Shown here: positions 1 through 64,000 of the stretch, piece after piece
Layout: every line of letters starts with the position of its first letter
How positions within the stretch are numbered: the stretch's first letter is position 1
DNA from: Actinomyces qiguomingii
GTDB lineage: Bacteria; Actinomycetota; Actinomycetes; Actinomycetales; Actinomycetaceae
Assembly (NCBI RefSeq): GCF_004102025.1
Contig: NZ_CP025228.1
Coordinates: forward strand, 3,924,550-3,988,549
Reading direction: 5' to 3'
Length of the DNA stretch: 64,000 nt
Notes under the pieces: generated by a model
Database searches by the model: none
Told to the model about the DNA's origin: nothing
What the model saw: only the letters and a program-made list of their open reading frames with translations
Position numbers and translations under genes: made by a program

Positions 1-106
1 GGAGATCGTCGAGCCCCTGGAGGAGACTCCCTGGGGTGACCTCAACGGGGTGCTCGTCGACCCCTTCGGCCTGCGCTGGATCTTCAATATCGGCGCCTCG
101 GACTAA
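1..106 (+). CDS. VOC/PhnB-like (glyoxalase fold) protein, 3' end only
   Basis: This is the last 34 codons of a gene that begins before the window, read in frame 2 and ending at TAA 104-106. The residues include ETPWGDLNGVLVDPFGLRW, the closing signature of the VOC superfamily of the PhnB/glyoxalase type (conserved W-G, G, D-P-F-G, W). The substrate cannot be judged from this tail; such proteins range from metalloenzymes to antibiotic-binding proteins. The next gene is on the opposite strand and converges on it. Confidence 0.6.
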   Translation, partial: EIVEPLEETPWGDLNGVLVDPFGLRWIFNIGASD

Positions 107-145
107 ATGAGGGGCTTCGGCGCGGCGTCCGCGGCCGCACAGCGC

Positions 146-1117
146 TCAGGCGACGGTCTTGATTCCCGCGGAGTCGAGCAGATCCCGCACGGTCATCGCC
201 AGGGGCCGGGGCAAGAAGCCGAGTTCCTCGCGGGCCCGCCGACTGGACACGGTCGGGTTGTCTGTCAGGGAACCGAGCGCTGCCGGAGTAAACAGGTCGG
301 TGCCCAACCACCGCCCCAGCCGCTCGCCGAGTGGTGCCAGCGGCCGCGCCCATTCCAGCGGGATCGCCGCCCGCAGCGGTCGTCGTCCCGCCAGGATCGC
401 ACCGAGCGACATCACAGTCACCAGCTGCGCCCGCGTACCGCCCAGCAGATAAGAACTGCCCGATCTACCCCAGTCCAGGGCGACGGCGATTCCTGCGGCA
501 ACGTCCCGCACATCCACCCAGTCGAAACCTCCGGCCAGGACCGGGCGGCGGACTCCCCGGGCGGCGGCGAGAATGAGGCCGTTGAGCCGAGTCTCCTTAT
601 GGTCGACGGGGCCAATGATACCGGTGGGTAGACATGTCACCACGTCCAGGCCGAGGGCCGCCTCGGCCGCCACGGCCTGCTGCCCAACCGCCTTGGAGCG
701 GTCGTAGAGCGGGCGGTCCACACCTGCCGGCCGCGTCGCCTCGGTCACGGTTCCATCAGCAGAGCAGTCCAGGGCGTGAACGGACGAGCAGTGCACCATG
801 CGGATGCCGCGGCGGCGCGCCTCGGCCGCCACCAGCGCCGGACCGCGGGTGTTCAGGCTCCAGGCTTCGCAATCACGTCTCCACAGGGTGATATGGGCGG
901 CGAGGTGGATCACGGCATCGCAGTCCGCCATGGCATCATGCAACTCTGCCTGATCCAGGACCGAGCCGGTAACCCATTCGACCTCCGCCGGGAGGGCGGC
1001 GCGGGGGGACGGTTGGTGCGGACCCATGGCCCGCACCTCCCAGTCCGCCGCAACCAGCCGCGGGAGCAGGTTCAACCCGAGGTAGCCACCACCGCCGGTG
1101 ACGAGGACGCGTTTCAC
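146..1117 (-). CDS. NAD(P)-dependent epimerase/dehydratase (extended SDR)
   Basis: A 323-aa cytosolic protein that starts at GTG 1117 behind a GGGAGA ribosome site. The N-terminus carries the Rossmann motif TGGGGYLG (residues 7-14), followed by the usual acidic/NAG-type region, HLAAH at 71-75, a catalytic Ser near 111-112 and the YxxxK pair (Y138, K142). This is the layout of extended SDR epimerases and dehydratases acting on nucleotide sugars or steroid-like substrates. The catalytic residues are all present. It is not in an operon: it converges with the VOC gene and is separated by about 425 bp from the LacI gene. The substrate cannot be predicted. Confidence 0.8.
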   Translation of the reverse strand: MKRVLVTGGGGYLGLNLLPRLVAADWEVRAMGPHQPSPRAALPAEVEWVTGSVLDQAELHDAMADCDAVIHLAAHITLWRRDCEAWSLNTRGPALVAAEARRRGIRMVHCSSVHALDCSADGTVTEATRPAGVDRPLYDRSKAVGQQAVAAEAALGLDVVTCLPTGIIGPVDHKETRLNGLILAAARGVRRPVLAGGFDWVDVRDVAAGIAVALDWGRSGSSYLLGGTRAQLVTVMSLGAILAGRRPLRAAIPLEWARPLAPLGERLGRWLGTDLFTPAALGSLTDNPTVSSRRAREELGFLPRPLAMTVRDLLDSAGIKTVA

Positions 1118-1542
1118 CGTCTAATTGTCTCCCAAAGATCACGCGAAGGCCACACTCGATCAGCGATTCATGGCCTCACAGGTGCGAGCGCTCGCCCAGC
1201 CCGCAGCGACGACACATTGAATGTGACTTCTGCCACATCGGCGGGCCGCTTCGGACCTGCTCCGGCCCCACCGGTTCAGGGGGCTGGTGAGTGTGGGGCG
1301 TTGGTTCAGGCTAGTGCGGTTGTCGTATCGGATGTGGTTGTTGGCGCCGGCGCACGGCGCGGGCCTGCCCGTGGTCGGGATGAGGCCTTACGGTCAAAAG
1401 TGTCCAGACTCCGGATACTTTCCCCTACCCGTCAGCCCAGCCGACCGAACTCGATGGTCATATCGACCGAACTCGGTGGTGGGGCGGCGGCACTCCCGGG
1501 GAGCGCTGTGCCCCACCCCACCTAACCGCATCATGGCCCCCA
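1118..1542. other. Intergenic region with a possible terminator, no gene
   Basis: No convincing coding sequence. Near 1447-1476 the phrase gaccgaactcg is repeated about 23 bp apart. A GC-rich imperfect inverted repeat (GGTGGTGGGGC ... GCCCCACCCCACC, about 1476-1522) lies just downstream of the minus-strand lacI-type gene and could end that operon. It has no clear T-tract on the transcribed side, so this is a weak call. Confidence 0.3.
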
Positions 1543-2544
1543 TCAGTCAACTCGGGTGGTGGTTGCGCGCACCACGAGTTCGGTCGGCAGCACCCTGTGC
1601 GCCGGCACGCCCGCCTCTTCCCTCAGGGCTGACAGCAGCAGCTCGGCGCCGGTGCGCCCCTGCGCGAGGACAGGCTGACGGATGCTAGTCAAGCCAAACA
1701 GCTCAGACATCTTGTAGTCGTCAAAACCCACCACAGACAGATCCTCCGGCACCCGGATACCCATGGACCGTGCCGTGTGAATTGCCCCGATCGCCATCTC
1801 GTCGCTCATTACGAATACCGCAGTCGGCGGCTGTGCCAGGCTCAGCAGGCGTGCCACCGCGAGGCACCCGCCCTGGACGGTGTAATCGGCCTCGACGATC
1901 AGCGCGGGATCGGGAACGATGCCGGCATGCGTCAGCGCGTCCCGGTATCCCTGGTGACGCAGCCGAGAGGACTTGAAGCCCATCGGATGGTCGAGCTCCC
2001 CGCTGATCAGGCCGATGCGGCGGTGACCCAGGTTGAGCAGGTGACGTACCGCAGTCGTCGCCGCGGCGCGATCGTCGATCATTACGGAGCTGACCCGGTC
2101 CGTCGCGTCACCCACGGTGGTCAGCGCAATACGGTAGCGGGCGAACTGCTGGATCTCCTCCTGGCTCAATGCCAGGGAGAAGATCAGCACTCCTCCCACC
2201 ACGTTGCGCAGGGGCATACGCTCAAAGAAGCTGCGGCGTCCGTCAATGTCTGCCAGGTTGTACAGCAGGACATCCCATCCGGCCGCCCGCAGCACCTGTT
2301 CCGCGCCGGTTATCGCCTGGCCGAAGAACCATCCCGTCACATATGGCACCAGCAGGCCGACGGCGTTGGTGCGCCCGCTGGCCAGGCGCCGGGCCGAGGT
2401 GTTGACGACATAGTCGAGTTCGCGTGCGGCCTCCTTGACACGCCGGCGCGTCGACTCCGATATTTGCGGGCTGTCTCGCAGCGCCCGCGATGCCGTGGAG
2501 ATTGACACCTTGGCGGCCCGGGCGACATCGGCAATCGTGGTCAT
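1543..2544 (-). CDS. LacI-family transcriptional regulator of the sugar ABC operon
   Basis: 333 aa when started at ATG 2544, which has a purine-rich GGGGGGAG site upstream; a longer frame to 2610 adds 22 residues that do not fit the family. Residues 1-22 (MTTIADVARAAKVSISTASR...) are the canonical LacI helix-turn-helix, followed by the hinge helix and a periplasmic-binding-protein-like effector domain ending in LPTELVVRATT. It is the last gene after the solute-binding protein and the two permeases, with an 87-bp gap, so it probably represses that operon through the LacI-type palindrome at 6105-6116. The inducer is likely the transported sugar, by analogy with AglR-type regulators. Confidence 0.88.
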   Translation of the reverse strand: MTTIADVARAAKVSISTASRALRDSPQISESTRRRVKEAARELDYVVNTSARRLASGRTNAVGLLVPYVTGWFFGQAITGAEQVLRAAGWDVLLYNLADIDGRRSFFERMPLRNVVGGVLIFSLALSQEEIQQFARYRIALTTVGDATDRVSSVMIDDRAAATTAVRHLLNLGHRRIGLISGELDHPMGFKSSRLRHQGYRDALTHAGIVPDPALIVEADYTVQGGCLAVARLLSLAQPPTAVFVMSDEMAIGAIHTARSMGIRVPEDLSVVGFDDYKMSELFGLTSIRQPVLAQGRTGAELLLSALREEAGVPAHRVLPTELVVRATTTRVD

Positions 2545-2631
2545 CGGTCTCCCCCCTGCCACGCTTCCCTTCTGTGCCGCCCGGGTGTGCTTGGCGGCTG
2601 TGAACCGCACGGATCCGGTTCGGGGCAGCGG

Positions 2632-3528
2632 TCAGCTCTTTACTGACCCCGCCATCATGCCGCGCACAAAGTACTTCTGCAGCAGTAGGAACACGGTGAC
2701 GGGCACGATGATGGACACGAAGGCCCCCGCCGTCAGCAGGTTCCAGTCATCCCCGTAGGTGCCCGACAGGTCGGCCAGCCGCACCGTCAGCGGCGCAGTC
2801 TTCGCGGTTCCACCGGCATAGGTGAGAGACACCAGCAGATCGTTCCACACCCATAGGAACTGGAAGATGAAAAAGGAGGCCATGGCCGGGGTCAGCAGCG
2901 GCAGGACGATCCGGGTGAATATCGTTATGTGTCCGGCGCCGTCCACCTTGGCGGCCTCCACGATCTCGCGGGGAATATCCGCCATGTAGTTGTGCAGCAG
3001 GAACACGGCCAGGGGCAGGGCGTAGATCGTGTGGGCGATCCACACCGCCACGAAGGGGAAAATCTTGGACACCCCGGAACCGACGAAGATGCGCATCAGG
3101 GGCACGAGCGTCATCTGGATGGGGACGATCTGAAGGGCGAAGACGACCGTGAACACCAGGTCGCGTCCGCGCCAGTCGATCATCGAGAAGGCGTAGGCGG
3201 CCATAAGGGCGAGCAGCATCGGCGCGAAGGCGCCGATCAGGGTGATCAACACGGAGTTGAAGAAGTAGTTGCTCAGCTGATTGGAGGCCGATCCTCCGAA
3301 CAGGACATCGGTGTAGTTGTCCAGCGTGAAGCTCGGCCGCGCCAGGAAGGTCCACCAGCCCGAGCTGTTGAGGTCGGACTTGTCCCTGAAGGAGGAGACG
3401 AACAGTCCGAAGGTGGGCACGGTCCACAGCAGGGCTATCAGCAGCGACAGCGCCGAGGCGAACTTCGACGTCAGTGCCGCATGGGTGCGGGCCCATATCG
3501 ACGCCGTGGCGGGGGCGGCGGCGCTCAT
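2632..3528 (-). CDS. Carbohydrate ABC transporter permease, MalG/AglG type
   Basis: 298 aa with about six hydrophobic segments. The EAA loop that docks the ATPase is visible (EAAKVDGAG, residues 191-199), followed by the usual IVLPLLTPAMA. The N-terminal segment after residue 25 and the long extracellular stretch before NYFFNSV match MalG-type permeases of the CUT1 family. The start overlaps the end of the upstream permease by 4 bp (ATGA), implying translational coupling. It forms the channel with the adjacent MalF-type partner. The ATPase is not in the cluster. Confidence 0.88.
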   Translation of the reverse strand: MSAAAPATASIWARTHAALTSKFASALSLLIALLWTVPTFGLFVSSFRDKSDLNSSGWWTFLARPSFTLDNYTDVLFGGSASNQLSNYFFNSVLITLIGAFAPMLLALMAAYAFSMIDWRGRDLVFTVVFALQIVPIQMTLVPLMRIFVGSGVSKIFPFVAVWIAHTIYALPLAVFLLHNYMADIPREIVEAAKVDGAGHITIFTRIVLPLLTPAMASFFIFQFLWVWNDLLVSLTYAGGTAKTAPLTVRLADLSGTYGDDWNLLTAGAFVSIIVPVTVFLLLQKYFVRGMMAGSVKS

Positions 3529-4502
3529 CCTCGTACCTCCCGGTTGCGGCGGAGCTGATGGACGTTGAAGGCGATGACCGGCGCCACCATCACCAATAGG
3601 AGTACGGCGATAGCCGATCCGATTCCGGGTTGTCCGTAGCGGAAGGACTGGTCGTACATGGTGTTGGCAATCACCTGAGTGTCGTACTGGCCGCCGGTCA
3701 TGGTGCGGACGATGTCGAAGACCTTCAGCGATCCGATGGCGATGGTGGTGAACACCACCACCAGGGTCGGCCGCACCAGGGGGACGGTGATGTTGGTGAG
3801 CATGCGCAGCCCGCCCGCTCCGTCCAGGCGGGCGGCCTCGACCACGTCCACCGGCATGGCCTTGATGGCGGCGGACAGCAGCACCATGGCGTAACCGGTC
3901 TGCGTCCAGATCATCACCACGATCAGGAAGAGCGTGTTCCAGGGGGAGTCGATGAGGAACTGGCGTGGTTCTTGACCCAGCCAGATAAGGATCTGGTTGA
4001 GCAGGCCTATCTGCGGCCGGGAGACATCGCGGTAGGCGTATACGAACTTCCAGATAATGGAAGCGCCCACGAATGAGATCGCCATCGGCATGAACATGAG
4101 GGTCTTGGTGAACCGTTCGAAGCGGCTGCCGTCAATGAGCAGGGCGTACAGGAAACCGAAACCGGTGGAGGCCGCGGGCACCACCACCAGCCAGATCAGG
4201 GTGTTCAGCAGCGAGCGCACGGCGGCCGGGTCGGTGAAGATCCACTTGTAGTTGTCCAGACCGACAAACCGCGTCTGTGCGCCGTCGTACAAGGACATCA
4301 GGGCTGTGCCGCCCATGGGGTAGATGAGCCCGACCGCCAGCAGCACCAGCGCAGGTCCCGCGAATACCAGGGCGATCCAGCGCTCCTTAGTGCGTCGTCG
4401 CTCGAGCAGCGCCACCACGAGCACCACCAGGGCGACCACACCCGCGATCGCCACCAGCGCCAGCCCGACTTGCAGGACCTTGTCCTGCCATCCTGCCAAC
4501 AT
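3525..4502 (-). CDS. Carbohydrate ABC transporter permease, MalF/AglF type
   Basis: 325 aa, a multi-span inner-membrane protein. An N-terminal pair of hydrophobic segments precedes the permease core; the EAA loop reads EAARLDGAGG at about residue 220, followed by ITVPLVRPTL. These features place it in the CUT1 MalF/AglF group. It lies between the solute-binding lipoprotein and the MalG-type permease, overlapping the latter by 4 bp. A strong hairpin sits between this gene and the binding-protein gene, a common arrangement that gives binding protein in excess over permease. Confidence 0.88.
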   Translation of the reverse strand: MLAGWQDKVLQVGLALVAIAGVVALVVLVVALLERRRTKERWIALVFAGPALVLLAVGLIYPMGGTALMSLYDGAQTRFVGLDNYKWIFTDPAAVRSLLNTLIWLVVVPAASTGFGFLYALLIDGSRFERFTKTLMFMPMAISFVGASIIWKFVYAYRDVSRPQIGLLNQILIWLGQEPRQFLIDSPWNTLFLIVVMIWTQTGYAMVLLSAAIKAMPVDVVEAARLDGAGGLRMLTNITVPLVRPTLVVVFTTIAIGSLKVFDIVRTMTGGQYDTQVIANTMYDQSFRYGQPGIGSAIAVLLLVMVAPVIAFNVHQLRRNREVRG

Positions 4503-4531
4503 GATGGTTCCTATCCTCCGGCTCCCGGGCG

Positions 4532-4560
4532 CCGCGGGCGACGGCGACCATCGCCCGCGG
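4532..4560 (-). terminator. Intercistronic hairpin between binding-protein and permease genes
   Basis: A perfect 10-bp GC inverted repeat (CCGCGGGCGA ... TCGCCCGCGG) with a 9-nt loop lies in the 64-bp gap between the two genes, immediately after the binding-protein stop codon. No T-tract follows, so it more likely partly attenuates transcription or protects the upstream transcript than fully terminating it. Confidence 0.6.
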
Positions 4561-4566
4561 CCGCGC

Positions 4567-5910
4567 TCAGTCGTTCCAGCTGGACTCGATGTCGGACAGG
4601 ACCTGTGCGGTGGTGGAGCCGAGCACCCAGTCGGTCATCCCCTTCCAGAAAGTGCCCCCGCCCACGGCGGTGGGCATTAGGTCGGAGGCGTCAAAGCGGA
4701 AGACGGCGCCGTCGGACTGGAGCAATTCGATGGCGTTCTCCAGCTGGGGGGTTGGGGCATTGGCGGGGTCGACGCCGATATTGGCCGATACCATCCCCTG
4801 GGTGACGATGTCATTGGCCCAGGTGTCCGAGGCCAGATACTGACGCAGGGACTCCACGGCATCGGTTTCGGTGAAGGCGACGGTGAACTCCCCTCCGCCC
4901 ACGAGCTGCTTGGGGGCGTCGGCGCTGGTTCCCGGCAGGTAGAAGCCCCACACATCGCCGTCCGGGGCGACGGTGATGTCCTCGTCGAAGGTGGCCGAGG
5001 CGGTCCTATGGGACATGTAGCAGGACTCCCCGTCGGTGACGGCGGTCAGCGCGTCGATCTGGTTGGTCGATGCGATGGAGGTTGTGTCCCCGAAGCCGGC
5101 GTTGACGTAGTCGGTGTTCTTGAGGATCTTTCCGACCTCGTCCAGCGCCGTGGCGATCTGGGGGTCGTCGAAGGGGATCTCGTGGGCGATCCACTGGTCG
5201 TACACGTCCTCACCGGCGGTGCGCAGCACCAGGTCCTCCAGCCAGTCCGTTCCCGGCCAGCCTGTGGCGGCACCGGATTCGAAACCGTCGCACCACACGC
5301 GCTGGCCGGTGTCGGCGTGGATCTGGGCGGTCAGGTCCAGCAAATCCTCCCAGGTGGCGGGGGCCTGGTAGCCGCCCGCCTCGAACAGGGGCACCGAGTA
5401 CCACACGTAGGACTTCACTCCGGTGGTCAGCGGCGAGCCGTACAGGGTGCCGTCGACCGTGGCGTAGTCAGCGAAGGACTCCGACCAACCAGCCTCGACA
5501 CTGGCGGCCACCGTGTCAGAGGCGGGGATGAGGACGCCCTGCTGGGCTAGGCCGCTCACAAGTGCCGGCTGGGGGATGAAGGCGATGTCGGGGGCGTTGC
5601 CTCCCTGGATGCGGACCTGGATCTGGGACTCGAAGTCGGTGGAGCCCTCGTAGACGATCTCCGCCCCGGTGCACTGGGAGAAGCCCGCCCAGGAGTTCTC
5701 CAGCCGTTCCTGATCCGCGCCGACATACGGGGAGTAGATGCTGATCGTCTCCCCCGACAGGTCTGCCCACTGCTCGTACTTGGTGCAGTCCACATCCGCG
5801 TCGGCCGCCTGCCGATCCCCGGAGGAACAGGCGGTTACTCCCGCGGTGGCGAGGACGAGTGCGGTTGCTAACGCCGCTGCGCGACGTAGCCGACGATTTA
5901 CAGATCGCAT
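4567..5910 (-). CDS. Sugar ABC transporter substrate-binding lipoprotein (AglE-like)
   Basis: 447 aa. The N-terminus is a lipoprotein signal: RRLRR, a hydrophobic stretch, then AGVTAC with the lipidated cysteine at residue 28. The mature part begins with WADLSGETISIYSPYVG and includes IQVRIQGGNAPDIAFIPQP and WPGTDWLED, resembling the alpha-glucoside-binding AglE group of CUT1 binding proteins. It is first in a four-gene operon with two permeases and a LacI regulator. No ATP-binding subunit is encoded nearby; CUT1 systems in actinobacteria commonly share a distant MsiK-type ATPase. The alpha-glucoside assignment is inferred from similarity only. Confidence 0.85.
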   Translation of the reverse strand: MRSVNRRLRRAAALATALVLATAGVTACSSGDRQAADADVDCTKYEQWADLSGETISIYSPYVGADQERLENSWAGFSQCTGAEIVYEGSTDFESQIQVRIQGGNAPDIAFIPQPALVSGLAQQGVLIPASDTVAASVEAGWSESFADYATVDGTLYGSPLTTGVKSYVWYSVPLFEAGGYQAPATWEDLLDLTAQIHADTGQRVWCDGFESGAATGWPGTDWLEDLVLRTAGEDVYDQWIAHEIPFDDPQIATALDEVGKILKNTDYVNAGFGDTTSIASTNQIDALTAVTDGESCYMSHRTASATFDEDITVAPDGDVWGFYLPGTSADAPKQLVGGGEFTVAFTETDAVESLRQYLASDTWANDIVTQGMVSANIGVDPANAPTPQLENAIELLQSDGAVFRFDASDLMPTAVGGGTFWKGMTDWVLGSTTAQVLSDIESSWND

Positions 5911-6104
5911 ATGCCGATCCCTTTCTGGTGGCCGCGGGGGGACGACGGCGCGTGCGCGCCTGGCCGCAGAACGGCCCGAACCCAGCTGCGGTGGCGGGTT
6001 GAGATTGATGGGGCTGCTCGACCGGTGAGCGCCGGCCGGTGTGCGCGGAGATCATCAGCGACCTTCGCGAACGCCACGAGCCTACGTCTAACGGAGCGGT
6101 TTAC

Positions 6105-6116
6105 GCAAGCGTTTGC
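6105..6116. promoter_or_regulatory. Probable LacI-family operator upstream of the sugar ABC operon
   Basis: GCAAGCGTTTGC is a near-perfect palindrome (10 of 12 positions) with the central CG step typical of LacI-family operators. It lies about 190 bp before the binding-protein start codon. A related half-site, GCGCTTGCACAA, occurs at about 6229-6240, so a second weaker site is possible. Confidence 0.6.
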
Positions 6117-6338
6117 ACAAGATGAGCGCCCGGGACGTCGTCCATTCGCCAATGCAAATGCCGGTACTTACCCCATACGATCTAGGCGCAAACCACGCCA
6201 AGGCACTCACCTTGCCCAATCATGCCCAGCGCTTGCACAATCCTGCCGAAGCTCCCTGCGCGACTGGCACCCAACCCTGTGCAGTGCGCGCGACCGCATC
6301 CGTGCCAAGCCCCCTGCGCGACTGGCGCCCCCGACACC

Positions 6339-6550
6339 TCACCCGAGCAGTTCGACCACCTCGCGGGGGCGGCCGACCAGCGCCCGCACGCACGCCCGGT
6401 AGGTGAGGGCTACGCACCACACGAAGCCCACCAGACCGACCCACACGGCCCGCGACCACCCGACGTCCGGCACAACCAGCACCGCCACCCCGCAGCCACA
6501 CGGAAGAAGATCAAGAACCTCACCAGCAGCACGGCCCGCTGATGGAGAAG
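6339..6550 (-). pseudogene. Decayed 3' end of an MFS transporter gene (second copy)
   Basis: The minus strand encodes PDVGWSRAVWVGLVGFVWC and RACVRAL, nearly the same as the last 45 residues of the intact MFS protein at 8982-10295. A 57-bp block (6378-6434) is identical to 9027-9083. Similarity fades through the preceding region up to about 6550, including the shared ATGGAGAAG, where the frame no longer matches. No start or N-terminal part remains. The WXG/calpain gene and a membrane-protein gene lie between this relic and the intact copy. Confidence 0.7.
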
Positions 6551-6749
6551 CCACCAAGCGGCCAATGCCATGGCAGCCAGTCTCCCAACGCCGAGGTAGG
6601 CGCAAGGCGGGTACCCATACGCTGGTGGTGTTGGTGTCGGTGGGGTTACAGTGAGCGCGTATTAATGGGAGCGTGATCTTCGCCGGGCTGGTGGCTGTGG
6701 TGCTGTCAGCCGGGGCGCGGTGGTGCGTGGTAAGGAAAGGGAGGCCGGT

Positions 6750-8168
6750 ATGGGTTTGAGTGCGGACGCGGTCGCCGGCGGGGTGGTTGGTGAGGTTCCG
6801 GGCTCGCCCGGCGGGGTGCTGGCGGTGGCGGACTCCTGGCGGGCCAGTGCCCGGATGCTGGGCGAGGCCGCCGACTCGGTGGTGTCCTCGCGCCTGGCGA
6901 CCCCGTCTTGGCAGGGGCTCAGTGCGGAGGCGTTCCGCTCCTCCTCCCGGGGTCTGGAGCGGGACCTGGATGAGTCGATCACCGGCCTGCTGGACGGGGC
7001 GCATCATCTGGAGGCCTACGCCCGGGTGCTGGTTGAGGCCCAGGAGGCGTTGGAGCGGCTGCGGGCGCTGGTGGTGTCGGCGCTAATGGAGGCCGTTGAC
7101 TCGGCGGCGCCGGCGGTGCTGGTGGCGGGCGTGCGTTATGCGGCCGCGGGTGCGGCGGTAGGGATCCGGGCGCGGGTGAGTATCGCCGCCATGCACACCG
7201 CGGCCGCCCTAAACGCGGTTGGTGCCGGTTCCGGGGTGGCGTCGGGGACTGGCGCCGGCGGCGCGTACGGGGGTGGCGTGGCTGGTGCGGGTAAGGGCGA
7301 GGATGACGGCACTAGAGAGAAGACTGCGTTCAGTGATGAGGACATCCGGCGGTTGCGGCGGCAGGCGGACGGCTCCGCGGACTGGGACCCCGTAGACCAG
7401 GAGAGTATTGGCGACTGCTATTTTCTGGCTACTTTGGATGCGTATTCGCTGTCTGAGGAGGGGGAGCAGTTTCTGCGGGATCATGTGCGGTGGAGCGAGG
7501 AGGACCAGGCGTTCATCGTCACCCTGTACAACTTCTTCGGATTTCCGGAGGAGATCAAGGTCACCGACTACTACACCAACGGCAACCAGGGTGATGACCT
7601 GGGAGGCGGGCGGCGGGGGCCGAACCTGATGAGCGTGTACGAGCGCGCCTACGGCCAATACCTGGGCGACCACAACCTCCCGAACGGGAGGCCAGCCGAT
7701 GCGATGCGGGCGATCTCCGGGCAGTACGGCAACCCGGTTGACACCAGAGGCACCTCAGGGTTCCTGGGGGCGGTGCGTGAGGATCATAAGTACACCGATG
7801 AGGAGTGGGCCCAGATCGAACAGGCCGTGCAGGATGGCAGGCCGGTCGTCGCGGGCACAGGTGGCGATTTCAGTGATGGAAGTACGGCGTCGGATGCGAC
7901 CGCCAACACCGACGCCGACGTCGCCGACAAGCAGCATCCGGACGCCGCGATCGACGGTCGCGACAGAACCGGCGACTACCGCATCGTCGAAGGCCACGCC
8001 TACACGGTGATTGCGATAGACGAGAAGTACGTGACCCTGCGCAACCCCTGGGCGCACAACAACACCGCCGACGGCTCCGACGCCGAAGATGACGGCATTA
8101 TCCGCATCACCCGGGAGGACTACGAGAAATACTTCAACCGCACCGACATCGGTGGAGAAATCCCCTAA
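6750..8168 (+). CDS. WXG-type secreted effector with C-terminal calpain-like cysteine protease
   Basis: 472 aa from ATG 6750, which has AAAGGGAGG six bases upstream; a GTG at 6720 has no such site. Residues 1-150 are a helical WXG100/LXG-like domain with a W-x-G turn (PSWQGLSAEAF). A Gly/Ala-rich linker (about 150-190) leads to a C2-peptidase (calpain) domain. The triad is intact: Cys223 in ESIGDCYFLA, His416 in EGHAYTVIAI, Asn432 in LRNPWA. In bacteria this architecture is typical of polymorphic toxins exported by type VII (Esx) secretion. The neighbour at 8192-8764 converges on it with a 23-bp gap and is the nearest immunity candidate. The targets are unknown, and a role as a housekeeping protease cannot be excluded. 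Confidence 0.8.
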   Translation: MGLSADAVAGGVVGEVPGSPGGVLAVADSWRASARMLGEAADSVVSSRLATPSWQGLSAEAFRSSSRGLERDLDESITGLLDGAHHLEAYARVLVEAQEALERLRALVVSALMEAVDSAAPAVLVAGVRYAAAGAAVGIRARVSIAAMHTAAALNAVGAGSGVASGTGAGGAYGGGVAGAGKGEDDGTREKTAFSDEDIRRLRRQADGSADWDPVDQESIGDCYFLATLDAYSLSEEGEQFLRDHVRWSEEDQAFIVTLYNFFGFPEEIKVTDYYTNGNQGDDLGGGRRGPNLMSVYERAYGQYLGDHNLPNGRPADAMRAISGQYGNPVDTRGTSGFLGAVREDHKYTDEEWAQIEQAVQDGRPVVAGTGGDFSDGSTASDATANTDADVADKQHPDAAIDGRDRTGDYRIVEGHAYTVIAIDEKYVTLRNPWAHNNTADGSDAEDDGIIRITREDYEKYFNRTDIGGEIP

Positions 8169-8191
8169 CCAAAGTCATGTCGCGTGAGTGC

Positions 8192-8764
8192 TCACATTAT
8201 TCGCTCTACGCCGGGGTCGAGGACGATATACACCTTATAGGTCCAACCTCCTAATCGGTAGTCGGGGAGGAGCGGTTCTGGGTTAACGGCGAACAAAGTG
8301 ACTGTTCCCAGTCCGTCGATGTGGGTGGTTTCTCCCAGTCGTAGTTCAATGGGTTCTTGGACGCCGTCATTGTGACGCCACAGCAGCGTGCCGATCCATT
8401 CATGCCTCTCCGAGCGCAATGGTCCTACTTGCAATTGGCCTGCTGCGGTCTGTAGTGGTTCGATACTCACATGAACCTGTGCGTAGGTTCCTCCCTTGGC
8501 GACAAGCTCGTCAGGCAGCGGCACCTCCCGCACCGGTGGTCTGGTCCACCACAACCAACCGCTCACGCCTCCCACCACCACCAGCAGGACCGCGAGGAAG
8601 CCCCTCAGGACACTGCGCATGACACGTCGTAGTGGCGAGACCACCGAGGCGGCCTCATGCGCCGGACTCGCGGTGCCGCACCCAGCGGCTTCGACTCCTG
8701 TGCTCGTTCCGGCACGAACCACGCCGGACCGACCGCTGCTGTCGTCTGCTGCCACTGCCGTCAC
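8192..8764 (-). CDS. Single-pass membrane protein, unknown; immunity candidate
   Basis: 190 aa from GTG 8764 with AAGGAGC upstream. About 45 polar N-terminal residues precede one transmembrane helix (VLRGFLAVLLVVVGGVSGWL, about residues 53-72), then an extracytoplasmic beta-rich domain ending in DPGVERIM. I do not recognise the family. It converges with the calpain-toxin gene and the pair sits together between the two MFS copies, so it may protect against that toxin at the cell surface. That role is inferred from position only; toxin-immunity pairs are more often co-directional. Confidence 0.6.
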   Translation of the reverse strand: MTAVAADDSSGRSGVVRAGTSTGVEAAGCGTASPAHEAASVVSPLRRVMRSVLRGFLAVLLVVVGGVSGWLWWTRPPVREVPLPDELVAKGGTYAQVHVSIEPLQTAAGQLQVGPLRSERHEWIGTLLWRHNDGVQEPIELRLGETTHIDGLGTVTLFAVNPEPLLPDYRLGGWTYKVYIVLDPGVERIM

Positions 8765-8790
8765 GCTCCTTGCCCATCACGGGTCACCAG

Positions 8791-8943
8791 ATGATGACGA
8801 TCCTACGCCGACTCACGAATCGGTGGCAGGTGCATGCGGTGCTGCGAGCTCACCGACGAGGAGAGGAGTGGCTACCGATCGAGATCGAGCGGGCCGCTGC
8901 CAACGGCCAGCCCGTAGTCGCAGTCATCGATTGCGCCATCTGA
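8791..8943 (+). CDS. Possible small protein of 50 aa
   Basis: A short frame beginning MMTILRRLTNRWQVHAVLRA and ending PVVAVIDCAI, divergent from the membrane-protein gene with a 26-bp gap. Composition is protein-like (amphipathic, basic N-terminus), but the ribosome site is poor and no family is recognised. It may be real, or a relic of the insertion that split the MFS region. Confidence 0.3.
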   Translation: MMTILRRLTNRWQVHAVLRAHRRGEEWLPIEIERAAANGQPVVAVIDCAI

Positions 8944-8981
8944 CCTCGTCGTGCGCAGTCTCATTGCGCTGCGAGGGTCTG

Positions 8982-10295
8982 TCAGCCGAGCCCGGGCAGG
9001 CCGACCACCTCCCGGGGCCGGTCACTCAGCGCCCGCACGCACGCCCGGTAGGTGAGGGCTACGCACCACACGAAGCCCACCAGCGCCACCTGCACCGGGC
9101 GGGACCAGCCGACGTCGGGCAGCACCAGTACAGCCACACCGGCCGCCACGCACTCGGCGGTGTTGAACAGCACGTCATAGATGGAGAAGGCGCGGCCGCG
9201 GTAGGCGTCGGCGGTGTCGGCCTGGACGATCGTGTCCACGGCGATCTTGGCACCCTGCACGCCCACGCCGAAGATGAAGATGCCCACAATCATCACGGCC
9301 TGCCGGTAGGTGGCCACGACAAGCAGCTGCCCGATGCTGCCGCCGAGCAGGCACATGACGATCCAGGTAGACGGCGCCACTCGCTCATGGGCGATCGGCG
9401 TGAGCACCACCGCCAGGCCATGGCCGGCGACCATCGCACCCATCAGGGTGGCGAAGATGGCGAGCCCCGTGTCGGCATCCTCGGGGGCGGCGAGCAGGTT
9501 GCGGGCGGTCAGGATCATGGTGATCACCTGCATGCCGTATACGAAGCGGTGTAGCGCCATGGTGGTCAGTGCCAGGCCGGGCGTGCCGCGTCGCACCAGG
9601 TAGCGCACCGCGTTTGCCAGGTCACCGGCTGTGGCCGCGAGCGCAACGCCGAGCCCGTCGTCGGCGGGGCGCTCGGGACCCAGCTGTGCGGCGCCAAACC
9701 GGCAGACGACGCCGGCTGCTAACACGTAAAGGACCATTGCGGCCAATAGGCTGGCGGTGTCCTGGGCGGTTCCGGCCGGCAGGGCCAGGCGCAGCACGAA
9801 GCCGATGACGGCGCCCAGGGCCGTGGCCGCACCGCCCAGGGTGGGCACGATCGAGTTAGCAGTCAGCAGGCGCCGGTGATCGATGATCTGCGGCAGCCCG
9901 GCCGACAGCACCGACAGCAGGAAGCGGTTGATGCCCAGCGCCACCAACACGAGCACGTAGATTGCCGGTCCGACACCGGTGGCGCGCAACACCAGCGTGG
10001 TGAGCGCAATGACGCCGGCGCGCAACAGGTTGCCGTACAGGAGGGTCTGGCGGCGGCGCCAGCGGTCGATGAACGGCCCGGTGAAGGGGCCGACGATACT
10101 GAAAGGCAGCAGCATGACCACCAGCGCCACGGCCACGCCCGCGGCGCTGGTCATGTTCTGCGGCTGAAAGAAGAAGAGGGTCGCCAGACCCGCCTGGACC
10201 ATGCCGTCGCCGGTCTGGGAGACCAGCCGGACGCCGAGCAGGTTCCGGAAGGCCGGGACGGAGGCTAGGTCCTTGAGGTCGTCGGTCAGGCGCAT
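8982..10295 (-). CDS. MFS transporter (EntS/MFS_3-like exporter)
   Basis: 437 aa with about 12 hydrophobic segments, normal length for a major facilitator. The start region (FRNLLGVRLVSQTGDGMVQAGL) and the cytoplasmic loop FIDRWRRRQTLL, the family DRxGRR-type loop between helices 2 and 3, resemble the MFS_3/EntS exporters of siderophores and drugs. It appears to be monocistronic. Its last 45 codons are duplicated 2.6 kb away at 6339-6550, which suggests the toxin locus was inserted by an event that copied this 3' end. Confidence 0.82.
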   Translation of the reverse strand: MRLTDDLKDLASVPAFRNLLGVRLVSQTGDGMVQAGLATLFFFQPQNMTSAAGVAVALVVMLLPFSIVGPFTGPFIDRWRRRQTLLYGNLLRAGVIALTTLVLRATGVGPAIYVLVLVALGINRFLLSVLSAGLPQIIDHRRLLTANSIVPTLGGAATALGAVIGFVLRLALPAGTAQDTASLLAAMVLYVLAAGVVCRFGAAQLGPERPADDGLGVALAATAGDLANAVRYLVRRGTPGLALTTMALHRFVYGMQVITMILTARNLLAAPEDADTGLAIFATLMGAMVAGHGLAVVLTPIAHERVAPSTWIVMCLLGGSIGQLLVVATYRQAVMIVGIFIFGVGVQGAKIAVDTIVQADTADAYRGRAFSIYDVLFNTAECVAAGVAVLVLPDVGWSRPVQVALVGFVWCVALTYRACVRALSDRPREVVGLPGLG

Positions 10296-10400
10296 GGGTC
10301 AAGACTTGCGCATGCGGCCTGCGGTGGTGGCGGGTGTCCACTGTGAGATCCGGCGACTCGTGCGGTCCCCGCACTGGCGCGGACGCACCGGTGCCTCCGT

Positions 10401-10482
10401 GCCCCGGTGCGCGGAGCTCCGACCTCGCCGGCGACCCAAAACCAGTCGGCGAGCCGCGCCCCGGTGCGCGGAGCTCCGACCT
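10401..10482. repeat. Two direct copies of a 25-bp GC-rich repeat
   Basis: A 25-bp block beginning GCCCCGGTGCGCGGAGCTCC occurs at 10401-10425 and again at 10458-10482, 57 bp apart, in the gap between the two divergently transcribed MFS genes. The core GGAGCTCC is a palindrome. It could be a regulatory repeat or simply duplicated intergenic sequence. Confidence 0.6.
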
Positions 10483-10543
10483 GCACCGCCTACTCATGCC
10501 GGTTGACAAGCCGCCCCCAGAGGATTAGTCTTCCTGTCATACC

Positions 10544-10555
10544 TACTAAATAGTA
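10544..10555. promoter_or_regulatory. Probable TetR operator before the sugar MFS gene
   Basis: TACTAAATAGTA is a palindrome with perfect 5-bp arms (TACTA-N2-TAGTA), 49 bp before the transporter start codon. The same arms occur at 16440-16451 before the GH42 gene. The TetR gene at 11975-12616 lies between the two sites. Confidence 0.65.
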
Positions 10556-10604
10556 AGTAACTCCCACTGGCGAACACAGCCGTTCGACGAAAGGGCCCGA
10601 GCAT

Positions 10605-11912
10605 ATGGCACAGCAGCCTGCGACACCCACCGAGGAAGACACCTCGGTCCCCTCCAACCTCGCACCCGACACCGGCCTGCCGCTCCAGCGAAGCGCCATG
10701 GTGCGCTTCGGCGCTGGATTCCTCCTGATCTCCATCCTGTGGGCCGTGGGATTGAGCATCATCGCCTCAGTGCTCCTTCCCCAGCGCCTGAAGGACCTGG
10801 GAGTCGACAACCCCGACGCGCTTCTCGGCACCATTAACGCGATCACGGCCGTCGTCTCACTGGTTTCCAATCTGGTCTTCGGCAACTTCTCCGACCGCAC
10901 CCGTTCACGTCTGGGCCGCCGCACCCCCTGGGTGGTCTGGGGAGGCATCATCGGCGGAGTCACGCTCTTCGGCGTCGGCGTCATCGGCAATACGAAACTG
11001 CTCACACTCGACTACTGCCTGTGCATGGTCGGCCTGAACATGATGCTCGCCCCGGCGGTGGCAGTGCTGTCCGACCGCGTGCCGGAGACGATTCGAGGCA
11101 CCATGTCCACCTTCTGGGGTGTGGGCGCAGCGATGGGCTATCCGCTCGGCGCGATCATCGGCGCCTCCTTCATCACCGAAGGCTCGGCCGCAACCTCGGG
11201 CTTCGTGGTCGGCGGCGTCCTCATGGGCATCTCCGGCATCGTCGCCGTGGCGCTGTGGCCCCGCGAGCGCTCCGCCGCAGACCTGCCGCCGGCGGGCCAG
11301 TCTCTGGCCGACCTCGCCCGCTCCTTCATTCCGCCCACCCACGGCGCGAGTGATTTCTACAAGGCCTTCTTCGGTCGCTTCACGATGCTCATCTCCTACC
11401 AGATGATCAACGCCTACCAGCTCTACATCATCCAGGACTATTTGGATCTGTCCGCCGGCCAGGTAGCCTCCACCGTCGCACTCACCAACACGATCATCCT
11501 GGTGGCGAGCTTGGCGGGCGGTTTCCTCGGAGGACCGCTGTCCGACCTGCTGCACCGCCGCAAGGTGCCGGTGGTCATGGCCTCCCTGTGCTTCGCCCTG
11601 GGCGTGGCCATGCCGTGGATCATGCCTACGACGACGGGCATGTACCTGTTCGCCCTGATCGCCGGCTTCGGCTATGCCGTATACGGTTCCGTGGACCAGG
11701 CGCTGAATGTGGACGTGCTGCCCAACCCCGAAACCGCGGGCAAGGATCTGGGCATCCTCAACATGTCCACCACCTTCGGACAGATGTGCGGCCCGATCAT
11801 CACCTCCTTCGTGGTCACCCGCACCGGCAGCTACTCGTTGGTCTTCCCGATCTCCATCGCCTGCGCCGTCATCGGCTGCTTCTCCATCCTGGCCATCCGC
11901 AAGGTGCGCTGA
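10605..11912 (+). CDS. MFS sugar transporter (SLC45/GPH-like)
   Basis: 435 aa with about 12 hydrophobic segments, started at ATG 10605 behind AAAGGG. The helix 2-3 loop NFSDRTRSRLGRRTPW is the hallmark of the SLC45/GPH-type sugar symporters, and a polar N-terminal tail of about 25 residues precedes the first helix. It is followed by a TetR gene in the same direction and then by GH30 and GH42 genes facing it, which together suggest import of a beta-linked glycoside for intracellular hydrolysis. The matching palindrome upstream of both the transporter and GH42 supports joint control. Confidence 0.82.
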   Translation: MAQQPATPTEEDTSVPSNLAPDTGLPLQRSAMVRFGAGFLLISILWAVGLSIIASVLLPQRLKDLGVDNPDALLGTINAITAVVSLVSNLVFGNFSDRTRSRLGRRTPWVVWGGIIGGVTLFGVGVIGNTKLLTLDYCLCMVGLNMMLAPAVAVLSDRVPETIRGTMSTFWGVGAAMGYPLGAIIGASFITEGSAATSGFVVGGVLMGISGIVAVALWPRERSAADLPPAGQSLADLARSFIPPTHGASDFYKAFFGRFTMLISYQMINAYQLYIIQDYLDLSAGQVASTVALTNTIILVASLAGGFLGGPLSDLLHRRKVPVVMASLCFALGVAMPWIMPTTTGMYLFALIAGFGYAVYGSVDQALNVDVLPNPETAGKDLGILNMSTTFGQMCGPIITSFVVTRTGSYSLVFPISIACAVIGCFSILAIRKVR

Positions 11913-11928
11913 ACGCCTCTTCGCCCGC

Positions 11929-11961
11929 GGCCGGTCGGTGCTTTGATTGCGCCGACCGGCC
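11929..11961 (+). terminator. Rho-independent-like hairpin after the MFS gene
   Basis: GGCCGGTCGG and CCGACCGGCC form a perfect 10-bp stem around a 13-nt loop, 16 bp after the transporter stop codon and just before the tetR start. TT follows, but there is no long U-tract. It may reduce read-through into tetR. Confidence 0.55.
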
Positions 11962-11974
11962 TTAGGATCGGGCC

Positions 11975-12616
11975 ATGCCGTCGTCCGCCCCGAGTCGTCA
12001 CCGCCTGTCCGCCGCCGAGCGGCGCGAGCAGATCGTGGAGATCGCCACCGAGCTGGTGGCCAAGCACGGGTTCAACGGATTGTCACTGCAGGAGGTGGCC
12101 GACGCCGTCGGCATCACCCAAGCGGGACTACTGCACTACATCGGCACCAAGAACGGCCTGCTGGAGCTGCTGCTAGACGATCGCTACGACCGCCAGGGCA
12201 CGCCTCAGGACTTCATCGACTCCGGCGACCCGGCCGCAACCCATCCCGATGGCATCAGCCTGCCGGCCTATTTCCGTTACCTGGTGGCCTTCAACGAGGC
12301 CCGGCCGGAGCTGATGGAGCTGTATATGACGCTGGGCGTGGAGGCCACCGACCCGCGCCACCCCGCCTATGAGCGCTTCATCAACCGGCCCGACCAGGTG
12401 TGGGACTACTACTCGACCTTCACCTGGCGTCTGCCGCCCGAGATCGTCGCGGCGGGCGGCTGGAAGACTATGCGGCCGCTGGTGGAAATGGCGATCGAGG
12501 CCATGGACGGCGCACAGATCCGCTTCTTCCGCCGTCCGCCCATCTTGCTGACCGAGGAGTGGGCGCGCTGGGAGACGGTGCTGTTCCCCTCCCCGGTCTG
12601 GGACGACTACCGTTAG
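11975..12616 (+). CDS. TetR-family transcriptional regulator
   Basis: 213 aa. Residues from about 10 to 60 form the TetR DNA-binding domain: RREQIVEIATELVAKHGFNG, LSLQEVADAVGITQAGLLHY. The rest is a helical ligand-binding region typical of TetR_C. It lies directly downstream of the transporter and converges with the GH30/GH42 operon. The shared TACTA-N2-TAGTA palindromes are the obvious targets, and the ligand would then be the imported sugar or a product. Confidence 0.85.
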   Translation: MPSSAPSRHRLSAAERREQIVEIATELVAKHGFNGLSLQEVADAVGITQAGLLHYIGTKNGLLELLLDDRYDRQGTPQDFIDSGDPAATHPDGISLPAYFRYLVAFNEARPELMELYMTLGVEATDPRHPAYERFINRPDQVWDYYSTFTWRLPPEIVAAGGWKTMRPLVEMAIEAMDGAQIRFFRRPPILLTEEWARWETVLFPSPVWDDYR

Positions 12617-12627
12617 CCGGCCACTTT

Positions 12628-12717
12628 GCGTTTTACGACCTTGGGGTACATTCCACGACCCCGGGGGGTCGTAAAACGCACCCCGGGGTCGTAAAACGTC
12701 ACCAAGGTCGTGGAATG
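12628..12717. terminator. Complex inverted-repeat cluster between tetR and the GH30 gene
   Basis: Five related arms occur in 90 bp: GCGTTTTACGACC (12628-12640), CATTCCACGACC (12649-12660), GGTCGTAAAACGC (12667-12679), GGTCGTAAAACG (12687-12698) and GGTCGTGGAATG (12706-12717). CGACCTTGG at 12636-12644 also pairs with CCAAGGTCG at 12702-12710. It sits in the bidirectional terminator position between convergent genes and can fold in several mutually exclusive ways. Confidence 0.55.
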
Positions 12718-12725
12718 CGCACGGC

Positions 12726-14171
12726 TCAGGCCAGCGGCTTGGGGGCCACCTCCACGTGCTCGGCAGGCACCACCACGGTCACCAGGGAGTCGGCCGGGGC
12801 GGTGAAGGACACGTTCTTACCGCCCACGCCCACCACGAACTCCTGCGGGGTGGTCATGTCGTTCTGGGCGGCCACCACCACCGAGCCGTCGGGGTTGTGG
12901 AAGGCCAGCAGGTTCTCATACCCGGTGTAGGACAGCGTAGGTACGAAGCGGGCGCCCGGCTGCACGAAGCCGGACAGGTGCCGCAGCACGTAGTACTCGT
13001 AGGTGAAGCGGCTCTCGCCGGTTTCAGGGTCGACGGTCACCAGGGAGTTCTGGCTCCACCCCCAGCGGGAGACGCCGCCCTCGTCCAGCGCCAGGTTCCA
13101 GTAGTCGTAGACGCAGGCGCCGTTGTTGAAGTAGTGGCGCATCATGGTCCAGGCGTAGCGGGCGTAGCGCCAGTCATTCTTGCCGTCGCCGCACTCCTGC
13201 TCGGACTGGTAGATCTTCAGCTCCGGGTGGTTGTGGTGGATGAAGGGCACGGCCCGCTTGCCGTCCCACTGGAAGCCGACGCCGTCGATGTGCGGACCCA
13301 CCTCAGGATCGGCCAGGACCTTCTCCACCATGGTGTCGTCCGGGCGCTCCATGGTGCCAAAGAAGACCCTCACGCCGCGCCGCTCCATCTGCGGGATCAG
13401 GTGCTTCAGGAAGGCGATCAGCCCCTCCGGAGTCCAGGTGCAGGCGGGGTAGATCTGGGCGGAGTTGAACTCGTTCTGCGGCATGACCATGGAAATGTCG
13501 ATGCCGCGCTCGGCGTAGGCGTCGATGAACTTGCCGAAGTAGCGGGCGTAGGCATCCAGCACCTCCTCACTCAGGATCAGCCCGTCGGTGCCCTCCTCGA
13601 TCTGGTTGTCCGGGGACAGGCCGTTGTCGAAGGCGGTCTGCTCGCTCATGGGGTTGGGTGCGGCGCAGGCGTAGTGTTTGTTGCGCTTGAACCAGGACGG
13701 CGGCCCCCAGGGGGAGGCCCACAGGGTCAGGTCGGGCCGGTGGGCCTTGGCGGCCTGGATGTAGGGCACCAGGGTGGCGTCGTCGTGCTCGACGCTGAAG
13801 TGCTCCAGGGCGAAGTCGCCGTCGACCTCGTCGTAGGAGTACCAGTCGGTGGCGAAGTCGTTGGCCCCCACCGGCATGCGGCACACGGTGAGGTTGGTGC
13901 CGACGCCGGGGGCGAAGACCTGCCGCAACACCTCGCTGCGCTCGGCCTCGGACAGCCGGGACAGCGCCACCCAGCCGAGCTCGTTGAAGCAGACGCCGAA
14001 GCCGTCGATCTCCTGGGCGGGCGCGTCCAGGCGCAGGAAGGCGCCGGGGAAGGTCTGCATCTCCTCAATGGTGACGGGCGTATCCGGGGTGAACCAGGGG
14101 TCGGCCTCGGTGGTGGCGTAGAACTGGAAGCCGTCGGCGGCGGGGGTGTTGGCGGGACTGGTGGCGGTCAT
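12726..14171 (-). CDS. Glycoside hydrolase family 30 (beta-glycosidase)
   Basis: 481 aa from ATG 14171 with GAGAAGGAAC upstream; the frame stays open to 14354 but the added residues are low complexity and overlap the GH42 gene. There is no signal peptide, so it acts in the cytoplasm. The GH30 acid/base glutamate is E234 in MPQNEFNS and the nucleophile is probably E324 in YQSEQECGDG. A beta-sandwich tail follows (LSGFVQPGARFV). GH30 enzymes hydrolyse beta-glucosides, beta-1,6-glucans, beta-xylosides or related substrates; the exact one cannot be read here. It is the second gene of a GH42-GH30 operon. Confidence 0.85.
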   Translation of the reverse strand: MTATSPANTPAADGFQFYATTEADPWFTPDTPVTIEEMQTFPGAFLRLDAPAQEIDGFGVCFNELGWVALSRLSEAERSEVLRQVFAPGVGTNLTVCRMPVGANDFATDWYSYDEVDGDFALEHFSVEHDDATLVPYIQAAKAHRPDLTLWASPWGPPSWFKRNKHYACAAPNPMSEQTAFDNGLSPDNQIEEGTDGLILSEEVLDAYARYFGKFIDAYAERGIDISMVMPQNEFNSAQIYPACTWTPEGLIAFLKHLIPQMERRGVRVFFGTMERPDDTMVEKVLADPEVGPHIDGVGFQWDGKRAVPFIHHNHPELKIYQSEQECGDGKNDWRYARYAWTMMRHYFNNGACVYDYWNLALDEGGVSRWGWSQNSLVTVDPETGESRFTYEYYVLRHLSGFVQPGARFVPTLSYTGYENLLAFHNPDGSVVVAAQNDMTTPQEFVVGVGGKNVSFTAPADSLVTVVVPAEHVEVAPKPLA

Positions 14172-14250
14172 GAGTGTTCCTTCTCGGTGTGGTGGAGTTT
14201 GTTTGCTTCGTTGCAGTTGGTTGAACGGTTTGCCGACGTCGGCGGCCTGC

Positions 14251-16398
14251 TCAGGCCTCGACGGCGAGGACGCCCCAGGCGGGGACGGTGACAGCGGCGC
14301 CGGCCTCCAGGCGAGTGCCCGGAGCGGCGACGGTTCCCAGGACGTCCTCACCACCCTGCGGCAGGGCGATCTCGACGGCGTCGCGGGAGTAGTTCAGGAA
14401 GTAGCTCAACTTCCGGCCGCGGCCGTTGATGCCGCGGCGCACGGTGACAGTGCCGGCCAGGTCCTGCGCCCAGTCGGTCACGCCCGCCCGCTTGGCCACC
14501 AGCCGCAGCACGGCGCGGGTCAGCGCCGGGGCGGTCATGGTGGCCAGATGGGTGATCGAACCGGAGCCGACGGCGCGGGTAGCCACCGCTGGCCCGGACC
14601 AGGCGTGGTGGTCGTAGGTGGCCAGCACCTCCACCTCGGCGTCCCCCTGGAGGGAGGCGGCGTCGACGGGGGTGAGCAGTTCCATGAAGGTGGCGGCGGC
14701 CAGCTCTGTCGGGACTGCCGGACCTGTCGGGTCGGCGACGCCGTCGTCCAGGGCCGCGGCGAGCGCACCCACCGGGCGCAGGGCGACGCCGTCGGGGCGG
14801 GTGAACTGGTCGGTGCCCAGCCCGAGCAGGGCGGAAAGTCCGTGGGGCTGGCGGTCGGTGAAGACCTGCAGGTTCTCGTCGGCGACTCCGGTGCGGAAGG
14901 TGGTGACCAGGTGGCCGCCGCCGGCAACATAGGCGCGTAGGGCGTCGGTGGTGGCCTGCGCGGTGACGTACAGGGCGGGGACGATCAGCATTTCGTAGCG
15001 GGACAGGCGGTCGGCGGAGGTGTCGGCGGGGACGACGTCGACCTCCAGGTTCAGATCGAACAGGGCGTCGTAGACCCAGCGGAAGACGTCGTTGTAGTTG
15101 GCGCCGCCGCCGGCGTACTGGCGGGGGAAACCGGCCTCGAAGCTGAACCACTCCAGGGCGGTGTAGGCCTCGTTGGAGACCATGATGGCCACCCGGTTGT
15201 ACTTGCGCAGGCCGGTGAGCGAGTCGGCGTGGGCGGCCAGTTCGCGGCCGATCGTGACCGCCTCCCGGTAGGTGGGGTTGGGCGTGTAGTCCTGGCTGAG
15301 CAGGCCCTTCCAGTAGGTCTCGAAGGAGTTGTGGATCGAGCCCCAGTGCCAGTACATGACGCCGCAGGCGCCGGAGGCCAGGTGGGAGTACGCCTGCAGG
15401 CGCAGCTGGCCGGGGAAGGGCAGCCAGCCCATCTGCCCCTGTGCCTGCGTCTCGATGACCAGGTAGGGGTCGCCGTCCTTCAGGGAGCGGGAGATGTCGC
15501 CGCCGAAGCCGATCTCCCTGCCGGTGAGTTGATCCTCGCCGGGGTGGTAGATGTCGACGCCGGCCAGGGTGACGGCGTCGGCGGCCCGGAAGTGGTCGAC
15601 GGCGGGCTGGATACCGAAGGAGTAGCCGCGCCACTCGTAGTCGAAGTTGTGGGTGACGAACTGGTCCTCGCGGCGGTACTCGTCGACGATGGCGCGCTGC
15701 CAGGCGAGGAAGTCGGTGACCAGATCGCGGCGGAAGGCGTCGAAGGCGGCCGCCAGGGAGCCGTTGATGGTGCCGGTGACGTCGGGGAAGTCCTCCCAGG
15801 CGCCCACCCGGTTGGACCAGTAGTTCAGGCCGAACGCTGAGTTCATAGCGTTAAGGCCCTCCTGCCCGTCGCCGAAGCGGGCCTTGAGATGGTCGACGAA
15901 GGCGCGCTGGATGTCGGGGTTGGCGGCGTCGTAGTACTTGGTCTCGTTGTCCAGTTGGAAGCCGACCACATGCGCTCGCGGCGCGGTGTGCTCGGCCAGG
16001 GCGCGGATGGCCGCCTCGGCGTAGCGGCGGTAGGCGGGGGCGAGGATGTCCATGTTCTGGCGCGGCCCGTACTTGTTGGGGCCGGCGGCGGTGACGCCTA
16101 GGATCTCGGGGTGGCGGGCGGCCAGCCAGGTGGGGATGGCGGCGGTGGGGGTGCCGATGATGACATCCAGGCCGTGGCGCTGCGCGGCGTCGAGGGCGCG
16201 GTCGACGTGGGTGAAGTCGAAGACGCCGGGGGCGGGGTTCCAGGTTCCCCAGGTGAACTCGGCGATGCGGATCGTGGTGAAGCCTGCCTCCACCATCATC
16301 TGCATGTCGCGCTCAAGCCGGTCGGGGCCCGCGGCGGCGGGGGTGTACTCGTCGTAGTAGGCGGCTCCGAAGATGAGCCGGCCCGAGTGCTGCGTCAT
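14251..16398 (-). CDS. Beta-galactosidase, glycoside hydrolase family 42
   Basis: 715 aa, the usual GH42 length, without a signal peptide. The N-terminal TIM barrel starts FGAAYYDEYTP, with FTWGTWNPAPGVFDF shortly after. Catalytic residues are visible: acid/base E152 in QLDNETKYYD and nucleophile E316 in YLVIETQAQG. A trimerisation-like domain and a C-terminal beta domain (VPAWGVLAVEA) follow. It leads the GH42-GH30 operon, 79 bp upstream of the GH30 start. A TetR-type palindrome lies 42 bp before the start codon. Likely role: cytoplasmic cleavage of a beta-galactoside brought in by the neighbouring transporter. Confidence 0.9.
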   Translation of the reverse strand: MTQHSGRLIFGAAYYDEYTPAAAGPDRLERDMQMMVEAGFTTIRIAEFTWGTWNPAPGVFDFTHVDRALDAAQRHGLDVIIGTPTAAIPTWLAARHPEILGVTAAGPNKYGPRQNMDILAPAYRRYAEAAIRALAEHTAPRAHVVGFQLDNETKYYDAANPDIQRAFVDHLKARFGDGQEGLNAMNSAFGLNYWSNRVGAWEDFPDVTGTINGSLAAAFDAFRRDLVTDFLAWQRAIVDEYRREDQFVTHNFDYEWRGYSFGIQPAVDHFRAADAVTLAGVDIYHPGEDQLTGREIGFGGDISRSLKDGDPYLVIETQAQGQMGWLPFPGQLRLQAYSHLASGACGVMYWHWGSIHNSFETYWKGLLSQDYTPNPTYREAVTIGRELAAHADSLTGLRKYNRVAIMVSNEAYTALEWFSFEAGFPRQYAGGGANYNDVFRWVYDALFDLNLEVDVVPADTSADRLSRYEMLIVPALYVTAQATTDALRAYVAGGGHLVTTFRTGVADENLQVFTDRQPHGLSALLGLGTDQFTRPDGVALRPVGALAAALDDGVADPTGPAVPTELAAATFMELLTPVDAASLQGDAEVEVLATYDHHAWSGPAVATRAVGSGSITHLATMTAPALTRAVLRLVAKRAGVTDWAQDLAGTVTVRRGINGRGRKLSYFLNYSRDAVEIALPQGGEDVLGTVAAPGTRLEAGAAVTVPAWGVLAVEA

Positions 16399-16439
16399 TG
16401 TGCCCTCCTGTGCGGCTCCCTCGCCGCTTATCTAGTGGT

Positions 16440-16451
16440 TACTAGATAGTA
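16440..16451. promoter_or_regulatory. Probable TetR operator before the GH42 gene
   Basis: TACTAGATAGTA has the same TACTA-N2-TAGTA arms as the site at 10544-10555. It overlaps a second perfect inverted repeat, ATCTAGT-N4-ACTAGAT (16430-16447), so the promoter may bind more than one dimer. Confidence 0.65.
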
Positions 16452-16523
16452 GATCAGATGGACGCGGAAGGGAAGGGCATCGCAAGCCGGAGTTCTCCGG
16501 CCATGCCCGAGGAGCCGCCCACA

Positions 16524-16607
16524 GCCCACCGGACCGCCTCCACGGCCCACCGGACCGCCCTCGAAGCCCACCATGCCGCCCTCACGGCCCACCGGACCAC
16601 CTCCACA
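16524..16607. repeat. Four 21-bp tandem repeats
   Basis: Units beginning GCCCACCGGACCGCC start at 16524, 16545, 16566 and 16587, exactly 21 bp apart, with substitutions. Reading through as codons gives a Gly/Val-Gly-Arg pattern on the minus strand, but no gene is supported. There are no unique spacers, so it is not a CRISPR array. The rest of the gap 16452-16781 holds only the hairpin at 16635-16686. Confidence 0.65.
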
Positions 16608-16634
16608 GACTCTCGGCCGCACCCAAGGACAACA

Positions 16635-16686
16635 CTCCGGGCCGGTGGCAGTCACGCCTGAGCGCAACCACACCACCGGCCCGGAG
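16635..16686. terminator. Long perfect inverted repeat
   Basis: CTCCGGGCCGGTGG (16635-16648) is complementary to CCACCGGCCCGGAG (16673-16686), with a 24-nt loop and a following GCCTTTCATTTCATT. It lies between the GH42 promoter and the 3' end of the membrane-protein gene. The loop is long for a simple terminator. Confidence 0.5.
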
Positions 16687-16781
16687 GCCTTTCATTTCAT
16701 TGATCTATAGCAGTATTCAGGGGCTCGGGATCACGGACCACGCATCTTCCCCCTCATCATCAACCACCGGAGTAATCCACG

Positions 16782-17276
16782 TCACTGATCTTGTCGTCGT
16801 GGTTCAACCTGGCGGTCTCGGAAGTAGAAACCCGCCACCGTCGCGATCATGGTCAAGATCGGAGCAGTGAAGGTTACCCAGTCCTGCAGTGACCGCCCGA
16901 AGAACAGCCAACCCACTGCGCCGACCACCACGATGACGATCAGCGTCCCACCCAGCACATATGCCAGCCAACTGCGCATACCTTCGCGCCGGAACTCTAT
17001 GTAGGTCTCCTTATCAATGTTGCCCTCCAAGCGTCCCCCGGCAGGGACCGTGTCAGCCTCATCGATTGGACTCACCTCACCGCCGATGTCCTCTACAGGC
17101 TCACCGGCCTCCGCCGCATCCGGTACGCCGGACCCTGGTACGGGAGGCCGTTCGCGCGGTGGAGGTGTTAGTCGTTCAATTCGTATGCCCTCATAAAGAC
17201 CTCCTTCCGCATGAACGGTTGCCGTCTCATCGATGGCTCCATCCTGGTCGTCCTCGGACCCCATTGATGCGGTCAT
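16782..17276 (-). CDS. Two-span membrane protein, unknown function
   Basis: 164 aa from ATG 17276, preceded by GGGAGGGGGATG; a longer frame to 17375 lacks a good start signal. Residues 1-90 are acidic and proline-rich, with two TVHAEGG/TVPAGG-like phrases. Two hydrophobic helices follow (LAYVLGGTLIVIVVVGAVGW and WVTFTAPILTMIATVAGFYF), and a short basic tail ends in QVEPRRQDQ. I do not recognise the family. The cytoplasmic N-terminus and paired helices suggest a membrane anchor or sensor. Confidence 0.55.
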   Translation of the reverse strand: MTASMGSEDDQDGAIDETATVHAEGGLYEGIRIERLTPPPRERPPVPGSGVPDAAEAGEPVEDIGGEVSPIDEADTVPAGGRLEGNIDKETYIEFRREGMRSWLAYVLGGTLIVIVVVGAVGWLFFGRSLQDWVTFTAPILTMIATVAGFYFRDRQVEPRRQDQ

Positions 17277-17526
17277 TCGTCCATCCCCCTCCCGGAGTAG
17301 CGCTCCCGCGAAGCGATGTGAGCCTACTGACCCACCGTGACGCATACTACAACGATGTGATTTATCTGTCCACACCCTGTACGCTCACGACACCATCAGC
17401 GACCCCCAATGATCCACACAGAAGGCATATCCCATGTGGACATCACCCCCTTCAGGATGTACTATCGTGAACGAAGTGAAGTGCCATGCTGCACGTCCTG
17501 CGGCATGCAAAAGGGAGAGCACCATC

Positions 17527-17739
17527 GTGGCTACAACGCGACTGAGCGTGAACATCACCGACGAGACCGCACAAGCACTCAGGACCCTGGCGAAGGAGAA
17601 GGGGACCACGGTCACCGACATCGTTCGCCAGGCCACCGGCCTGCTGAAGTTCATTGACGCCGAACTGAAGGACCCCGAGCAGGTCCTTCAGATCAAGAAC
17701 ATCCGCACGAATGAGGTGTCTCGCATCAAGTTGATCTGA
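17527..17739 (+). CDS. Small ribbon-helix-helix-like protein
   Basis: 70 aa from GTG 17527 with AAGGGAGAG upstream. The sequence ATTRLSVNITDETAQALRTL then KEKGTTVTDIVRQATGLLKF fits a beta strand followed by two helices, the fold of CopG/MetJ/Arc-type DNA-binding proteins and antitoxins. A C-terminal tail (QVLQIKNIRTNEVSRIKLI) is unlike a toxin. No toxin partner follows; the next gene is serA on the other strand. It may be a solitary regulator. Confidence 0.6.
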   Translation: MATTRLSVNITDETAQALRTLAKEKGTTVTDIVRQATGLLKFIDAELKDPEQVLQIKNIRTNEVSRIKLI

Positions 17740-17854
17740 TCAAGGCATTGGTAGGGACGCAGCCAATCGCACGGTGTCGCACCGGTGGCTGCGCAAGGGC
17801 CTGGTGGCTGCGCAAGGGCACGGTTCCGGGCGCCAGGGGCGCCAGTTGCCGCCC

Positions 17855-19042
17855 TCAGGCAGCCGGTTCGAGGGCCCGGGCGGACAGGACGCCGTCAATG
17901 GCGCGCAGCTGCTCGAGCACGTCCTTGCCGAGCTCACCCTCGACGTCCACCAGCGTGACGGCGAGGTCACCGCGGGAGCGGTTGAGCAGGTTGGCGATGT
18001 TCTGGCCCCGCTCCGCCACCAGGGTAGAGACCTGGCCAACCATATTGGGCACATTTTGGTTGACGATCACCAGGCGGCGAGTGCCGGGCTCGCGCGGCAG
18101 CACCGCCTCGGGGAAGTTGACCGAGTTGTGGACCTGGCCGTCCTCAAGGAAGCCGCGCAGCTCGTCCACGGCCATGACGGCGCAGTTGCGCTCGGCCTCC
18201 TTAGTGGAGGCGCCCAGGTGCGGCAGCGAGATGCACTTGGGGTGCTTATGCACGGCGGTGGAGGGGAAGTCGCATACGTAACCACCCAGGGTGTCCTCGT
18301 CCAGGGCGGCGACGACGGCGGCCTCATCCACGATCTCGGCGCGGGCAAAGTTCAGCAGCACCGCCGTCTCCTTCATCAGAGCGATGCGCTGGGTGGAGAC
18401 CAGGCCGCGGGTGGACTCGATCAGCGGCACGTGCACCGTGAGGATGTCGGCGCGGCGGAACACCTCCTCCATGGATTCGGCGCGCTCCACCTCGGCGCTC
18501 AGGTGCCAGGCGTGCTCCACGCTGATGCCCGGGTCGAAGCCGACCACGTTCAGTCCCAGCCCAAGCGCGGCGTTGGCCACCTGCACACCGACGGCACCCA
18601 GGCCGATCACGCCCAGGGTGCGGCCGGGCAGCTCGAAGCCGACGAACTGCTTCTTGCCGGCCTCGACGGCGCGGGCGATCTCGGCGTCGTCGCCGGTGAG
18701 CTCGTGGGCGAAGCGGGCGGCGGGGATGAGGTTGCGGGAGGCGATGAACAGGCCCGCCAGTACCAGCTCCTTAACGGCGTTGGCGTTGGCGCCGGGGGTG
18801 TTGAACACCGGGATGCCGCGCTCGGTCATGGCGGCGACGGGGATGTTGTTGGTGCCGGCGCCGGCGCGGGCGATCGCCATCACCGAGTCGGGGATCGGCA
18901 CGTCGTGCAGCTTGGCCGAGCGCACCAGCAGGGCGTGGGGATTGGTGACATTGCCGCCGACGTCATAGCGGTCGTCGGGGAAGCGGGCGAGGCCGGCGCC
19001 GGAGATGGCGTTGAGGGTCTGGATGCGGAACTGCTTGGTCAT
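17855..19042 (-). CDS. serA: D-3-phosphoglycerate dehydrogenase
   Basis: 395 aa, catalysing the NAD-dependent oxidation of 3-phosphoglycerate, the first step of serine synthesis. The dinucleotide motif GVIGLGAVG is near residues 144-152, the substrate-facing arginine is in NFARAEIVDE, and the catalytic histidine is in LPHLGAST. A C-terminal ACT domain begins after RRLVIVNQN and would bind serine for feedback control. This is the short form with ACT but without the extra intervening domain of mycobacterial SerA. It follows serC by 45 bp in one operon. Confidence 0.92.
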   Translation of the reverse strand: MTKQFRIQTLNAISGAGLARFPDDRYDVGGNVTNPHALLVRSAKLHDVPIPDSVMAIARAGAGTNNIPVAAMTERGIPVFNTPGANANAVKELVLAGLFIASRNLIPAARFAHELTGDDAEIARAVEAGKKQFVGFELPGRTLGVIGLGAVGVQVANAALGLGLNVVGFDPGISVEHAWHLSAEVERAESMEEVFRRADILTVHVPLIESTRGLVSTQRIALMKETAVLLNFARAEIVDEAAVVAALDEDTLGGYVCDFPSTAVHKHPKCISLPHLGASTKEAERNCAVMAVDELRGFLEDGQVHNSVNFPEAVLPREPGTRRLVIVNQNVPNMVGQVSTLVAERGQNIANLLNRSRGDLAVTLVDVEGELGKDVLEQLRAIDGVLSARALEPAA

Positions 19043-19087
19043 GGCTGTGCCTTCTCCTGGGTTCTGCTGAGCTTCCGGGCGGGACCT

Positions 19088-20170
19088 TCAGGCGCGGGTG
19101 CGCTCGAACTCGGTCATGTAGTCGATCAGGGCGGTGATGCCGTCGGCGGGCATGGCGTTGTAGATGGAGGCGCGCATGCCGCCAACGCTGCGGTGGCCCT
19201 TGAGGTTGGTCAGGCCGGCGGCGTCGGCGCCGGTGAGGAACTCGGCGTCGAGGGCGGGGTCGGCCAAGGTGAAGGGGATGTTCATCCAGGAGCGGGAGCG
19301 GGCCTGAACGGGGTTGTTGTAGAAGTCCGAGGCGTCGATGGCGGCGTACAGGCGCTCGGCCTTGGCACGGTTGCGCTCACCCATCGCCGCCAGGCCGCCG
19401 GTGGACTCGATCCAGTGCAGGATCAGCCCGAGCAGGTAGATGGAGAAGGTGGGCGGGGTGTTGAGCATGGAATCGGCCTCCGCCATCACCTTCCAGTCCC
19501 AGATGGCGGGCACGTCCTCGCGGGCGCGGCCGAGCAGGTCCTCGCGGACGACGACGATCGCCAGGCCGGCGGGCCCGAGGTTCTTCTGGGCGCCGCCGTA
19601 GATGACGCCGAAGCGCTCGACGTCGAGAGGGCGGGAGAGGTAGGTGGAGGAGAAGTCGGCCACCAGGGGGACGTCACCGGCGTCGGGAATGTAGGGGAAC
19701 TCGACGCCGCCGATGGTCTCGTTGGGCGTGTAGTGCAGGTAGGCGGCGTCGGCGGGGACCGTGAAGGAGCCGGGCTCGGGGGTGGTGGTGTAGGCGGAGG
19801 CAGACTCGTCGGCGACGACGCGCACGTCCACGCCCTGGCGGCCGGCCTCCTTGATGGCCTTCTTTGACCACTGGCCGGTGTTGAGGTAGGCGGCAGTGGC
19901 GCCGCGGGCGGCCAGGTTCATGGGGATGGCGGAGAACTGGCCGGTGGCACCGCCGGCAAGGAACAGGATGCGGTAGCCCTCCGGGACGCCGGCGACGCGG
20001 CGGAAGGCGGCCTCGGCGTCGGCGGCGCAGGCGACGAAGTCCTTCTCGCGGTGGGAGACCTCCAGCACGCTCATGCCAGAGCCTTGCCAGTCGGTGAGCT
20101 CGGCGGCCGCCTGCTCGAGCACGGGCAGGGGCAGTTGTGCGGGGCCCGCGGAGAAGTTGTACACGCGCAT
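19088..20170 (-). CDS. serC: Phosphoserine aminotransferase
   Basis: 360 aa from ATG 20170 with GTGGAG upstream; a longer frame to 20515 adds 115 unrelated low-complexity residues. It starts MRVYNFSAGPAQLPLPVLEQ, the family signature, and carries the PLP lysine in YGGAQKNLGPAGLA. Residues such as GSGMSVLEVSHRE match SerC. It converts 3-phosphohydroxypyruvate to phosphoserine and is the upstream gene of a serC-serA operon. Confidence 0.93.
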   Translation of the reverse strand: MRVYNFSAGPAQLPLPVLEQAAAELTDWQGSGMSVLEVSHREKDFVACAADAEAAFRRVAGVPEGYRILFLAGGATGQFSAIPMNLAARGATAAYLNTGQWSKKAIKEAGRQGVDVRVVADESASAYTTTPEPGSFTVPADAAYLHYTPNETIGGVEFPYIPDAGDVPLVADFSSTYLSRPLDVERFGVIYGGAQKNLGPAGLAIVVVREDLLGRAREDVPAIWDWKVMAEADSMLNTPPTFSIYLLGLILHWIESTGGLAAMGERNRAKAERLYAAIDASDFYNNPVQARSRSWMNIPFTLADPALDAEFLTGADAAGLTNLKGHRSVGGMRASIYNAMPADGITALIDYMTEFERTRA

Positions 20171-20549
20171 GGCTCCACGATAGCCGGGGCGTGGGCCGCG
20201 GCCGTAAAGCATCTCATGGGGCGGGGGCTGAGGCTGGCTGTGAGACCGGCGACGACAGCGGGGGTGCAAGAGGCGACACCGGCTGCGTGAGGGGGCGCCG
20301 GCGACGGCCGTGACGGTGGTGGCCATGAGCGACCGACGGCGCGGTGGCGGGCTCGGCACCGGCGTCAGCGGGCAGCGGCGACTGCATCCGTCGGCAATGA
20401 GCAGGAGCGACCAAGGCTGCAGCGCCTGCGGGTACCAACGACTGCGATGGCGGACCCGAGCACCGCACGCCGCCCATTCTCGGCCAGCACGTCCCAACCC
20501 GTCCTCGGCCGACACACCACCGCCCGGCCCAGCCCGGCCCCGAAGCCGT
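20171..20549. other. Intergenic, no gene; start of the accessory island
   Basis: GC-rich sequence with no supported gene or RNA. Toward its right end (about 20480-20549) it shares phrases such as GCACGTCCCAACCC with the sequence upstream of the third 109-bp repeat copy (35230-35280), so the duplicated unit is longer than the structured core. Confidence 0.5.
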
Positions 20550-20658
20550 CTACTACGCCGGTTCGGTCTCTACTACGCCACTTAGACCTTTGCTGAAGGC
20601 CTCCGAACCCTTCAACCAACACCTAACCGGCGTACCCAACGCCCAAGTGGCGTAGTAA
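20550..20658 (+). repeat. 109-bp structured repeat, copy 1 (left boundary of island)
   Basis: The element begins CTACTACGCCGGTT and ends AAGTGGCGTAGTA. It contains two overlapping inverted pairs: ACGCCGGTT with AACCGGCGT, and CTACTACGCCACTT with AAGTGGCGTAGTA, in the order A-B-A'-B'. A central hairpin has TGAAGG paired with CCTTCA. The ISL3-family element is inserted three bases past its right end. Other copies are at 32430-32538 and 35281-35389 in the same orientation. Confidence 0.85.
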
Positions 20659-22117
20659 AGGGGCTCTTCGCGTTTAGGGGTGTAGTAGCTGTTGTCTGAA
20701 GCCTCCGGCGTGGATGAGGCTGCGGATGGTGTAGTTGGTCAGATTCCTGAAGCCCAGGGCGATGCCGCGTAGGTGCTCCAGGCGGCCGTTGACTGCTTCA
20801 GTGGGTCCGTTGGATGTGCCGCGGTGGTCGAAGTAGGCGAGTATGTCTTCGCGCCGCTGGGCCAGGGTCTTGCCCAGCGACTTCAGCTCTTCGAGGGCGT
20901 CAGGCACGCCGGTGGTGAGGGTCTGCATCACTTTCTCCATCAGGGTCTTGCCCTGGGCGGGGGCCTTGGCGCGGTAGGCGGCCATGATCTTCTGATACAC
21001 GCCCCACATGATCTCTACCGGAGTGTTGTGGGGGTCGGCGAACAGTTGTTCGAGACGCTCCCAGCCCTTGTCGCTCACCAGGCCCGCCCCGGTGCGCAGC
21101 AGCCTGCGGGCCTTGTACAGGGGGTCGTCCTTACGGCCCCGCCGCCCGGTGGTCTCGCGCTGGGTGCGGCGGCGGCACTCATCCAGCTTGTCCCCGGCCA
21201 GCGCGACCACGTGGAAGGGGTCCATGACCTCCGTCGCGCCGGGTAGGGCCTCGGCGGCGGCGGTCTTGAAGCCCGCGAACCCATCCATCGAGACCACCTC
21301 GATCCGGCTGCGCCAGTCCTCGTCGCGTTCCTGGAGCCATTGCTTGAAGGCCTGCTTGGAGCGGCCTTCGATCATGTCCAGCAGGCGGGAGGGGCCGGTA
21401 CGGTCGCGCACGGGTGTAAGGTCGATGATGACGGTGACGTACTTGTCGCCCTTGCGGGTGTGCCGCCAAACATGCTCATCCACCCCGATGACCTCCACAC
21501 CCTTCAGACGTCCAGGATCATTGATCAAGCGGTCCTTGGCCCGCTCAAGGACGGCCTCATTGGCGGTGTGCCAGGACACCCCCAGAGCTGCCGCCACACG
21601 CGAGATGGACATGAACTCCACCCCCACGGCCCGGATCGCCCACTCCTTGGCCGCCAAGGTCAGCCTCGCCCGCTTGGCGGCCGCACGAGACGCGTCCTGC
21701 CTCCACACACGCCCACAGCCCTGGCAGCGCCACCGGCGCAGCCGCACCAGCAAGTGGGTTGGGCGCCAGCCCACCGGAACATGCGCCAGCCGCCTCGCGA
21801 CGGTCCCCACCGGGGCGCCCTGGGCCCCGCAGACCCGGCAGAACGCATCCTCCTCGCAGACCTGCAGCCGACACTCCACCAGTGCACCGCCGCCATCTAT
21901 GCGCATGCCGGTGACAGTCAGTCCCAGCGCGTCCAGGCCCAGGAAACTAGCAAAATCAGGGGCAGCAAAGGTAGTCTCGGCCATGTCGAGGTCTCCGTGA
22001 TCGGTGGTGTTCAGCAACCACCAATCATCGGGGACCTCGACCCCTACCCGCCCCTGCGACACGCGCACCCACGACTACCCCACCACCACACCCTCAAACA
22101 CGAAGAGCCAGTAAAGG
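20654..22117. mobile_element. Complete ISL3-family insertion sequence with 8-bp target duplication
   Basis: The element proper is 20662-22109. Its ends are inverted repeats: GGCTCTTCGCGTTTAGGGGT on the left, and on the right the complement of GGCTCTTCGTGTTTGAGGGT. An 8-bp direct repeat AGTAAAGG flanks it (20654-20661 and 22110-22117), the expected size for ISL3. The single transposase gene is intact, so the insertion looks recent and possibly active. It sits between the 109-bp repeat and the IetAS-like pair. Confidence 0.93.
20674..21984 (-). CDS. ISL3-family transposase
   Basis: 436 aa from ATG 21984 with GGAGACC upstream; an in-frame start at 22068 is less likely. The N-terminus holds a zinc-ribbon (CRVCGAQG, CQGCGRVW) and an HTH, as in ISL3 transposases. 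The DDE core is visible in IGVDEHVWR, VSMDGFAGFK and GPTEAVNGRLEHLRG. The C-terminus RSLIHAGGFR is family-typical. Full length, with no frameshift. Confidence 0.93.
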   Translation of the reverse strand: MAETTFAAPDFASFLGLDALGLTVTGMRIDGGGALVECRLQVCEEDAFCRVCGAQGAPVGTVARRLAHVPVGWRPTHLLVRLRRWRCQGCGRVWRQDASRAAAKRARLTLAAKEWAIRAVGVEFMSISRVAAALGVSWHTANEAVLERAKDRLINDPGRLKGVEVIGVDEHVWRHTRKGDKYVTVIIDLTPVRDRTGPSRLLDMIEGRSKQAFKQWLQERDEDWRSRIEVVSMDGFAGFKTAAAEALPGATEVMDPFHVVALAGDKLDECRRRTQRETTGRRGRKDDPLYKARRLLRTGAGLVSDKGWERLEQLFADPHNTPVEIMWGVYQKIMAAYRAKAPAQGKTLMEKVMQTLTTGVPDALEELKSLGKTLAQRREDILAYFDHRGTSNGPTEAVNGRLEHLRGIALGFRNLTNYTIRSLIHAGGFRQQLLHP

Positions 22118-22205
22118 CGCTGATGACGAATGCTGCCCCCTGATTGAGTCGGTGGTCCGCGCTACCGTTACAGGAAACGCAAGCGGGAGAGGCAATCGCA
22201 GCGTT

Positions 22206-22247
22206 GCTAGCGACTCCAGCATCGCTAGCCAAGGTAGCGTTGCTAGC
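22206..22247. repeat. Three GCTAGC palindromes at 18-bp spacing upstream of ietA-like gene
   Basis: GCTAGC occurs at 22206-22211, 22224-22229 and 22242-22247, exactly 18 bp apart, within near-identical units (GCGTTGCTAGCGA). The last site ends 51 bp before the ATPase start codon. Regular spacing close to two helical turns suggests an operator array, but a simple tandem duplication is possible. Confidence 0.5.
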
Positions 22248-22298
22248 GATGACCGACCAACCTGCATGTCCGCAGATTCAGCCCCGGGAGGTGAGAGC

Positions 22299-23255
22299 AT
22301 GGCACGAGCGGATCTACTGTTGGACCTGGTTGAGGCCGAGCGCCGGGGCGACCGCGACCGTTTTCGGATCGTGGTCGAAGGCCTGATCGCCGAGGAACGC
22401 GCCAACCAGCATCACCTGCTCGCAGATCGCTTGTCTGAGATCATCACTACGACTGGGCATGGGCTGCCGCGCGATGATCATGCTGCATCGGTACGCGACC
22501 TTGTTCATGAGGTGGTGGTGCGACGGCGTCTAGATGACCTGGAACTAGCCCCGATACCTCGCCGCGTTGTGGCTGAGCTCATTGAGGAGCAGCAGCGCGC
22601 GGATCTGCTGCGCAGCTACGGGATCGAACCACGCCATCGTCTACTGTTGTCGGGTCCCCCCGGCAACGGCAAGACGAGCGTGGCCGAGGCAATCGCGGCC
22701 GAGTTGATGTTGCCCTTCTATGTGATCCGCTACGAAGGCGTGGTCTCCAGTTTCCTCGGGGAGACCGCGGCCCGGCTAGACAGCGCCTTCGAGTTCGTGC
22801 GGACACGCCGTTGCGTCCTCTTCTTCGACGAGCTCGACACGATTGCCAAGGAGCGGGCGGATGAGCATGAGACGGGGGAGATCAAGCGCGTCGTCTCCAC
22901 GCTACTGCTCCAGATCGACCGCCTGCCCCCACATGTCATCCTCGTGGGGGCGACCAACCACAGTGAGCTCCTGGACCGCGCCGCATGGCGGAGGTTCCAG
23001 GTGCGTACTGAGCTGAAGGCGCCATCGAGAGTTCAGGCAACCAGGTTCCTGGAGAGGCTCGCCGACCGACTTGGCGGGGACCTCGGCTACACGCCGCGCA
23101 CCCTGGCTGACAAGCTCGTAGGTGCGAGCTACGCCGAGTTGGAAGAGTTCGCTCTGGATGTCCGACGCCGAACGATCCTAGAGACGCCTGGCGCGGACAC
23201 ACGCAGGATCGTTAAGGAACGGCTTGAACACTGGCAGGGATCAGTTCAATCGTGA
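22299..23255 (+). CDS. AAA+ ATPase, IetA-like component of an IetAS defence pair
   Basis: 318 aa from ATG 22299 behind CGGGAGGTGAGAG. About 90 helical residues precede a classical AAA+ core: Walker A GPPGNGKT with K125, Walker B VLFFDELD with D177/E178, sensor-1 ATNH, and arginine-finger candidates in RAAWRRF. A helical lid ends the protein. The partner subtilisin-like gene overlaps its stop codon (GTGA). An AAA ATPase next to an S8 protease is the composition of ietAS, shown by others to restrict phages and first described in plasmid incompatibility. The assignment rests on gene pairing and motifs and needs a profile search. Confidence 0.75.
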   Translation: MARADLLLDLVEAERRGDRDRFRIVVEGLIAEERANQHHLLADRLSEIITTTGHGLPRDDHAASVRDLVHEVVVRRRLDDLELAPIPRRVVAELIEEQQRADLLRSYGIEPRHRLLLSGPPGNGKTSVAEAIAAELMLPFYVIRYEGVVSSFLGETAARLDSAFEFVRTRRCVLFFDELDTIAKERADEHETGEIKRVVSTLLLQIDRLPPHVILVGATNHSELLDRAAWRRFQVRTELKAPSRVQATRFLERLADRLGGDLGYTPRTLADKLVGASYAELEEFALDVRRRTILETPGADTRRIVKERLEHWQGSVQS

Positions 23256-25858
23256 CCGCGCAGATACGTCCCCTCCTGGCATTCAACCCTCCACACGTGC
23301 CTGAAGGCGGCAGGGTCAAGCCAAAGGGTCACCCGCTCCCGAAAGTCGCGGGTCCCGGAGGCAAGCGCCAGGGTGAACGACTGGGCCCCAAGTTCACAGA
23401 GCTTGTTGAGGCCTTCGCCGCCCGGCGGGTTGAGGCTGGGGCGGACACGCCAACGGAGGTGGATCCCTCGCTGGTCATCGTGCTCGACCTGGCAGGCTCA
23501 GTCCCGGACTTCCACAAAGCGGTGGACAAGATCCAGGGCCTGGAGTTTCTCGCTGAGATGCTTGGGGAGGAAGTCGATCCTGACAACGATTTCTACATGA
23601 AGGGCCGCACCGACAAGCCGGTTCAACACTCACTCTATCTCGCCATGACCAACGCGAAGGCTGTCGACCAGTTGATCAGCCTGTTCAAGCGTTGGCAGGA
23701 GGACCCTGATGCCAAGTTCGAACACGGTCTGAGCAAGTTCAAGGGCGCCTTCGCCCAACTCGCAGACATCCGTAGATGGGGAGCCGAGGATCGTGTGCGA
23801 GAGACCGGCCTCCTCAATAAGTGGCGGGAAACTCTCGACATGGTTGGTCAATCCTACAGCCCAGTGCGTGTAGAAATTGAACTGTGGTACCGCCACGACC
23901 GAGGACGGCGCTCCGGCGCTGAGCATGCGATCACACGCATCCTGGATGACTGTGGTGGGAAGATCGTCAGTCGTGCACAGATCGAGGAGATCGGATATCA
24001 CGCTCTTCTCGCGGAACTTCCTCGGCAGCAGGTGCAGACCGTCCTGGAACGCGGTCCGCAGGCGATTCGGTTGCTGAGGGCAGAAGACATTATGTTCGTA
24101 AGCCCTTTTCAGCCCATGAGCATCTCCTCGCCTCATTACTCAAAAGCCACCCCCACTTCCTTCCCTGCCAGGTACCCCAAAGATGGCAAGCCTCGGATCG
24201 CGCTCTTGGACGGGCTCCCCATGCAGAACCACGACGCTTTAGCAGGCAGGCTCCTTGTCGATGACGCCGACGGCGTTGAGGACCGCTATCAGCTCGCTGC
24301 GCGCTCACACGGCACCGCCATGGCATCCCTCATCATCCACGGAGACCTGTCCACACCGGGAGAGCCGCTGGGACGTCCGCTCTACGTGCGCCCAATCATG
24401 CAGTCAGAGGAGCAGACACCCGGGGAGTTCGTAGAACGGGTCCTGCCTGACACGCTGTTCGTGGACCTTCTTCACCGCGCCGTCAGGCGCCTTCTCGTGG
24501 GAGAGGCAGGGAGACCGGCCTGGGCGCCGACTGTCCGTATCATCAACCTGTCCATCGGTGACTCTGCGAGACCCCTCATCAAAAGAATGAGTCCAGTCGG
24601 ACGTCTTCTGGATTGGCTAACAGTCGAGCACAACGTCCTGTTCATCGTCAGCGCCGGCAACCACACGGCACCAATCTCCATCCCCACGGAGGCAGCACAG
24701 AATCAGGAAAACGCCCGATCCGCGGCGGAGCAAGCTGTCCACAACTCCGAGCTCCTCCGCGGGATCCTTCCACCGGGAGACTCCATGAACGCGTTGACCG
24801 TTGGCGCGATCCACGCCGACGGGGCACCCGATCCAGTCGAGTCCTCCACGACCTGGGATATCACTACCCCCGGCGCACCCGCCCTCTACTCGGCGACCGG
24901 CCCGGGCGTCGGACGGTCCATCAAACCAGATTTGTACCACATTGGCGGACGACTTCTTTTTACGACACCTGTGCCATCACACTCGCCAGACTCTAACATC
25001 ACCCTGTCCGCAGCTCGAGCCAGCCGAATAGGACCTGGCGTGCAGGTTGCCGCACCCGGTGACGGTGGGCATCTCAACCGAACAACATTCGATCGTGGCA
25101 CAAGCCACGCCACTGCACTCGTCACGCGGGAGGCTTCCTCACTATTCGACCTTCTGGAGACACAACACGACGGCGCGGATGCGAGAACACTTCCTAATGC
25201 CTTATTCCATCCGCTTCTCGTCAGGGCACTGCTCGTGCATTCATGCTCTTGGGGTGACTGGCGAAAAGCCATCGCCCCTCAGTCCTCGCGCAAGACACTG
25301 AGCCCACTGTTCGGCTATGGCCGCCTTGACCCTGAGCGGGCTCGAGGCGCCGTCAACCGGGCAGTCGTCGTCGCAGGAAACGAGATCGGAATCGATGAGC
25401 GTCACACGTACGAGCTGCCGCTCCCCTCGTCGATCCGCAGCAAGGCCGAGTGGCACCGGCTCGTCATCACCCTCGCCTACTGGGCGCCTACAACGCAAGG
25501 TCTCAATTCCTATCGGGCTGCGAAGGTCTACTTCACTACCCCAGATACCAAGCTCGCTGGTGGAGACCGCGTGGACGCCTATCACAACGCTGTACGGCGT
25601 GGAAGCCTCCAGCACGAGGTCATCGACGGGTCCAAGGCTATGACATTCAATGACGGTGCCACCTTCTCAATTCATGTGGAGTGCATGCGAGACGGCCAGA
25701 AGACCGGTCCCATTGAACGCATCCGCTACGCCCTCGTCGTCTCGATCGAAACGGCGACCTCGACGTCCTCAACGATCCATGACGAAGTTCGCGCTGGTCT
25801 CATCCATATGCGCGACCGGGCAGTCATCCAGCAGAGCGACCGGGTTCGCGTCAGATAG
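23252..25858 (+). CDS. Subtilisin-like serine protease, IetS-like component of an IetAS defence pair
   Basis: 868 aa from GTG 23252, overlapping the ATPase stop by 4 bp. No signal peptide, so it is cytoplasmic. Residues 1-310 form an uncharacterised N-terminal domain. The S8 catalytic triad is intact: D320 in ALLDGLPM, H353 in RSHGTAMAS, S618 in GTSHATAL; the oxyanion asparagine is N470 in VSAGNHT. A C-terminal beta-rich domain of about 180 residues follows (ELPLPSSIRSKAEWHRLVIT). Coupling to an AAA ATPase is the IetAS pattern, where ATPase and protease are both required for defence in characterised cases. The protease substrate is unknown. Confidence 0.78.
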   Translation: MTAQIRPLLAFNPPHVPEGGRVKPKGHPLPKVAGPGGKRQGERLGPKFTELVEAFAARRVEAGADTPTEVDPSLVIVLDLAGSVPDFHKAVDKIQGLEFLAEMLGEEVDPDNDFYMKGRTDKPVQHSLYLAMTNAKAVDQLISLFKRWQEDPDAKFEHGLSKFKGAFAQLADIRRWGAEDRVRETGLLNKWRETLDMVGQSYSPVRVEIELWYRHDRGRRSGAEHAITRILDDCGGKIVSRAQIEEIGYHALLAELPRQQVQTVLERGPQAIRLLRAEDIMFVSPFQPMSISSPHYSKATPTSFPARYPKDGKPRIALLDGLPMQNHDALAGRLLVDDADGVEDRYQLAARSHGTAMASLIIHGDLSTPGEPLGRPLYVRPIMQSEEQTPGEFVERVLPDTLFVDLLHRAVRRLLVGEAGRPAWAPTVRIINLSIGDSARPLIKRMSPVGRLLDWLTVEHNVLFIVSAGNHTAPISIPTEAAQNQENARSAAEQAVHNSELLRGILPPGDSMNALTVGAIHADGAPDPVESSTTWDITTPGAPALYSATGPGVGRSIKPDLYHIGGRLLFTTPVPSHSPDSNITLSAARASRIGPGVQVAAPGDGGHLNRTTFDRGTSHATALVTREASSLFDLLETQHDGADARTLPNALFHPLLVRALLVHSCSWGDWRKAIAPQSSRKTLSPLFGYGRLDPERARGAVNRAVVVAGNEIGIDERHTYELPLPSSIRSKAEWHRLVITLAYWAPTTQGLNSYRAAKVYFTTPDTKLAGGDRVDAYHNAVRRGSLQHEVIDGSKAMTFNDGATFSIHVECMRDGQKTGPIERIRYALVVSIETATSTSSTIHDEVRAGLIHMRDRAVIQQSDRVRVR

Positions 25859-25863
25859 TGGAT

Positions 25864-26304
25864 CTAATCCACCGGGAGTCGCAGGATTTCTGCCACTGCC
25901 TGGCGGTCTACCAACTGCATCGACGAGAGGTCATCCTCATGTACACCGAGCAGTCCCGCAAGCTGCGACTCAAGTTCATCGTCCGTCTCGGCTCTCTCAA
26001 GCAAAGAGGTGATGCAGGCCGCGACTTCTTCCGTAGCAAGCCCCTCCAGTGCCTTCCTCCACTCCAGCACAGTGCGATCGCGGTCGTCGACCGCTGCGTT
26101 CGACAGTCGGCGTAGTGATGCCGCGATAGCCGCGGCGTGAACGAGGATATTCAGAAGCTCCCGCTGAGCCTCTTCCGTACCAAGGTCATCACGCACAAGC
26201 CTTACGGCATCGGACAGGTCCGCAGGAGTCACCTCGCTACCGACCACCTCGTCGACCTCCCGCGGCGTCAGTTCCTCTCGTATTTCTTCATCTTGATGTG
26301 TCAC
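25864..26304 (-). CDS. Acidic helical protein, unknown
   Basis: 146 aa from GTG 26304 with GGAGGAAG upstream. Rich in Glu/Asp and Leu and predicted mostly helical (LLNILVHAAAIAASLRRLSN, ACITSLLERAETDDELESQL). No membrane segment or known motif. It lies 42 bp downstream of the 26347-26814 gene in the same direction and ends 5 bp from the IetS-like stop codon on the other strand. No function can be assigned. Confidence 0.55.
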   Translation of the reverse strand: MTHQDEEIREELTPREVDEVVGSEVTPADLSDAVRLVRDDLGTEEAQRELLNILVHAAAIAASLRRLSNAAVDDRDRTVLEWRKALEGLATEEVAACITSLLERAETDDELESQLAGLLGVHEDDLSSMQLVDRQAVAEILRLPVD

Positions 26305-26346
26305 CTTCCTCCAAAGGCGACCGGCCGCAGGCCTTCCGCGTTCCAG

Positions 26347-26814
26347 CTACCAGGGATGCAAGTGTTTTGTTGCCACATATGTGATAGCAGCCGTTCCAAC
26401 AGAGGTCACAGCACAGGCAATAAGCGTTCCCATGTTGCCTTCGTCAACCGTGTCGTCTTCGTACGGATCGTCTGCTACCCACTCCGAAGAGTTCACCACC
26501 TGGTTCGTGTCATCATCCAGCTCGCCACTGGCGAAGGCCCCCGGCGTCCTCCGCGACTCTGCTAGGTGCGTACCCTCGTGGCCCGTTTCCACCCTCCTAT
26601 ACCACTGCTCACTGAGTTCGACCTCGTCGCTCGCCGTCATCCCGCCCTTCCTTGGGTCCCAAGGATCCTCATCCTCGGCGTCGGCTGGGAACACTGTACG
26701 CAGGGCGCTGCGGAGACTGCCGCGTCTCAACCAGATTGGGTAGTGGGTGTCGCCGTTGCGCAACACGGCATGTGGTGACGCTGGCGACCTGCTCGGAGCG
26801 CTGGTTCCTGTCAT
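26347..26814 (-). CDS. Acidic protein with a C-terminal membrane anchor, unknown
   Basis: 155 aa if started at ATG 26814; ATG 26640 with AAGGAAGGG upstream gives 97 aa and may be the true start. The central part is strongly acidic (DEVELSEQWYRR, WVADDPYEDDTVDEG). The last 27 residues form one hydrophobic helix (MGTLIACAVTSVGTAAITYV) with a short polar tail, a tail-anchor topology. It is upstream of the 146-aa gene, so the two probably form an operon. I do not recognise the family. Confidence 0.5.
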   Translation of the reverse strand: MTGTSAPSRSPASPHAVLRNGDTHYPIWLRRGSLRSALRTVFPADAEDEDPWDPRKGGMTASDEVELSEQWYRRVETGHEGTHLAESRRTPGAFASGELDDDTNQVVNSSEWVADDPYEDDTVDEGNMGTLIACAVTSVGTAAITYVATKHLHPW

Positions 26815-26854
26815 ACGGTGCGGCTACAGTGAGGGGAATCGGAAGGAGGTCCGC

Positions 26855-27058
26855 ATGGCAGCACCCACGAACAACCTGGTCCGCGTGTTCACGGAGGATG
26901 AGCTAAAGGCCCGGGAGTCGGATGTGGTCGACAAGCTCACGCGTCGCTTCGGCAGTCTTGAGCGTGCGCTTGAGCGCGAGGAGGACTGGGACTACGACGA
27001 AGACGAGGCCACCCTCTTCTCCGAGTACCACGCCGTCACCTTCCTCCTGTCCGACTGA
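26855..27058 (+). CDS. Small acidic protein, first gene of a two-gene module
   Basis: 67 aa from ATG 26855, with an excellent GGAAGGAGG site. The sequence runs RVFTEDELKARESDVVDKLT, FGSLERALEREEDWDYDEDE and a hydrophobic end AVTFLLSD. Its stop codon overlaps the next start (TGATG), so the two are translationally coupled. A small acidic protein before a larger basic one recalls toxin-antitoxin order, but I cannot match it to a known family. Confidence 0.65.
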   Translation: MAAPTNNLVRVFTEDELKARESDVVDKLTRRFGSLERALEREEDWDYDEDEATLFSEYHAVTFLLSD

Positions 27059-27801
27059 TGGAGGACTTCTCGGCGCAGGAACGCCAGACCCACGACTTTG
27101 CGGCCCAGACCACCGCCACCGTGCGCACGGTGTGCCCCGATGCGCCCGATTTCGTCGCTCAGGCCGCCATTCGCAAGCGCGTCTGGAGGGCGACAGTGGC
27201 TACCCCCGGAGACAAGCCAGTGACGCTGACCGTGGGCGGGAGGCGCCTGCTAAAGCTGAAGGTCCGCTACGAGTGCACGGCGTCAGCGCGCCATTCCTTC
27301 ATGCTCGTCGAGAAGTCCGCCTTCACCCTGCTCCCTGCCCAAGGGAGTGAGCCTCTGGTACGGCTGGAGTATCTACGCCACCCGCACTCCGACGTGCCGT
27401 GCTGCCACCTCCAGGTCCACGCCCGTCGCGATGACTGGACTTTCGCCATGACCCGTAACGGCGTCGGAAGTCCCAGGCGCGAAGTGGCCCGACGAGCCAG
27501 CGCAGAGCGAGCCCCTCAGCTGTCTGATATCCACTTTCCTGCGGGAGGTCCGCGACTGCGGCCCACCCTTGAGGACTTCCTGGAGATGCTCGTCCATGAT
27601 CTCGGCGTGGACCACAGTGAGGGCGCCCTGGAAGTCCTCAAACAGCAGCGTGTGGCCTGGCGAACCGATCAGGTGCGCGCCATGGCGGCCTCGCTTCCCG
27701 ATGTCGCCGCAGAGGTGCTGCGCGATGCGGGGTACACGGTGACTGCACCGGACGACTGCAGCATTCATCCCGACCGGCAGGCCTGGCTAACCCGCTACTG
27801 A
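27058..27801 (+). CDS. Unknown protein, second gene of a two-gene module
   Basis: 247 aa, coupled to the 67-aa gene by a 1-bp overlap. The middle part has a beta-rich look with conserved-looking His/Cys (RHPHSDVPCCHLQVHA, SDIHFPAGGPRLRPTLEDFL), then a helical tail (LPDVAAEVLRDAGYTVTA). No signal peptide or membrane helix. The function is unknown. It sits between the IetAS-like pair and an IS-scarred region, so a defence or stress role is possible but unproven. Confidence 0.6.
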   Translation: MEDFSAQERQTHDFAAQTTATVRTVCPDAPDFVAQAAIRKRVWRATVATPGDKPVTLTVGGRRLLKLKVRYECTASARHSFMLVEKSAFTLLPAQGSEPLVRLEYLRHPHSDVPCCHLQVHARRDDWTFAMTRNGVGSPRREVARRASAERAPQLSDIHFPAGGPRLRPTLEDFLEMLVHDLGVDHSEGALEVLKQQRVAWRTDQVRAMAASLPDVAAEVLRDAGYTVTAPDDCSIHPDRQAWLTRY

Positions 27802-27866
27802 CCACCGAGCGCGCCCAAGCCCCACAGCCGACCAGCAGTGCCCAACGCGCGCACCGAGACTCGGGT

Positions 27867-28032
27867 TCAGTCGCGCATGTCCTGCTGCGGCAGGGACTTC
27901 ACGATCTGCTGGGTGCACACGGAGACAGTGCTGACGCGGGCGATCAGCTCGAGCAGATAGTAGGGCTGGAGCGCCGCCATGTCCCCTGGCCCGAGCGCCG
28001 GGTCAATGAACAACCTGGCGTTTGACGCCGCC
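27867..28032 (-). pseudogene. C-terminal gene fragment cut by the ISAs1-family element
   Basis: The minus strand encodes ARLFIDPALGPGDMAALQPY followed by YLLELIARVSTVSVCTQQIV and a stop at 27867. It reads like the end of a real protein. The frame meets the IS target duplication at 28033, and no matching N-terminal part is seen beyond the element, where a different gene ends at 29412. The 5' part is therefore lost. Confidence 0.5.
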
Positions 28033-29397
28033 GGGTGGTGGTCAGGGGGTCGGCAAAGTCGGTGTCTGGGTTGGGGGTTGTTAGGGGTTTTCGGCGTGTT
28101 GGTGGGGGTGCGGCGCGATCTTCCGGAGACGATGGAGGTGTTCGAAAAAGCCATTGCCTTGGAAGGTCGCGCCGCTGTGTCATCATCCCCCACGCCTGCC
28201 CTGTCGCGCCAGCCCCTGACCGGGATGTTCGCCACTGTCCCGGACCCGCGTGATCGGCGCGGGGTGCGTCACCGCCTGGATGTGGTGCTGGCTTTGGCGG
28301 CGGTAGGGGTGCTGGCCGGCTGCCGCACCCTGCTGGCGATCTGGGAGCACGCCCAGGACCTGACCGGCGGCCAACTACAGCAGCTGGGACTACCACAAGA
28401 CCGGGGCATCCCCTCGGAGTCGACGATCCGCCGCGCCCTGGCCGGCCTGGACGCCGACGACTACCGGCGCCAGGGTCGCGTCGTGGATGCTCACCCGCAC
28501 CGGCACCATCGACGGACGCAGGATTATCGCGGTGGACGGGCAAGACCATGCGCGGCGCCAAACCCAAGAACAACAACAGCGGAGACGGTGATGATGGCGG
28601 CGGTGATGGTGGCGGTGGGGCCCCGCACCTGCTGGCGGCGCTGGACCAGGGCACCGGGGCGGTGCTCGCCCAGCAGCGCGTAGAAGACAAGACCAGTGAG
28701 ATACCCGCCCTGAAACAGCTGCTGGCACCCCATGACCTTACCGGAGCGGTCGTGACTGCTGACGCACTGCACACCCAGACCGACACAGCGCAGTGGATAC
28801 GCGACCGGGGCGCCGACTACCTGCTCACGGTCAAGAACAACCAGCCCAGTCTCAGGGCGAAACTGAAGGCGCTGCCCTGGAAGGACGTCCCCGCCGTGTC
28901 GGGGGTTGACTGCTCTCATGGGCGGCGGGTGCGCCGCACCATCAAAGCCGTGGCAACGCCGGACTGGATCGACTTCCCCGGCGCCTCACAGGTGCTTCAG
29001 GTGCGTCGCACCCGCACCACCCACACCCGCGGTAAGAACAGCAAGCGCAGCACCGAGGTCGTCTACCTCATCTGCTCCATACCGCCCGAGCAGGCCCCGC
29101 CCGAGCAAGTCGCCGCCTGGATACAAGGCCACTGGGCGATCGAGAACCGACTCCACTGGGTACGGGATGTCACCTATGACGAGGACCGCCACCAACTGCG
29201 CACCGGCTCCGGGCCGCAGGTGATGGCGACCCTGCGGAACCTGGCCATAAGCCTGATCCGCACCATCTACGACGACCCCATCACCACCGGCATCGCCTCA
29301 GCCAACCGGGCCATGACACGCAAACCCACCAAAGCCATCAAACTCCTAACAACTCCATGACCACCCAACGACTTTGCCGAGCCCCTGGGGTGGTGGT
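28033..29397. mobile_element. ISAs1-family insertion sequence with 10-bp target duplication
   Basis: The element is 28043-29387. Its ends are inverted: CAGGGGGTCGGCAAAGTCG on the left, and CGACTTTGCCGAGCCCCTG on the right. GGGTGGTGGT flanks it as a 10-bp direct repeat (28033-28042 and 29388-29397). The transposase is frameshifted twice, so the copy is not autonomous. A solo left end of a related copy lies at 31087-31258. Confidence 0.85.
28226..29360 (+). pseudogene. ISAs1-family transposase, disrupted by two frameshifts
   Basis: The frame from 27979 to 28683 carries the N-terminal part (MFATVPDPRDRRGVRHRLDV, ESTIRRALAGLDADD). Near 28460-28475 the reading moves to another frame (MLTRTGTIDGRRIIAVDG), and near 28535 an extra base moves it again into the frame running to 29360 (MRGAKPK, VVTADALHTQ, TVKNNQPSLRAKLK, HWAIENRLHWVRDV). 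The DDE-type H-repeat-associated family is clear. A glycine/aspartate-rich stretch near 28580-28620 is unusual and may be an expanded repeat. Confidence 0.85.
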
Positions 29398-29411
29398 GGG
29401 GCTGGGTTTGG

Positions 29412-30263
29412 TTAGTGTCGTTTTTGGGTTTCGGCTTGGTCGGTGAGGTAGGTGATGGTGCGGACGATGTTGTATGGGGTGGTGGTGTTGGTGGTGGTGA
29501 TGGTTCCGACCACGGGGGTGGTGGTGCCGCCGTTGGGGGTGTAGGTGGCTTTCCAGGTGGTGGTAAGGGTGGTGGTTACGTCGGTGGCTGTGCGGGTGTA
29601 GCGGTGGGTGAGGGTCTGGTTGGGCCAGGGTGCGCCGGGGTCGGTGGTGGTTGTGGTGGTGCCGTCTCCCCAGTTCCAGGTGTAGGAGGTGGGGGTGGCG
29701 TGGATGGTTACTTCGGTTCCGGCTACGGTGGTGGTTAGTACCTGGGTGTCGGGGCTGGTGTAGACGATGAAGTCCTTGGTCAGTAGTACTTCTGGGCCTG
29801 GGGGTTGGCGGGTGATGCCTGAGCCCTCGGCCAGTAGGGTGGACACGTCGGTGGAGGAGATCGTGATCACCACGGTGGTGCCGTCGGAGGCTTGGACGCT
29901 GGTTGCGGGCGCGGCATCGGTGGCGCACTCGTCAGGATCAAGCACAATAGCACGCATTCCGACGTTCACGCCCATTCTCATACCGAAGCACATGGCATAA
30001 GACAAACTCGCCATAAAAGCGGCCCGCTCATCGAACACCCCACCAGTGCCGCCCTCAACAGTGACACCGCCGCCACCCGACGCACCCGGAACCGACACCA
30101 CCACATCATAAGACACCCCACCAGAAACAATCACCGAACTACCAGATCCGTGGGCGCTGTATTGATCAGGCCGCTGTGTGGGGACGACAGCATATGTGGG
30201 TGCACCTAGCAATAGTGTAACGAGCGTGAATCCTGCGCACAAGGCGAATAGGTTGCGTTTCAT
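29412..30263 (-). CDS. Secreted PKD-domain protein
   Basis: 283 aa with an N-terminal signal peptide (MKRNLFALCAGFTLVTLLLG, cleavage near PTYA). The C-terminal half holds a PKD-type beta-sandwich with the hallmark YTWNWGDGTTTTTTDPG and a threonine-rich end. It follows the lipoprotein gene with a 4-bp ATGA overlap, so the two are coupled. PKD proteins of this type in actinobacteria are surface or secreted, probably in adhesion or protein binding; no enzyme motif is seen. Its stop lies only 15 bp from the ISAs1 target duplication. Confidence 0.75.
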   Translation of the reverse strand: MKRNLFALCAGFTLVTLLLGAPTYAVVPTQRPDQYSAHGSGSSVIVSGGVSYDVVVSVPGASGGGGVTVEGGTGGVFDERAAFMASLSYAMCFGMRMGVNVGMRAIVLDPDECATDAAPATSVQASDGTTVVITISSTDVSTLLAEGSGITRQPPGPEVLLTKDFIVYTSPDTQVLTTTVAGTEVTIHATPTSYTWNWGDGTTTTTTDPGAPWPNQTLTHRYTRTATDVTTTLTTTWKATYTPNGGTTTPVVGTITTTNTTTPYNIVRTITYLTDQAETQKRH

Positions 30264-30934
30264 TCTGAGTCCTCATCATTGGTGATTTGGAGTGCCTCAA
30301 CGGCCCAATCATTGCCGCTCCAATATAGTTGGATTAATAACTCATGATCGAATTTGTCGACCTGTTGCGATGGTGCGGAAGGCGTTGGATGTTCTGTGTA
30401 GCCTTCGGATGTCACTTGTGTGCGTACGACGTAGCGGTTGGGGTCTTCTTGGTCCGTCCACCACTCTAGCGGAGTGATCTCCTGCACCCACGGATCCGTC
30501 CAGCCGCCTGCATCGTGTATTTCGGCCGCTTCGGACCCCACCCCGTTGCAGAATTCGCAGTCCTCTGTGCTCATGTTCTGCCAGATGTCCAGGTCGCCGG
30601 TCGCTCCCACGTAAGGAACTAGCTCGAGGAAGTATGTGGCTGCGGTGATGGCGCCTTCAGGGGTGAACTGTGGGGTGTAGGGATCAGGCGGCTCCATGGC
30701 CAGGGCGGTGGCTCTGGCCGCGGCCTGTTCCGGCGACAGCGTGGGCGCGGCACTAGCACTAACAGTCGCTGATGGGGTCCAGGTGGGACTGAAACCACTG
30801 GTGGCGCTTCCACGCGAACAACCCCCACCCAGTGCCAGCCAGGCAACCACCACGGACAGGGCCGCCAGACGAGCGAACCCGACCGCAGCCCGGCGCCGAT
30901 GCGGCATCGAATGGAGTAAGGGGACGGTAGACAT
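30260..30934 (-). CDS. DUF6318-like lipoprotein
   Basis: 224 aa from ATG 30934 with GAGGAGG upstream; the frame is open to 31045. The N-terminus has basic residues, a hydrophobic stretch and a lipobox-like end (LALGGGC, Cys39), with an atypical Gly at -3. A Ser/Thr/Ala linker leads to a domain with TAATYFLELVPYVGATGDLD and the paired cysteines in EDCEFCNGV. This matches my memory of the DUF6318 family, common in Actinomyces beside PKD proteins. It is the upstream gene of that pair. The function is unknown. Confidence 0.65.
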   Translation of the reverse strand: MSTVPLLHSMPHRRRAAVGFARLAALSVVVAWLALGGGCSRGSATSGFSPTWTPSATVSASAAPTLSPEQAAARATALAMEPPDPYTPQFTPEGAITAATYFLELVPYVGATGDLDIWQNMSTEDCEFCNGVGSEAAEIHDAGGWTDPWVQEITPLEWWTDQEDPNRYVVRTQVTSEGYTEHPTPSAPSQQVDKFDHELLIQLYWSGNDWAVEALQITNDEDSE

Positions 30935-31086
30935 AACGGGCACGGCCTCCTCGGTGAGGACCCTAACGGGACTAACAGGCACGCCAGCCAAAGCGCCGAC
31001 GCCAGACAACCGTACCCACACACCCACCACAACCGCCACCCCCAACCAACACCCTGTGGAAAACCTACCGACTTCAGCAGTAACGA

Positions 31087-31258
31087 TGGGGGCTCCGCAA
31101 AGTCGTTGGTTGGGTTTGGGGTGGTTAGGGGTGTTCGGCGTGTTGCTGCGGCGCGATCTCCCGGAGACGATAGGTGGTGCTAAATCAGCCTTGTCACGGA
31201 AGGTCGCGCCGCTGTGTCATCAGCCCCCACCGCCCCCTTGTCGCGCCAGCCCCTGAAT
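31087..31258 (+). mobile_element. Solo left-end fragment of an ISAs1-family element
   Basis: The sequence GGGGGCTCCGCAAAGTCGTT and the following 150 bp align with the left end of the element at 28043-28230, including GTTCGGCGTGTTG, CGGAGACGAT, AAGGTCGCGCCGCTGTGTCA and GTCGCGCCAGCCCCTGA. It stops where the transposase frame would continue. It abuts the truncated DUF4143 gene, so an old insertion and deletion probably removed the missing half of both. Confidence 0.7.
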
Positions 31259-31287
31259 TACGATGGGCGCTTAATCCGACAGGATGA

Positions 31288-32345
31288 TTGTTGGTGCCGC
31301 CGTCATCGGGGCCCCCGCGCCTGTGTCTGTATGCCGCCCGCGCCTCCTTCCTCGACGACGCCACCCGCCAAACCGGCTCCGGACGCTTCCTGCGCATGCG
31401 CGAACGCGCCATGACGTGGTTCGAACGCGGCACCTCTACGGGCACGTTGAGCTTCGGTACCCTCATTGCTGGCGGCCGTCCCGCTGCAAATGCGACCGCG
31501 AGCTCTTACCACGACGTCGTCGACGCGCTCGCACACACAGGCTTCCCGGCGCTGACCAGGCTGGAACCCGCAGCAACGGCGGTGACATTGAGCGGCTGCC
31601 AGGACGACTTCGTCCGGACGGACCTGGGGCGACTGGCCCGGACGCGGCGCGCCCCTACAGTCATGCGCGCACTCATCCGTGCACTGGCGCTGGCCACAGC
31701 GGCCGAGGTCTCCTCGCGCACCCTGGCCAGGGACCTTCGCCAGGTCACCCCGGATATCTGCCCCGAGACCGTAGCCCACCACGTGGAACTACTGGAGCGG
31801 CTGTTCGTCGTCGAGCAGATCCCCGCCTGGGCTGTGGGGGCCGCCCTCACGCGCCCGCCTGCGCACCGTGCTTATGTTCCACCTGGCCGACCCCGTACTC
31901 GCCGTCACCGCATTGAGCGCGGACGCCGCACGACTCACGGTAGACCCTGAGATCACCGGCTTCGTCTTTGCCAGCGCCGTCGCCCACCATCTGCTCGTTT
32001 TCAGCGAGGCGCTCGACGGCCAGGCGTACCACTACTATGACTCCAATGGCCACGCGCTTGACTCCGTACTCATCTTTCCCCCGCGGCAGTTAGGCCGCAG
32101 TCGAGGTGAAACTGGGCGCCTCCCATTTCGAGAAGGGCGCCCGCTGAGTGACCCGCACCGTGCAGCAGATTGGCACCTCCGTGGTCAGGGACCGGGTCAA
32201 CAGCTGGCCGCCGGCCGAGAAAACCGCAGATTGGCACCTCCGTGGTCGGGGACCCGGTACTCAAACTGGTGGTCACCGGCACCGGCCCCACGGCGACCCT
32301 GCCAGACGGCATCGTAACCTGCCCGCTGAACGTCCTCGGACCCTG
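31288..32345 (+). pseudogene. AAA-ATPase/DUF4143 gene, 5'-truncated and frameshifted
   Basis: The remains read LDDATRQTGSGRFLRMRERA, MTWFERGTSTGTLSF, then in a second frame from about 31865 MFHLADPVLAVTALSADAAR and HYYDSNGHALDSVLIFP, then AVEVKLGASHFEKGAR, then VVTGTGPTATLPDGIV. These follow the order of DUF4143 ATPases from the post-ATPase region to the end. The Walker A half is absent. At least two frameshifts and a 61-bp-spaced repeat (GCAGATTGGCACCTCCGTGG at 32165 and 32226) disrupt it. Confidence 0.7.
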
Positions 32346-32429
32346 GCGCAGATGCCTCGGGCGCCACGCACCGCCCGGCCCGGTCCAGCTCCGCCCACCC
32401 CAACCCGTCCGACCCCGCCCCGCGGGCGT

Positions 32430-32552
32430 CTACTACGCCGGTTCGGCCTCTACTACGCCACTTAGACCTTTGGTGAAGGGCTCCGAGGCCTTCAGGAAAG
32501 GTCTAACCGGCGTACCCAACGCCCAAGTGGCGTAGTACAAGTGGCGTAGTAG
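32430..32552 (+). repeat. 109-bp structured repeat, copy 2, with a duplicated right end
   Basis: Same layout as copy 1: the core is 32430-32538, and an extra CAAGTGGCGTAGTAG repeats the right end to 32552. Its central hairpin is the strongest of the three: TTAGACCTTT pairs with AAAGGTCTAA around TGAAGG/CCTTCA. It ends 33 bp before the AlbA_2 pseudogene start. Confidence 0.85.
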
Positions 32553-32585
32553 CGAGCCGACGTCGAGCACCCCTCTCCGATTCCG

Positions 32586-33932
32586 GTGTTCATCCGCCGC
32601 ACCGCGTGGAACACCGCAGCCACCGACCAGCTCCGCATCATTGGCACCGACCAGCAGATGCTTGAAGTCAAGTCGGGCATCGGTAAAGACATCCGCGCCA
32701 CCCTCAGTGCCATGTCCAACTCTGCGGGCGGAACCATCCTCATCGGCCTAGACGAAGCACAGGGCTTCGCCCCCGTCCCGGGACTGGACGCGACTCACGC
32801 CCGGAAGCGGCTTGTGTCCCGCTGCGAGCAGATGACCCCGGTGGTCCGTCCCGTCATTGAGGTCGTCCTGATAGAAGGGGCTCCGGTCGTCGTCGCCACG
32901 ATTCCGGAGATCGAACCCTGCCACAAGCCCTGCTACGTCACCGACCAGGGGCAATACGGAGCTTCCTACACCAGATCGGGCGACGGCGATCGTCGCTTAA
33001 CCCAGTACGAGGTCGAACGCCTTCCGGAGGAGCACACTCAATCCCGACGGGATGAGGAGTCGGTGACTGAAGCCGGTCTTGGCAACCTCGACGACGACGC
33101 CCTGGCCGCCTTCATCTCCAACCAGCGGGCGGTGCGTCCAAAAACCTTCGCCAACAGCGACGACGGACGCTGCCCGTGAACGCACGCCATGCATCACCCG
33201 CAGCATCCCACCCTCGCCTCGCTAATGGCCCTCGGCGAGTACCCTCAGCAGTTCTTCCCGCGACTAAGCGTCACTTTCGCCGTTTTCCCCGGTACTGACC
33301 GGGGTGTCGTCACCGAGGGCGTACACCTGCTCGACAGCGCCACTCTGACCGGTCCGATTCCGGAACTCGTCAAATCCGCCGTCGATGCCGTTTGTCGCCA
33401 CATACGCACAGCCAGCCTGGCGGAAGACACCTTCCGCACAGACCTGCCGGACTAGCCGCTCGTCGCCGTGCGGGGGGCGGTGGTAAACGCACTCATGCAC
33501 CGAGACTACTCACCGGCGGCGCGCGGCGCCCAGGTCCAGGTCCAGGTCCAGGTCCAGAGTCAGACTCAGGCCAGCATGTTCGTCGACCGGCTCGAGATCA
33601 TAAATCCCGGCGGCCGCTACGGTGCCGTTACGGTAGAGATTCTAGGAAAGGCAGGAGTGAGCGCGAGCCGCAACCAGACCCTATCCATCCTGTTGGAGTC
33701 CACCACCTTCCCCGGTGGCGGCGCGGCGGCAGAGAATCGCGGAACCGGAATCGCGGTCATCCAGCAGGCCCTCGCCCAAGCTCTCCTACCACCGCCCGAG
33801 ACCAGGAGCACGATCGCCAGCTTCTCGATTACCTTTCGCCGAGGGCGCGTCGCACCGCGGGAGCGGGACTTCACAGTCTACTTAACGATCAGCTTCACAC
33901 ACTGTGAGGTTAGGTGCGAAGCCAATCGTTAA
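32586..33932 (+). pseudogene. AlbA_2 / RecG-like ATP-binding protein, interrupted by stop codons
   Basis: One reading frame carries the whole gene but with two stops. The AlbA_2 (Schlafen-type) domain is at the start (MLEVKSGIGKDIRATLSAMS, NSAGGTILIGLDE). After TGA 33177 comes LASLMALGEYPQQFFPRLSV; after TAG 33453, in a DLPD-stop-PLVAVR context where relatives have Y, comes [29 protein letters not shown] and [10 protein letters not shown], the GHKL-like C-terminus. A GGTCCA hexanucleotide repeat (about 33530-33556) adds Gln-Val units. The frame is otherwise preserved, so decay is recent. Confidence 0.75.
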
Positions 33933-33990
33933 GACCCGCGCGTGCAGTCATAAGGACCCCGGTCAGTGGACTCCTGCCCCTTCAGGCCCC

Positions 33991-35022
33991 CTACAGCCAA
34001 AGGTCACGACGCCGTCGCACCCCGCGCGTGACCTCGGGCGGGAACAGGCTTTCCACCCGCCGCACCAACCCCTCGGGATCCGCCAGCTCCCGCCACTCGA
34101 AACGGTGTACCGTCCACCCGCCACGGCGCAGCACCATTTCCCGCTGCTTCTCCGCATGCACGTCCGCCGAGGTAGCCAGCTTGCCGTACCCGTCGAACTC
34201 CAGGTCGACCATGGCGCTGTCCACAGCAACGTCAAGAAAGTACTCGCGCGTATCGTCACCAATCCATCGTCGCTGCGTCACCGCCTCGGGCACCCCGGCC
34301 ACGCCGACCGCCCAACGCAACACGCTCTCACCCGGAGACTCCGCAAACGGATCCGCGAGCGCCACCGCTCTCCTGGCACGACGTTTGCCGTTGCGTCGCC
34401 CCTGCGCCTCAACCATCTGCATCAACCGCTCGCGCGCCACGTCAACCTCCATCTCGCCGTAGCAACGCCGGTTGAAGCGATCGGGTCTGCACACCACCCG
34501 CAGAGCGGCGTCCACCACGGGCAGCGACTCACGTACCGGCAGGTCAAAGGCACAGTCCATGGCGGTGCGCAGCGGCGTCGTCACCCGCAGCCCGCCCACG
34601 TTGATGACCTCCTCGGGCGCTGGCGCAATCGTGGAGCGGTGCAGACTCACCTGGCGCCCGCGACGCCTGCCCGCCGGCATCGCGTACATGACGGCCGGGA
34701 GGGTGATCGCGCCATGTGTCCGCTTCCCGGGTACCGCCAAACGAACGTTTGGCTCCGCCTCCAGGATAGGCAGTCCCAGCACCACCGCCGCTGCCTCGTG
34801 GGTCAGGGCGATTGCCGACGGCGAAGCCCGCAGCGCCGCCTCGCAGCGCGCCAGCGTGACCAGTTGCTTAACGCGCCACCGAGGCGTGTCCGTTGGGGGC
34901 GCGACCATATAGCTGCCGCGGGCGATGCGCACAAGATCGCGCCGCCCGGCCAGGCCGCACTTGGAGCGATCGGCGGTGAACAACATGCGTGGACGCTCGG
35001 GCGGAGTTGGGTATGACTGCAT
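33991..35022 (-). CDS. AbiEi-like protein with C-terminal DUF559-type nuclease domain
   Basis: 343 aa from ATG 35022; the frame is open to 35175 but that part is unlikely. The N-terminal half resembles AbiEi-type antitoxins of actinobacteria (GLAGRRDLVRIARGSYMVAP, ALTHEAAAVVLGLPI, RVTTPLRTAMDCAF). The C-terminal half has the Vsr/DUF559 pattern: SMVDLEFDGYGKL, AEKQREMVLRRGGWTVHRFE, W, with the acidic and E-x-K/Q residues of a restriction-like fold. Such proteins are widespread solitary genes of unclear role. No AbiEii toxin is adjacent. It ends the accessory island next to repeat copy 3. Confidence 0.6.
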   Translation of the reverse strand: MQSYPTPPERPRMLFTADRSKCGLAGRRDLVRIARGSYMVAPPTDTPRWRVKQLVTLARCEAALRASPSAIALTHEAAAVVLGLPILEAEPNVRLAVPGKRTHGAITLPAVMYAMPAGRRRGRQVSLHRSTIAPAPEEVINVGGLRVTTPLRTAMDCAFDLPVRESLPVVDAALRVVCRPDRFNRRCYGEMEVDVARERLMQMVEAQGRRNGKRRARRAVALADPFAESPGESVLRWAVGVAGVPEAVTQRRWIGDDTREYFLDVAVDSAMVDLEFDGYGKLATSADVHAEKQREMVLRRGGWTVHRFEWRELADPEGLVRRVESLFPPEVTRGVRRRRDLWL

Positions 35023-35280
35023 TCCAGCAGGATGACCTCGGGCCGACGGCGGCGCCACCGCGCCCTTCGAACTCTGTGGATTGGGGTGTCGCGAACACTG
35101 CCTGTGGATACCGGTGGGGTCGGTAAGCCGCACGGTGATTCCCCAGCGATGCTCAGTGAACGACACGCGCGTCACCGGAAGCCGACCTGGTCACGGACGC
35201 CGGCGCCAGCCAATCCGCCCTCGGCCGGCACGTCCCAACCCAGCCCCGGCCGGCACATCCCAACCCAGCCCCGCTGACGT

Positions 35281-35389
35281 TTACTACGCCGGTTCGGTCT
35301 CTACTACGCCACTTAGGCCTCTGCTGAAGGGCTCCGTAGGCTTCAATCAACGCCTAACCGGCGTACCCAACGCCCAAGTGGCGTAGTAG
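35281..35389 (+). repeat. 109-bp structured repeat, copy 3 (right boundary of island)
   Basis: It begins TTACTACGCCGGTT and ends AAGTGGCGTAGTAG. The central hairpin changes TTAGAC/GTCTAA of copy 2 to TTAGGC/GCCTAA, a paired substitution that keeps the stem. It lies between the DUF559-type gene and the cca region, 14.6 kb from copy 1 and in the same orientation. Confidence 0.85.
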
Positions 35390-35826
35390 ACGGGGGCGAC
35401 GGGCTGCGATCACCACTGCTGACACAACAGCCGTAACCACGAGTTGCAGGCCAGGCCTCCGCCCTGACCGCCCCCACAGAGATATTGCGGCCGTATCCAC
35501 TGCATAGAGGATGAGCCGCCCCGCAAGCATCCTTTTGCCCTCCGCAGTGGACGCGTGGAATCATGACTACAACGGCGCACAGACACAAGCATCTGCTGGC
35601 CAGTGGAACACAGGCGAGGTATGCGCTCCCCGCAAGCGCCTGAGCGCCAGGTCTGGGCGTCGGTCAGGCGCCCGCCAATCGGGCACCCCGCCGCCAACCG
35701 GGCACCCCGCCGCCAACCGGGCACGCCGACGCCGCAACCGCCACCCGCTACAGGCCGCGCGTCTCGCCGCCTGCCGCGTGCCGCCGACGCCGCGCAGTGC
35801 ACGACGCGCGTCTCCCCGCCCGCTGC
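35390..35826. other. Intergenic with 19-bp tandem repeats, no gene
   Basis: No supported gene. Three units of CCGCCAAnCGGGCACCCCG start at 35672, 35691 and 35710, 19 bp apart. The remainder is GC-rich sequence without a clear promoter. Confidence 0.5.
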
Positions 35827-37353
35827 CTACTTCCCGCCGCGCGCCGCCCACCAGGAGTGCAGCGCCTCGCGCGCCAGGTCCTCGCCCATGGGCCCCTTCT
35901 CCATGCGCAGGTCCATGAGGAAGCGGTACGCCTCACCAACCACCGGCCCGGGCCCGACGCCGAGCTCGGCCATGATCTGCTTGCCGTCCAGGTCCGGGCG
36001 GATGGCGGCCAGCTCCTCCTCCTCGCGCAGCTGCGCGATGCGGGCCTCCAGGTCGTCGTAGGCCGCATCCAGCATGTGGGCCTTGCGCCTGTTGCGAGTG
36101 GTCACGTCCGCACGGGTCAGCCGGTGCAGGCGTTCCAGCAACGGCCCGGCGTCGGCCACGTACCGGCGCACCGCAGAGTCAGACCAGGCGGCGTCGGCGT
36201 AACCGTGGAAGCGCAGGTGCAGCTCCACCAGGCGCGAGACGTCCTTGATGGTCTGCTTGTCGAAGCGCAGGGCGCGCATGCGCTTGGCGGTCATGCGGGC
36301 GCCGACGTGATCGTGCCCGTGGAAGGTGACGGTGCCGTCACGCAGGAAGCGGCGGGTGGCGGGCTTACCGATGTCGTGGAAGATCGCCGCCAGCCGCAGC
36401 GTGAGGTCCGGGCCAGGCACGGGTCCGTCGGGGCCGGTCTCCAGGTCGATGGCCTGATCCAGCACGGTAAGCGTGTGCTCGTAGACGTCCTTGTGGCGCT
36501 TGTGCTCGTCGACGGTCTCCTGCAGGGCAGCCAGCTCGGGCAGGACCACGTCGGCCACGCCGGTGTGCACCAGGAGTTCTAGCCCGCGGCGCGGCCACGG
36601 CGCCAGCAGCAGCCGCTCGAGCTCGGCCCGCACGCGTTCGGCAGAGACGATCTCCAGGCGCGGCGCCATATCGGTCATGGCTTCCATCACGTCGGGCTCG
36701 ACGTCGAATCCCAGTTGGGCGGCGAAGCGGGCCGCCCGCATGATCCGCAGCGGGTCGTCATCGAAGGACTGCTCGGCGGACACCGGGGTGCGCAGCGAGC
36801 CCGCCAGCAGGTCCTCGAAGCCGCCGTGGGGGTCAACTAGTTCCAGATCCGGCAGCCGCAGCGCCATGGCGTTGACGGTGAAGTCGCGGCGCGTGAGGTC
36901 ACCCACAAGGCTGTCCCCGTAGGCGACGGCGGGCTTGCGCGAGCCAGAGTCGTAGGCCTCGGTGCGGTAGGTGGTTACCTCAACGATCTCCTCACCTCTG
37001 CGCGCGCCGATGGTGCCGAAGTCCTTGCCGACATCCCAGCAGGCATCGCCCCACTCCCGCAGGATCACCTCGGTCTGCTCAGGGCGGGCGGAGGTGGTGC
37101 AGTCCAGGTCGTGCGGAACGACGCCGAGGAAGGCATCACGCACAGGCCCACCGACCAGTGCGAGTTCGTGTCCGGCGTCGGCGAAGTGGCGGCCGAGTTC
37201 GTGCAGACAGGATGGCAGTTCACCCAGCGCCCGGCGGGCGGTGGGCGTCAGGCCGGCGTGATCGGGGGCCTCGTCGGGGACGACGACGGTGCGGGTGTCG
37301 CACTGCGTGCGGGAGGCGGACATGGTGGCGGGGGCGGTCGGGCGGTCGGTCAT
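35827..37353 (-). CDS. cca: CCA tRNA nucleotidyltransferase
   Basis: 508 aa from ATG 37353; the frame extends to 37485 but those residues are not family-like. The class II nucleotidyltransferase head is clear: LVGGPVRDAFLG, the metal-binding DLDCTT, and RRDFTVNAMAL. The neck follows (DDPLRIMRAARFAAQLGF), then an HD domain (IFHDIGKPATRRF, HDHVGARM). It adds or repairs the tRNA 3'-CCA end. Actinobacterial enzymes commonly carry the HD domain. It is divergent from the Nudix gene with a 66-bp gap, a classical order beside murJ. Confidence 0.9.
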   Translation of the reverse strand: MTDRPTAPATMSASRTQCDTRTVVVPDEAPDHAGLTPTARRALGELPSCLHELGRHFADAGHELALVGGPVRDAFLGVVPHDLDCTTSARPEQTEVILREWGDACWDVGKDFGTIGARRGEEIVEVTTYRTEAYDSGSRKPAVAYGDSLVGDLTRRDFTVNAMALRLPDLELVDPHGGFEDLLAGSLRTPVSAEQSFDDDPLRIMRAARFAAQLGFDVEPDVMEAMTDMAPRLEIVSAERVRAELERLLLAPWPRRGLELLVHTGVADVVLPELAALQETVDEHKRHKDVYEHTLTVLDQAIDLETGPDGPVPGPDLTLRLAAIFHDIGKPATRRFLRDGTVTFHGHDHVGARMTAKRMRALRFDKQTIKDVSRLVELHLRFHGYADAAWSDSAVRRYVADAGPLLERLHRLTRADVTTRNRRKAHMLDAAYDDLEARIAQLREEEELAAIRPDLDGKQIMAELGVGPGPVVGEAYRFLMDLRMEKGPMGEDLAREALHSWWAARGGK

Positions 37354-37419
37354 CGACCTAAGCCTGCCACGCGGAGAGCAAGCAAGCCGATCGGCGGGCG
37401 GACCGCCTAGAGTGTCCCC

Positions 37420-37929
37420 ATGTCCTCCCAGCGCTCTCGTATGCCCCGCGCCGGCAGCCGGCCGCAGCACACGACTGCGCGCCAACTGCCGATCATTGAT
37501 GAGACCAGCGCCGGCGGACTAATCATCGACGTGCAGGAGGGAAGGGCGGTAACCGCCGTCATTGCGCGCCGCAACCGGGGGGGCCGCCTGGAGTGGTGCC
37601 TGCCGAAGGGCCATTTGGAAGGTGAGGAGACCGCCGAGGAGGCGGCCGTGCGTGAGATCGCCGAGGAGACCGGCATAACCGGCCGGGTGCTACGGCATCT
37701 GGCCACCGTGGACTACTGGTTCGCCGGTGAGGATCACCGCGTGCACAAGGTCGTCCACCATTTCCTGTTGGAGGCGCTCGGCGGCGACCTGACCACCGAG
37801 AACGATCCCGACCATGAGGCGGAGGATGTCGAATGGGTGACCCTGGAAGACGTCGCCCGCCGCCTGGCCTACCCCAATGAGCGTCGGATTGTTGCCGCCG
37901 CCAGGGAGATCCTGGTGGGTGACGGGTGA
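37420..37929 (+). CDS. Nudix hydrolase
   Basis: 169 aa with an intact Nudix box, GHLEGEETAEEAAVREIAEE followed by TGI, matching GX5EX7REUXEEXGU. Cytoplasmic. There is no clear ribosome site, so the mRNA may be nearly leaderless. Its stop overlaps the GTG start of the DUF6049 gene. The family hydrolyses nucleoside diphosphate derivatives; in this conserved actinobacterial neighbourhood (cca-nudix-murJ) the substrate is not known to me. Confidence 0.85.
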   Translation: MSSQRSRMPRAGSRPQHTTARQLPIIDETSAGGLIIDVQEGRAVTAVIARRNRGGRLEWCLPKGHLEGEETAEEAAVREIAEETGITGRVLRHLATVDYWFAGEDHRVHKVVHHFLLEALGGDLTTENDPDHEAEDVEWVTLEDVARRLAYPNERRIVAAAREILVGDG

Positions 37930-40217
37930 GGCGCACCCCGGCGCTTCGCCGTCCGCAGATAACGCACGCCGCCAGGCAGATGCTGACGGCGCTGCTGTCC
38001 GTGCTCGTCCTGGTTGGCGGGCTCGTGGCGGCCCCTGTCGGTGTCGCCCTGACAGCAGGGGTAGGCGTGTCCTTCGGAGCCGATAAAGTCGCCGACGTCG
38101 ACGACCGGGACACCGGGCAGGTGAGGCTGTCCGTGACGAGTCTGGCGCCGGAGGTCGTGGGCACCGGGGAGGACGTCACCGTTGCAGGCACCATCACCAA
38201 CGGCACCGACCAGGCACTGGCTGGAGCTACGCTGGTGGTGCAGATGCAGACACACACCGAGGTCGCCACCAATGGCCTGGCCTCTTGGTTGGCCAATGAG
38301 CAGGACACCACGCTGACCACCGTCGCCCTGCAGACACTTGAGCATGAGGTGGCGCCGGGGGCGGAAATGAGTTTCAGAGTCACCGTGGACTCCGACGACC
38401 TGCCGCTGACCGACCCCAGTCAGTGGGGTCCGCGCGGCATTCAGGTGGCCCTCACCCAGGGTTACACCACCCTCGCACAGGACCGCACCATAGTGCTGTG
38501 GAACTCGGGCGTGCGAGTCAGTCCCACGCGCATAACCGCATTCGTCCCGGTGACCGCCTCTCCGGCTGAGCTGCTGGCACTGGCCGCCGCACCGCAGTCG
38601 GAGGAGGAGGCGGCCGTGCCCTCCGCCGGCGCCACCGCGTCTCCTGCGGACTCTCCCGCAGACGCGGCGGATAAGACGGCCGTCGCGGAGGCGGACACGA
38701 GCACTTCCCAAACACTCGCCGCCCTGCACGAACGCGTACTTGGGCTGCTGGACTTGGCCGGCGACGGCGTCGTCGTGGCTGTCGACCCTGCCCTGCTGGA
38801 GGTACTCGGCCTGGATACCATCGCACAGGGCCAGGCGACCACCGCGCCCAGCCCCTCGGAGCCGGCGGGTGACCCGACTGGCACCCCCGAAGCGGATGCG
38901 AGCGCTGCCGGAACCAACGAGCTCGCCCGCGCGCTGGCTGCGGCCTTGGAGGCCGGAGACGTGGTCGCCCTGCCGTGGGCGGATGCCGACCTGACCGCCC
39001 TGGCACACCTGGGGGAGAACGATCTGATCGACTCCGCCTTCAAGCGTACCGAGGCCGGCAAGGTGGCGCAGTCCGGCGCCGACACCTCTGTGGCCTGGTC
39101 CGCCGGCGCCCTGGACGGAACCACACTGGCCACCCTGCCCGCCTCGGTGACCACCGTCGTCGCCGCACCCGATGACGCACCCGTGGCCGTGGACCTGACC
39201 TACACGCCGTCGGGAACCATGACACTCGACGGGCGCACCCTGCTCATCCCCGATGCGGGGCTGTCCGCCGCGGCCGGCGGCGTCCTGGTCACCTATCAGG
39301 GGCAGGAGGAGCTGTCCCAGCTCGACGCCCTCCAACTGCTGCGCGGGCAGACCGCCATCCTGACCCGCCAGGCCCCGGCCCTGAGCCGCGACATCATTGT
39401 GGCCGTCCCCCGGGAGCAGGCCGCCGTCACCGACCCCGAGGCGCTCGGCCGACGCCTGAAGGCATTGACCAACTCCACCTGGACGCAGGCCCAGAACCTC
39501 GATTCGCTGCTCGCCTCCGCCGCCGCCGAGGCTACGGCCGGCACCGAGATGCTGCGTATGGACTTGCCGGAATTCTCCACCGGGGAGGGGGAGGTGACGG
39601 CGATGACCCTGACCAGCGCGCGGGATACCGCCGCCCACCTGGACTCGGTCGGCTCGATCCTGACCGATCCCGAACGCGCCCTGGGGTTGTCCACCGATGT
39701 GGTGGCGCTGACGGCGTCGTCTTCCTGGCGCGCGGACCAGGACGCCTGCACCAACATGATCGCCCAGGCACGCGCCCGCGGGGATACGGTGACCGCGTCC
39801 CTGACGACGGCTCCGTCTAGCACCATCAACCTGATCTCCTCGGCCGCCGACCTGCCGGTGCGGATCGTCTCCTCACTCGATCAGGACGTGACGGTCAAGG
39901 TGCATCTGGAGTCCAGTTCCACGCGTCTGCAGACCGATGAGGATGTCACTATCACCGTTCCGGCGGGCGGGCAGGCGACGGCGAGCGTGCCGGTGACCGC
40001 CGTCGGCTCCGGCGACGTCGATTTGACCATCCGACTGCGCTCCGAAAACGGGACGGATCTCGGCACGCCCTCCACGGTGCACCTGCGGGTGCGGGCCGAC
40101 TGGGAGAATATGGGCACGCGCGTCCTCAGCGGGGTCCTGGTGCTTCTGCTCATAGCCGGCATCATCCGGACCGTGCGCCGGGGCCGCCGCACCGCCACAC
40201 CCAGGGAGCGCAGATGA
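37926..40217 (+). CDS. DUF6049-like secreted membrane-anchored protein
   Basis: 763 aa from GTG 37926, overlapping the Nudix stop by 4 bp. An N-terminal signal segment (MLTALLSVLVLVGGLVAAPV) is followed by a large extracytoplasmic part with beta-sandwich regions (VTVAGTITNGTDQALAGATL) and an Ala/Pro-rich acidic insert around residues 225-265. One C-terminal helix (VLSGVLVLLLIAGIIRTVRR) anchors it. The placement between a Nudix hydrolase and MurJ, with 4-bp overlaps on both sides, is characteristic of DUF6049 proteins and suggests a role with MurJ in cell envelope biogenesis. Confidence 0.75.
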   Translation: MRRTPALRRPQITHAARQMLTALLSVLVLVGGLVAAPVGVALTAGVGVSFGADKVADVDDRDTGQVRLSVTSLAPEVVGTGEDVTVAGTITNGTDQALAGATLVVQMQTHTEVATNGLASWLANEQDTTLTTVALQTLEHEVAPGAEMSFRVTVDSDDLPLTDPSQWGPRGIQVALTQGYTTLAQDRTIVLWNSGVRVSPTRITAFVPVTASPAELLALAAAPQSEEEAAVPSAGATASPADSPADAADKTAVAEADTSTSQTLAALHERVLGLLDLAGDGVVVAVDPALLEVLGLDTIAQGQATTAPSPSEPAGDPTGTPEADASAAGTNELARALAAALEAGDVVALPWADADLTALAHLGENDLIDSAFKRTEAGKVAQSGADTSVAWSAGALDGTTLATLPASVTTVVAAPDDAPVAVDLTYTPSGTMTLDGRTLLIPDAGLSAAAGGVLVTYQGQEELSQLDALQLLRGQTAILTRQAPALSRDIIVAVPREQAAVTDPEALGRRLKALTNSTWTQAQNLDSLLASAAAEATAGTEMLRMDLPEFSTGEGEVTAMTLTSARDTAAHLDSVGSILTDPERALGLSTDVVALTASSSWRADQDACTNMIAQARARGDTVTASLTTAPSSTINLISSAADLPVRIVSSLDQDVTVKVHLESSSTRLQTDEDVTITVPAGGQATASVPVTAVGSGDVDLTIRLRSENGTDLGTPSTVHLRVRADWENMGTRVLSGVLVLLLIAGIIRTVRRGRRTATPRERR

Positions 40218-43200
40218 AGCAGGACGGGGCCCAGTCCCACACCCGTGGCCCGGCCGCGCGGGGGCAGCATTCCGGCCCGGCCTCGGGGCGGCAATCCCCG
40301 GCGGATAAGCAGGCGGACAAGTCGACGCCCTCGATTGCCCGCTCCAGCGCCGTTATGGCCGCCGGCACGCTCGCCTCCCGCATTCTCGGCCTGGTGCGCA
40401 ACGCCCTGCTGGTGACCGCCCTGGGTGCCACCGCCTCCGGTGCGGCCGACGCCTTCAACACCGCCAACACGGTGCCCACCCAGCTGTACAACCTGCTGAT
40501 CGGCGGCATCCTCAATGCGATCTTAGTGCCGCAGATCGTGCGGGCGCTGCGCCAGCGCAACGGGGAGGAGCTGGTCAATCGACTACTGACGGCCGCTTCG
40601 GCGCTGATCGCCGCCGTGGCCGCGCTGCTGACCGTGGCCGCGCCGCTGGTGATCAAGTTGTACGCCTCGGGCCTGGGCCGTTGGCAGCCACTGGCCTTCG
40701 CCTTCGCCTTCTGGTGCATGCCGCAGATCTTCTTCTACGGGTTGTACGCCCTTTGGGGGCAGGTGCTCAATGCGCGCTCCAGCTTCGGGCCGTACATGTG
40801 GTCCCCGGTGCTTAACAACATTATCTCGATCGTCTCGATCCTGGCCTACCTGCATATTTACGGCGGTTACACCTCCGGCCAGGACCCGGGCATCTGGGAC
40901 GCGGGTCGCATCGCCCTAATCGGTGCGACGACGACGCTGGGCATCGCCGCCCAGGCGCTCATCTTGTACATTCCGCTGGTCCGCTCCGGCTTCCGCCCCA
41001 GGATCATCTTTGGGGTGCGCGGCACGGGCCTGGGCACCATGTCCAAGGTGGCGCTGTGGGCACTGCTGGGCACGGGCATCGTCTCACTGGGTGATCTGGC
41101 CGCCACGAACCTGGGTTCGCGGGCGGTCACGGCCGCCGAATCGGCGGCCTACGCGGACGTGATCGTCCCGTCGACGACGATGTACGCCAACGCCCAGCTG
41201 GTCTACATGCTGCCGCAGTCGCTGATCACCACTTCCATCATCACCGCCCTGTTCACCCGTATGAGTGAGAAGGCGGCAGCCGGGGACCGGGAGGGCGTGC
41301 GCGATGACCTGTCTCTGGGGCTGCGTTCGATCGCCGTTTTTACGGTGCTGTTCGCGGCCGGCATTGGCACCCTGGCGGCGCCGGCGCTGCAGGTGTTCGT
41401 CCCCTCGCTGTCCCTGGAGCAGGCCACTGCCTCCGCCCCGATCCTGACGGTTCTGGCTGTGGGCATTGTGGGGCAGGGCGTGTGGTTCACCATGCAGCGG
41501 GTGATGCTCGCCTACGCCGACACCAAGCGACTGCTGATCGCCGATACGGTGGTGGGGATCATCCCGATAGTGGTCTGCCTGGGCGCCTACCTGTTGGCCC
41601 CGGCCAACCACTGGATGCTGTGGGCTGCGGTGGCATCGGCCACCTGCCAGATTGCCGGGTTCCTGGTTCTGGTGCCATTGATCCGCCGCCATTTGCCGGA
41701 CCTGGACGGGCCCCGGGTGGTGGGCACCTACGCGCGGCTGATCGCCGCGGCGCTGCCCGCCGTGCTGGCGGGACTGGGGTTGCGCCGTTTGTTTGGCCCG
41801 AGTGACGGCTCTTTGACCGGCTCCCGCCCTGTAGACGCTCTGGTCACCGTAATGGTGGTGGCCGTAGTCATGTCGGTGGTCTATCTGGCGGTGGCCAAGC
41901 TCCTGCGCGTGCAGGAGTTGGACGTGTTCTTCAGCCCACTTTCGCGCATTGTGGCCAAGATCGGACGGATCCTGCCCGGGCCGGTGGGCCGGGCGGTTGA
42001 GCAGGCGGGCCGGGCCCTGGCACCGGCCGCGTCCCCGGCGAGTCCCGCCGCCGAGCCGCCCCTGGTGTTGCCGCCCTCCTTCCCGCCCAGTGCGCGCCGG
42101 ACTGCTCCACCACCACCACCGCCACCGCCTACCGCGAGTATCGGTTTCGCCCCGGCCACCGTCTGGCCGGCCGATCCGGCTAGACTCGCTTTCAATACGC
42201 AGGCACTACCAGTCGTGGGGGGCGACCTTATGACGGACGCGACGCCGATCGGCTCCGGCCGATACGAGCTGCTGTCCACGATGCCCGCGACGCTGCCGCG
42301 GATCGTGCGGCACCTGGGCCGAGACACAATCCTGGACCGCACGGTGACCGTGCTCATGTTGACCGATGCCACCCCGCATCGCCGCGAGGTGCTCGAAGCG
42401 GCCACCCGCGCCGTCCTGGTGGATGACGCCCGTATTCAGCGCGTCTACGACGTCGACACGACCACGCCGTCGTTCATCGTCACCGAGCCGATAGCGGGCC
42501 GCACCTTCTCAACACTGGTCGGTGAGGGACTGCGGGCCGATCAGGTGCGCGCCATTGTCGGCGAGGCGGCCCAGGCCTTGAGTGCCTGTTCGCGCCGCGG
42601 CCTGCACCACCTGAACCTGTCGCCGGACTCGGTGCGGGTGCGTCCCGACGGCACCGTGCAGGTTTCCGGCGTCGGCGTGGAGGCGGCCGCGCTGGGCCGG
42701 GAATCGGTGGCCGCAACCGATCCGCTGGCCGCCGACCGCACCGACGCGCGGGCGCTGGTTGAGCTGCTGTACTTCGGCCTGACCGGGCGCTGGCCGGGCA
42801 AGCGTGCCGGGTTGCCCGCGGCACCCACGGCGGGCGGCGCCCCCGTACCCCCGTCGCAGCTCGCGCACACGCCCAACGACGTCGACCACGCCCTGGATGC
42901 ACTGGTCGCCCGCACCTGGGGAGAACCGACGCGGGTGCCGACCTCGGCCGCGGAAATCGCGAGCGCTCTGGCGCCTTGGGACACCGGAGTTCTGACATCC
43001 CTCGGCGCCGCGACCGCTACCGGCCCCGCCCCCGAGCCCCCGGCCGAGGCGGAGCAATCCTCGGCGGCAACGGCCGCTGGCGCGCTCACCGGCATGGCCG
43101 GCGGCGTTCTAGCCCGACTGCGGCGCCGTTCCACAGCCCGTGCCGCCACCCCGGCGTCGACGGCGACTCCCGCGCCCGCTCCGGCTCCCGCCCCCGAGCC

Positions 43201-44026
43201 GCCTGCACCCGCCCCTCAGGCGGTCCCCGAGCCGACGCCTGTCACCCCACGGGACGCCGCGGCGTCGGCCGCTACCCCGACCAGCGGGGCCGCCGTGCCG
43301 GATCATTCATCCTGGTCCGCCGACCAGACGATGCTGCCTCAGCACGAGTACTACTCCTCGGCGCCGAGCGCGGACGATGACGATGAGCAGGAACGCGCGG
43401 TCAACCGCACTACCACCGTGGTGCTCGTGGTTGTGGTGGTCACGGTGCTGGTGGGAGTGTTCTTCGCCGTCAACAACCTGCTTGGCCTGGCCGGAGTGAA
43501 GTTCCAGGACGATGACATTCCGGCCGCTAAGACCGTGCCCACCGCCTCGCAGGAGGCGGCGCCTGGGCCGGCGCCGCAGGAGCAGCAGCCTGCGCCCGGG
43601 GCGGCGATCACGCCGGTCTCCGCCCAGGCACTGGACCCCTTCGGGGATAACAATGAGCACCCGGAGAACGCCGGCCTGGTCATCGACGGAAACACCGACC
43701 AGGCCTGGTCATCGCGCTTCTATTACGAGTCCTCCCTCGATTGGAAGCAGGGCATCGGCATGGCGGTGACGCTGGAGCAGGAGGCGCAGGTCTCCGGAAT
43801 CGACATCCAGGGCACGGGTGCCGGCGGGAATGTGCAGGTGCGGGCCACAAGCCCGGAGGACCCCACCGGCGGTGCGCTGCTGGCCGAGGGAGCCTTCACG
43901 GAGGGCACGACCTCCTTCGACTTCGACGCCACCAACGCGCAGACGATCGTGCTGTGGGTGACGGCCATGCCCACCGCATCCGACGGCCAATACAAGCTCA
44001 CCATCTCGGAGATCACTCTCAAGTAG
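40214..44026 (+). CDS. murJ: MurJ lipid II flippase fused to a pseudokinase and extracellular domain
   Basis: 1270 aa. Residues about 40-570 are the MurJ/MviN core of some 14 helices (AGTLASRILGLVRNALLVTA, VPTQLYNLLIGGILNAILVP). A proline/alanine linker (about 600-640) leads to a kinase-like domain from about residue 673 (GRYELL). It lacks the VAIK lysine, has HHLNLSPDS where active kinases have HRD, and has no DFG, so it is a pseudokinase. A helix (about 1066-1090, VVLVVVVVTVLVGVFF) precedes an extracellular beta-domain (LVIDGNTDQAWSSRFYYES). This matches mycobacterial MviN, whose pseudokinase recruits FhaA. It moves lipid II across the membrane for peptidoglycan synthesis. Confidence 0.9.
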   Translation: MKQDGAQSHTRGPAARGQHSGPASGRQSPADKQADKSTPSIARSSAVMAAGTLASRILGLVRNALLVTALGATASGAADAFNTANTVPTQLYNLLIGGILNAILVPQIVRALRQRNGEELVNRLLTAASALIAAVAALLTVAAPLVIKLYASGLGRWQPLAFAFAFWCMPQIFFYGLYALWGQVLNARSSFGPYMWSPVLNNIISIVSILAYLHIYGGYTSGQDPGIWDAGRIALIGATTTLGIAAQALILYIPLVRSGFRPRIIFGVRGTGLGTMSKVALWALLGTGIVSLGDLAATNLGSRAVTAAESAAYADVIVPSTTMYANAQLVYMLPQSLITTSIITALFTRMSEKAAAGDREGVRDDLSLGLRSIAVFTVLFAAGIGTLAAPALQVFVPSLSLEQATASAPILTVLAVGIVGQGVWFTMQRVMLAYADTKRLLIADTVVGIIPIVVCLGAYLLAPANHWMLWAAVASATCQIAGFLVLVPLIRRHLPDLDGPRVVGTYARLIAAALPAVLAGLGLRRLFGPSDGSLTGSRPVDALVTVMVVAVVMSVVYLAVAKLLRVQELDVFFSPLSRIVAKIGRILPGPVGRAVEQAGRALAPAASPASPAAEPPLVLPPSFPPSARRTAPPPPPPPPTASIGFAPATVWPADPARLAFNTQALPVVGGDLMTDATPIGSGRYELLSTMPATLPRIVRHLGRDTILDRTVTVLMLTDATPHRREVLEAATRAVLVDDARIQRVYDVDTTTPSFIVTEPIAGRTFSTLVGEGLRADQVRAIVGEAAQALSACSRRGLHHLNLSPDSVRVRPDGTVQVSGVGVEAAALGRESVAATDPLAADRTDARALVELLYFGLTGRWPGKRAGLPAAPTAGGAPVPPSQLAHTPNDVDHALDALVARTWGEPTRVPTSAAEIASALAPWDTGVLTSLGAATATGPAPEPPAEAEQSSAATAAGALTGMAGGVLARLRRRSTARAATPASTATPAPAPAPAPEPPAPAPQAVPEPTPVTPRDAAASAATPTSGAAVPDHSSWSADQTMLPQHEYYSSAPSADDDDEQERAVNRTTTVVLVVVVVTVLVGVFFAVNNLLGLAGVKFQDDDIPAAKTVPTASQEAAPGPAPQEQQPAPGAAITPVSAQALDPFGDNNEHPENAGLVIDGNTDQAWSSRFYYESSLDWKQGIGMAVTLEQEAQVSGIDIQGTGAGGNVQVRATSPEDPTGGALLAEGAFTEGTTSFDFDATNAQTIVLWVTAMPTASDGQYKLTISEITLK

Positions 44027-44113
44027 GCCGCCCCGCCGGAACAATGCTGGGACGTCCCCGGTTCATCAGGCATCGGCGGGCGCCCGCCCGCGCAGGACAC
44101 AGTCAGGAGAGTC

Positions 44114-45040
44114 ATGGTTCACGACGTCGTCATTGTCGGCTCCGGCCCCGGGGGCTACACCGCAGCGATTTACGCCGCTCGCGCCCAACTGCGCCCGATC
44201 GTGTTGGCCGGCTCCGTAACCGCCGGCGGCGCGCTGATGAACACCACCGAGGTGGAGAACTTCCCCGGCTTCGGGGAGGGCATCATGGGCCCCGACCTGA
44301 TGACGCAGATGCAGGAGCAGGCCGAGCGCTTCGGCGCCGACGTCCGCTTCGAGGACGTCACCGCCCTGGATCTGACCGGTGAGGTCAAGCGCATCACCAC
44401 CGATGACGCCGTCTACGAGGCCCGCACAGTGATCCTGTCCACCGGCTCGGAGTATCGCAAGCTCGGTCTGGATGGGGAGGAGCGGCTGTCCGGCCACGGC
44501 GTGTCCTACTGCGCCACCTGCGACGGCTTCTTCTTCAAGGACAAGCCGATCGTGGTGGTCGGCGGCGGCGACTCGGCCATGGAGGAGGCCACCTTCCTGT
44601 CGCGATTCGGCTCCTCGGTGACGGTGGTGCACCGGCGCGACCAGCTGCGCGCCAGCGCGGTGATGGCCAAGCGCGCGCAGGACGACCCGAAGATCGACTT
44701 CGCCTGGAACTCACGGGTAGTGGCGCTGAACGGCGCCGATGCCCTGGAGTCGGTGACCCTGGAGGACACCGTCACCGGCGAGCGACGTGAGCTGCCGGCT
44801 GCGGGCCTGTTTGTGGCCATCGGACAGATTCCACGTTCCGAACTGGTGACCGAGGTCTTGGAGCTGGATGAGGCCGGCTACATCAAAGTGGACTCGCCGT
44901 CCCAGCGCACCAATATCCCCGGCGTTTTCGCCTGCGGGGATGTGGCCGACCCGCACTACCAGCAGGCGGTAACCGCCGCCGGCTCGGGGTGCCGGGCGGC
45001 GCTGGATGCCGAGGCCTACCTGGCCGGGCTCGACGCATAA
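44114..45040 (+). CDS. trxB: Thioredoxin reductase
   Basis: 308 aa with AGGAGAG upstream. FAD site GSGPGGYTAAIYAAR, redox-active pair in YCATCDGFFF, NADPH site GGGDSAMEEATFLSRFG and C-terminal FAD motif FACGDVADPHYQQAV are all present. It reduces thioredoxin with NADPH; the trxA gene is 88 bp downstream in the same direction. The murJ-trxB-trxA order is common near the actinobacterial origin. Confidence 0.95.
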   Translation: MVHDVVIVGSGPGGYTAAIYAARAQLRPIVLAGSVTAGGALMNTTEVENFPGFGEGIMGPDLMTQMQEQAERFGADVRFEDVTALDLTGEVKRITTDDAVYEARTVILSTGSEYRKLGLDGEERLSGHGVSYCATCDGFFFKDKPIVVVGGGDSAMEEATFLSRFGSSVTVVHRRDQLRASAVMAKRAQDDPKIDFAWNSRVVALNGADALESVTLEDTVTGERRELPAAGLFVAIGQIPRSELVTEVLELDEAGYIKVDSPSQRTNIPGVFACGDVADPHYQQAVTAAGSGCRAALDAEAYLAGLDA

Positions 45041-45128
45041 GGGCGTGGCCGCAGCGGCGCCGGCCGCCGAATGACACCGGCGCTCACCCTTTTCCGTTAC
45101 TTGTACACGACCTGTTTGAGGAGATCTC

Positions 45129-45455
45129 ATGTCCAATGCACTTGCCGTCACCGATGCCACCTTTGAGACCGAGGTCATGCAGTCCGAGGTGCCTGTGGTC
45201 ATCGACTTCTGGGCCGAGTGGTGTGGCCCCTGCAAGCAGATGGCGCCCGTCGTAGATGAGGTCGCCGCTGAACTGGGCGAGCGGGCGAAGTTCGTCAAGG
45301 TGGATGTGGACGCCAACCCGGCCACCACCCGCTCCTTCGGCGTGCGCTCCATCCCGACTTTCGCCGTCGTATCAGGCGGTGAGGTGGTCCACCAGTTCGC
45401 CGGCTCCCGCCCGAAGGCCTCCTTTAAGGCGCAGCTGGAGAAGGTTATCGGCTGA
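45129..45455 (+). CDS. trxA: Thioredoxin
   Basis: 108 aa, normal length, with GAGGAG upstream. The active site is WAEWCGPCKQMAPV and the cis-proline is in VRSIPTFAVV. Cytoplasmic disulfide reductant, recycled by the TrxB encoded just upstream. Confidence 0.95.
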   Translation: MSNALAVTDATFETEVMQSEVPVVIDFWAEWCGPCKQMAPVVDEVAAELGERAKFVKVDVDANPATTRSFGVRSIPTFAVVSGGEVVHQFAGSRPKASFKAQLEKVIG

Positions 45456-45473
45456 CCTCGGCGAAGTACCGGC

Positions 45474-45651
45474 ATGGGCGACGACTTTCCGACCAACTGC
45501 AACGTCACCACCCTCGACATCGCTCCCGTGCACATCGGCGACGACGTATAAGTCGGCGGGAGCGCGGTCATCCTACCGGGTGTCACCATCGGCCCCGGCT
45601 CGGTCATCGCGGCCGGGGCGGTGGTGAGCCGGGACGTGCCCGAGGCTGTAG
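45474..45651 (+). pseudogene. Sugar O-acetyltransferase relic (LbH), left part
   Basis: Reads MGDDFPTNCNVTTLDIAPVH, IGDDV, a TAA, then VGGSAVILPGVTIGPGSVIA and AGAVVSRDVPEAV. This is the end of a maltose/galactoside acetyltransferase (Maa/LacA type) with an internal deletion that removes the middle hexapeptide repeats. The IS1634-family element is inserted after the EAV codons, and the tail continues at 47374-47428. Confidence 0.7.
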
Positions 45652-47373
45652 CCTGAGTCGTCTCACTTTAGTGCCCTGCGGTGTTCAGGTTGTTGAGGAT
45701 TTGCTGCGCGGTCTGGGTGGTCTGGGGTTGGGCGGTGATGTGGTGGCCGTTGATGGTGATGGTGACTTCTTGGAGTGGTCCCAGTTCGCGTACGAGCCGT
45801 TTGATGGTGATGCCGGTGGCGGCTTGTAGGTGGCGGGCGACGGCCAAGGCGGCCATGACGACGGTCAGGTGGGCATGGATGGCGTGGTGGGTGTGGTGGA
45901 AGACGGGCCTGGCCCGCAGGTCATGCTTGCTCATGCGCAAGGGACTGCTCCACGTGCCACAGCTCGCGATAGGAGGCGATCACCTGGCTGGCGGGCATCA
46001 CGGTGGCGGGGATATTGCTCACGTAGCCTTTCAGTCCCGCCAGCCGCTTGGCGCGGGCCAGAGCCTTCTCGTCGAGCACCTGGTCGCCTTTACGGGTGGT
46101 GACGAACCTGGTGGCCTTGGGGCGCCGCTGGCCGGCGACCACCGCCCTAGCCTTGTTCTCCTGCGCGGTGAGGGTCTTGCTGGTGCCGGGCGAACCGGCG
46201 CGCGCTGTAGGCCCAGATCGCCCGCCACGACCCGGGATACGCCTGAGCACTCCAGACGGGCTCATCACGGACGTTCCGGTCGCGTTCCCGGCTGGTGGAG
46301 CCTCGGCGCGGGGTGATGGTGTCGATCACCTGCCCATCGGCCAGCGCATCCCCATGCCAGGCGAAGTGGGCGGCCAGGTCCGCCGGCGCCTTGGTCATGC
46401 GCGAGCCCACAATGAAGCCCATACCCGCATCATGAAGGGCCCAAAGGTTGCCGGCTGAGAGCATGCCGGCATCGGCGACCACGACCAGGTGGTCGATCCC
46501 CGACGCCTTCCTGAACCCCTCGACCATGGGGATCAGCGTGCTGGTTTCGGCCTTGCTGCCCTCCCAGCAGCCTATCTGTAGGGGGAAGCCCGTCCGGTCC
46601 ACCACCAGCCCCACGATCACCTGCGGGTCCACCCTGCGCTCCTTGGAATACCCCACCCGCCGCAGGGAGTCTTCCTTCTCCACCTCGAAGTACAGGGTCG
46701 TCACGTCATACAAACACAAGGACAAGTCCCCTGCGGCACTCACATGCCGCAGGCAGGCGTCCGCGATCCGCTCTCGCCACTGGCGGCCCACGCAGCGGGA
46801 AAGGGATCGGAACAAGGATGCCCGCGACACGCTGCCCACCCCCAGCTCACTGACTACGCGGGGTACCTGCTCCTTGCTGGTGGGCTCCACGAGACGGGCA
46901 AGCACCATCTGCCTGAAGCCCTCATCCCCACCAGTGGCCTCACCCAGCCCCAGGGCCTCGTATGCGCCACACAGCACATCCCACAGCAGGGCCGAGCGCT
47001 TGGACTCAACCACCGCCGGCGCGGCCTGGCCGGCGGCCTGCGGTGTCAGGCCGGCCAGGTCCAAAACGCCCTGCCCGCCCCGGATCTTCTCCCGCCCCGC
47101 CTGAACCAGGGCCGCCAGCTCCGCCTCACCTGTGCGCTGAGCCCAGGTGCTCCACAATCCGGCGCACCCCATGCTCCTTAGCCACGATCTGCACCGCCGT
47201 AGCACCAGAAGCGGTACGCACCTTCCGAACATACCGGCTCACACCCCCGCACCCTACCGCCAACCGGATTAGTGCCCCACAACCACCAACCCAACCACGC
47301 CACACCAACGAAAAACCCTGATCATGACGCAGGGTCACCAAAAATGAGACGAGTCAGGTGCCCGAGGCTGTAG
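45637..47373. mobile_element. IS1634-family insertion sequence with 15-bp target duplication
   Basis: The element spans about 45652-47358. Its ends are inverted: CCTGAGTCGTCTCACTTTAG on the left, and the complement of CCTGACTCGTCTCATTTTTG on the right. TGCCCGAGGCTGTAG flanks it as a 15-bp direct repeat (45637-45651 and 47359-47373). Long, variable duplications are known for IS1549-like members of this family. It splits the acetyltransferase relic. Confidence 0.85.
45668..47274 (-). pseudogene. IS1634-family transposase, frameshifted
   Basis: Read on the minus strand, the parts are: about 47274-47150 (VRKVRTASGATAVQIVAKEH), then the main frame 47150-46200 (SLCLYDVTTLYFEVEKEDSL, VVVADAGMLSAGNLWALHD), then 46250-45921 (KTLTAQENKARAVV, YRELWHVEQSLAHEQA), then 45940-45668 (RMSKHDLRARPVFHHTHHAI, LNNLNTAGH). 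Each change needs a frameshift, so three are present. All DDE regions are recognisable but the copy cannot be made as one protein. Confidence 0.8.
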
Positions 47374-47428
47374 TGGTCGGGGCATGCCGGCCAAGGTGAT
47401 CCGCCCGATCACCGAGGCGGAGGCGTAG
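47374..47428 (+). pseudogene. Sugar O-acetyltransferase relic, right part
   Basis: After the IS target duplication the sequence continues, with a frame change, as MPAKVIRPITEAEA and a stop at 47426-47428. This is the usual end of the acetyltransferase (GNPAKVIR in relatives). Confidence 0.6.
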
Positions 47429-47469
47429 CACCGTTGCCGCTACACGGCTCCGGACGACGCTTCGTCCGT

Positions 47470-48078
47470 TCACCGCCCCTTCCGATTCAGGGGTTCGGTG
47501 GGGAACTCGGCTTCCTCCGCGAGGTAGCGGCGTTCAGCCTCGGCGGCACGGTTGGCGGCAGGCGAGTCCACGGTAACGTCAATAATCCTTCCCAGGACGC
47601 CGACTGTCAGTGATGCTCCGCTCGGCAGGGTCCAGGTTGTGGACTCCTGGGGGCCGTTGCGCCCCTGGAAGCGCTTGGTGGTGCCAGTGCCGTACAAGTC
47701 GGTCAGCACCCGGACGTACTGGTCGTATGCCCGGCGCACCAACGCAGGCGCCTCCGGCGGCGCACTGGCCTTAGGAATACGCGAAGCCAACCCCATGTGA
47801 AAGGAATCCACATGGCCTTTAAGATCGATGAAGTATGCATCTTTGCCGCCCAGGTCGTGGCCGGTAGTAAACATCATCTCGTCTGATGGTGACGATTGCC
47901 AGCCGAGACGGTCGCGCAGCTCCAAGCCCTCCCGGACACTCATGGGCCACTCGTGCTCCAACCACAGCCGAATCACCGGCACACCCACCTCAGGCGGAAC
48001 CACCCTGTAGATGGTGCCATCGGGCAACTCGCGCTCGTATGAGTACGGGATGCGCGCATGCTGGTAGTCGTCCTTCAT
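47470..48078 (-). CDS. DUF6301-like protein, probable immunity paralogue 2
   Basis: 202 aa from ATG 48078, with GGTGGAGG upstream; a GTG at 48117 is an alternative. The sequence YERELPDGTIYRVVPPEVGV, WLEHEWPMSVREGLELRDRL and TTWTLPSGASLTVGVLG closely parallels the upstream gene at 48124-48702. No signal peptide. The size and opening PVIRLWLEH(E/D)WP recall DUF6301, a family I remember as associated with actinobacterial toxin loci. Its position downstream of the large WXG toxin suggests an immunity role. Confidence 0.6.
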   Translation of the reverse strand: MKDDYQHARIPYSYERELPDGTIYRVVPPEVGVPVIRLWLEHEWPMSVREGLELRDRLGWQSSPSDEMMFTTGHDLGGKDAYFIDLKGHVDSFHMGLASRIPKASAPPEAPALVRRAYDQYVRVLTDLYGTGTTKRFQGRNGPQESTTWTLPSGASLTVGVLGRIIDVTVDSPAANRAAEAERRYLAEEAEFPTEPLNRKGR

Positions 48079-48123
48079 CGCGTAATCGCCTCCACCACCG
48101 GGCAAAACGAATACCACTACAAC

Positions 48124-48702
48124 CTACTCGCCATCATCAGCGGCCTCCCACTCCAACAACTCAGCCTCAGCCGCAGCAGCATAATTCGCCATAGGTGAGT
48201 TTACACCGAAACTAATCACGCTACCTATGGTGTCGATACGAATCGACGCACCGGAGTGTAGGGTCCAAGTAGTCGACTGAACGTCTTTGTTTAGTTTCTG
48301 GACACCATTTCCGTACATGTCGGTGAAGACGTGAACGTACTGTTCGTACATGCTTTGCGTCAAAGCTGTGGTTATCGAGTCAAAGTCGATTGGCGCGAAC
48401 GACGATAACCATACGTGTATGGAGTCAAGTTTGTTTCTGATGATGGTGATAGAGGCGTCCTTAGGTCTGCCCGAGCCGAGGTTGGTGGTCACCAGCGTTT
48501 CCTTCCTAGGCGAGGGTGTCCAGCCAAGCTCGTCGCGCAGCGCGAGCGCCTGCTGGGCGGTCATGGGCCAGTCGTGCTCCAACCACCGCCGGATCACCGG
48601 CACACCCACCTCGGGCGGAACCACCCTGTAGATGGTGCCGTCGGGCAACTCGCGCTCGTATGTGGGGTTGGTGGGGGGCTCGCTGCTGGTACTGCCTGCC
48701 AT
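48124..48702 (-). CDS. DUF6301-like protein, probable immunity paralogue 1
   Basis: 192 aa, paralogous to the 47470-48078 product: YERELPDGTIYRVVPPEVGV is identical in both, and WLEHDWPMTAQQALALRDEL and TTWTLHSGASIRIDTIG correspond. It lies 94 bp downstream of the toxin gene in the same direction, the usual place for the cognate immunity gene. The paralogue behind it may defend against a related toxin. Confidence 0.6.
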   Translation of the reverse strand: MAGSTSSEPPTNPTYERELPDGTIYRVVPPEVGVPVIRRWLEHDWPMTAQQALALRDELGWTPSPRKETLVTTNLGSGRPKDASITIIRNKLDSIHVWLSSFAPIDFDSITTALTQSMYEQYVHVFTDMYGNGVQKLNKDVQSTTWTLHSGASIRIDTIGSVISFGVNSPMANYAAAAEAELLEWEAADDGE

Positions 48703-48796
48703 CAGGTACTCCTCAGTGGGTAGCGGTCGTAACGGTTGTGGTGCTCAGGTCCATGGTAGACGGCGCGGGTGACATGAACTCCTGAGGTTCGGGTGG

Positions 48797-51772
48797 TCAT
48801 TCGGCCTCAGGAGTGGGCGGCTGCTGACTCTGGGCACTGATGTCGTCAATCATCCGTTGCAGGTGGTCGCGCACCTTCCCGCCATCGTCCCCGACCAGGT
48901 CGAAGGGAACGTCCTTGATGTGGGGCGGGCCGTCTGGGGTGCGGGTGGAGATCACCCTATAGTGCAACTGCGTGTTACCGTTCTTGATGTCCTCCCACAG
49001 CCTGGGGTGGTCATGGAAGTACTGGGCATACCTTGGGTCAGTTAGCAAGTGGTCACGTGCATAGGCCTGACTGCCTTGCTTCGCGTTCCCCTCGTAATGG
49101 GTGCGCACCGGTTTGCTGGACGGCTTCGCGGTAGCGCCCTTGTACTCCTCCTCATAGAAGTCCGTGCTGCGATCATGCTCGTTCGGCGTGGAACGGGAGG
49201 CACCATCGGTATAACCGCCCGGAACCGTACCGTTGTTGAGATCCTTGTTATTGTCGATAGCCCACTCATCCAACACCGGCGTGCCCTGCTCAGCAAGATA
49301 CTTCTCACCCCCGACCTCACCAATATGGGCAGACGTGTCCCGAATCTCACGACGCGTGTCCGTAAGATCCTTGGCAGTTGTCTGCAGATCGTCTAGGTCG
49401 TCTGGGTCATAGCCTTTACGACCGAGTCTTGCGATCGTGTCATCGCGGTTATCGGCATTGAAGTCCTTACTGGTATGACCCTCGGGCATCTGCTCTCCCA
49501 GGTGCTGCTCAAGGATGTTGCGCTGATCAACGATCTCCTCGCGATATTCAAACAGCGCAGGGACATCCTTACTGTTGTGGACATCAAAATCCTCGCCACC
49601 GATGTCCGCGTCCGAATCAGGGTCAACACCATTATGAGAAGAACCATCACTATCATCACCATGATGCTGATCACGTTGGTGTTCATGGTTGTCCTGGTCG
49701 GTGTCACGGGGATGGTCCTGATCCCGACCATGGGCATTCTCAGCCGTGTGGCCTTCCCAAGCCCGCCGGCCGTCCCCGCCGTCCTCGGTTTCACGCTGAC
49801 GCTCAGCCCCACCATCGCCATCGGACTTGGTACCATCCGGTTTGCTTCCGTCACTCCCATCTCCACTATGTCGGGACTCGGGAGTGTGGCCAGCGGCGGT
49901 GTCCTGACCGTGCGCGTGCGCCGCATTACCGTCAACGGCATGTGGGCCGTTGGTCCGAGCCGCAGCAGAGCCACTGGGATGCAAGCCCGCTGACGTACCG
50001 CCATCAGTATCGGAGCCCGACCGACCGCGGGTGTCCACATCAGCGCCGGAACCGGAACGACCAGAGGCGTGCGTATCCGAGCCATCAACGCCACCGGCGC
50101 CGCTACTGGTTTGCTGGTCGGCATCGGCCCGGTTAGTACGGCCGCCGGTGTCCTGGTCGGCCCCTGGTCTGGATCCGTCGCGAGCACTGCCGTCAGCCTG
50201 ATCAGCACCCGTCCGGGTGGGCGCCGTGTCCGGGGTATCGGTGGTGTCGTGGGGTGCCGACCGGGAGGCGTCCGCGCCGGCGTGGCTGCCGCTCATGGAG
50301 CCCGCGCCGTCGGCCTCGGCCGGGGAATTGCCACTGCCGGCCCGACCACCACCCGCATCCGAGCCGCTGGCCTCGGTCCGGTCTGTGCTCGCATCCGGGG
50401 TACTAGTTTCGCCGCGGTGCGGGCCACTGCTGCCCGCAGGCTGGGACTCAGCGGCTGAACCGGCATCGGTGTGCGCGGCGCCGTGGGCCGAAGAAGCCGA
50501 AGAAGAGGTACCGATGTCGCCGTGGATGGGGTCGATGCCGTGGTAGCTGCTGTTCCCGGTAGAATAACCACCACCGCTGGAAGTACCTGGATTGCCCGCA
50601 CCGCCCGGGCTGCCGGGGGAGCTTGGTGAAGAGCCGCCAGCACCAGCGCCACCGCCGGTGTCGGTGTGAGAAGACGGAGCGGAGGACGAGGGGGATGTGG
50701 AACCCGCCGACGAGCCCGCACCGCTGTGGCTTGAAGCTGGTGGTTTGCTGGTGTCTCCGTGAATCGGATCAAGACCGTGATAGCTGGAACCCGGGCTCCC
50801 AGAACCAGATGGGGTCCCACCGGGGCTGCTGGAGCCACCGCTGGTGCCGCCTGTGCTGGTGGTGGTGCCGGGGCCGTCAAGGTTGTTGGCGCCGCGCGCG
50901 GCCCGAGCCGAAGAGCCCGCATGCACCGGAACCTCGGGCAAGCCGCCCATATGGTTCTTGATGCCACGGCCGATTCCCCTGCCCGCGCTCTCGGTCAGAT
51001 TCGAAGGTGCCAGCTGCTTGAGCTTATTCAGCTTGCCCACCAGGCTGGTGAGATCCGGCGGCACACGCCGCAGCAGACGCGACAAGCCCGAAATGGAAGT
51101 GATCAGGTCCTTAATCTTTCCCGACAGCCGGGTCACCCGCGTCGCGATCCACGAATACGTCTGATAAGCGACCAGCGGAGTCAACAAACCCAGAGAGAAT
51201 ATCTCCTCCGCAGCCGCCTGAATCAGCATGCCGAAGGCCTCCGTGATCGTATCCCGCACCATGTCATGGACGAACTGCACGATCGCCGCCGCGATCTCAA
51301 GGCCCTTGGCGATACCCGACGCCGCACCCGAAACATCATCCAAGCCACCGGACAGCTCCCTGGCCCGCGACCTCCACGCATCGGCCGCCTGACCGGCCTG
51401 GTCCGCGAAATCCGCGGTCACATAGTCCCGCAGATCAGCCGCATTAGCCGTCAACTCCTCGGCGATATTCCTCCAGGTCTGCGCCCCCGCCATCACCGCG
51501 TCCGCATCACCAGTGACCTTCTCCAGCATCTCATCAAGCGGGTGGATGTGCTCAATCAACCAACCCAGGCCCGCACTGACCGCAGCCGCAATCGGGTTGA
51601 ACACCGTGAACACCACATCACCGGCCAGACCCACACCCGCGAGCGAGCCGAACAACCACGACCCGTTACCAATGGCCTCACCCAGATCCGAAAGGTCTTC
51701 CCCGACGCCGGTACCCGCCCAAAACGACGTAGAATCCTGCCGCTCAGCCACAAGCTGATTAGCGGTAGCCAC
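48797..51772 (-). CDS. Large WXG-type polymorphic toxin with nuclease-like C-terminus
   Basis: 991 aa from GTG 51772 with TGGAGGT upstream. Residues 1-270 are a helical WXG/ESX-type delivery domain (AGAQTWRNIAEELTANAADL, AADAWRSRARELSGGLDDVS) with hydrophobic helices. A very long Ser/Gly/Asp/His-rich linker (about 290-740) contains two near copies of SSYHG(L/I)DPIHGD. The C-terminal 230 residues form the effector, with FYEEEYKGATAKPSSKPVRT (an E-x-K of the restriction-nuclease type) and DHLLTDPRYAQYFHDHPRLW. This is the layout of type VII secreted polymorphic toxins. Two paralogous small genes follow. The exact nuclease class is inferred. Confidence 0.75.
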   Translation of the reverse strand: MATANQLVAERQDSTSFWAGTGVGEDLSDLGEAIGNGSWLFGSLAGVGLAGDVVFTVFNPIAAAVSAGLGWLIEHIHPLDEMLEKVTGDADAVMAGAQTWRNIAEELTANAADLRDYVTADFADQAGQAADAWRSRARELSGGLDDVSGAASGIAKGLEIAAAIVQFVHDMVRDTITEAFGMLIQAAAEEIFSLGLLTPLVAYQTYSWIATRVTRLSGKIKDLITSISGLSRLLRRVPPDLTSLVGKLNKLKQLAPSNLTESAGRGIGRGIKNHMGGLPEVPVHAGSSARAARGANNLDGPGTTTSTGGTSGGSSSPGGTPSGSGSPGSSYHGLDPIHGDTSKPPASSHSGAGSSAGSTSPSSSAPSSHTDTGGGAGAGGSSPSSPGSPGGAGNPGTSSGGGYSTGNSSYHGIDPIHGDIGTSSSASSAHGAAHTDAGSAAESQPAGSSGPHRGETSTPDASTDRTEASGSDAGGGRAGSGNSPAEADGAGSMSGSHAGADASRSAPHDTTDTPDTAPTRTGADQADGSARDGSRPGADQDTGGRTNRADADQQTSSGAGGVDGSDTHASGRSGSGADVDTRGRSGSDTDGGTSAGLHPSGSAAARTNGPHAVDGNAAHAHGQDTAAGHTPESRHSGDGSDGSKPDGTKSDGDGGAERQRETEDGGDGRRAWEGHTAENAHGRDQDHPRDTDQDNHEHQRDQHHGDDSDGSSHNGVDPDSDADIGGEDFDVHNSKDVPALFEYREEIVDQRNILEQHLGEQMPEGHTSKDFNADNRDDTIARLGRKGYDPDDLDDLQTTAKDLTDTRREIRDTSAHIGEVGGEKYLAEQGTPVLDEWAIDNNKDLNNGTVPGGYTDGASRSTPNEHDRSTDFYEEEYKGATAKPSSKPVRTHYEGNAKQGSQAYARDHLLTDPRYAQYFHDHPRLWEDIKNGNTQLHYRVISTRTPDGPPHIKDVPFDLVGDDGGKVRDHLQRMIDDISAQSQQPPTPEAE

Positions 51773-51844
51773 AAGTAACCTCCAGGGAATCTAAGCAAAA
51801 CAAATCAAACACATCATCTGCACGCGGCGACACCACAGCACCAG

Positions 51845-52155
51845 TCAAGCCGCCGGGTAGGTGCCGTAGGCGTCGGTGGCCGCCTGAGAATCAGTGTCCT
51901 CAAAATCAGTGGCCGTATCCTTCAAATCCTGCACGTCCCGCTCAAACAGGCCCTCAATATCCGACAGGCTCGAGTCAAACGCCGTCCTCGCAACCTCATA
52001 CACCGACGCAAACAAAGGCGTACACAGCACCCCAAACGGCAGCCCACTCAGCCAGCATCAGCAGCAGACTCCACCGTCCCAATTCCGTCGCCTACTGAGG
52101 CCACGTGTCCGGCGTGGGTGCGCCACGCCTCCGGGGAGACCTCCAGATCAGCCAT
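51845..52155 (-). pseudogene. WXG/ESX secretion partner, split by a frameshift
   Basis: From ATG 52155 the product reads MADLEVSPEAWRTHAGHVAS, VGDGIGTVESAADAG and then a stop. The remainder is open in the next frame (LSGLPFGVLCTPLFASVYEV to DTDSQAATDAYGTYPAA, ending 51845). Joined, it is a ~103-aa helical type VII secretion target. It lies 72 bp upstream of the toxin gene. The break falls in the GC-rich stretch GATGCTGGCTGAGTGG. It could be a true mutation, a sequencing error, or recoding. Confidence 0.65.
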
Positions 52156-52354
52156 CACCAACCATAGGGAATCACGCTCCTAAACAAGCTTAACCAAACC
52201 GATACATACCAAACACGCATCACCACCAGCCAGACCCCAGCATCGGACTCTCGCCACACCTGTCTAGACTTCAAGGCGCCCCACGATCAGCCAAGCTGGG
52301 AGTATCCATCGCATAGGATTAGCCCGTTACACACGGCGCACGGGAGGGCGGCAC

Positions 52355-53872
52355 ATGCAGCACCGCACGCAGGACACCAGCTACATCTCCACCAGGGGCG
52401 GCATGGAGCCCGCCGGCTTCCTGGACGTGCTCCTGTCCGGGTTGGCGCCCGATGGCGGTCTGGCCGTCCCCGCTGTGGTCCCGCGCGTATCCGCCACCAC
52501 CCTGGAATCTTGGCGGTCGTTGAACTACCCGGAGCTCGCGGCGGAGGTCATCGGCCTGTACGCCAGTGATATCCCAGCCGCGGATCTCCGGGAACTGACC
52601 GCCGCCGCCTACGGTCCGGAGCGCTTCCCGTCGCCCGTAGTACCGCTGCGTCCGCTGGACGACGTTGCCCCCGGAATGGCCCTGGTGGCACTATCCGAGG
52701 GGCCGACCATGGCCTTTAAGGACCTGGCCATGCAGTTCCTCGGGCAGGCAATCCCGTACGAGCTGGCACGCCAGGGACGCGTGCTCAACATTCTGGGCGC
52801 CACAAGCGGGGACACCGGTTCGGCCGCCGAGCACGCCTTCCGGGGACGCGACGGCGTCAGCGTCTTCATGCTCTCCCCACAGGGACGCATGAGCGACGTG
52901 CAGCGGGCCCAGATGTACTCCCTGGCCGATCCCAATATTCACAACATCGCCGTCGCGGGCGTATTCGACGACTGTCAGAACCTGGTCAAGGAGATTAACA
53001 GCGACCCCGATTTCAAGGCCGAGTACTCCATCGGTGCGGTCAACTCCATCAACTTCGGGCGAATCGCCGCCCAGGTCGTCTACTACGTGTGGGCCTGGTT
53101 GCGCGCCTCGGACCACTTATGCTCCAGAGTTCGGGGAGAGGGTGACGCCGTGCGCACCGACGGACAAGCCGAAGAAGCCGACGCCCCCGGTCCGTCAGGA
53201 GATGCCTTCCACGTCGACGTGGCAGTTCCCAGTGGGAACTTCGGCAATATCTATGCCGGCTACCTGGCCCGCACCATGGGAGTTCCCATCCGGCGACTCA
53301 TACTCGCCACCAATGAGAACAACGTACTGGATGAGTTCTTCTCCACAGGCGTGTACCGGCCCCGTTCGAGCGCGCAGACCCTGGCCACCTCCAGCCCATC
53401 AATGGACATCTCCAAGGCCTCTAACCTGGAGCGGTTCATCTGGGCACTGCTCGGTCCCGATGAATTCCAGTCCCGCTGGCCCGAACTGGAAGGCACCGGA
53501 GTGCTGGATATTTCGGATCAGCAGGCGCGCCTGAGCAGGGAGTTCGGCTTCGTCTCCGGTACCTCCACCCATGCTGACCGGCTCAGCACCATCCGCCGGG
53601 TGCATGCGGCCACCGGCGAGCCTATTGACCCGCATACGGCCGACGGCGTCACTGTGGCTGGCCGCGTCATGGAGCCGGGTTTCCCGACCTTGGTGCTCGA
53701 GACCGCCAGGCCAGAGAAGTTCCCAGAGACCGTCGCCGAGGCGCTTGGAAGCCCGCAGCCGGAGCGCTCTAGGGTGCGTGAGCTGCTTCAGGCCGAGCAG
53801 CATGTCGTCAACATCCCGTGCGACGTGGACCGGCTGCGCGCCATTATTGCGTCCGACGCACTGCGTAGCTAA
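52355..53872 (+). CDS. thrC: Threonine synthase
   Basis: 505 aa from ATG 52355 with GGGAGGG upstream. It begins YISTRGGMEPAGFLDVLLSG, as in long-form ThrC, and carries the PLP lysine in PTMAFKDLAMQFLGQA, followed by NILGATSGDTGSAAEHAF. It converts O-phosphohomoserine to threonine. An insert of about 25 residues around residue 255-280 (RVRGEGDAVRTDGQAEEADA) is longer than usual but in frame. It is a solitary gene; the next 1.4 kb holds parS sites. Confidence 0.92.
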   Translation: MQHRTQDTSYISTRGGMEPAGFLDVLLSGLAPDGGLAVPAVVPRVSATTLESWRSLNYPELAAEVIGLYASDIPAADLRELTAAAYGPERFPSPVVPLRPLDDVAPGMALVALSEGPTMAFKDLAMQFLGQAIPYELARQGRVLNILGATSGDTGSAAEHAFRGRDGVSVFMLSPQGRMSDVQRAQMYSLADPNIHNIAVAGVFDDCQNLVKEINSDPDFKAEYSIGAVNSINFGRIAAQVVYYVWAWLRASDHLCSRVRGEGDAVRTDGQAEEADAPGPSGDAFHVDVAVPSGNFGNIYAGYLARTMGVPIRRLILATNENNVLDEFFSTGVYRPRSSAQTLATSSPSMDISKASNLERFIWALLGPDEFQSRWPELEGTGVLDISDQQARLSREFGFVSGTSTHADRLSTIRRVHAATGEPIDPHTADGVTVAGRVMEPGFPTLVLETARPEKFPETVAEALGSPQPERSRVRELLQAEQHVVNIPCDVDRLRAIIASDALRS

Positions 53873-53885
53873 CCGAGCAGGCCGA

Positions 53886-53901
53886 TGTTTCACGTGAAAC
53901 A
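53886..53901. promoter_or_regulatory. parS site 1
   Basis: TGTTTCACGTGAAACA, the exact bacterial parS consensus bound by ParB, 13 bp after the thrC stop codon. Confidence 0.92.
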
Positions 53902-54662
53902 CTCAGTCCGCCTCGGTTGTCCTTCGCATACTGTTCCCCGCGGGAGCGCGGTCGAGCCTTTTGCATCGTGAGCGGTTGCTGTTTGGGTTCGGGACGAATA
54001 TCGCGGTGGTGGTGACATGGTTTGTCGCACCAGCGTCGAGTACGCCTCTTCGAGCGCTTCGGCTGCCCTTTAGTAAGGCGTCGACCCTTTCAGCCGGGTC
54101 TCACGTGCGGTGGTCAATGGGGCTGTAGGACCGTCGAGGCGCTACCGCCTGGTTTCCCGCAACCGGCATCTTGACACCCAGTGCCACCTAGCCACGCCTA
54201 ACAGCACTCGCGCTCACACCCGAATCATCGTCACTGTGGGCGGCCAGTGGGCTTGAACCGATAACAGCACCAACAGCACGAGCGCGCTGGCCGCCTAAAT
54301 ATCATGCCTCAAGCCTGCCTCCGCCGGCGGGGCCCGAAGCCGTTCGCACCACCTGGTGGCGCCACTAGTACTGCGCCACTAAACCGTACCTACTCGCACG
54401 ACCGCCACAGGGATCGCCCATATCAGGAATGCTCTCGGCGAAGCGCTCATGGCAAACCCGGCTCCGATCTCAGTCACCTGAAGGGGAGGCCCAGCAACAA
54501 CACGACTGAATACCCGCCAAGGACGTCATCACCGAACCCCGGTTCCTGATGGACACCGGCAGTCCGGAAGCTTGGCTCCATGTACGTCCACCAACAGCAC
54601 TTACCTAACCCACCTGCTAACCGTTGCCAACCCACGCTCACGACACCAGGAGGAGGGCCCAG

Positions 54663-54678
54663 TGTTTCACGTGAAACA
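54663..54678. promoter_or_regulatory. parS site 2
   Basis: TGTTTCACGTGAAACA, exact consensus, in the gene-poor region. Confidence 0.92.
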
Positions 54679-54894
54679 TCAGCTCTCGCTCCGCCCCTCT
54701 AGCCCAACATACCCTCAGTGCCTCTTCCTCTGGTCCCCAGGTACGCAATGGGGGCGGTCAGCGTCGACGAGGGGTTAAGCGCCGCGGCTCAGATACGTGG
54801 GTACGCGACGGGTGGCCGCGGGCGGACGTTGCCGACCCAGGAACGGAACCCCGATCCGCAGGTACTGGATTCGCGGAGACTCCAGGGCGTCGGA

Positions 54895-54910
54895 TGTTTC
54901 ACGTGAAACA
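54895..54910. promoter_or_regulatory. parS site 3
   Basis: TGTTTCACGTGAAACA inside a longer perfect palindrome (CGGA...TCCG, 54891-54914). Confidence 0.92.
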
Positions 54911-55189
54911 TCCGATCCTTCAGCTTCACGCAGGATTCACATGCGCTGAGATTGCCTCAACTGAGCCTTTTCTCGCCAGGAAGCCCCTCGTCTGGCCAGG
55001 ATCGGCGTGATGACGGCGAAGACCAGGGACAACACAAGGCGGTGCGGCCCCATGCACGCCACACCACTCCCTACCCATTCTTCCCGCAGCGTCGCGCCGA
55101 GCTCCAGCCCTGAGCCCCCGGCTCAGGTGAGAAAGACTCACTGCCTCAACAAGTCCGCGTGCCGGTGCGCCCGCATGCGCCGGAGAAGA

Positions 55190-55205
55190 TGTTTCACGTG
55201 AAACA
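55190..55205. promoter_or_regulatory. parS site 4
   Basis: TGTTTCACGTGAAACA, 59 bp before the aminotransferase start codon, so bound ParB could affect that promoter. Confidence 0.92.
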
Positions 55206-55264
55206 TCGCCGAACACTGCTGGCGTGGCAGACTGTTCCCAGAGACACTACACCCGTCGGGAGGG

Positions 55265-56578
55265 ATGACCGTGAACGAGACCAATCCACAACGAGGCAAC
55301 CGGCTGGATCCCTGGCTCGATTCCTATGCGACACGGGCCTACGGCCTGCGCGAATCGGAGACCCGCTCGCTGTTCGCCGTCGCCTCCCGACCCGAGGTCG
55401 TTTCGCTGGCCGGCGGCATGCCGAACTTGAAGGACCTGCCGCTCGATCGAATCGCCGAGGCCACCGCGCAGATGATACGTAAGGAGGGTGGTCGGGCACT
55501 GCAGTATGGCAACGGACAGGGGACGCCCAGACTGAGGGAGCAGATTCCTGAGGTCATGGCCCTTGAAGGAATCGATGCCGATCCCGAGGACGTGGTCATC
55601 ACCACCGGTTCCCAGCAGGCCGTCGACATCGTCACCGAGCTGTTCATCGACCCCGGCGATGTCATCCTCACGGAGGCACCGACTTACGTAGGTTCGCTTT
55701 CCATCTTCTCCACCTATCAGGCCGACATTCAACAGGTCCCCATTGACGCCGACGGCGTCATCCCCGAGGCTTTGGAACAAACAGTCGTCGAACTCGAGCG
55801 GCAGGGTCACCGCGTCAAGTTCTTCTACTGCCTGCCGAACTTCCACAATCCGGCCGGCGTCAGTCTCTCGGAGGAGCGGCGCCCTGAGATCATTGAGGTT
55901 TGTCGCCGTCACCACATCCTCATCATTGAGGACAACCCTTACGGTCTCCTCGACTTCCAGGGTCGCACAAGCACCGCTTTGAAGACCTTGGCGCCCGACG
56001 ACGTCGTCTACCTCGGGTCCTTCTCCAAGATCTTCGCTCCGGGCTACCGGGTAGGATGGGCCGTCGCGCCGCCTGCGGTGCGCGAGAAGATGAAGCTGGC
56101 ATCCGAAGCAGCAATCCTGTGTCCAAGTTCGGTAGGCCAATTCTCCATCTCCACCTACTTGGACAATTTCGACTGGCGGGGCCAGATTCAAGAGTTCCGC
56201 ACCATGTACCGCACTCGCCGCGACGCCATGGTGGAAGCCCTGAGCGAGTTCATGCCAATGTGCACGTGGAACGTGCCCGAGGGCGGCTTCTACGTCTGGG
56301 TACGACTGCCCGACGGTCTGGACGCCAAGGAGATGTTGCCGCGAGCCGTCACCAACCTGGTTGCCTACGTCTCCGGAACTGCCTTCTACGCAGGCGGGCG
56401 CGCCGGTCGGGACCACATGCGCCTGTCATTCTGCTATCCCGAACCGGTCGATATCCGCGAAGGCGTGCGACGACTCTCGGAGGTCGTCAAGCATGACTTG
56501 GACCTCATTGATCTCTTCGGACCTGCCCGGCAGCGTCCCTCAATCGGGGTTTCCGCCCCGTCCCCGGACCAGGTCTGA
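55265..56578 (+). CDS. PLP-dependent aminotransferase (class I/II, 2-aminoadipate/MocR-domain type)
   Basis: 437 aa. ATG 55265 directly abuts GGGAGGG, so GTG 55271 with proper spacing may be the true start (435 aa). The fold type I core is clear: VVSLAGGMPNLKDLPLDRIA, GNGQGTPRLREQI, LPNFHNPAGVSL, and the PLP lysine in YLGSFSKIFAPGYRVGW. There is no N-terminal GntR domain, so it is an enzyme rather than a MocR regulator. The donor and acceptor are not predictable. It is followed by the Ddl-like ligase gene 39 bp downstream. Confidence 0.85.
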   Translation: MTVNETNPQRGNRLDPWLDSYATRAYGLRESETRSLFAVASRPEVVSLAGGMPNLKDLPLDRIAEATAQMIRKEGGRALQYGNGQGTPRLREQIPEVMALEGIDADPEDVVITTGSQQAVDIVTELFIDPGDVILTEAPTYVGSLSIFSTYQADIQQVPIDADGVIPEALEQTVVELERQGHRVKFFYCLPNFHNPAGVSLSEERRPEIIEVCRRHHILIIEDNPYGLLDFQGRTSTALKTLAPDDVVYLGSFSKIFAPGYRVGWAVAPPAVREKMKLASEAAILCPSSVGQFSISTYLDNFDWRGQIQEFRTMYRTRRDAMVEALSEFMPMCTWNVPEGGFYVWVRLPDGLDAKEMLPRAVTNLVAYVSGTAFYAGGRAGRDHMRLSFCYPEPVDIREGVRRLSEVVKHDLDLIDLFGPARQRPSIGVSAPSPDQV

Positions 56579-56617
56579 CCGTAACACCGCACCGCATTCC
56601 AGAAGCAAGGAGCCGTC

Positions 56618-57619
56618 ATGACCGACACCCCAGAATCAGTTTCCGACACCATCGGCGCACCCACAGCACCCCTGCGTGTGGCCGTGCTCGCAGGTGGCCT
56701 CAGCCATGAACGGGACGTCTCACTTCGCTCCGGCCACCGGGTGATGAACGTCCTCAAGCATTTGGGACATACCGCCGTGGTGCTCGACGTCGACGCCCGG
56801 ACGATTCCGTCGCTCAAGGCCTTCAGCCCCGACGTGGTCTGGCCGCTGGTCCACGGCGGACACGGGGAGGACGGCGGACTACAGAATGTGCTCATCGCCC
56901 TGGATCTGCCGTATGTGGGAACACACTCGGATGGATGCCAGCGTGCCTCGTTCAAACCCACGGCCAAGGCATCCGTACGCGCTGCCGGCGTGCCCACACC
57001 GGACTCGGTGACCCTCCCGAAGGCCTACTTCAGCCAGCTCGGAGCACAGGAGGTGCTCGGCGTTGTCGCCGGTCACCTGGGACTGCCGGTTGTGGTCAAG
57101 CCTAACCAGGGGGGATCCGGCCTCGGCGTCTCCTATGTGTCCAATGCCGACGAGCTGCGCACCGCCATGGTTTCATGCTTCGCATACGACGAGCGCGCAC
57201 TGATTGAGAACTACGTCGAAGGAACCGAGCTCGCAGTATCGGTTGTGGACACCGGCGATGGTCCCCGCGCCCTGCCGCCGGTTGAGGTCGTCTCCCAAGG
57301 TCGCTACGACTTTGACGCCCGCTACAACCCCGGGCGCTCCGAGTATTTCGTCCCGGCCCGCCTGGACGACGAGGTAATCCACCGTGCGCAGGAGATGGCA
57401 ATCTCCGTGCACCGCACCCTGGGCCTGGGCAATCTCTCCCGTACCGACATGATCCTGGACTCTGAGAAGCAGCCTTGGTTCATTGACGTCAACGTCGTTC
57501 CTGGAATGACCGAGATCTCGCTCTTCCCAATGGCGGCCAAGGCGGCCGGGGAACTGGAGGAGCTCTACGATCAGCTGGTCCGTCATCCCGCCGTTCGACC
57601 CCAACCCCGCGGTGCCTGA
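56618..57619 (+). CDS. D-alanine--D-alanine ligase family protein (ATP-grasp)
   Basis: 333 aa with AAGGAG upstream. The Ddl pattern is visible: VLAGGLSHERDVSLRSG, WPLVHGGHGEDGGLQNVLIA, the ATP-grasp VVVKPNQGGSGLGVSYV, and the metal-binding end FIDVNVVPGMTEISLFP. It joins D-Ala to D-Ala or a related dipeptide. The location next to parS/parB and an aminotransferase differs from a cell-wall gene cluster, so it may be a second Ddl or a dedicated ligase acting with its neighbour. Confidence 0.8.
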   Translation: MTDTPESVSDTIGAPTAPLRVAVLAGGLSHERDVSLRSGHRVMNVLKHLGHTAVVLDVDARTIPSLKAFSPDVVWPLVHGGHGEDGGLQNVLIALDLPYVGTHSDGCQRASFKPTAKASVRAAGVPTPDSVTLPKAYFSQLGAQEVLGVVAGHLGLPVVVKPNQGGSGLGVSYVSNADELRTAMVSCFAYDERALIENYVEGTELAVSVVDTGDGPRALPPVEVVSQGRYDFDARYNPGRSEYFVPARLDDEVIHRAQEMAISVHRTLGLGNLSRTDMILDSEKQPWFIDVNVVPGMTEISLFPMAAKAAGELEELYDQLVRHPAVRPQPRGA

Positions 57620-57669
57620 CGAACGGCGCACCCTCTCGCTTCGGCTGCTTGCCGCTCCCACCGAGCAAT

Positions 57670-57703
57670 GGGCCGCGATGTTTCACGTGAAACATCGCGG
57701 CCC
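57670..57703. promoter_or_regulatory. parS site 5 within a 34-bp perfect palindrome
   Basis: The 16-bp parS at 57679-57694 is extended symmetrically by GGGCCGCGA and TCGCGGCCC, making a perfect 34-bp inverted repeat between the convergent ligase and parB genes. TTAGTTG follows. As RNA it would be a strong hairpin, so it could serve as both ParB site and terminator. Confidence 0.9.
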
Positions 57704-57748
57704 TTAGTTGTGAGTTCTGATCACTCGCGGTTTGTGCCGTCTCCGCCT

Positions 57749-59065
57749 TCAGCCTTCATCAAGTGACGTTCCCGGCGCCAGAGCCTCGACTATACGGGCG
57801 AGGTCCTCGTCACCGGCGAATTCAATGGTGATGCGCCCCTTCTTCGCTCCGCGTGTTACCCGCACGCGCGTATCAAAGGCATCTGAGAGCCGGGTGGACA
57901 GGGCGGGCAGGGGGGTGTTGCGAGAGCGGGCCGGCGCTGAACTCGGAACCGCGTCGGGCATCTCCCCGTAAACCGCTACGATCTCCTCTGTCGCACGTAC
58001 CGACAGTCCCTCGGCCACAATGCGCTGTGCCACTCGCTCCATGGCCGCCGCATCAGGTAGTCCCAGGAGCGCGCGAGCATGGCCGGCAGAAATGACCTCC
58101 GCCGCTACGCGGCGTTGCACCAGCGGGGGAAGCTTCATAAGCCGCAAGGTGTTGGAGATCTGCGATCGTGAACGCGCAATCTTCTCAGACAGCTCGGCCT
58201 GAGTGCAGTCGAAGTCCTCCAGCAGCTGCTGGTAGGCGGCCGCCTCCTCAAGCGGATTCAACTGCACCCGGTGCAGGTTTTCCAGCAGGGCGTCCCGGAG
58301 CAGCTCTTCATCCGCGGTGTAACGCACAACCGCCGGGATCGTCTCCAGCCCGGCCTCCTTGGCGGCGCGTAGGCGTCGCTCGCCCATAACCAGTTCATAT
58401 GTGGCGGTCTGCGCATCCGCACCGGTTGGACCATCCGCAGCCTGATCGGGCTCGCCCCCGGCAGAGTCTTCAATATCCTCCGCCTCCTGCGCCGGGACTG
58501 CGGCGACCTCCTCGGTTCCGGCGTCATCGACACGGCGAACCACAATAGGTTGGAGCAGGCCCACCTCCTTAATGGAGGTGGCTAGCTCGGAGATGTCATC
58601 CTCGTCAAATACCTGGCGTGGCTGACGCCGGTTGGGCATGATCGCTTCAACGGGAAGTTCCGCGAATGTAGCCCCGGGAACCGGAACCAGTTCCTCATCT
58701 GCCGCTGCATCTGCCTCGGCGGATGTTTCACGTGAAACATCCGCCGCGGGCGTAACCTCTACCTCGCCCCCTCGCTGCACTTCACCGACTTCGTCTGCGC
58801 CCAGGGAAGTCGGCTCCTCCGCCGTCCGCGCGGCCGTATCGGCCTGCTTCGGCTGGCGCCGGTTGCGTTTAGACGGCGCGAGCAGAGTCGCCGCTATGTC
58901 ATCGGCGTGCCTGGCCGCCGCCATGTCGGAGGCGGCATCCGCAGCGGCGTCACCGCGTCCCGCGGGGAAGAAGACATCGGAGGGTCGGCGGGCTGGATTC
59001 TCTGCCTGGGCCTCCGGGATGAGCGCCTGCAGCCCTCGACCCAGGCCGCGTTTCTTGTGTGCCAT
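57749..59065 (-). CDS. parB: Chromosome partitioning protein ParB
   Basis: 438 aa. ATG 59065 has GGAGG at proper distance; ATG 59071, overlapping the parA stop, is the alternative. It begins [17 protein letters not shown], the conserved ParA-contacting tip. The CTPase/nuclease-like domain has [17 protein letters not shown] and [13 protein letters not shown]; the HTH follows ([20 protein letters not shown]); the C-terminal dimer domain ends [11 protein letters not shown]. Long acidic Ala/Glu inserts lie between motifs. It binds the six parS sites and loads SMC. One parS lies inside this gene. Confidence 0.95.
58718..58745. promoter_or_regulatory. parS site 6, inside parB
   Basis: The consensus at 58724-58739 is extended by GGCGGA and TCCGCC into a 28-bp perfect palindrome. 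It encodes DVSRETSA in ParB, in a linker insert where sequence is free to vary. Confidence 0.92.
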
Positions 59066-59067
59066 GG

Positions 59068-59985
59068 TCATGCCTCCGTGGATTCGTCCTGCCGACCCTC
59101 ACCGGACTGGGCTCCGCGTGCGGCGATCTCGAGGGCGAGCTTCTTGTAGGCGACCGCGCCGCTGGAGCGGGGGTCCCAGAACACGACCGGTGATCCGAAG
59201 GACGGTGCCTCCGCAACCCTGACCGAACGGGGGATGCGCGTATTCAACGCGGCCTGCGGGAAGTATGTGCGCACCTCGTTCTCAACCTCCTTCGCCAGCG
59301 TAGTACGGCTATCGAACATGGTCAGCGCGATCATCGAGACACTCAGATCCGGGTTATGGATCTGGGCGATCCGCTCAACCGAACGAGTCAGCAGAGCCAG
59401 TCCCTCTAAGGCGTAGTACTCGGCCTGCATGGGGATCAGTACCTCACTGGAGGCCACAAAAGCGTTGATCGTCATAATGCCCAGACTCGGCGGGCAGTCG
59501 ATGAGAACGTAGTCCATGCGGGGAAGACCCTGTGCGGCCCTCTCACGCAGAAACTCCTCCAGTGCTAGGCGCATACGCGACTCCCGCTGAGAGGAATTGA
59601 TGAGTTCGATCTCCACCGCCGCCACATCGATTGTGGAGGGAACGCACCACAGTGACTCAGAGAAGCGGGTCTTTACGACCACATCCTGGATGCGGGCCCC
59701 CTCCACCAGTACGTCGTAAATGGAGGCCTGCTCCTCGTCATGCTCGACTCCGAGCGCGGTGGAGGCGTTACCCTGCGAGTCCGCATCGACCACCAGAACA
59801 TGCAGTCCCGCTTCGGCCAGGGCGGCCGCCACATTGACCACTGTGGAGGTCTTGCCGACACCGCCCTTCTGGTTGGCGACGGCGATGATTCGGGTGTGCT
59901 CGGGTCGTGAAAATCCGCCCCCGGCCACCTCATCCAGGGTTGAGCGGTCAGCGCTGAGCTGATCGAAGATGGACGATCCTGACAA
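59068..59985 (-). CDS. parA: Chromosome partitioning ATPase ParA (Soj)
   Basis: 305 aa. The deviant Walker [18 protein letters not shown] is preceded by a ~30-residue N-terminal tail. Walker B-like [19 protein letters not shown] and the DNA-facing helices match chromosomal ParA. It forms a nucleoid-bound gradient that moves ParB-parS complexes. It is upstream of parB, nearly abutting, and downstream of rsmG. Confidence 0.95.
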
Positions 59986-60064
59986 TCTGCTTCTCCTACG
60001 GCGACATCCCGGCGGCGCACGCCCCTCGGCACTTCAGTCTACGTGAGAAGCGGCCGATAACCGG

Positions 60065-60733
60065 TCAGCGCGAGGCCGGTCTGCGGACCTGAACGACCTT
60101 GGTGACCTCCTCGCCGGGGGTCACCACCTCGTGAATCACCGCCGGCTCGAGACGAGCCCGTTTAATAGCGTACTTCGCGTCTGCGACCTCGGCCTCCGCA
60201 CGGGCCCCTTTAAGCGCCAGCAGGCTCCCACCCGGAAGCAACAGAGGAGAGGTTATCCTAAGCAGTTTTGTGAGATTTGCCACAGCTCGTGCGGTGACCG
60301 CATCGTATCGAGCTCTCAGCTCCTCCGCTCGCGCCCGCCTGACGGTGACATTGTCCAGTCCGAGCTCCGCCACGACGTCGTCGAGCCACTGCGTGCGCCG
60401 CTCCATGGACTCAACCAGCACCACGTCCAGGTCCGGGCGCAGCAGCGAGACCACCACGCCGGGGAAACCGGCGCCCGAACCAATGTCAGCCACTCGCCCC
60501 CGCTCGGGCAGAAAAGGTACCACCGCCGCGGAGTTAATAATATGGCGCGTCCACAGTCGCGGAAGTTCCCGGGGCCCCAGAAGGCCGCGGAGCTCACCCT
60601 GCTCGGTGAGCATCTGCGCGAAATGCTCGGCGGCACCGAAGGCCGATCCGAACATGGCGCGCATCTCCTGGCTCGGACGCTCCACCGCAGGCCCGTCCTG
60701 CGGTTCGGCCGCGGCGACGTTATTGCCGGTCAT
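60065..60733 (-). CDS. rsmG: 16S rRNA (guanine-N7) methyltransferase RsmG
   Basis: 222 aa. SAM-binding region VADIGSGAGFPGVVVSLLRP, then DNVTVRRARAEELRARYDAV and VTARAVANLTKLLRI are family signatures. It methylates G527 of 16S rRNA. It starts 5 bp after the jag stop codon and precedes parA, as in most actinobacteria. Confidence 0.94.
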   Translation of the reverse strand: MTGNNVAAAEPQDGPAVERPSQEMRAMFGSAFGAAEHFAQMLTEQGELRGLLGPRELPRLWTRHIINSAAVVPFLPERGRVADIGSGAGFPGVVVSLLRPDLDVVLVESMERRTQWLDDVVAELGLDNVTVRRARAEELRARYDAVTARAVANLTKLLRITSPLLLPGGSLLALKGARAEAEVADAKYAIKRARLEPAVIHEVVTPGEEVTKVVQVRRPASR

Positions 60734-60738
60734 TGCGC

Positions 60739-61368
60739 CTACGCCTGCTCGTCGTCGGCCGCCGCTGCCGCAGCGTCGGTGACCTCGTGGCCCGGACGGG
60801 CGCCGCCCTCGGTGTCTAGACCGTCGGCATCCTGGGAATCATCCGACTCCTCGGGCAGCATGACCACCACATGCCGGTGCGGCTCGGTGCCCTCGGACTC
60901 GGAGAACAGACCCGCCGCGGCGACGACGTCGTGGCAGACCTTCCGTTCGAAGGGATTCATGGACTCCAATGCCACCGGGTCCCCAGTCGCCTTGACCCTG
61001 GTGACCGCCTCCTCGGCGATCTTGGTCAGCTCCGCCCGGCGCCCGGCGCGGTAGCCGTTGATGTCGAGCATGAGCCGGGAACGATTGCCGGTGCGCACCT
61101 GCACCGCCAGGCGGGTGAGCTCCTGGATTGCCTCCAGAACCTCGCCGTCGCGTCCCACCAGGTCGGCCAGTTCACGTTCATCGCCCTCCTCCGAGGCGAT
61201 GATGGCGACTGAGGCGCGGCCGTGGTCGACATCAATATCGATGTCTCCGCCCAGGTCGACGATGTCTAAAAACTCCTCGAGGTAGTCGGCACCGACCTCG
61301 CCCTCCTCCTCAAGGTCCTTTACAGTGGTGGCCTGCTGTCTGGGGTGTTGTGCTGCGTGCTCGCTCAT
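60739..61368 (-). CDS. jag: KH/R3H RNA-binding protein Jag (KhpB)
   Basis: 209 aa from ATG 61368; the frame stays open to 61515 but that part is not family-like. A KH domain (RELADLVGRDGEVLEAIQEL, NRSRLMLDINGYRAGR) is followed by the R3H motif MNPFERKVCHDVVAA. An acidic, Ala/Asp-rich tail ends it; the Jag-N domain is absent. It binds RNA and in other bacteria acts with KhpA in cell elongation and division. It follows yidC in the same operon. Confidence 0.92.
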   Translation of the reverse strand: MSEHAAQHPRQQATTVKDLEEEGEVGADYLEEFLDIVDLGGDIDIDVDHGRASVAIIASEEGDERELADLVGRDGEVLEAIQELTRLAVQVRTGNRSRLMLDINGYRAGRRAELTKIAEEAVTRVKATGDPVALESMNPFERKVCHDVVAAAGLFSESEGTEPHRHVVVMLPEESDDSQDADGLDTEGGARPGHEVTDAAAAAADDEQA

Positions 61369-61420
61369 GGTGGGTGTCTCTTCGCTGCTCGTGGTTACCT
61401 TGAGTCCGGCGCGGCCGGGG

Positions 61421-62608
61421 TCAGTGAGGCTTGCGCCTATTGTTCTTCTTGTTCTTGCCGGCCTGGCCCTTGCGCTTGGCGGCCGCCTGCTTGCGGGCCC
61501 GGGCACGCCTCTCATAGCGACGTCGGGCGATCTCCTCCGGGGTCAGGCCGACGGCGTTGGTCCGTTCCTGGGCATCGTTGGTTTCCGATTCGGCGTCCTC
61601 AGAGGCGCTCGTGTCCGCACTTGCCGTCGCGGAGGTCTTCTGCGGCCGCTTCTTCTGCCGGTCCTTGCGCACCGGCTGAGCTCGCTGCCCGGAGGTGGCG
61701 GTGCCCTCGGCCTCTGCCTTGGCGCGTTCTTCCTCCTCCAGAGAGGGCAGGCCCTTGCGGGCCCGCTTGGCGTTCTCACGGGCGCGCATCTTCTTCTCCG
61801 CCTCCGAACCGGGGACGGGCATCTTGCGAATGGTGAAGAACTGCTGACCCATGGTCCACAGGTTGGTGGTCACCCAGTACACCAGCACGCCGATCTGGAA
61901 CTGCACGCCGGTGAAGGCGAAGACCAGCGGCATAACCACCATCATCATGCGCTGGGTGCGCATGGCCGGATTGTCAGCGCTCTTAGCCGATTCCGGCATG
62001 TTCTTCATGCTCAGCTGGGCCATGGTGTACCACTGGGTGATGCACATCAGGGCGATCATCGCAGCGGTGACAGCCTTAACCGTACCGTCGTCGGAGCTCA
62101 TGAAGGAGGACGACAGCGGGGCACCGAAAACGGTCGAGGCCTGCACGTCCTTAGCCAACTCGGCGGTCAGTGGACCGATGGAGGCATGGTTGGCATAGGT
62201 CTCGGTGGCCACCGCCTCCAGATTCGCCAACACCCGGAACAGGGCGAAGAACACCGGCATCTGGAAGACGATCGGCAGACAGGAGGCGAAGGGATTGGTG
62301 TTGTGCTTGCGGTACAGCGCCATCATCTCCTCCTGATGGCGCTGCTGCGATACCGGGTCCTTCTTGCCCTTGTACTTGTTCTGCAGTGCCTGCAGCTCGG
62401 GCTGCATCAACTGTATGCCGCGTGAGGCGCGGATCTGCCTGACGAACAGCGGCATGATCAACAGCCGCACGAACATGGTCAGGCCTATGATGGACAGCAC
62501 CCAAGCGATGCCCGGCCCACCGGGCAATCCGATGAAGACGAGGAATCGATGGATGCTGACCATGACCCAGGCGACCGCGACCATTAAGGGCCACAGGATC
62601 GTGTCCAT
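61421..62608 (-). CDS. yidC: Membrane protein insertase YidC
   Basis: 395 aa with about five helices and no large periplasmic domain, as in Gram-positives. Core residues include VRLLIMPLFVRQIRASRGIQ, KYKGKKDPVSQQRHQEEMMA and FASCLPIVFQMPVFFALFRV. The C-terminus is long, charged and very basic (QVRKDRQKKRPQKTSA region and the GKNKKNNRRKPH end), typical of actinobacterial YidC that contacts ribosomes. Inserts and folds membrane proteins with or without SecYEG. Confidence 0.94.
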   Translation of the reverse strand: MDTILWPLMVAVAWVMVSIHRFLVFIGLPGGPGIAWVLSIIGLTMFVRLLIMPLFVRQIRASRGIQLMQPELQALQNKYKGKKDPVSQQRHQEEMMALYRKHNTNPFASCLPIVFQMPVFFALFRVLANLEAVATETYANHASIGPLTAELAKDVQASTVFGAPLSSSFMSSDDGTVKAVTAAMIALMCITQWYTMAQLSMKNMPESAKSADNPAMRTQRMMMVVMPLVFAFTGVQFQIGVLVYWVTTNLWTMGQQFFTIRKMPVPGSEAEKKMRARENAKRARKGLPSLEEEERAKAEAEGTATSGQRAQPVRKDRQKKRPQKTSATASADTSASEDAESETNDAQERTNAVGLTPEEIARRRYERRARARKQAAAKRKGQAGKNKKNNRRKPH

Positions 62609-62654
62609 TGCACTCCTTGTACTCGGTAATCAGCTATTTCTGAGATCTGGACGG

Positions 62655-63020
62655 TTACTGCGACCACAGCGCCTGTGGCGCCCGACGTGGTTCGGGCCCG
62701 TCATCGGGCCTGCCCTCAAGGTCCGCTGCGAAGCGGGGGATGTCGGGCGGTAGGCGGTAGCGCCACGCCCCGGGTTCGGGAACATGATCCACCCCGCCGC
62801 GGGCCAACGGGTTGCAGCGCAGCAGCCGCCAGGCCGCCAGCAGCATTCCCTTTAGTGCTCCGTGCACCCCAATCGCCTCCGCCGCGTAGGCCGAACAGGT
62901 GGGATAGTAGCGGCAGCGTCGCGGCAGGGCGGGAGAGATCCAATGCTGGTACATCCGCACCAGGGCAAGTGCTGCCCGAGTGGCGGCCGAGGGTTGTCTC
63001 CTCCGTTGGGGCGTGGTCAT
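62655..63020 (-). CDS. yidD: Membrane protein insertion efficiency factor YidD
   Basis: 121 aa, with [20 protein letters not shown] followed by CSAYA and [19 protein letters not shown], the YidD signature. Its start overlaps the rnpA stop by 4 bp. The C-terminal ~35 residues are longer than the minimal form. It helps YidC-dependent insertion. Confidence 0.93.
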
Positions 63021-63424
63021 CGGCGCCGCCCCTGGTGAGCCGATCTGCGGCTGCGCTCCAGCAGCCGGTCCAGGTCGGCGGCCAGTTCGGCGCTGGTGGC
63101 GCCGTCGGCGGCGGCCAGGCCGCGCACCACGATCCGTGCTCCCGGCTCCAATTCATTCAGGCGCGCCCGCATCAGCGCACGCACTCTCCGTTTGATCCGG
63201 TTGCGGTGCGTGGCGCGGGCAACCTGCTTCTTGGAGACCACGATTCCCACGCGGGCCGGGTTGTCGGGCACGACGACGCCGCCTGCCTCGGGAGCTTCAC
63301 CCGAGCCAGGATTCGATCCGGCACAGTAGTGCACCACCAGTCGGCGACTGCCGCTGCGCGCACCGGACCTGACCGCGGCCGAGAAATCCTCCGACCGCAG
63401 CATCCGATGCGACGCCGGGAGCAC
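63017..63424 (-). CDS. rnpA: Ribonuclease P protein component
   Basis: 135 aa from GTG 63424, giving the family start [20 protein letters not shown]. The RNR motif is [19 protein letters not shown]-started frame to 63487 would overlap rpmH and adds unrelated residues. It assists the RNase P RNA in tRNA 5' maturation. The order rpmH-rnpA-yidD-yidC is the classical origin-proximal operon. Confidence 0.93.
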
Positions 63425-63425
63425 C

Positions 63426-63563
63426 TCAGCCGGCGAGACGGGCGCGACCCTTGCGGCGGCGCGAAGCCAGAACGGCCCGACCGGCACGGGTGCGCATACG
63501 CTTACGGAAACCGTGCACCTTGGCGCGGTGACGGTTGCTGGGCTGGAAGGTCCGCTTGCTCAC
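63426..63563 (-). CDS. rpmH: 50S ribosomal protein L34
   Basis: 45 aa from GTG 63563 with CAGGAGTAG upstream. [20 protein letters not shown] and the tail [13 protein letters not shown] are typical. It is the first gene of the operon. Confidence 0.96.
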
Positions 63564-64000
63564 GGGTCTACTCCTGGTGCGATGATCGGAACCGTGCATC
63601 GCCGATCGCGGCACGGTCGCTCGCGTTGGCTGCCCCATGGACCGGGACGTGAATCCACGCGAACGTCCTCACCACAATAGGGGCACGCTTTCACTGCGGT
63701 CAAACGAGTACGGCCGCATTGTGATGAGAACCCGAACACGCCCGTCCCAGGGCTGCCCTTGCGGCGCACCGCCCAGTCCCGAGCCTGTGAACTGCCGTCC
63801 CCCGCCCCTGTGCACAGCCGCCGTCCACGCCCTACAGGTGCCCTCGCCCCGCAACCCGGCCTCGTGCCTGGCCTGACGCCACCCGCCGGGGCCGGCGAGG
63901 CGACGTCACAGCCGATGCCATACTCTTCCCCAGCTGTGGACAAGCCTGTGGGCAACCGTCGGTGGACCGTTCCGGTCCCCGTTGGAGCCCATCCACGCCC
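63564..64000. other. rpmH-dnaA intergenic region with a DnaA-box-like site
   Basis: No gene seen. TTGTCCACA (minus strand, 63935-63943) matches a DnaA box with one change from TTATCCACA; CTGTGCACA (63809-63817) is a poorer match. By synteny the dnaA gene and oriC should lie just beyond base 64000. Confidence 0.55.

Follow-up and report, generated by a model that had tools for sequence, protein, structure and literature searches.

ISL3-family MITEs are short non-coding derivatives of insertion sequences (IS). BOX is a modular interspersed element which forms one tandem block with a variable number of internal modules, and integron attC arrays are made of imperfect palindromes of similar length that lie in the same orientation, are homogeneous within a locus and differ between species, the attC motif being defined by a 5'-side RYYYAAC and a 3'-side GTTRRRY. 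REP, BIME and REPIN repeats were reportedly the subject of work by Bertels and Rainey in 2011. In the consulted part of Di Nocera (2013; PMC3733652), REP sequences are defined as palindromes of 20–40 bp with a GTAG or CGTC tag that stays unpaired at one end.

The repeat studied here, designated R, was noticed in a window of 64,000 nucleotides (the whole stretch of DNA analysed) of Actinomyces qiguomingii. With a probability of about 0.6, we interpret R as an interspersed repeat of the MITE or REP kind that is non-coding and restricted to one clade, is partly carried by ISL3-type elements and is multiplied and homogenised locally. The R family is new and has no gene of its own.

Copies of R in the window and in the genus

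The original prediction described three 109-bp copies of R bounding a defence-rich island between the core genes serC and cca. The features of this block, in window coordinates and with the surveyed genomes numbered (G000 is the own genome), are the following:

19088..20170, minus strand: serC, core gene at one edge (NCBIfam)
20550..20658, plus strand: R copy 1 (serC side), overlapped at its outer right end by the 8-bp target duplication of the ISL3 insertion
20654..20661, plus strand: 8-bp target duplication AGTAAAGG of the ISL3 IS, overlapping the R edge, with its second copy just past the other end of the IS
20662..22109, minus strand: ISL3-family IS of 1448 bp (transposase 20674–22068), whose insertion site is the outer edge of R copy 1
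22152..25858, plus strand: defence pair IetA (AAA ATPase) and IetS (S8 protease) (PADLOC, E 1e-144 and 1e-296)
32430..32538, plus strand: R copy 2 (internal), directly followed by one extra right-arm fragment AAGTGGCGTAGTAG
33991..35175, minus strand: conserved gene of the serC-cca locus, with 83–85% identity in G034, G027, G010 and G024 and a weak AbiEi-like match (E 1e-6)
35281..35389, plus strand: R copy 3 (cca side), whose downstream flank is similar to that of several other copies
35827..37485, minus strand: cca, core gene at the other edge (Pfam PolyA_pol/HD)

The positions of the three copies, their common orientation and both flanking core genes were verified, serC being found in 48 of the 49 genomes of the genus. 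Pairwise identities among the three copies are 97/109, 99/109 and 97/110. The island holds one clear defence system, IetAS, whose NCBIfam matches fall below the curated cut-offs of those models, but besides this pair just the weak AbiEi-like gene was found, and the term defence-rich is justified to that extent. A plus-strand gene at 33904–35016 was rejected for being antisense to the conserved minus-strand gene.

R has a total length of about 105–110 bp and is built as a dyad, with inverted modules of 20 bp (TACTACGCCNNTT) on both sides of a hairpin. The interlocked A-B-A'-B' order is indeed present, with the pair ACGCCGGTT..AACCGGCGT crossing the pair CTACTACGCCACTT..AAGTGGCGTAGTA. The paired change reported for the central stem was found in copy 2 (TTAGAC/GTCTAA) and copy 3 (TTAGGC/GCCTAA); however, copy 1 carries TTAGAC/ACCTAA and its stem is broken. 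Among 23 distinct own-genome copies, the varying central pair is G-C in 15, A-U in 1, G-U in 1 and unpaired in 6, which reduces the paired change to one copy.

A search for R across the genus detected it in 14 of the 49 genomes, the own one included, with high copy numbers only in the closest relatives. These rumen Actinomyces include A. glycerinitolerans, A. ruminicola, A. succiniciruminis and A. ruminis. The 78 matches in the own genome represent 39 places, three in the window and 36 away from it, which indicates that the element is not local. None of the 38 own-genome places examined was inside a gene, as called by a simple codon-usage script, and many of the 30 proteins scanned beside R copies away from CRISPR leaders were ordinary metabolic ones. 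The number of modules differs between copies, and some copies have been multiplied locally in tandem with a spacing of about 220–325 bp. No description of the repeat was found among literature titles and abstract openings.

Copies were compared in a set of 112, obtained by removing 3 duplicates from the 115 hits fetched at 40 bits or more (G000, 39; G024, 28; G034, 15; G010, 12; G028, 8; G027, 6; G041, 1; G015, 1; genome unassigned, 2). Homology between non-orthologous copies usually ends near the edges of R, extending more than 50 bp beyond the left edge in 94 and beyond the right edge in 93 of 3205 pairs, a set from which CRISPR-CRISPR pairs and 14 orthologous-like pairs were left out. The idea that R generally forms the left end of mobile cassettes was rejected, as homology beyond 100 bp was found on the left in 34 and on the right in 133 of 3305 pairs, and in 30 versus 47 of 3205 when CRISPR-CRISPR pairs were removed; the longer homology of the right flank is mainly due to CRISPR units.

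ISL3-type units and local homogeneity

The ISL3 IS of the window is one of 10 copies with an identical transposase, nine of which have perfect 8-bp target duplications, that of L222 being imperfect. ISL3-like ends abut several R copies, and seven of the 112 copies lie inside short units with facing ISL3-type inverted repeats and target duplications matching at 8 of 8 bases, against 0.03 expected from controls and 1 in 3336 in a mispaired control. Four of these seven units are alike in size and R position and may represent one family. With lengths of 456–1076 bp, none of the units could accommodate the 1.4-kb transposase gene. As these are the sizes of the duplication-bounded units and R itself lacks ISL3 ends, the mobile unit is not R alone. 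The suggestion of a non-autonomous mobile element is supported for these seven copies; for the other 105, no target-duplication-bounded unit was detected within the 900 bp examined. One insertion was seen, of 454 bp in G024 at a site that is empty in G010 and G034; it contains R plus another repeat and shows no clear duplication. The compared ori-proximal stretches of G010, G024 and G034 contained no clean empty site from which only R was missing. R as a target of ISL3 elements was discarded since, despite the window IS in the edge of R, only one of the 10 full-length ISL3 copies is at R.

Local homogeneity was evident at the serC-cca hotspot. Using the 106 of 112 copies with at least 60 bits, a threshold that drops the third locus copy of G027, identity within the locus was 0.88–0.98 in five genomes, versus 0.62–0.77 between locus copies and the copies fetched from elsewhere in the respective genome. 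G024 departs from this homogeneity (mean 0.77, with one odd copy). Locus copies of G010 and G024 are equally close to their orthologs (0.98–1.0) and to each other.

Alternative explanations

The hotspot contains three or four same-orientation copies of R in six genomes, including one towards serC and one towards cca, and the G041 contig ends in one R copy. This geography agrees with the bounding of the island and could suggest that R is a cassette boundary or recombination site, where hotspot modules (and CRISPR units) would be exchanged by a site-specific recombinase or by R-focused recombination. The density of R in the G000 hotspot, 3 copies versus 0.145 expected (P 0.0005, for a locus picked beforehand by the original prediction), is consistent with this, as is the location of 19 of 75 inner synteny breakpoints within 50 bp of R, 3.9 being expected from uniform positions. 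However, 16.6 are expected from noncoding positions (p 0.29), a control that also used gene calls from a simple codon-usage script, and when breakpoints are limited to the 62 that have noncoding sequence nearby the expectation is 13.7 (p 0.07). Moreover, G005 and G026 have IetAS beside serC and no R match in those stretches, with some matches elsewhere in both, and many other R copies are placed between ordinary genes. As the proximity of breakpoints to R does not significantly exceed that of noncoding positions, R is not established as an exchange site, and this explanation, like the attachment site proposed originally, is unlikely. R marks the spacers between hotspot modules, and the serC-cca island is not its special home. 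A quite different possibility arises from the CRISPR loci, given that in six genomes 17 of 28 leaders are preceded by R at a distance of 117–212 bp. R has one and the same orientation at all 17, one of these matches being weak (17 bits). The first CRISPR repeat begins about 225 bp after the conserved leader motif. R could thus be part of a CRISPR-seeding unit, in which R and the leader, with or without the array, are copied to new sites and R is the end of the unit or a distal leader element. The homology of many non-orthologous R-bearing CRISPR loci does start near the left edge of R, and the arrays are separate by their spacer content, since one shared pair was found among 143 spacers. Against it, 11 of the 28 leaders lack R and 31 of the 39 G000 copies are away from leaders; five G000 loci share 540–890 bp, that is, past R; an ISL3-like end is downstream at only one of eight G000 loci and an inverted R downstream at two of the 28 loci, both in G010; and several R-leader pairs are orthologous, i.e., inherited. 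We regard such a seeding unit as decidedly improbable. Its fuller form, with R-leader units as mobile seeds at whose new chromosomal sites fresh arrays would grow, giving one genome a dozen small separate arrays, and with R as the defined left end of the unit or a requirement of the adaptation machinery, is quite doubtful. In the consulted part of PMC12231136 the word "leader" is absent.

Folding and chromosomal position pointed to other functions. The three window copies fold far better than shuffled sequences, with z between −4.6 and −6.8 and strong folding on either strand, as a structured RNA or a transcription terminator would. However, Rfam gave no match, both strands are equally stable (mean folding energy −55.8 versus −56.0), mismatches are near-equal between strands (268 G.T and 254 A.C) and covariation in the own genome is below that of shuffles. 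Across species, in an alignment of 103 distinct rows counted from the 106 copies, 187 doubly changed cells were obtained versus 145 in shuffles, a value reached by 0 of 300, and further pair types were 28 versus 28.5; this excess has no strand bias and could reflect selection on the palindrome. The structured RNA put forward originally, and the covariation expected for it, are not sustained, and an RNA or terminator function is very improbable. Palindromy acts, if at all, on double-stranded DNA and not on one RNA strand. It is just as hard to credit that R serves as an array of binding sites for a chromosome-organising protein, with 20-bp spacing of two helical turns, kept from the terminus. 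R is missing from a stretch of 1.475 Mb that surrounds the dif-like site of G000 (27 clusters; the largest gap has p 0.00025, the KS test p 0.001), and G034 is also origin-biased (KS p 0.013, on 23 of about 36 copies), but G024 is unbiased (KS p 0.43, on 65 of about 72 copies), its dif site having R copies within 80 kb to either side. Terminus exclusion was thus rejected as a general rule and, being striking in G000, partial in G034 and absent in G024, it is left as an observation.

Proposed origin and comparison with known repeat families

We favour the interpretation of R as an interspersed repeat partly carried by ISL3-type elements. The resident ISL3 transposase would move ISL3-type carriers, thereby scattering R, and slippage, tandem duplication and gene conversion might then alter and homogenise the copies. 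The several same-orientation copies of the hotspot would also supply homology for RecA-type exchange. For the 105 copies with no duplication-bounded unit within the 900 bp examined, the route of arrival is inferred. R is a further repeat family for which a partial carrier, the ISL3-ended units, has been demonstrated and which is homogenised locally. It also calls for caution: a repeat that flanks an island at both ends need not be the machinery of that island. R occurs throughout the genome and, with intergenic position taken into account, breakpoints show no significant enrichment at it. Finally, the association of R with leader sequences of a dozen small, scattered CRISPR arrays raises a testable question on the founding of new arrays.

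Transposases of known repeats were searched with Pfam models. The Y1 (RAYT) transposase model PF01797 gave 0 matches in G000, the control matching in 5 of 14 genomes, and that of the Y2 transposase (rolling-circle, IS91-type; PF04986) gave 0 matches both in the own genome and in the control genomes.

Like integron attC sites, R is an imperfect palindrome of similar length whose copies share one orientation, are alike within a locus and diverge between species. In contrast to attC, R copies are scattered, and their identification as attC was rejected because, with the motif as defined above, the core order was present in 0 of 112 copies, the reverse order in 23 and neither in 89. R shares with BOX the variable number of modules but has inverted arms on both sides and is not a single tandem block. 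It resembles ISL3-family MITEs in the seven copies placed between facing ISL3-type inverted repeats with 8-bp duplications, and differs from them in that R itself lacks ISL3 ends and that no such unit was found for 105 of 112 copies. With respect to REP and REPIN, which are associated with a Y1 (RAYT) transposase, R differs in that G000 gave no match to this enzyme; R also has its 20-bp modules in long dyads, and its typical ends CGTCTACTACGCC..GGCGTAGTAGACG (CGTC/GTAG) pair together, by eye, with no unpaired tag. As in the REP, BIME and REPIN repeats treated in the consulted part of Di Nocera (2013; PMC3733652), however, R is intergenic, palindromic, multicopy and clade-specific.

Structure and distribution of the repeat

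The three elements of about 109 bp claimed in the original prediction were confirmed as copies of an intergenic palindromic repeat (R), with pairwise identities of 88–91% and strong palindromy of all three on folding. The paired change of the central stem, also predicted, held for copies 2 and 3 and failed for copy 1, in which the stem is broken.

20550-20658, R copy 1, serC side of the accessory block (island) between the core genes serC and cca
32430-32538, R copy 2
35281-35389, R copy 3, cca side

R consists of 20-bp modules arranged as a dyad flanking a hairpin, the left-arm module being (CGTC)TACTACGCCNNTTNG and the right arm its inverse. Its NN positions vary, GG or AC being frequent, and TACCCAACGCC-type modules are frequent on the right arm. 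The number of modules differs between copies and relatives show pairing of an inner module, TTAACAACGCC, with GCGTTGTTAA of the opposite arm. In the own genome of the window (G000), tandem units of about 325 bp containing R occur in two regions, and two copies with a spacing of 222 bp lie at 89.7-90.0 kb. A second repeat of approximately 20-bp units (GTTGGACCGTCTGGCTGCCG..CAGACGGTCCAA) was observed near some R copies.

L016, ~1170-1440, second repeat
G024, 105490-105943 (joined stretch), second repeat

A covariance model trained on 24 own-genome copies gave, with 150 of 1326 candidates scored, 78 matches in G000 (3,988,549 bp), corresponding to 39 places genome-wide, most of them matched on both strands; the weakest match listed had an E value of 2.3e-13. 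With stricter filters and 79 candidates scored per genome, 14 of 49 genomes of the genus were matched, G000 included. Between 54 and 79 matches were found only in G000, G010, G024, G027, G028, G034 and G041, which are those nearest the window by SerC score, and the remaining seven positive genomes gave 2–16 each. A pattern scan of named genomes matched eight stretches, from A. glycerinitolerans, A. ruminicola, A. succiniciruminis and A. ruminis. No description of R was found in titles and abstract openings of the papers that the literature searches listed.

The ORF starting at base 133 of G000 presumably encodes DnaA, and a dif-like site was located at 1,862,878 with a pattern that seven of the eight relatives scanned also have without mismatch. 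The model gave no R match in the 1.475-Mb stretch around it (1.145-2.619 Mb). The copies of G034 lean the same way as those of G000, away from the dif-like site, and G024 displayed no such lean.

Pairing of the palindrome

The paired stem change had been read as selection for structure. Among 23 distinct own-genome copies, the named structure was paired in 83.9% of cells versus 86.1% in shuffles, four further pairing measures were also under the shuffle means, and the variation is not compensatory. Shifting the pairing partners lowered pairing to 33–47% and, as a consequence, the palindrome itself is real. Across species (103 distinct copies), Watson-Crick cells amounted to 72.8% versus 71.0% in shuffles, and doubly changed cells to 187 versus 145, a value that none of 300 shuffles reached; further pair types were 28 versus 28.5. 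In the pair table the changed pairs appear to track a few subfamilies, and template switching at palindromes could produce paired changes without selection. The structured RNA also proposed was not upheld: mean folding energies were −55.8 and −56.0 for top and bottom strands (Wilcoxon p 0.63) and G.T and A.C mismatches numbered 268 and 254, so that neither strand is preferred as RNA. Neither the window nor any of 20 repeat loci matched Rfam.

Copies at the serC-cca locus

The position of R at the island edges recurs in relatives, the interval of G034, G010, G024, G028 and G027 having three or four copies, all sharing the serC-to-cca direction of the window's copies. G041 presents one copy at a contig end in this locus, and in G013 three shorter relatives, one of them inverted, occupy the same spacers. 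In G017 the cca-serC distance is about 150 bp, and no R was found in that stretch. Gene contents of the interval vary between genomes.

L168:5066-5133, 6301-6368 and 15206-15273, 68-bp matches of G013, one inverted
Window 28548-29360, ISAs1-family transposase in the island, its match confined to the later portion of the family model (97-314 of 314)

Mean identity among locus copies within one genome was 0.88 in G000, 0.98 in G010, 0.96 in G027, 0.90 in G028, 0.95 in G034 and 0.77 in G024, and 0.62–0.77 against other fetched copies of the same genome (2 to 35 per genome). Copies of G000 and G034 at either locus end are 64–65% identical, their flanking core genes about 90–96%. The locus copies of G034, and likewise of G027, are nearer to each other than to their orthologs; those of G010 and G024 are not. 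In three lineages or more, such likeness within genomes above that of orthologs amounts to concerted evolution.

Inner synteny breakpoints lay within 50 bp of R in 19 of 75 cases, where uniform positions would give 3.9 and noncoding positions 16.6. The defence pair IetAS directly adjoins serC in G005 and G026, and these stretches (L162, L167) had no R match; that is, the serC side takes IetAS without R found there. Both results indicate that R marks the spacers of the locus, a role as exchange site being unsupported by breakpoints against the noncoding expectation. The association with the island is mostly geography.

ISL3-type carriers and CRISPR leaders

The ISL3 element of the window (1448 bp) is inserted in the edge of R copy 1 and belongs to ten copies with identical transposase, nine having perfect 8-bp target duplications and one an imperfect one. 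Among 112 R copies fetched from several genomes (39 from G000), 57 had ISL3-type ends within 900 bp (at most 6 mismatches of 24), the end matches being oriented towards R in 80 cases and away in 22. Seven of the 112 lay between two facing ends with a perfect 8-bp duplication, which mispaired flanks gave in 1 of 3336 controls. These units measure 456–1076 bp (five in G024, one in G010 and one in G000 at 3922662), all shorter than the 1.4-kb transposase gene. Consequently, R is at least sometimes a passenger of short ISL3-type elements. A profile search for Y1 transposase gave no match in G000; a Y2 profile (PF04986) matched neither G000 nor any control genome.

In G000, eight of the 39 copies of R have arrays of a 37-nt repeat, GTCAGGAAGCACCTCGCACCTCCAGGTGCATTGAGAC, beside them. 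A search of 15 genomes found 28 occurrences of the CRISPR leader motif, spread over six of them, with R 117–212 bp upstream of 17 leaders and in one orientation in all 17 (G000 8/12, G010 2/4, G024 2/4, G028 2/2, G034 1/2, and G027 2/4, one a weak 17-bit match). Twenty-two of the 28 loci have their first CRISPR repeat at +224 to +226; no recognisable array followed the two G027 leaders with R (L276, the weak match, and L286). Homology between non-orthologous R-bearing loci starts mostly near the left edge of R, but in five G000 loci it reaches beyond R, with 540–890 bp in common; between loci without R it starts at about −40 to −140. Some R-leader pairs are orthologous between species, so the link is partly inherited. 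Among 143 spacers of arrays within 1.5 kb of a leader only one pair had a common 16-mer, which makes them separate arrays. G000 C1 carries twelve small scattered CRISPR loci of one leader and repeat type with almost no common spacers, eight of them with R upstream.

L024:1996-2837 and L213:11223-11692, example leader loci of G000

The 11 of 28 leaders without R and the 31 of 39 G000 copies that lie away from leaders count against a general CRISPR role. This link is the part of the findings worth following. All in all, R is real, a palindromic repeat built of modules and restricted to one clade, and we consider it fairly probable (about 0.6) that it is of the MITE/REP kind and owes part of its dispersal to ISL3-type carriers.
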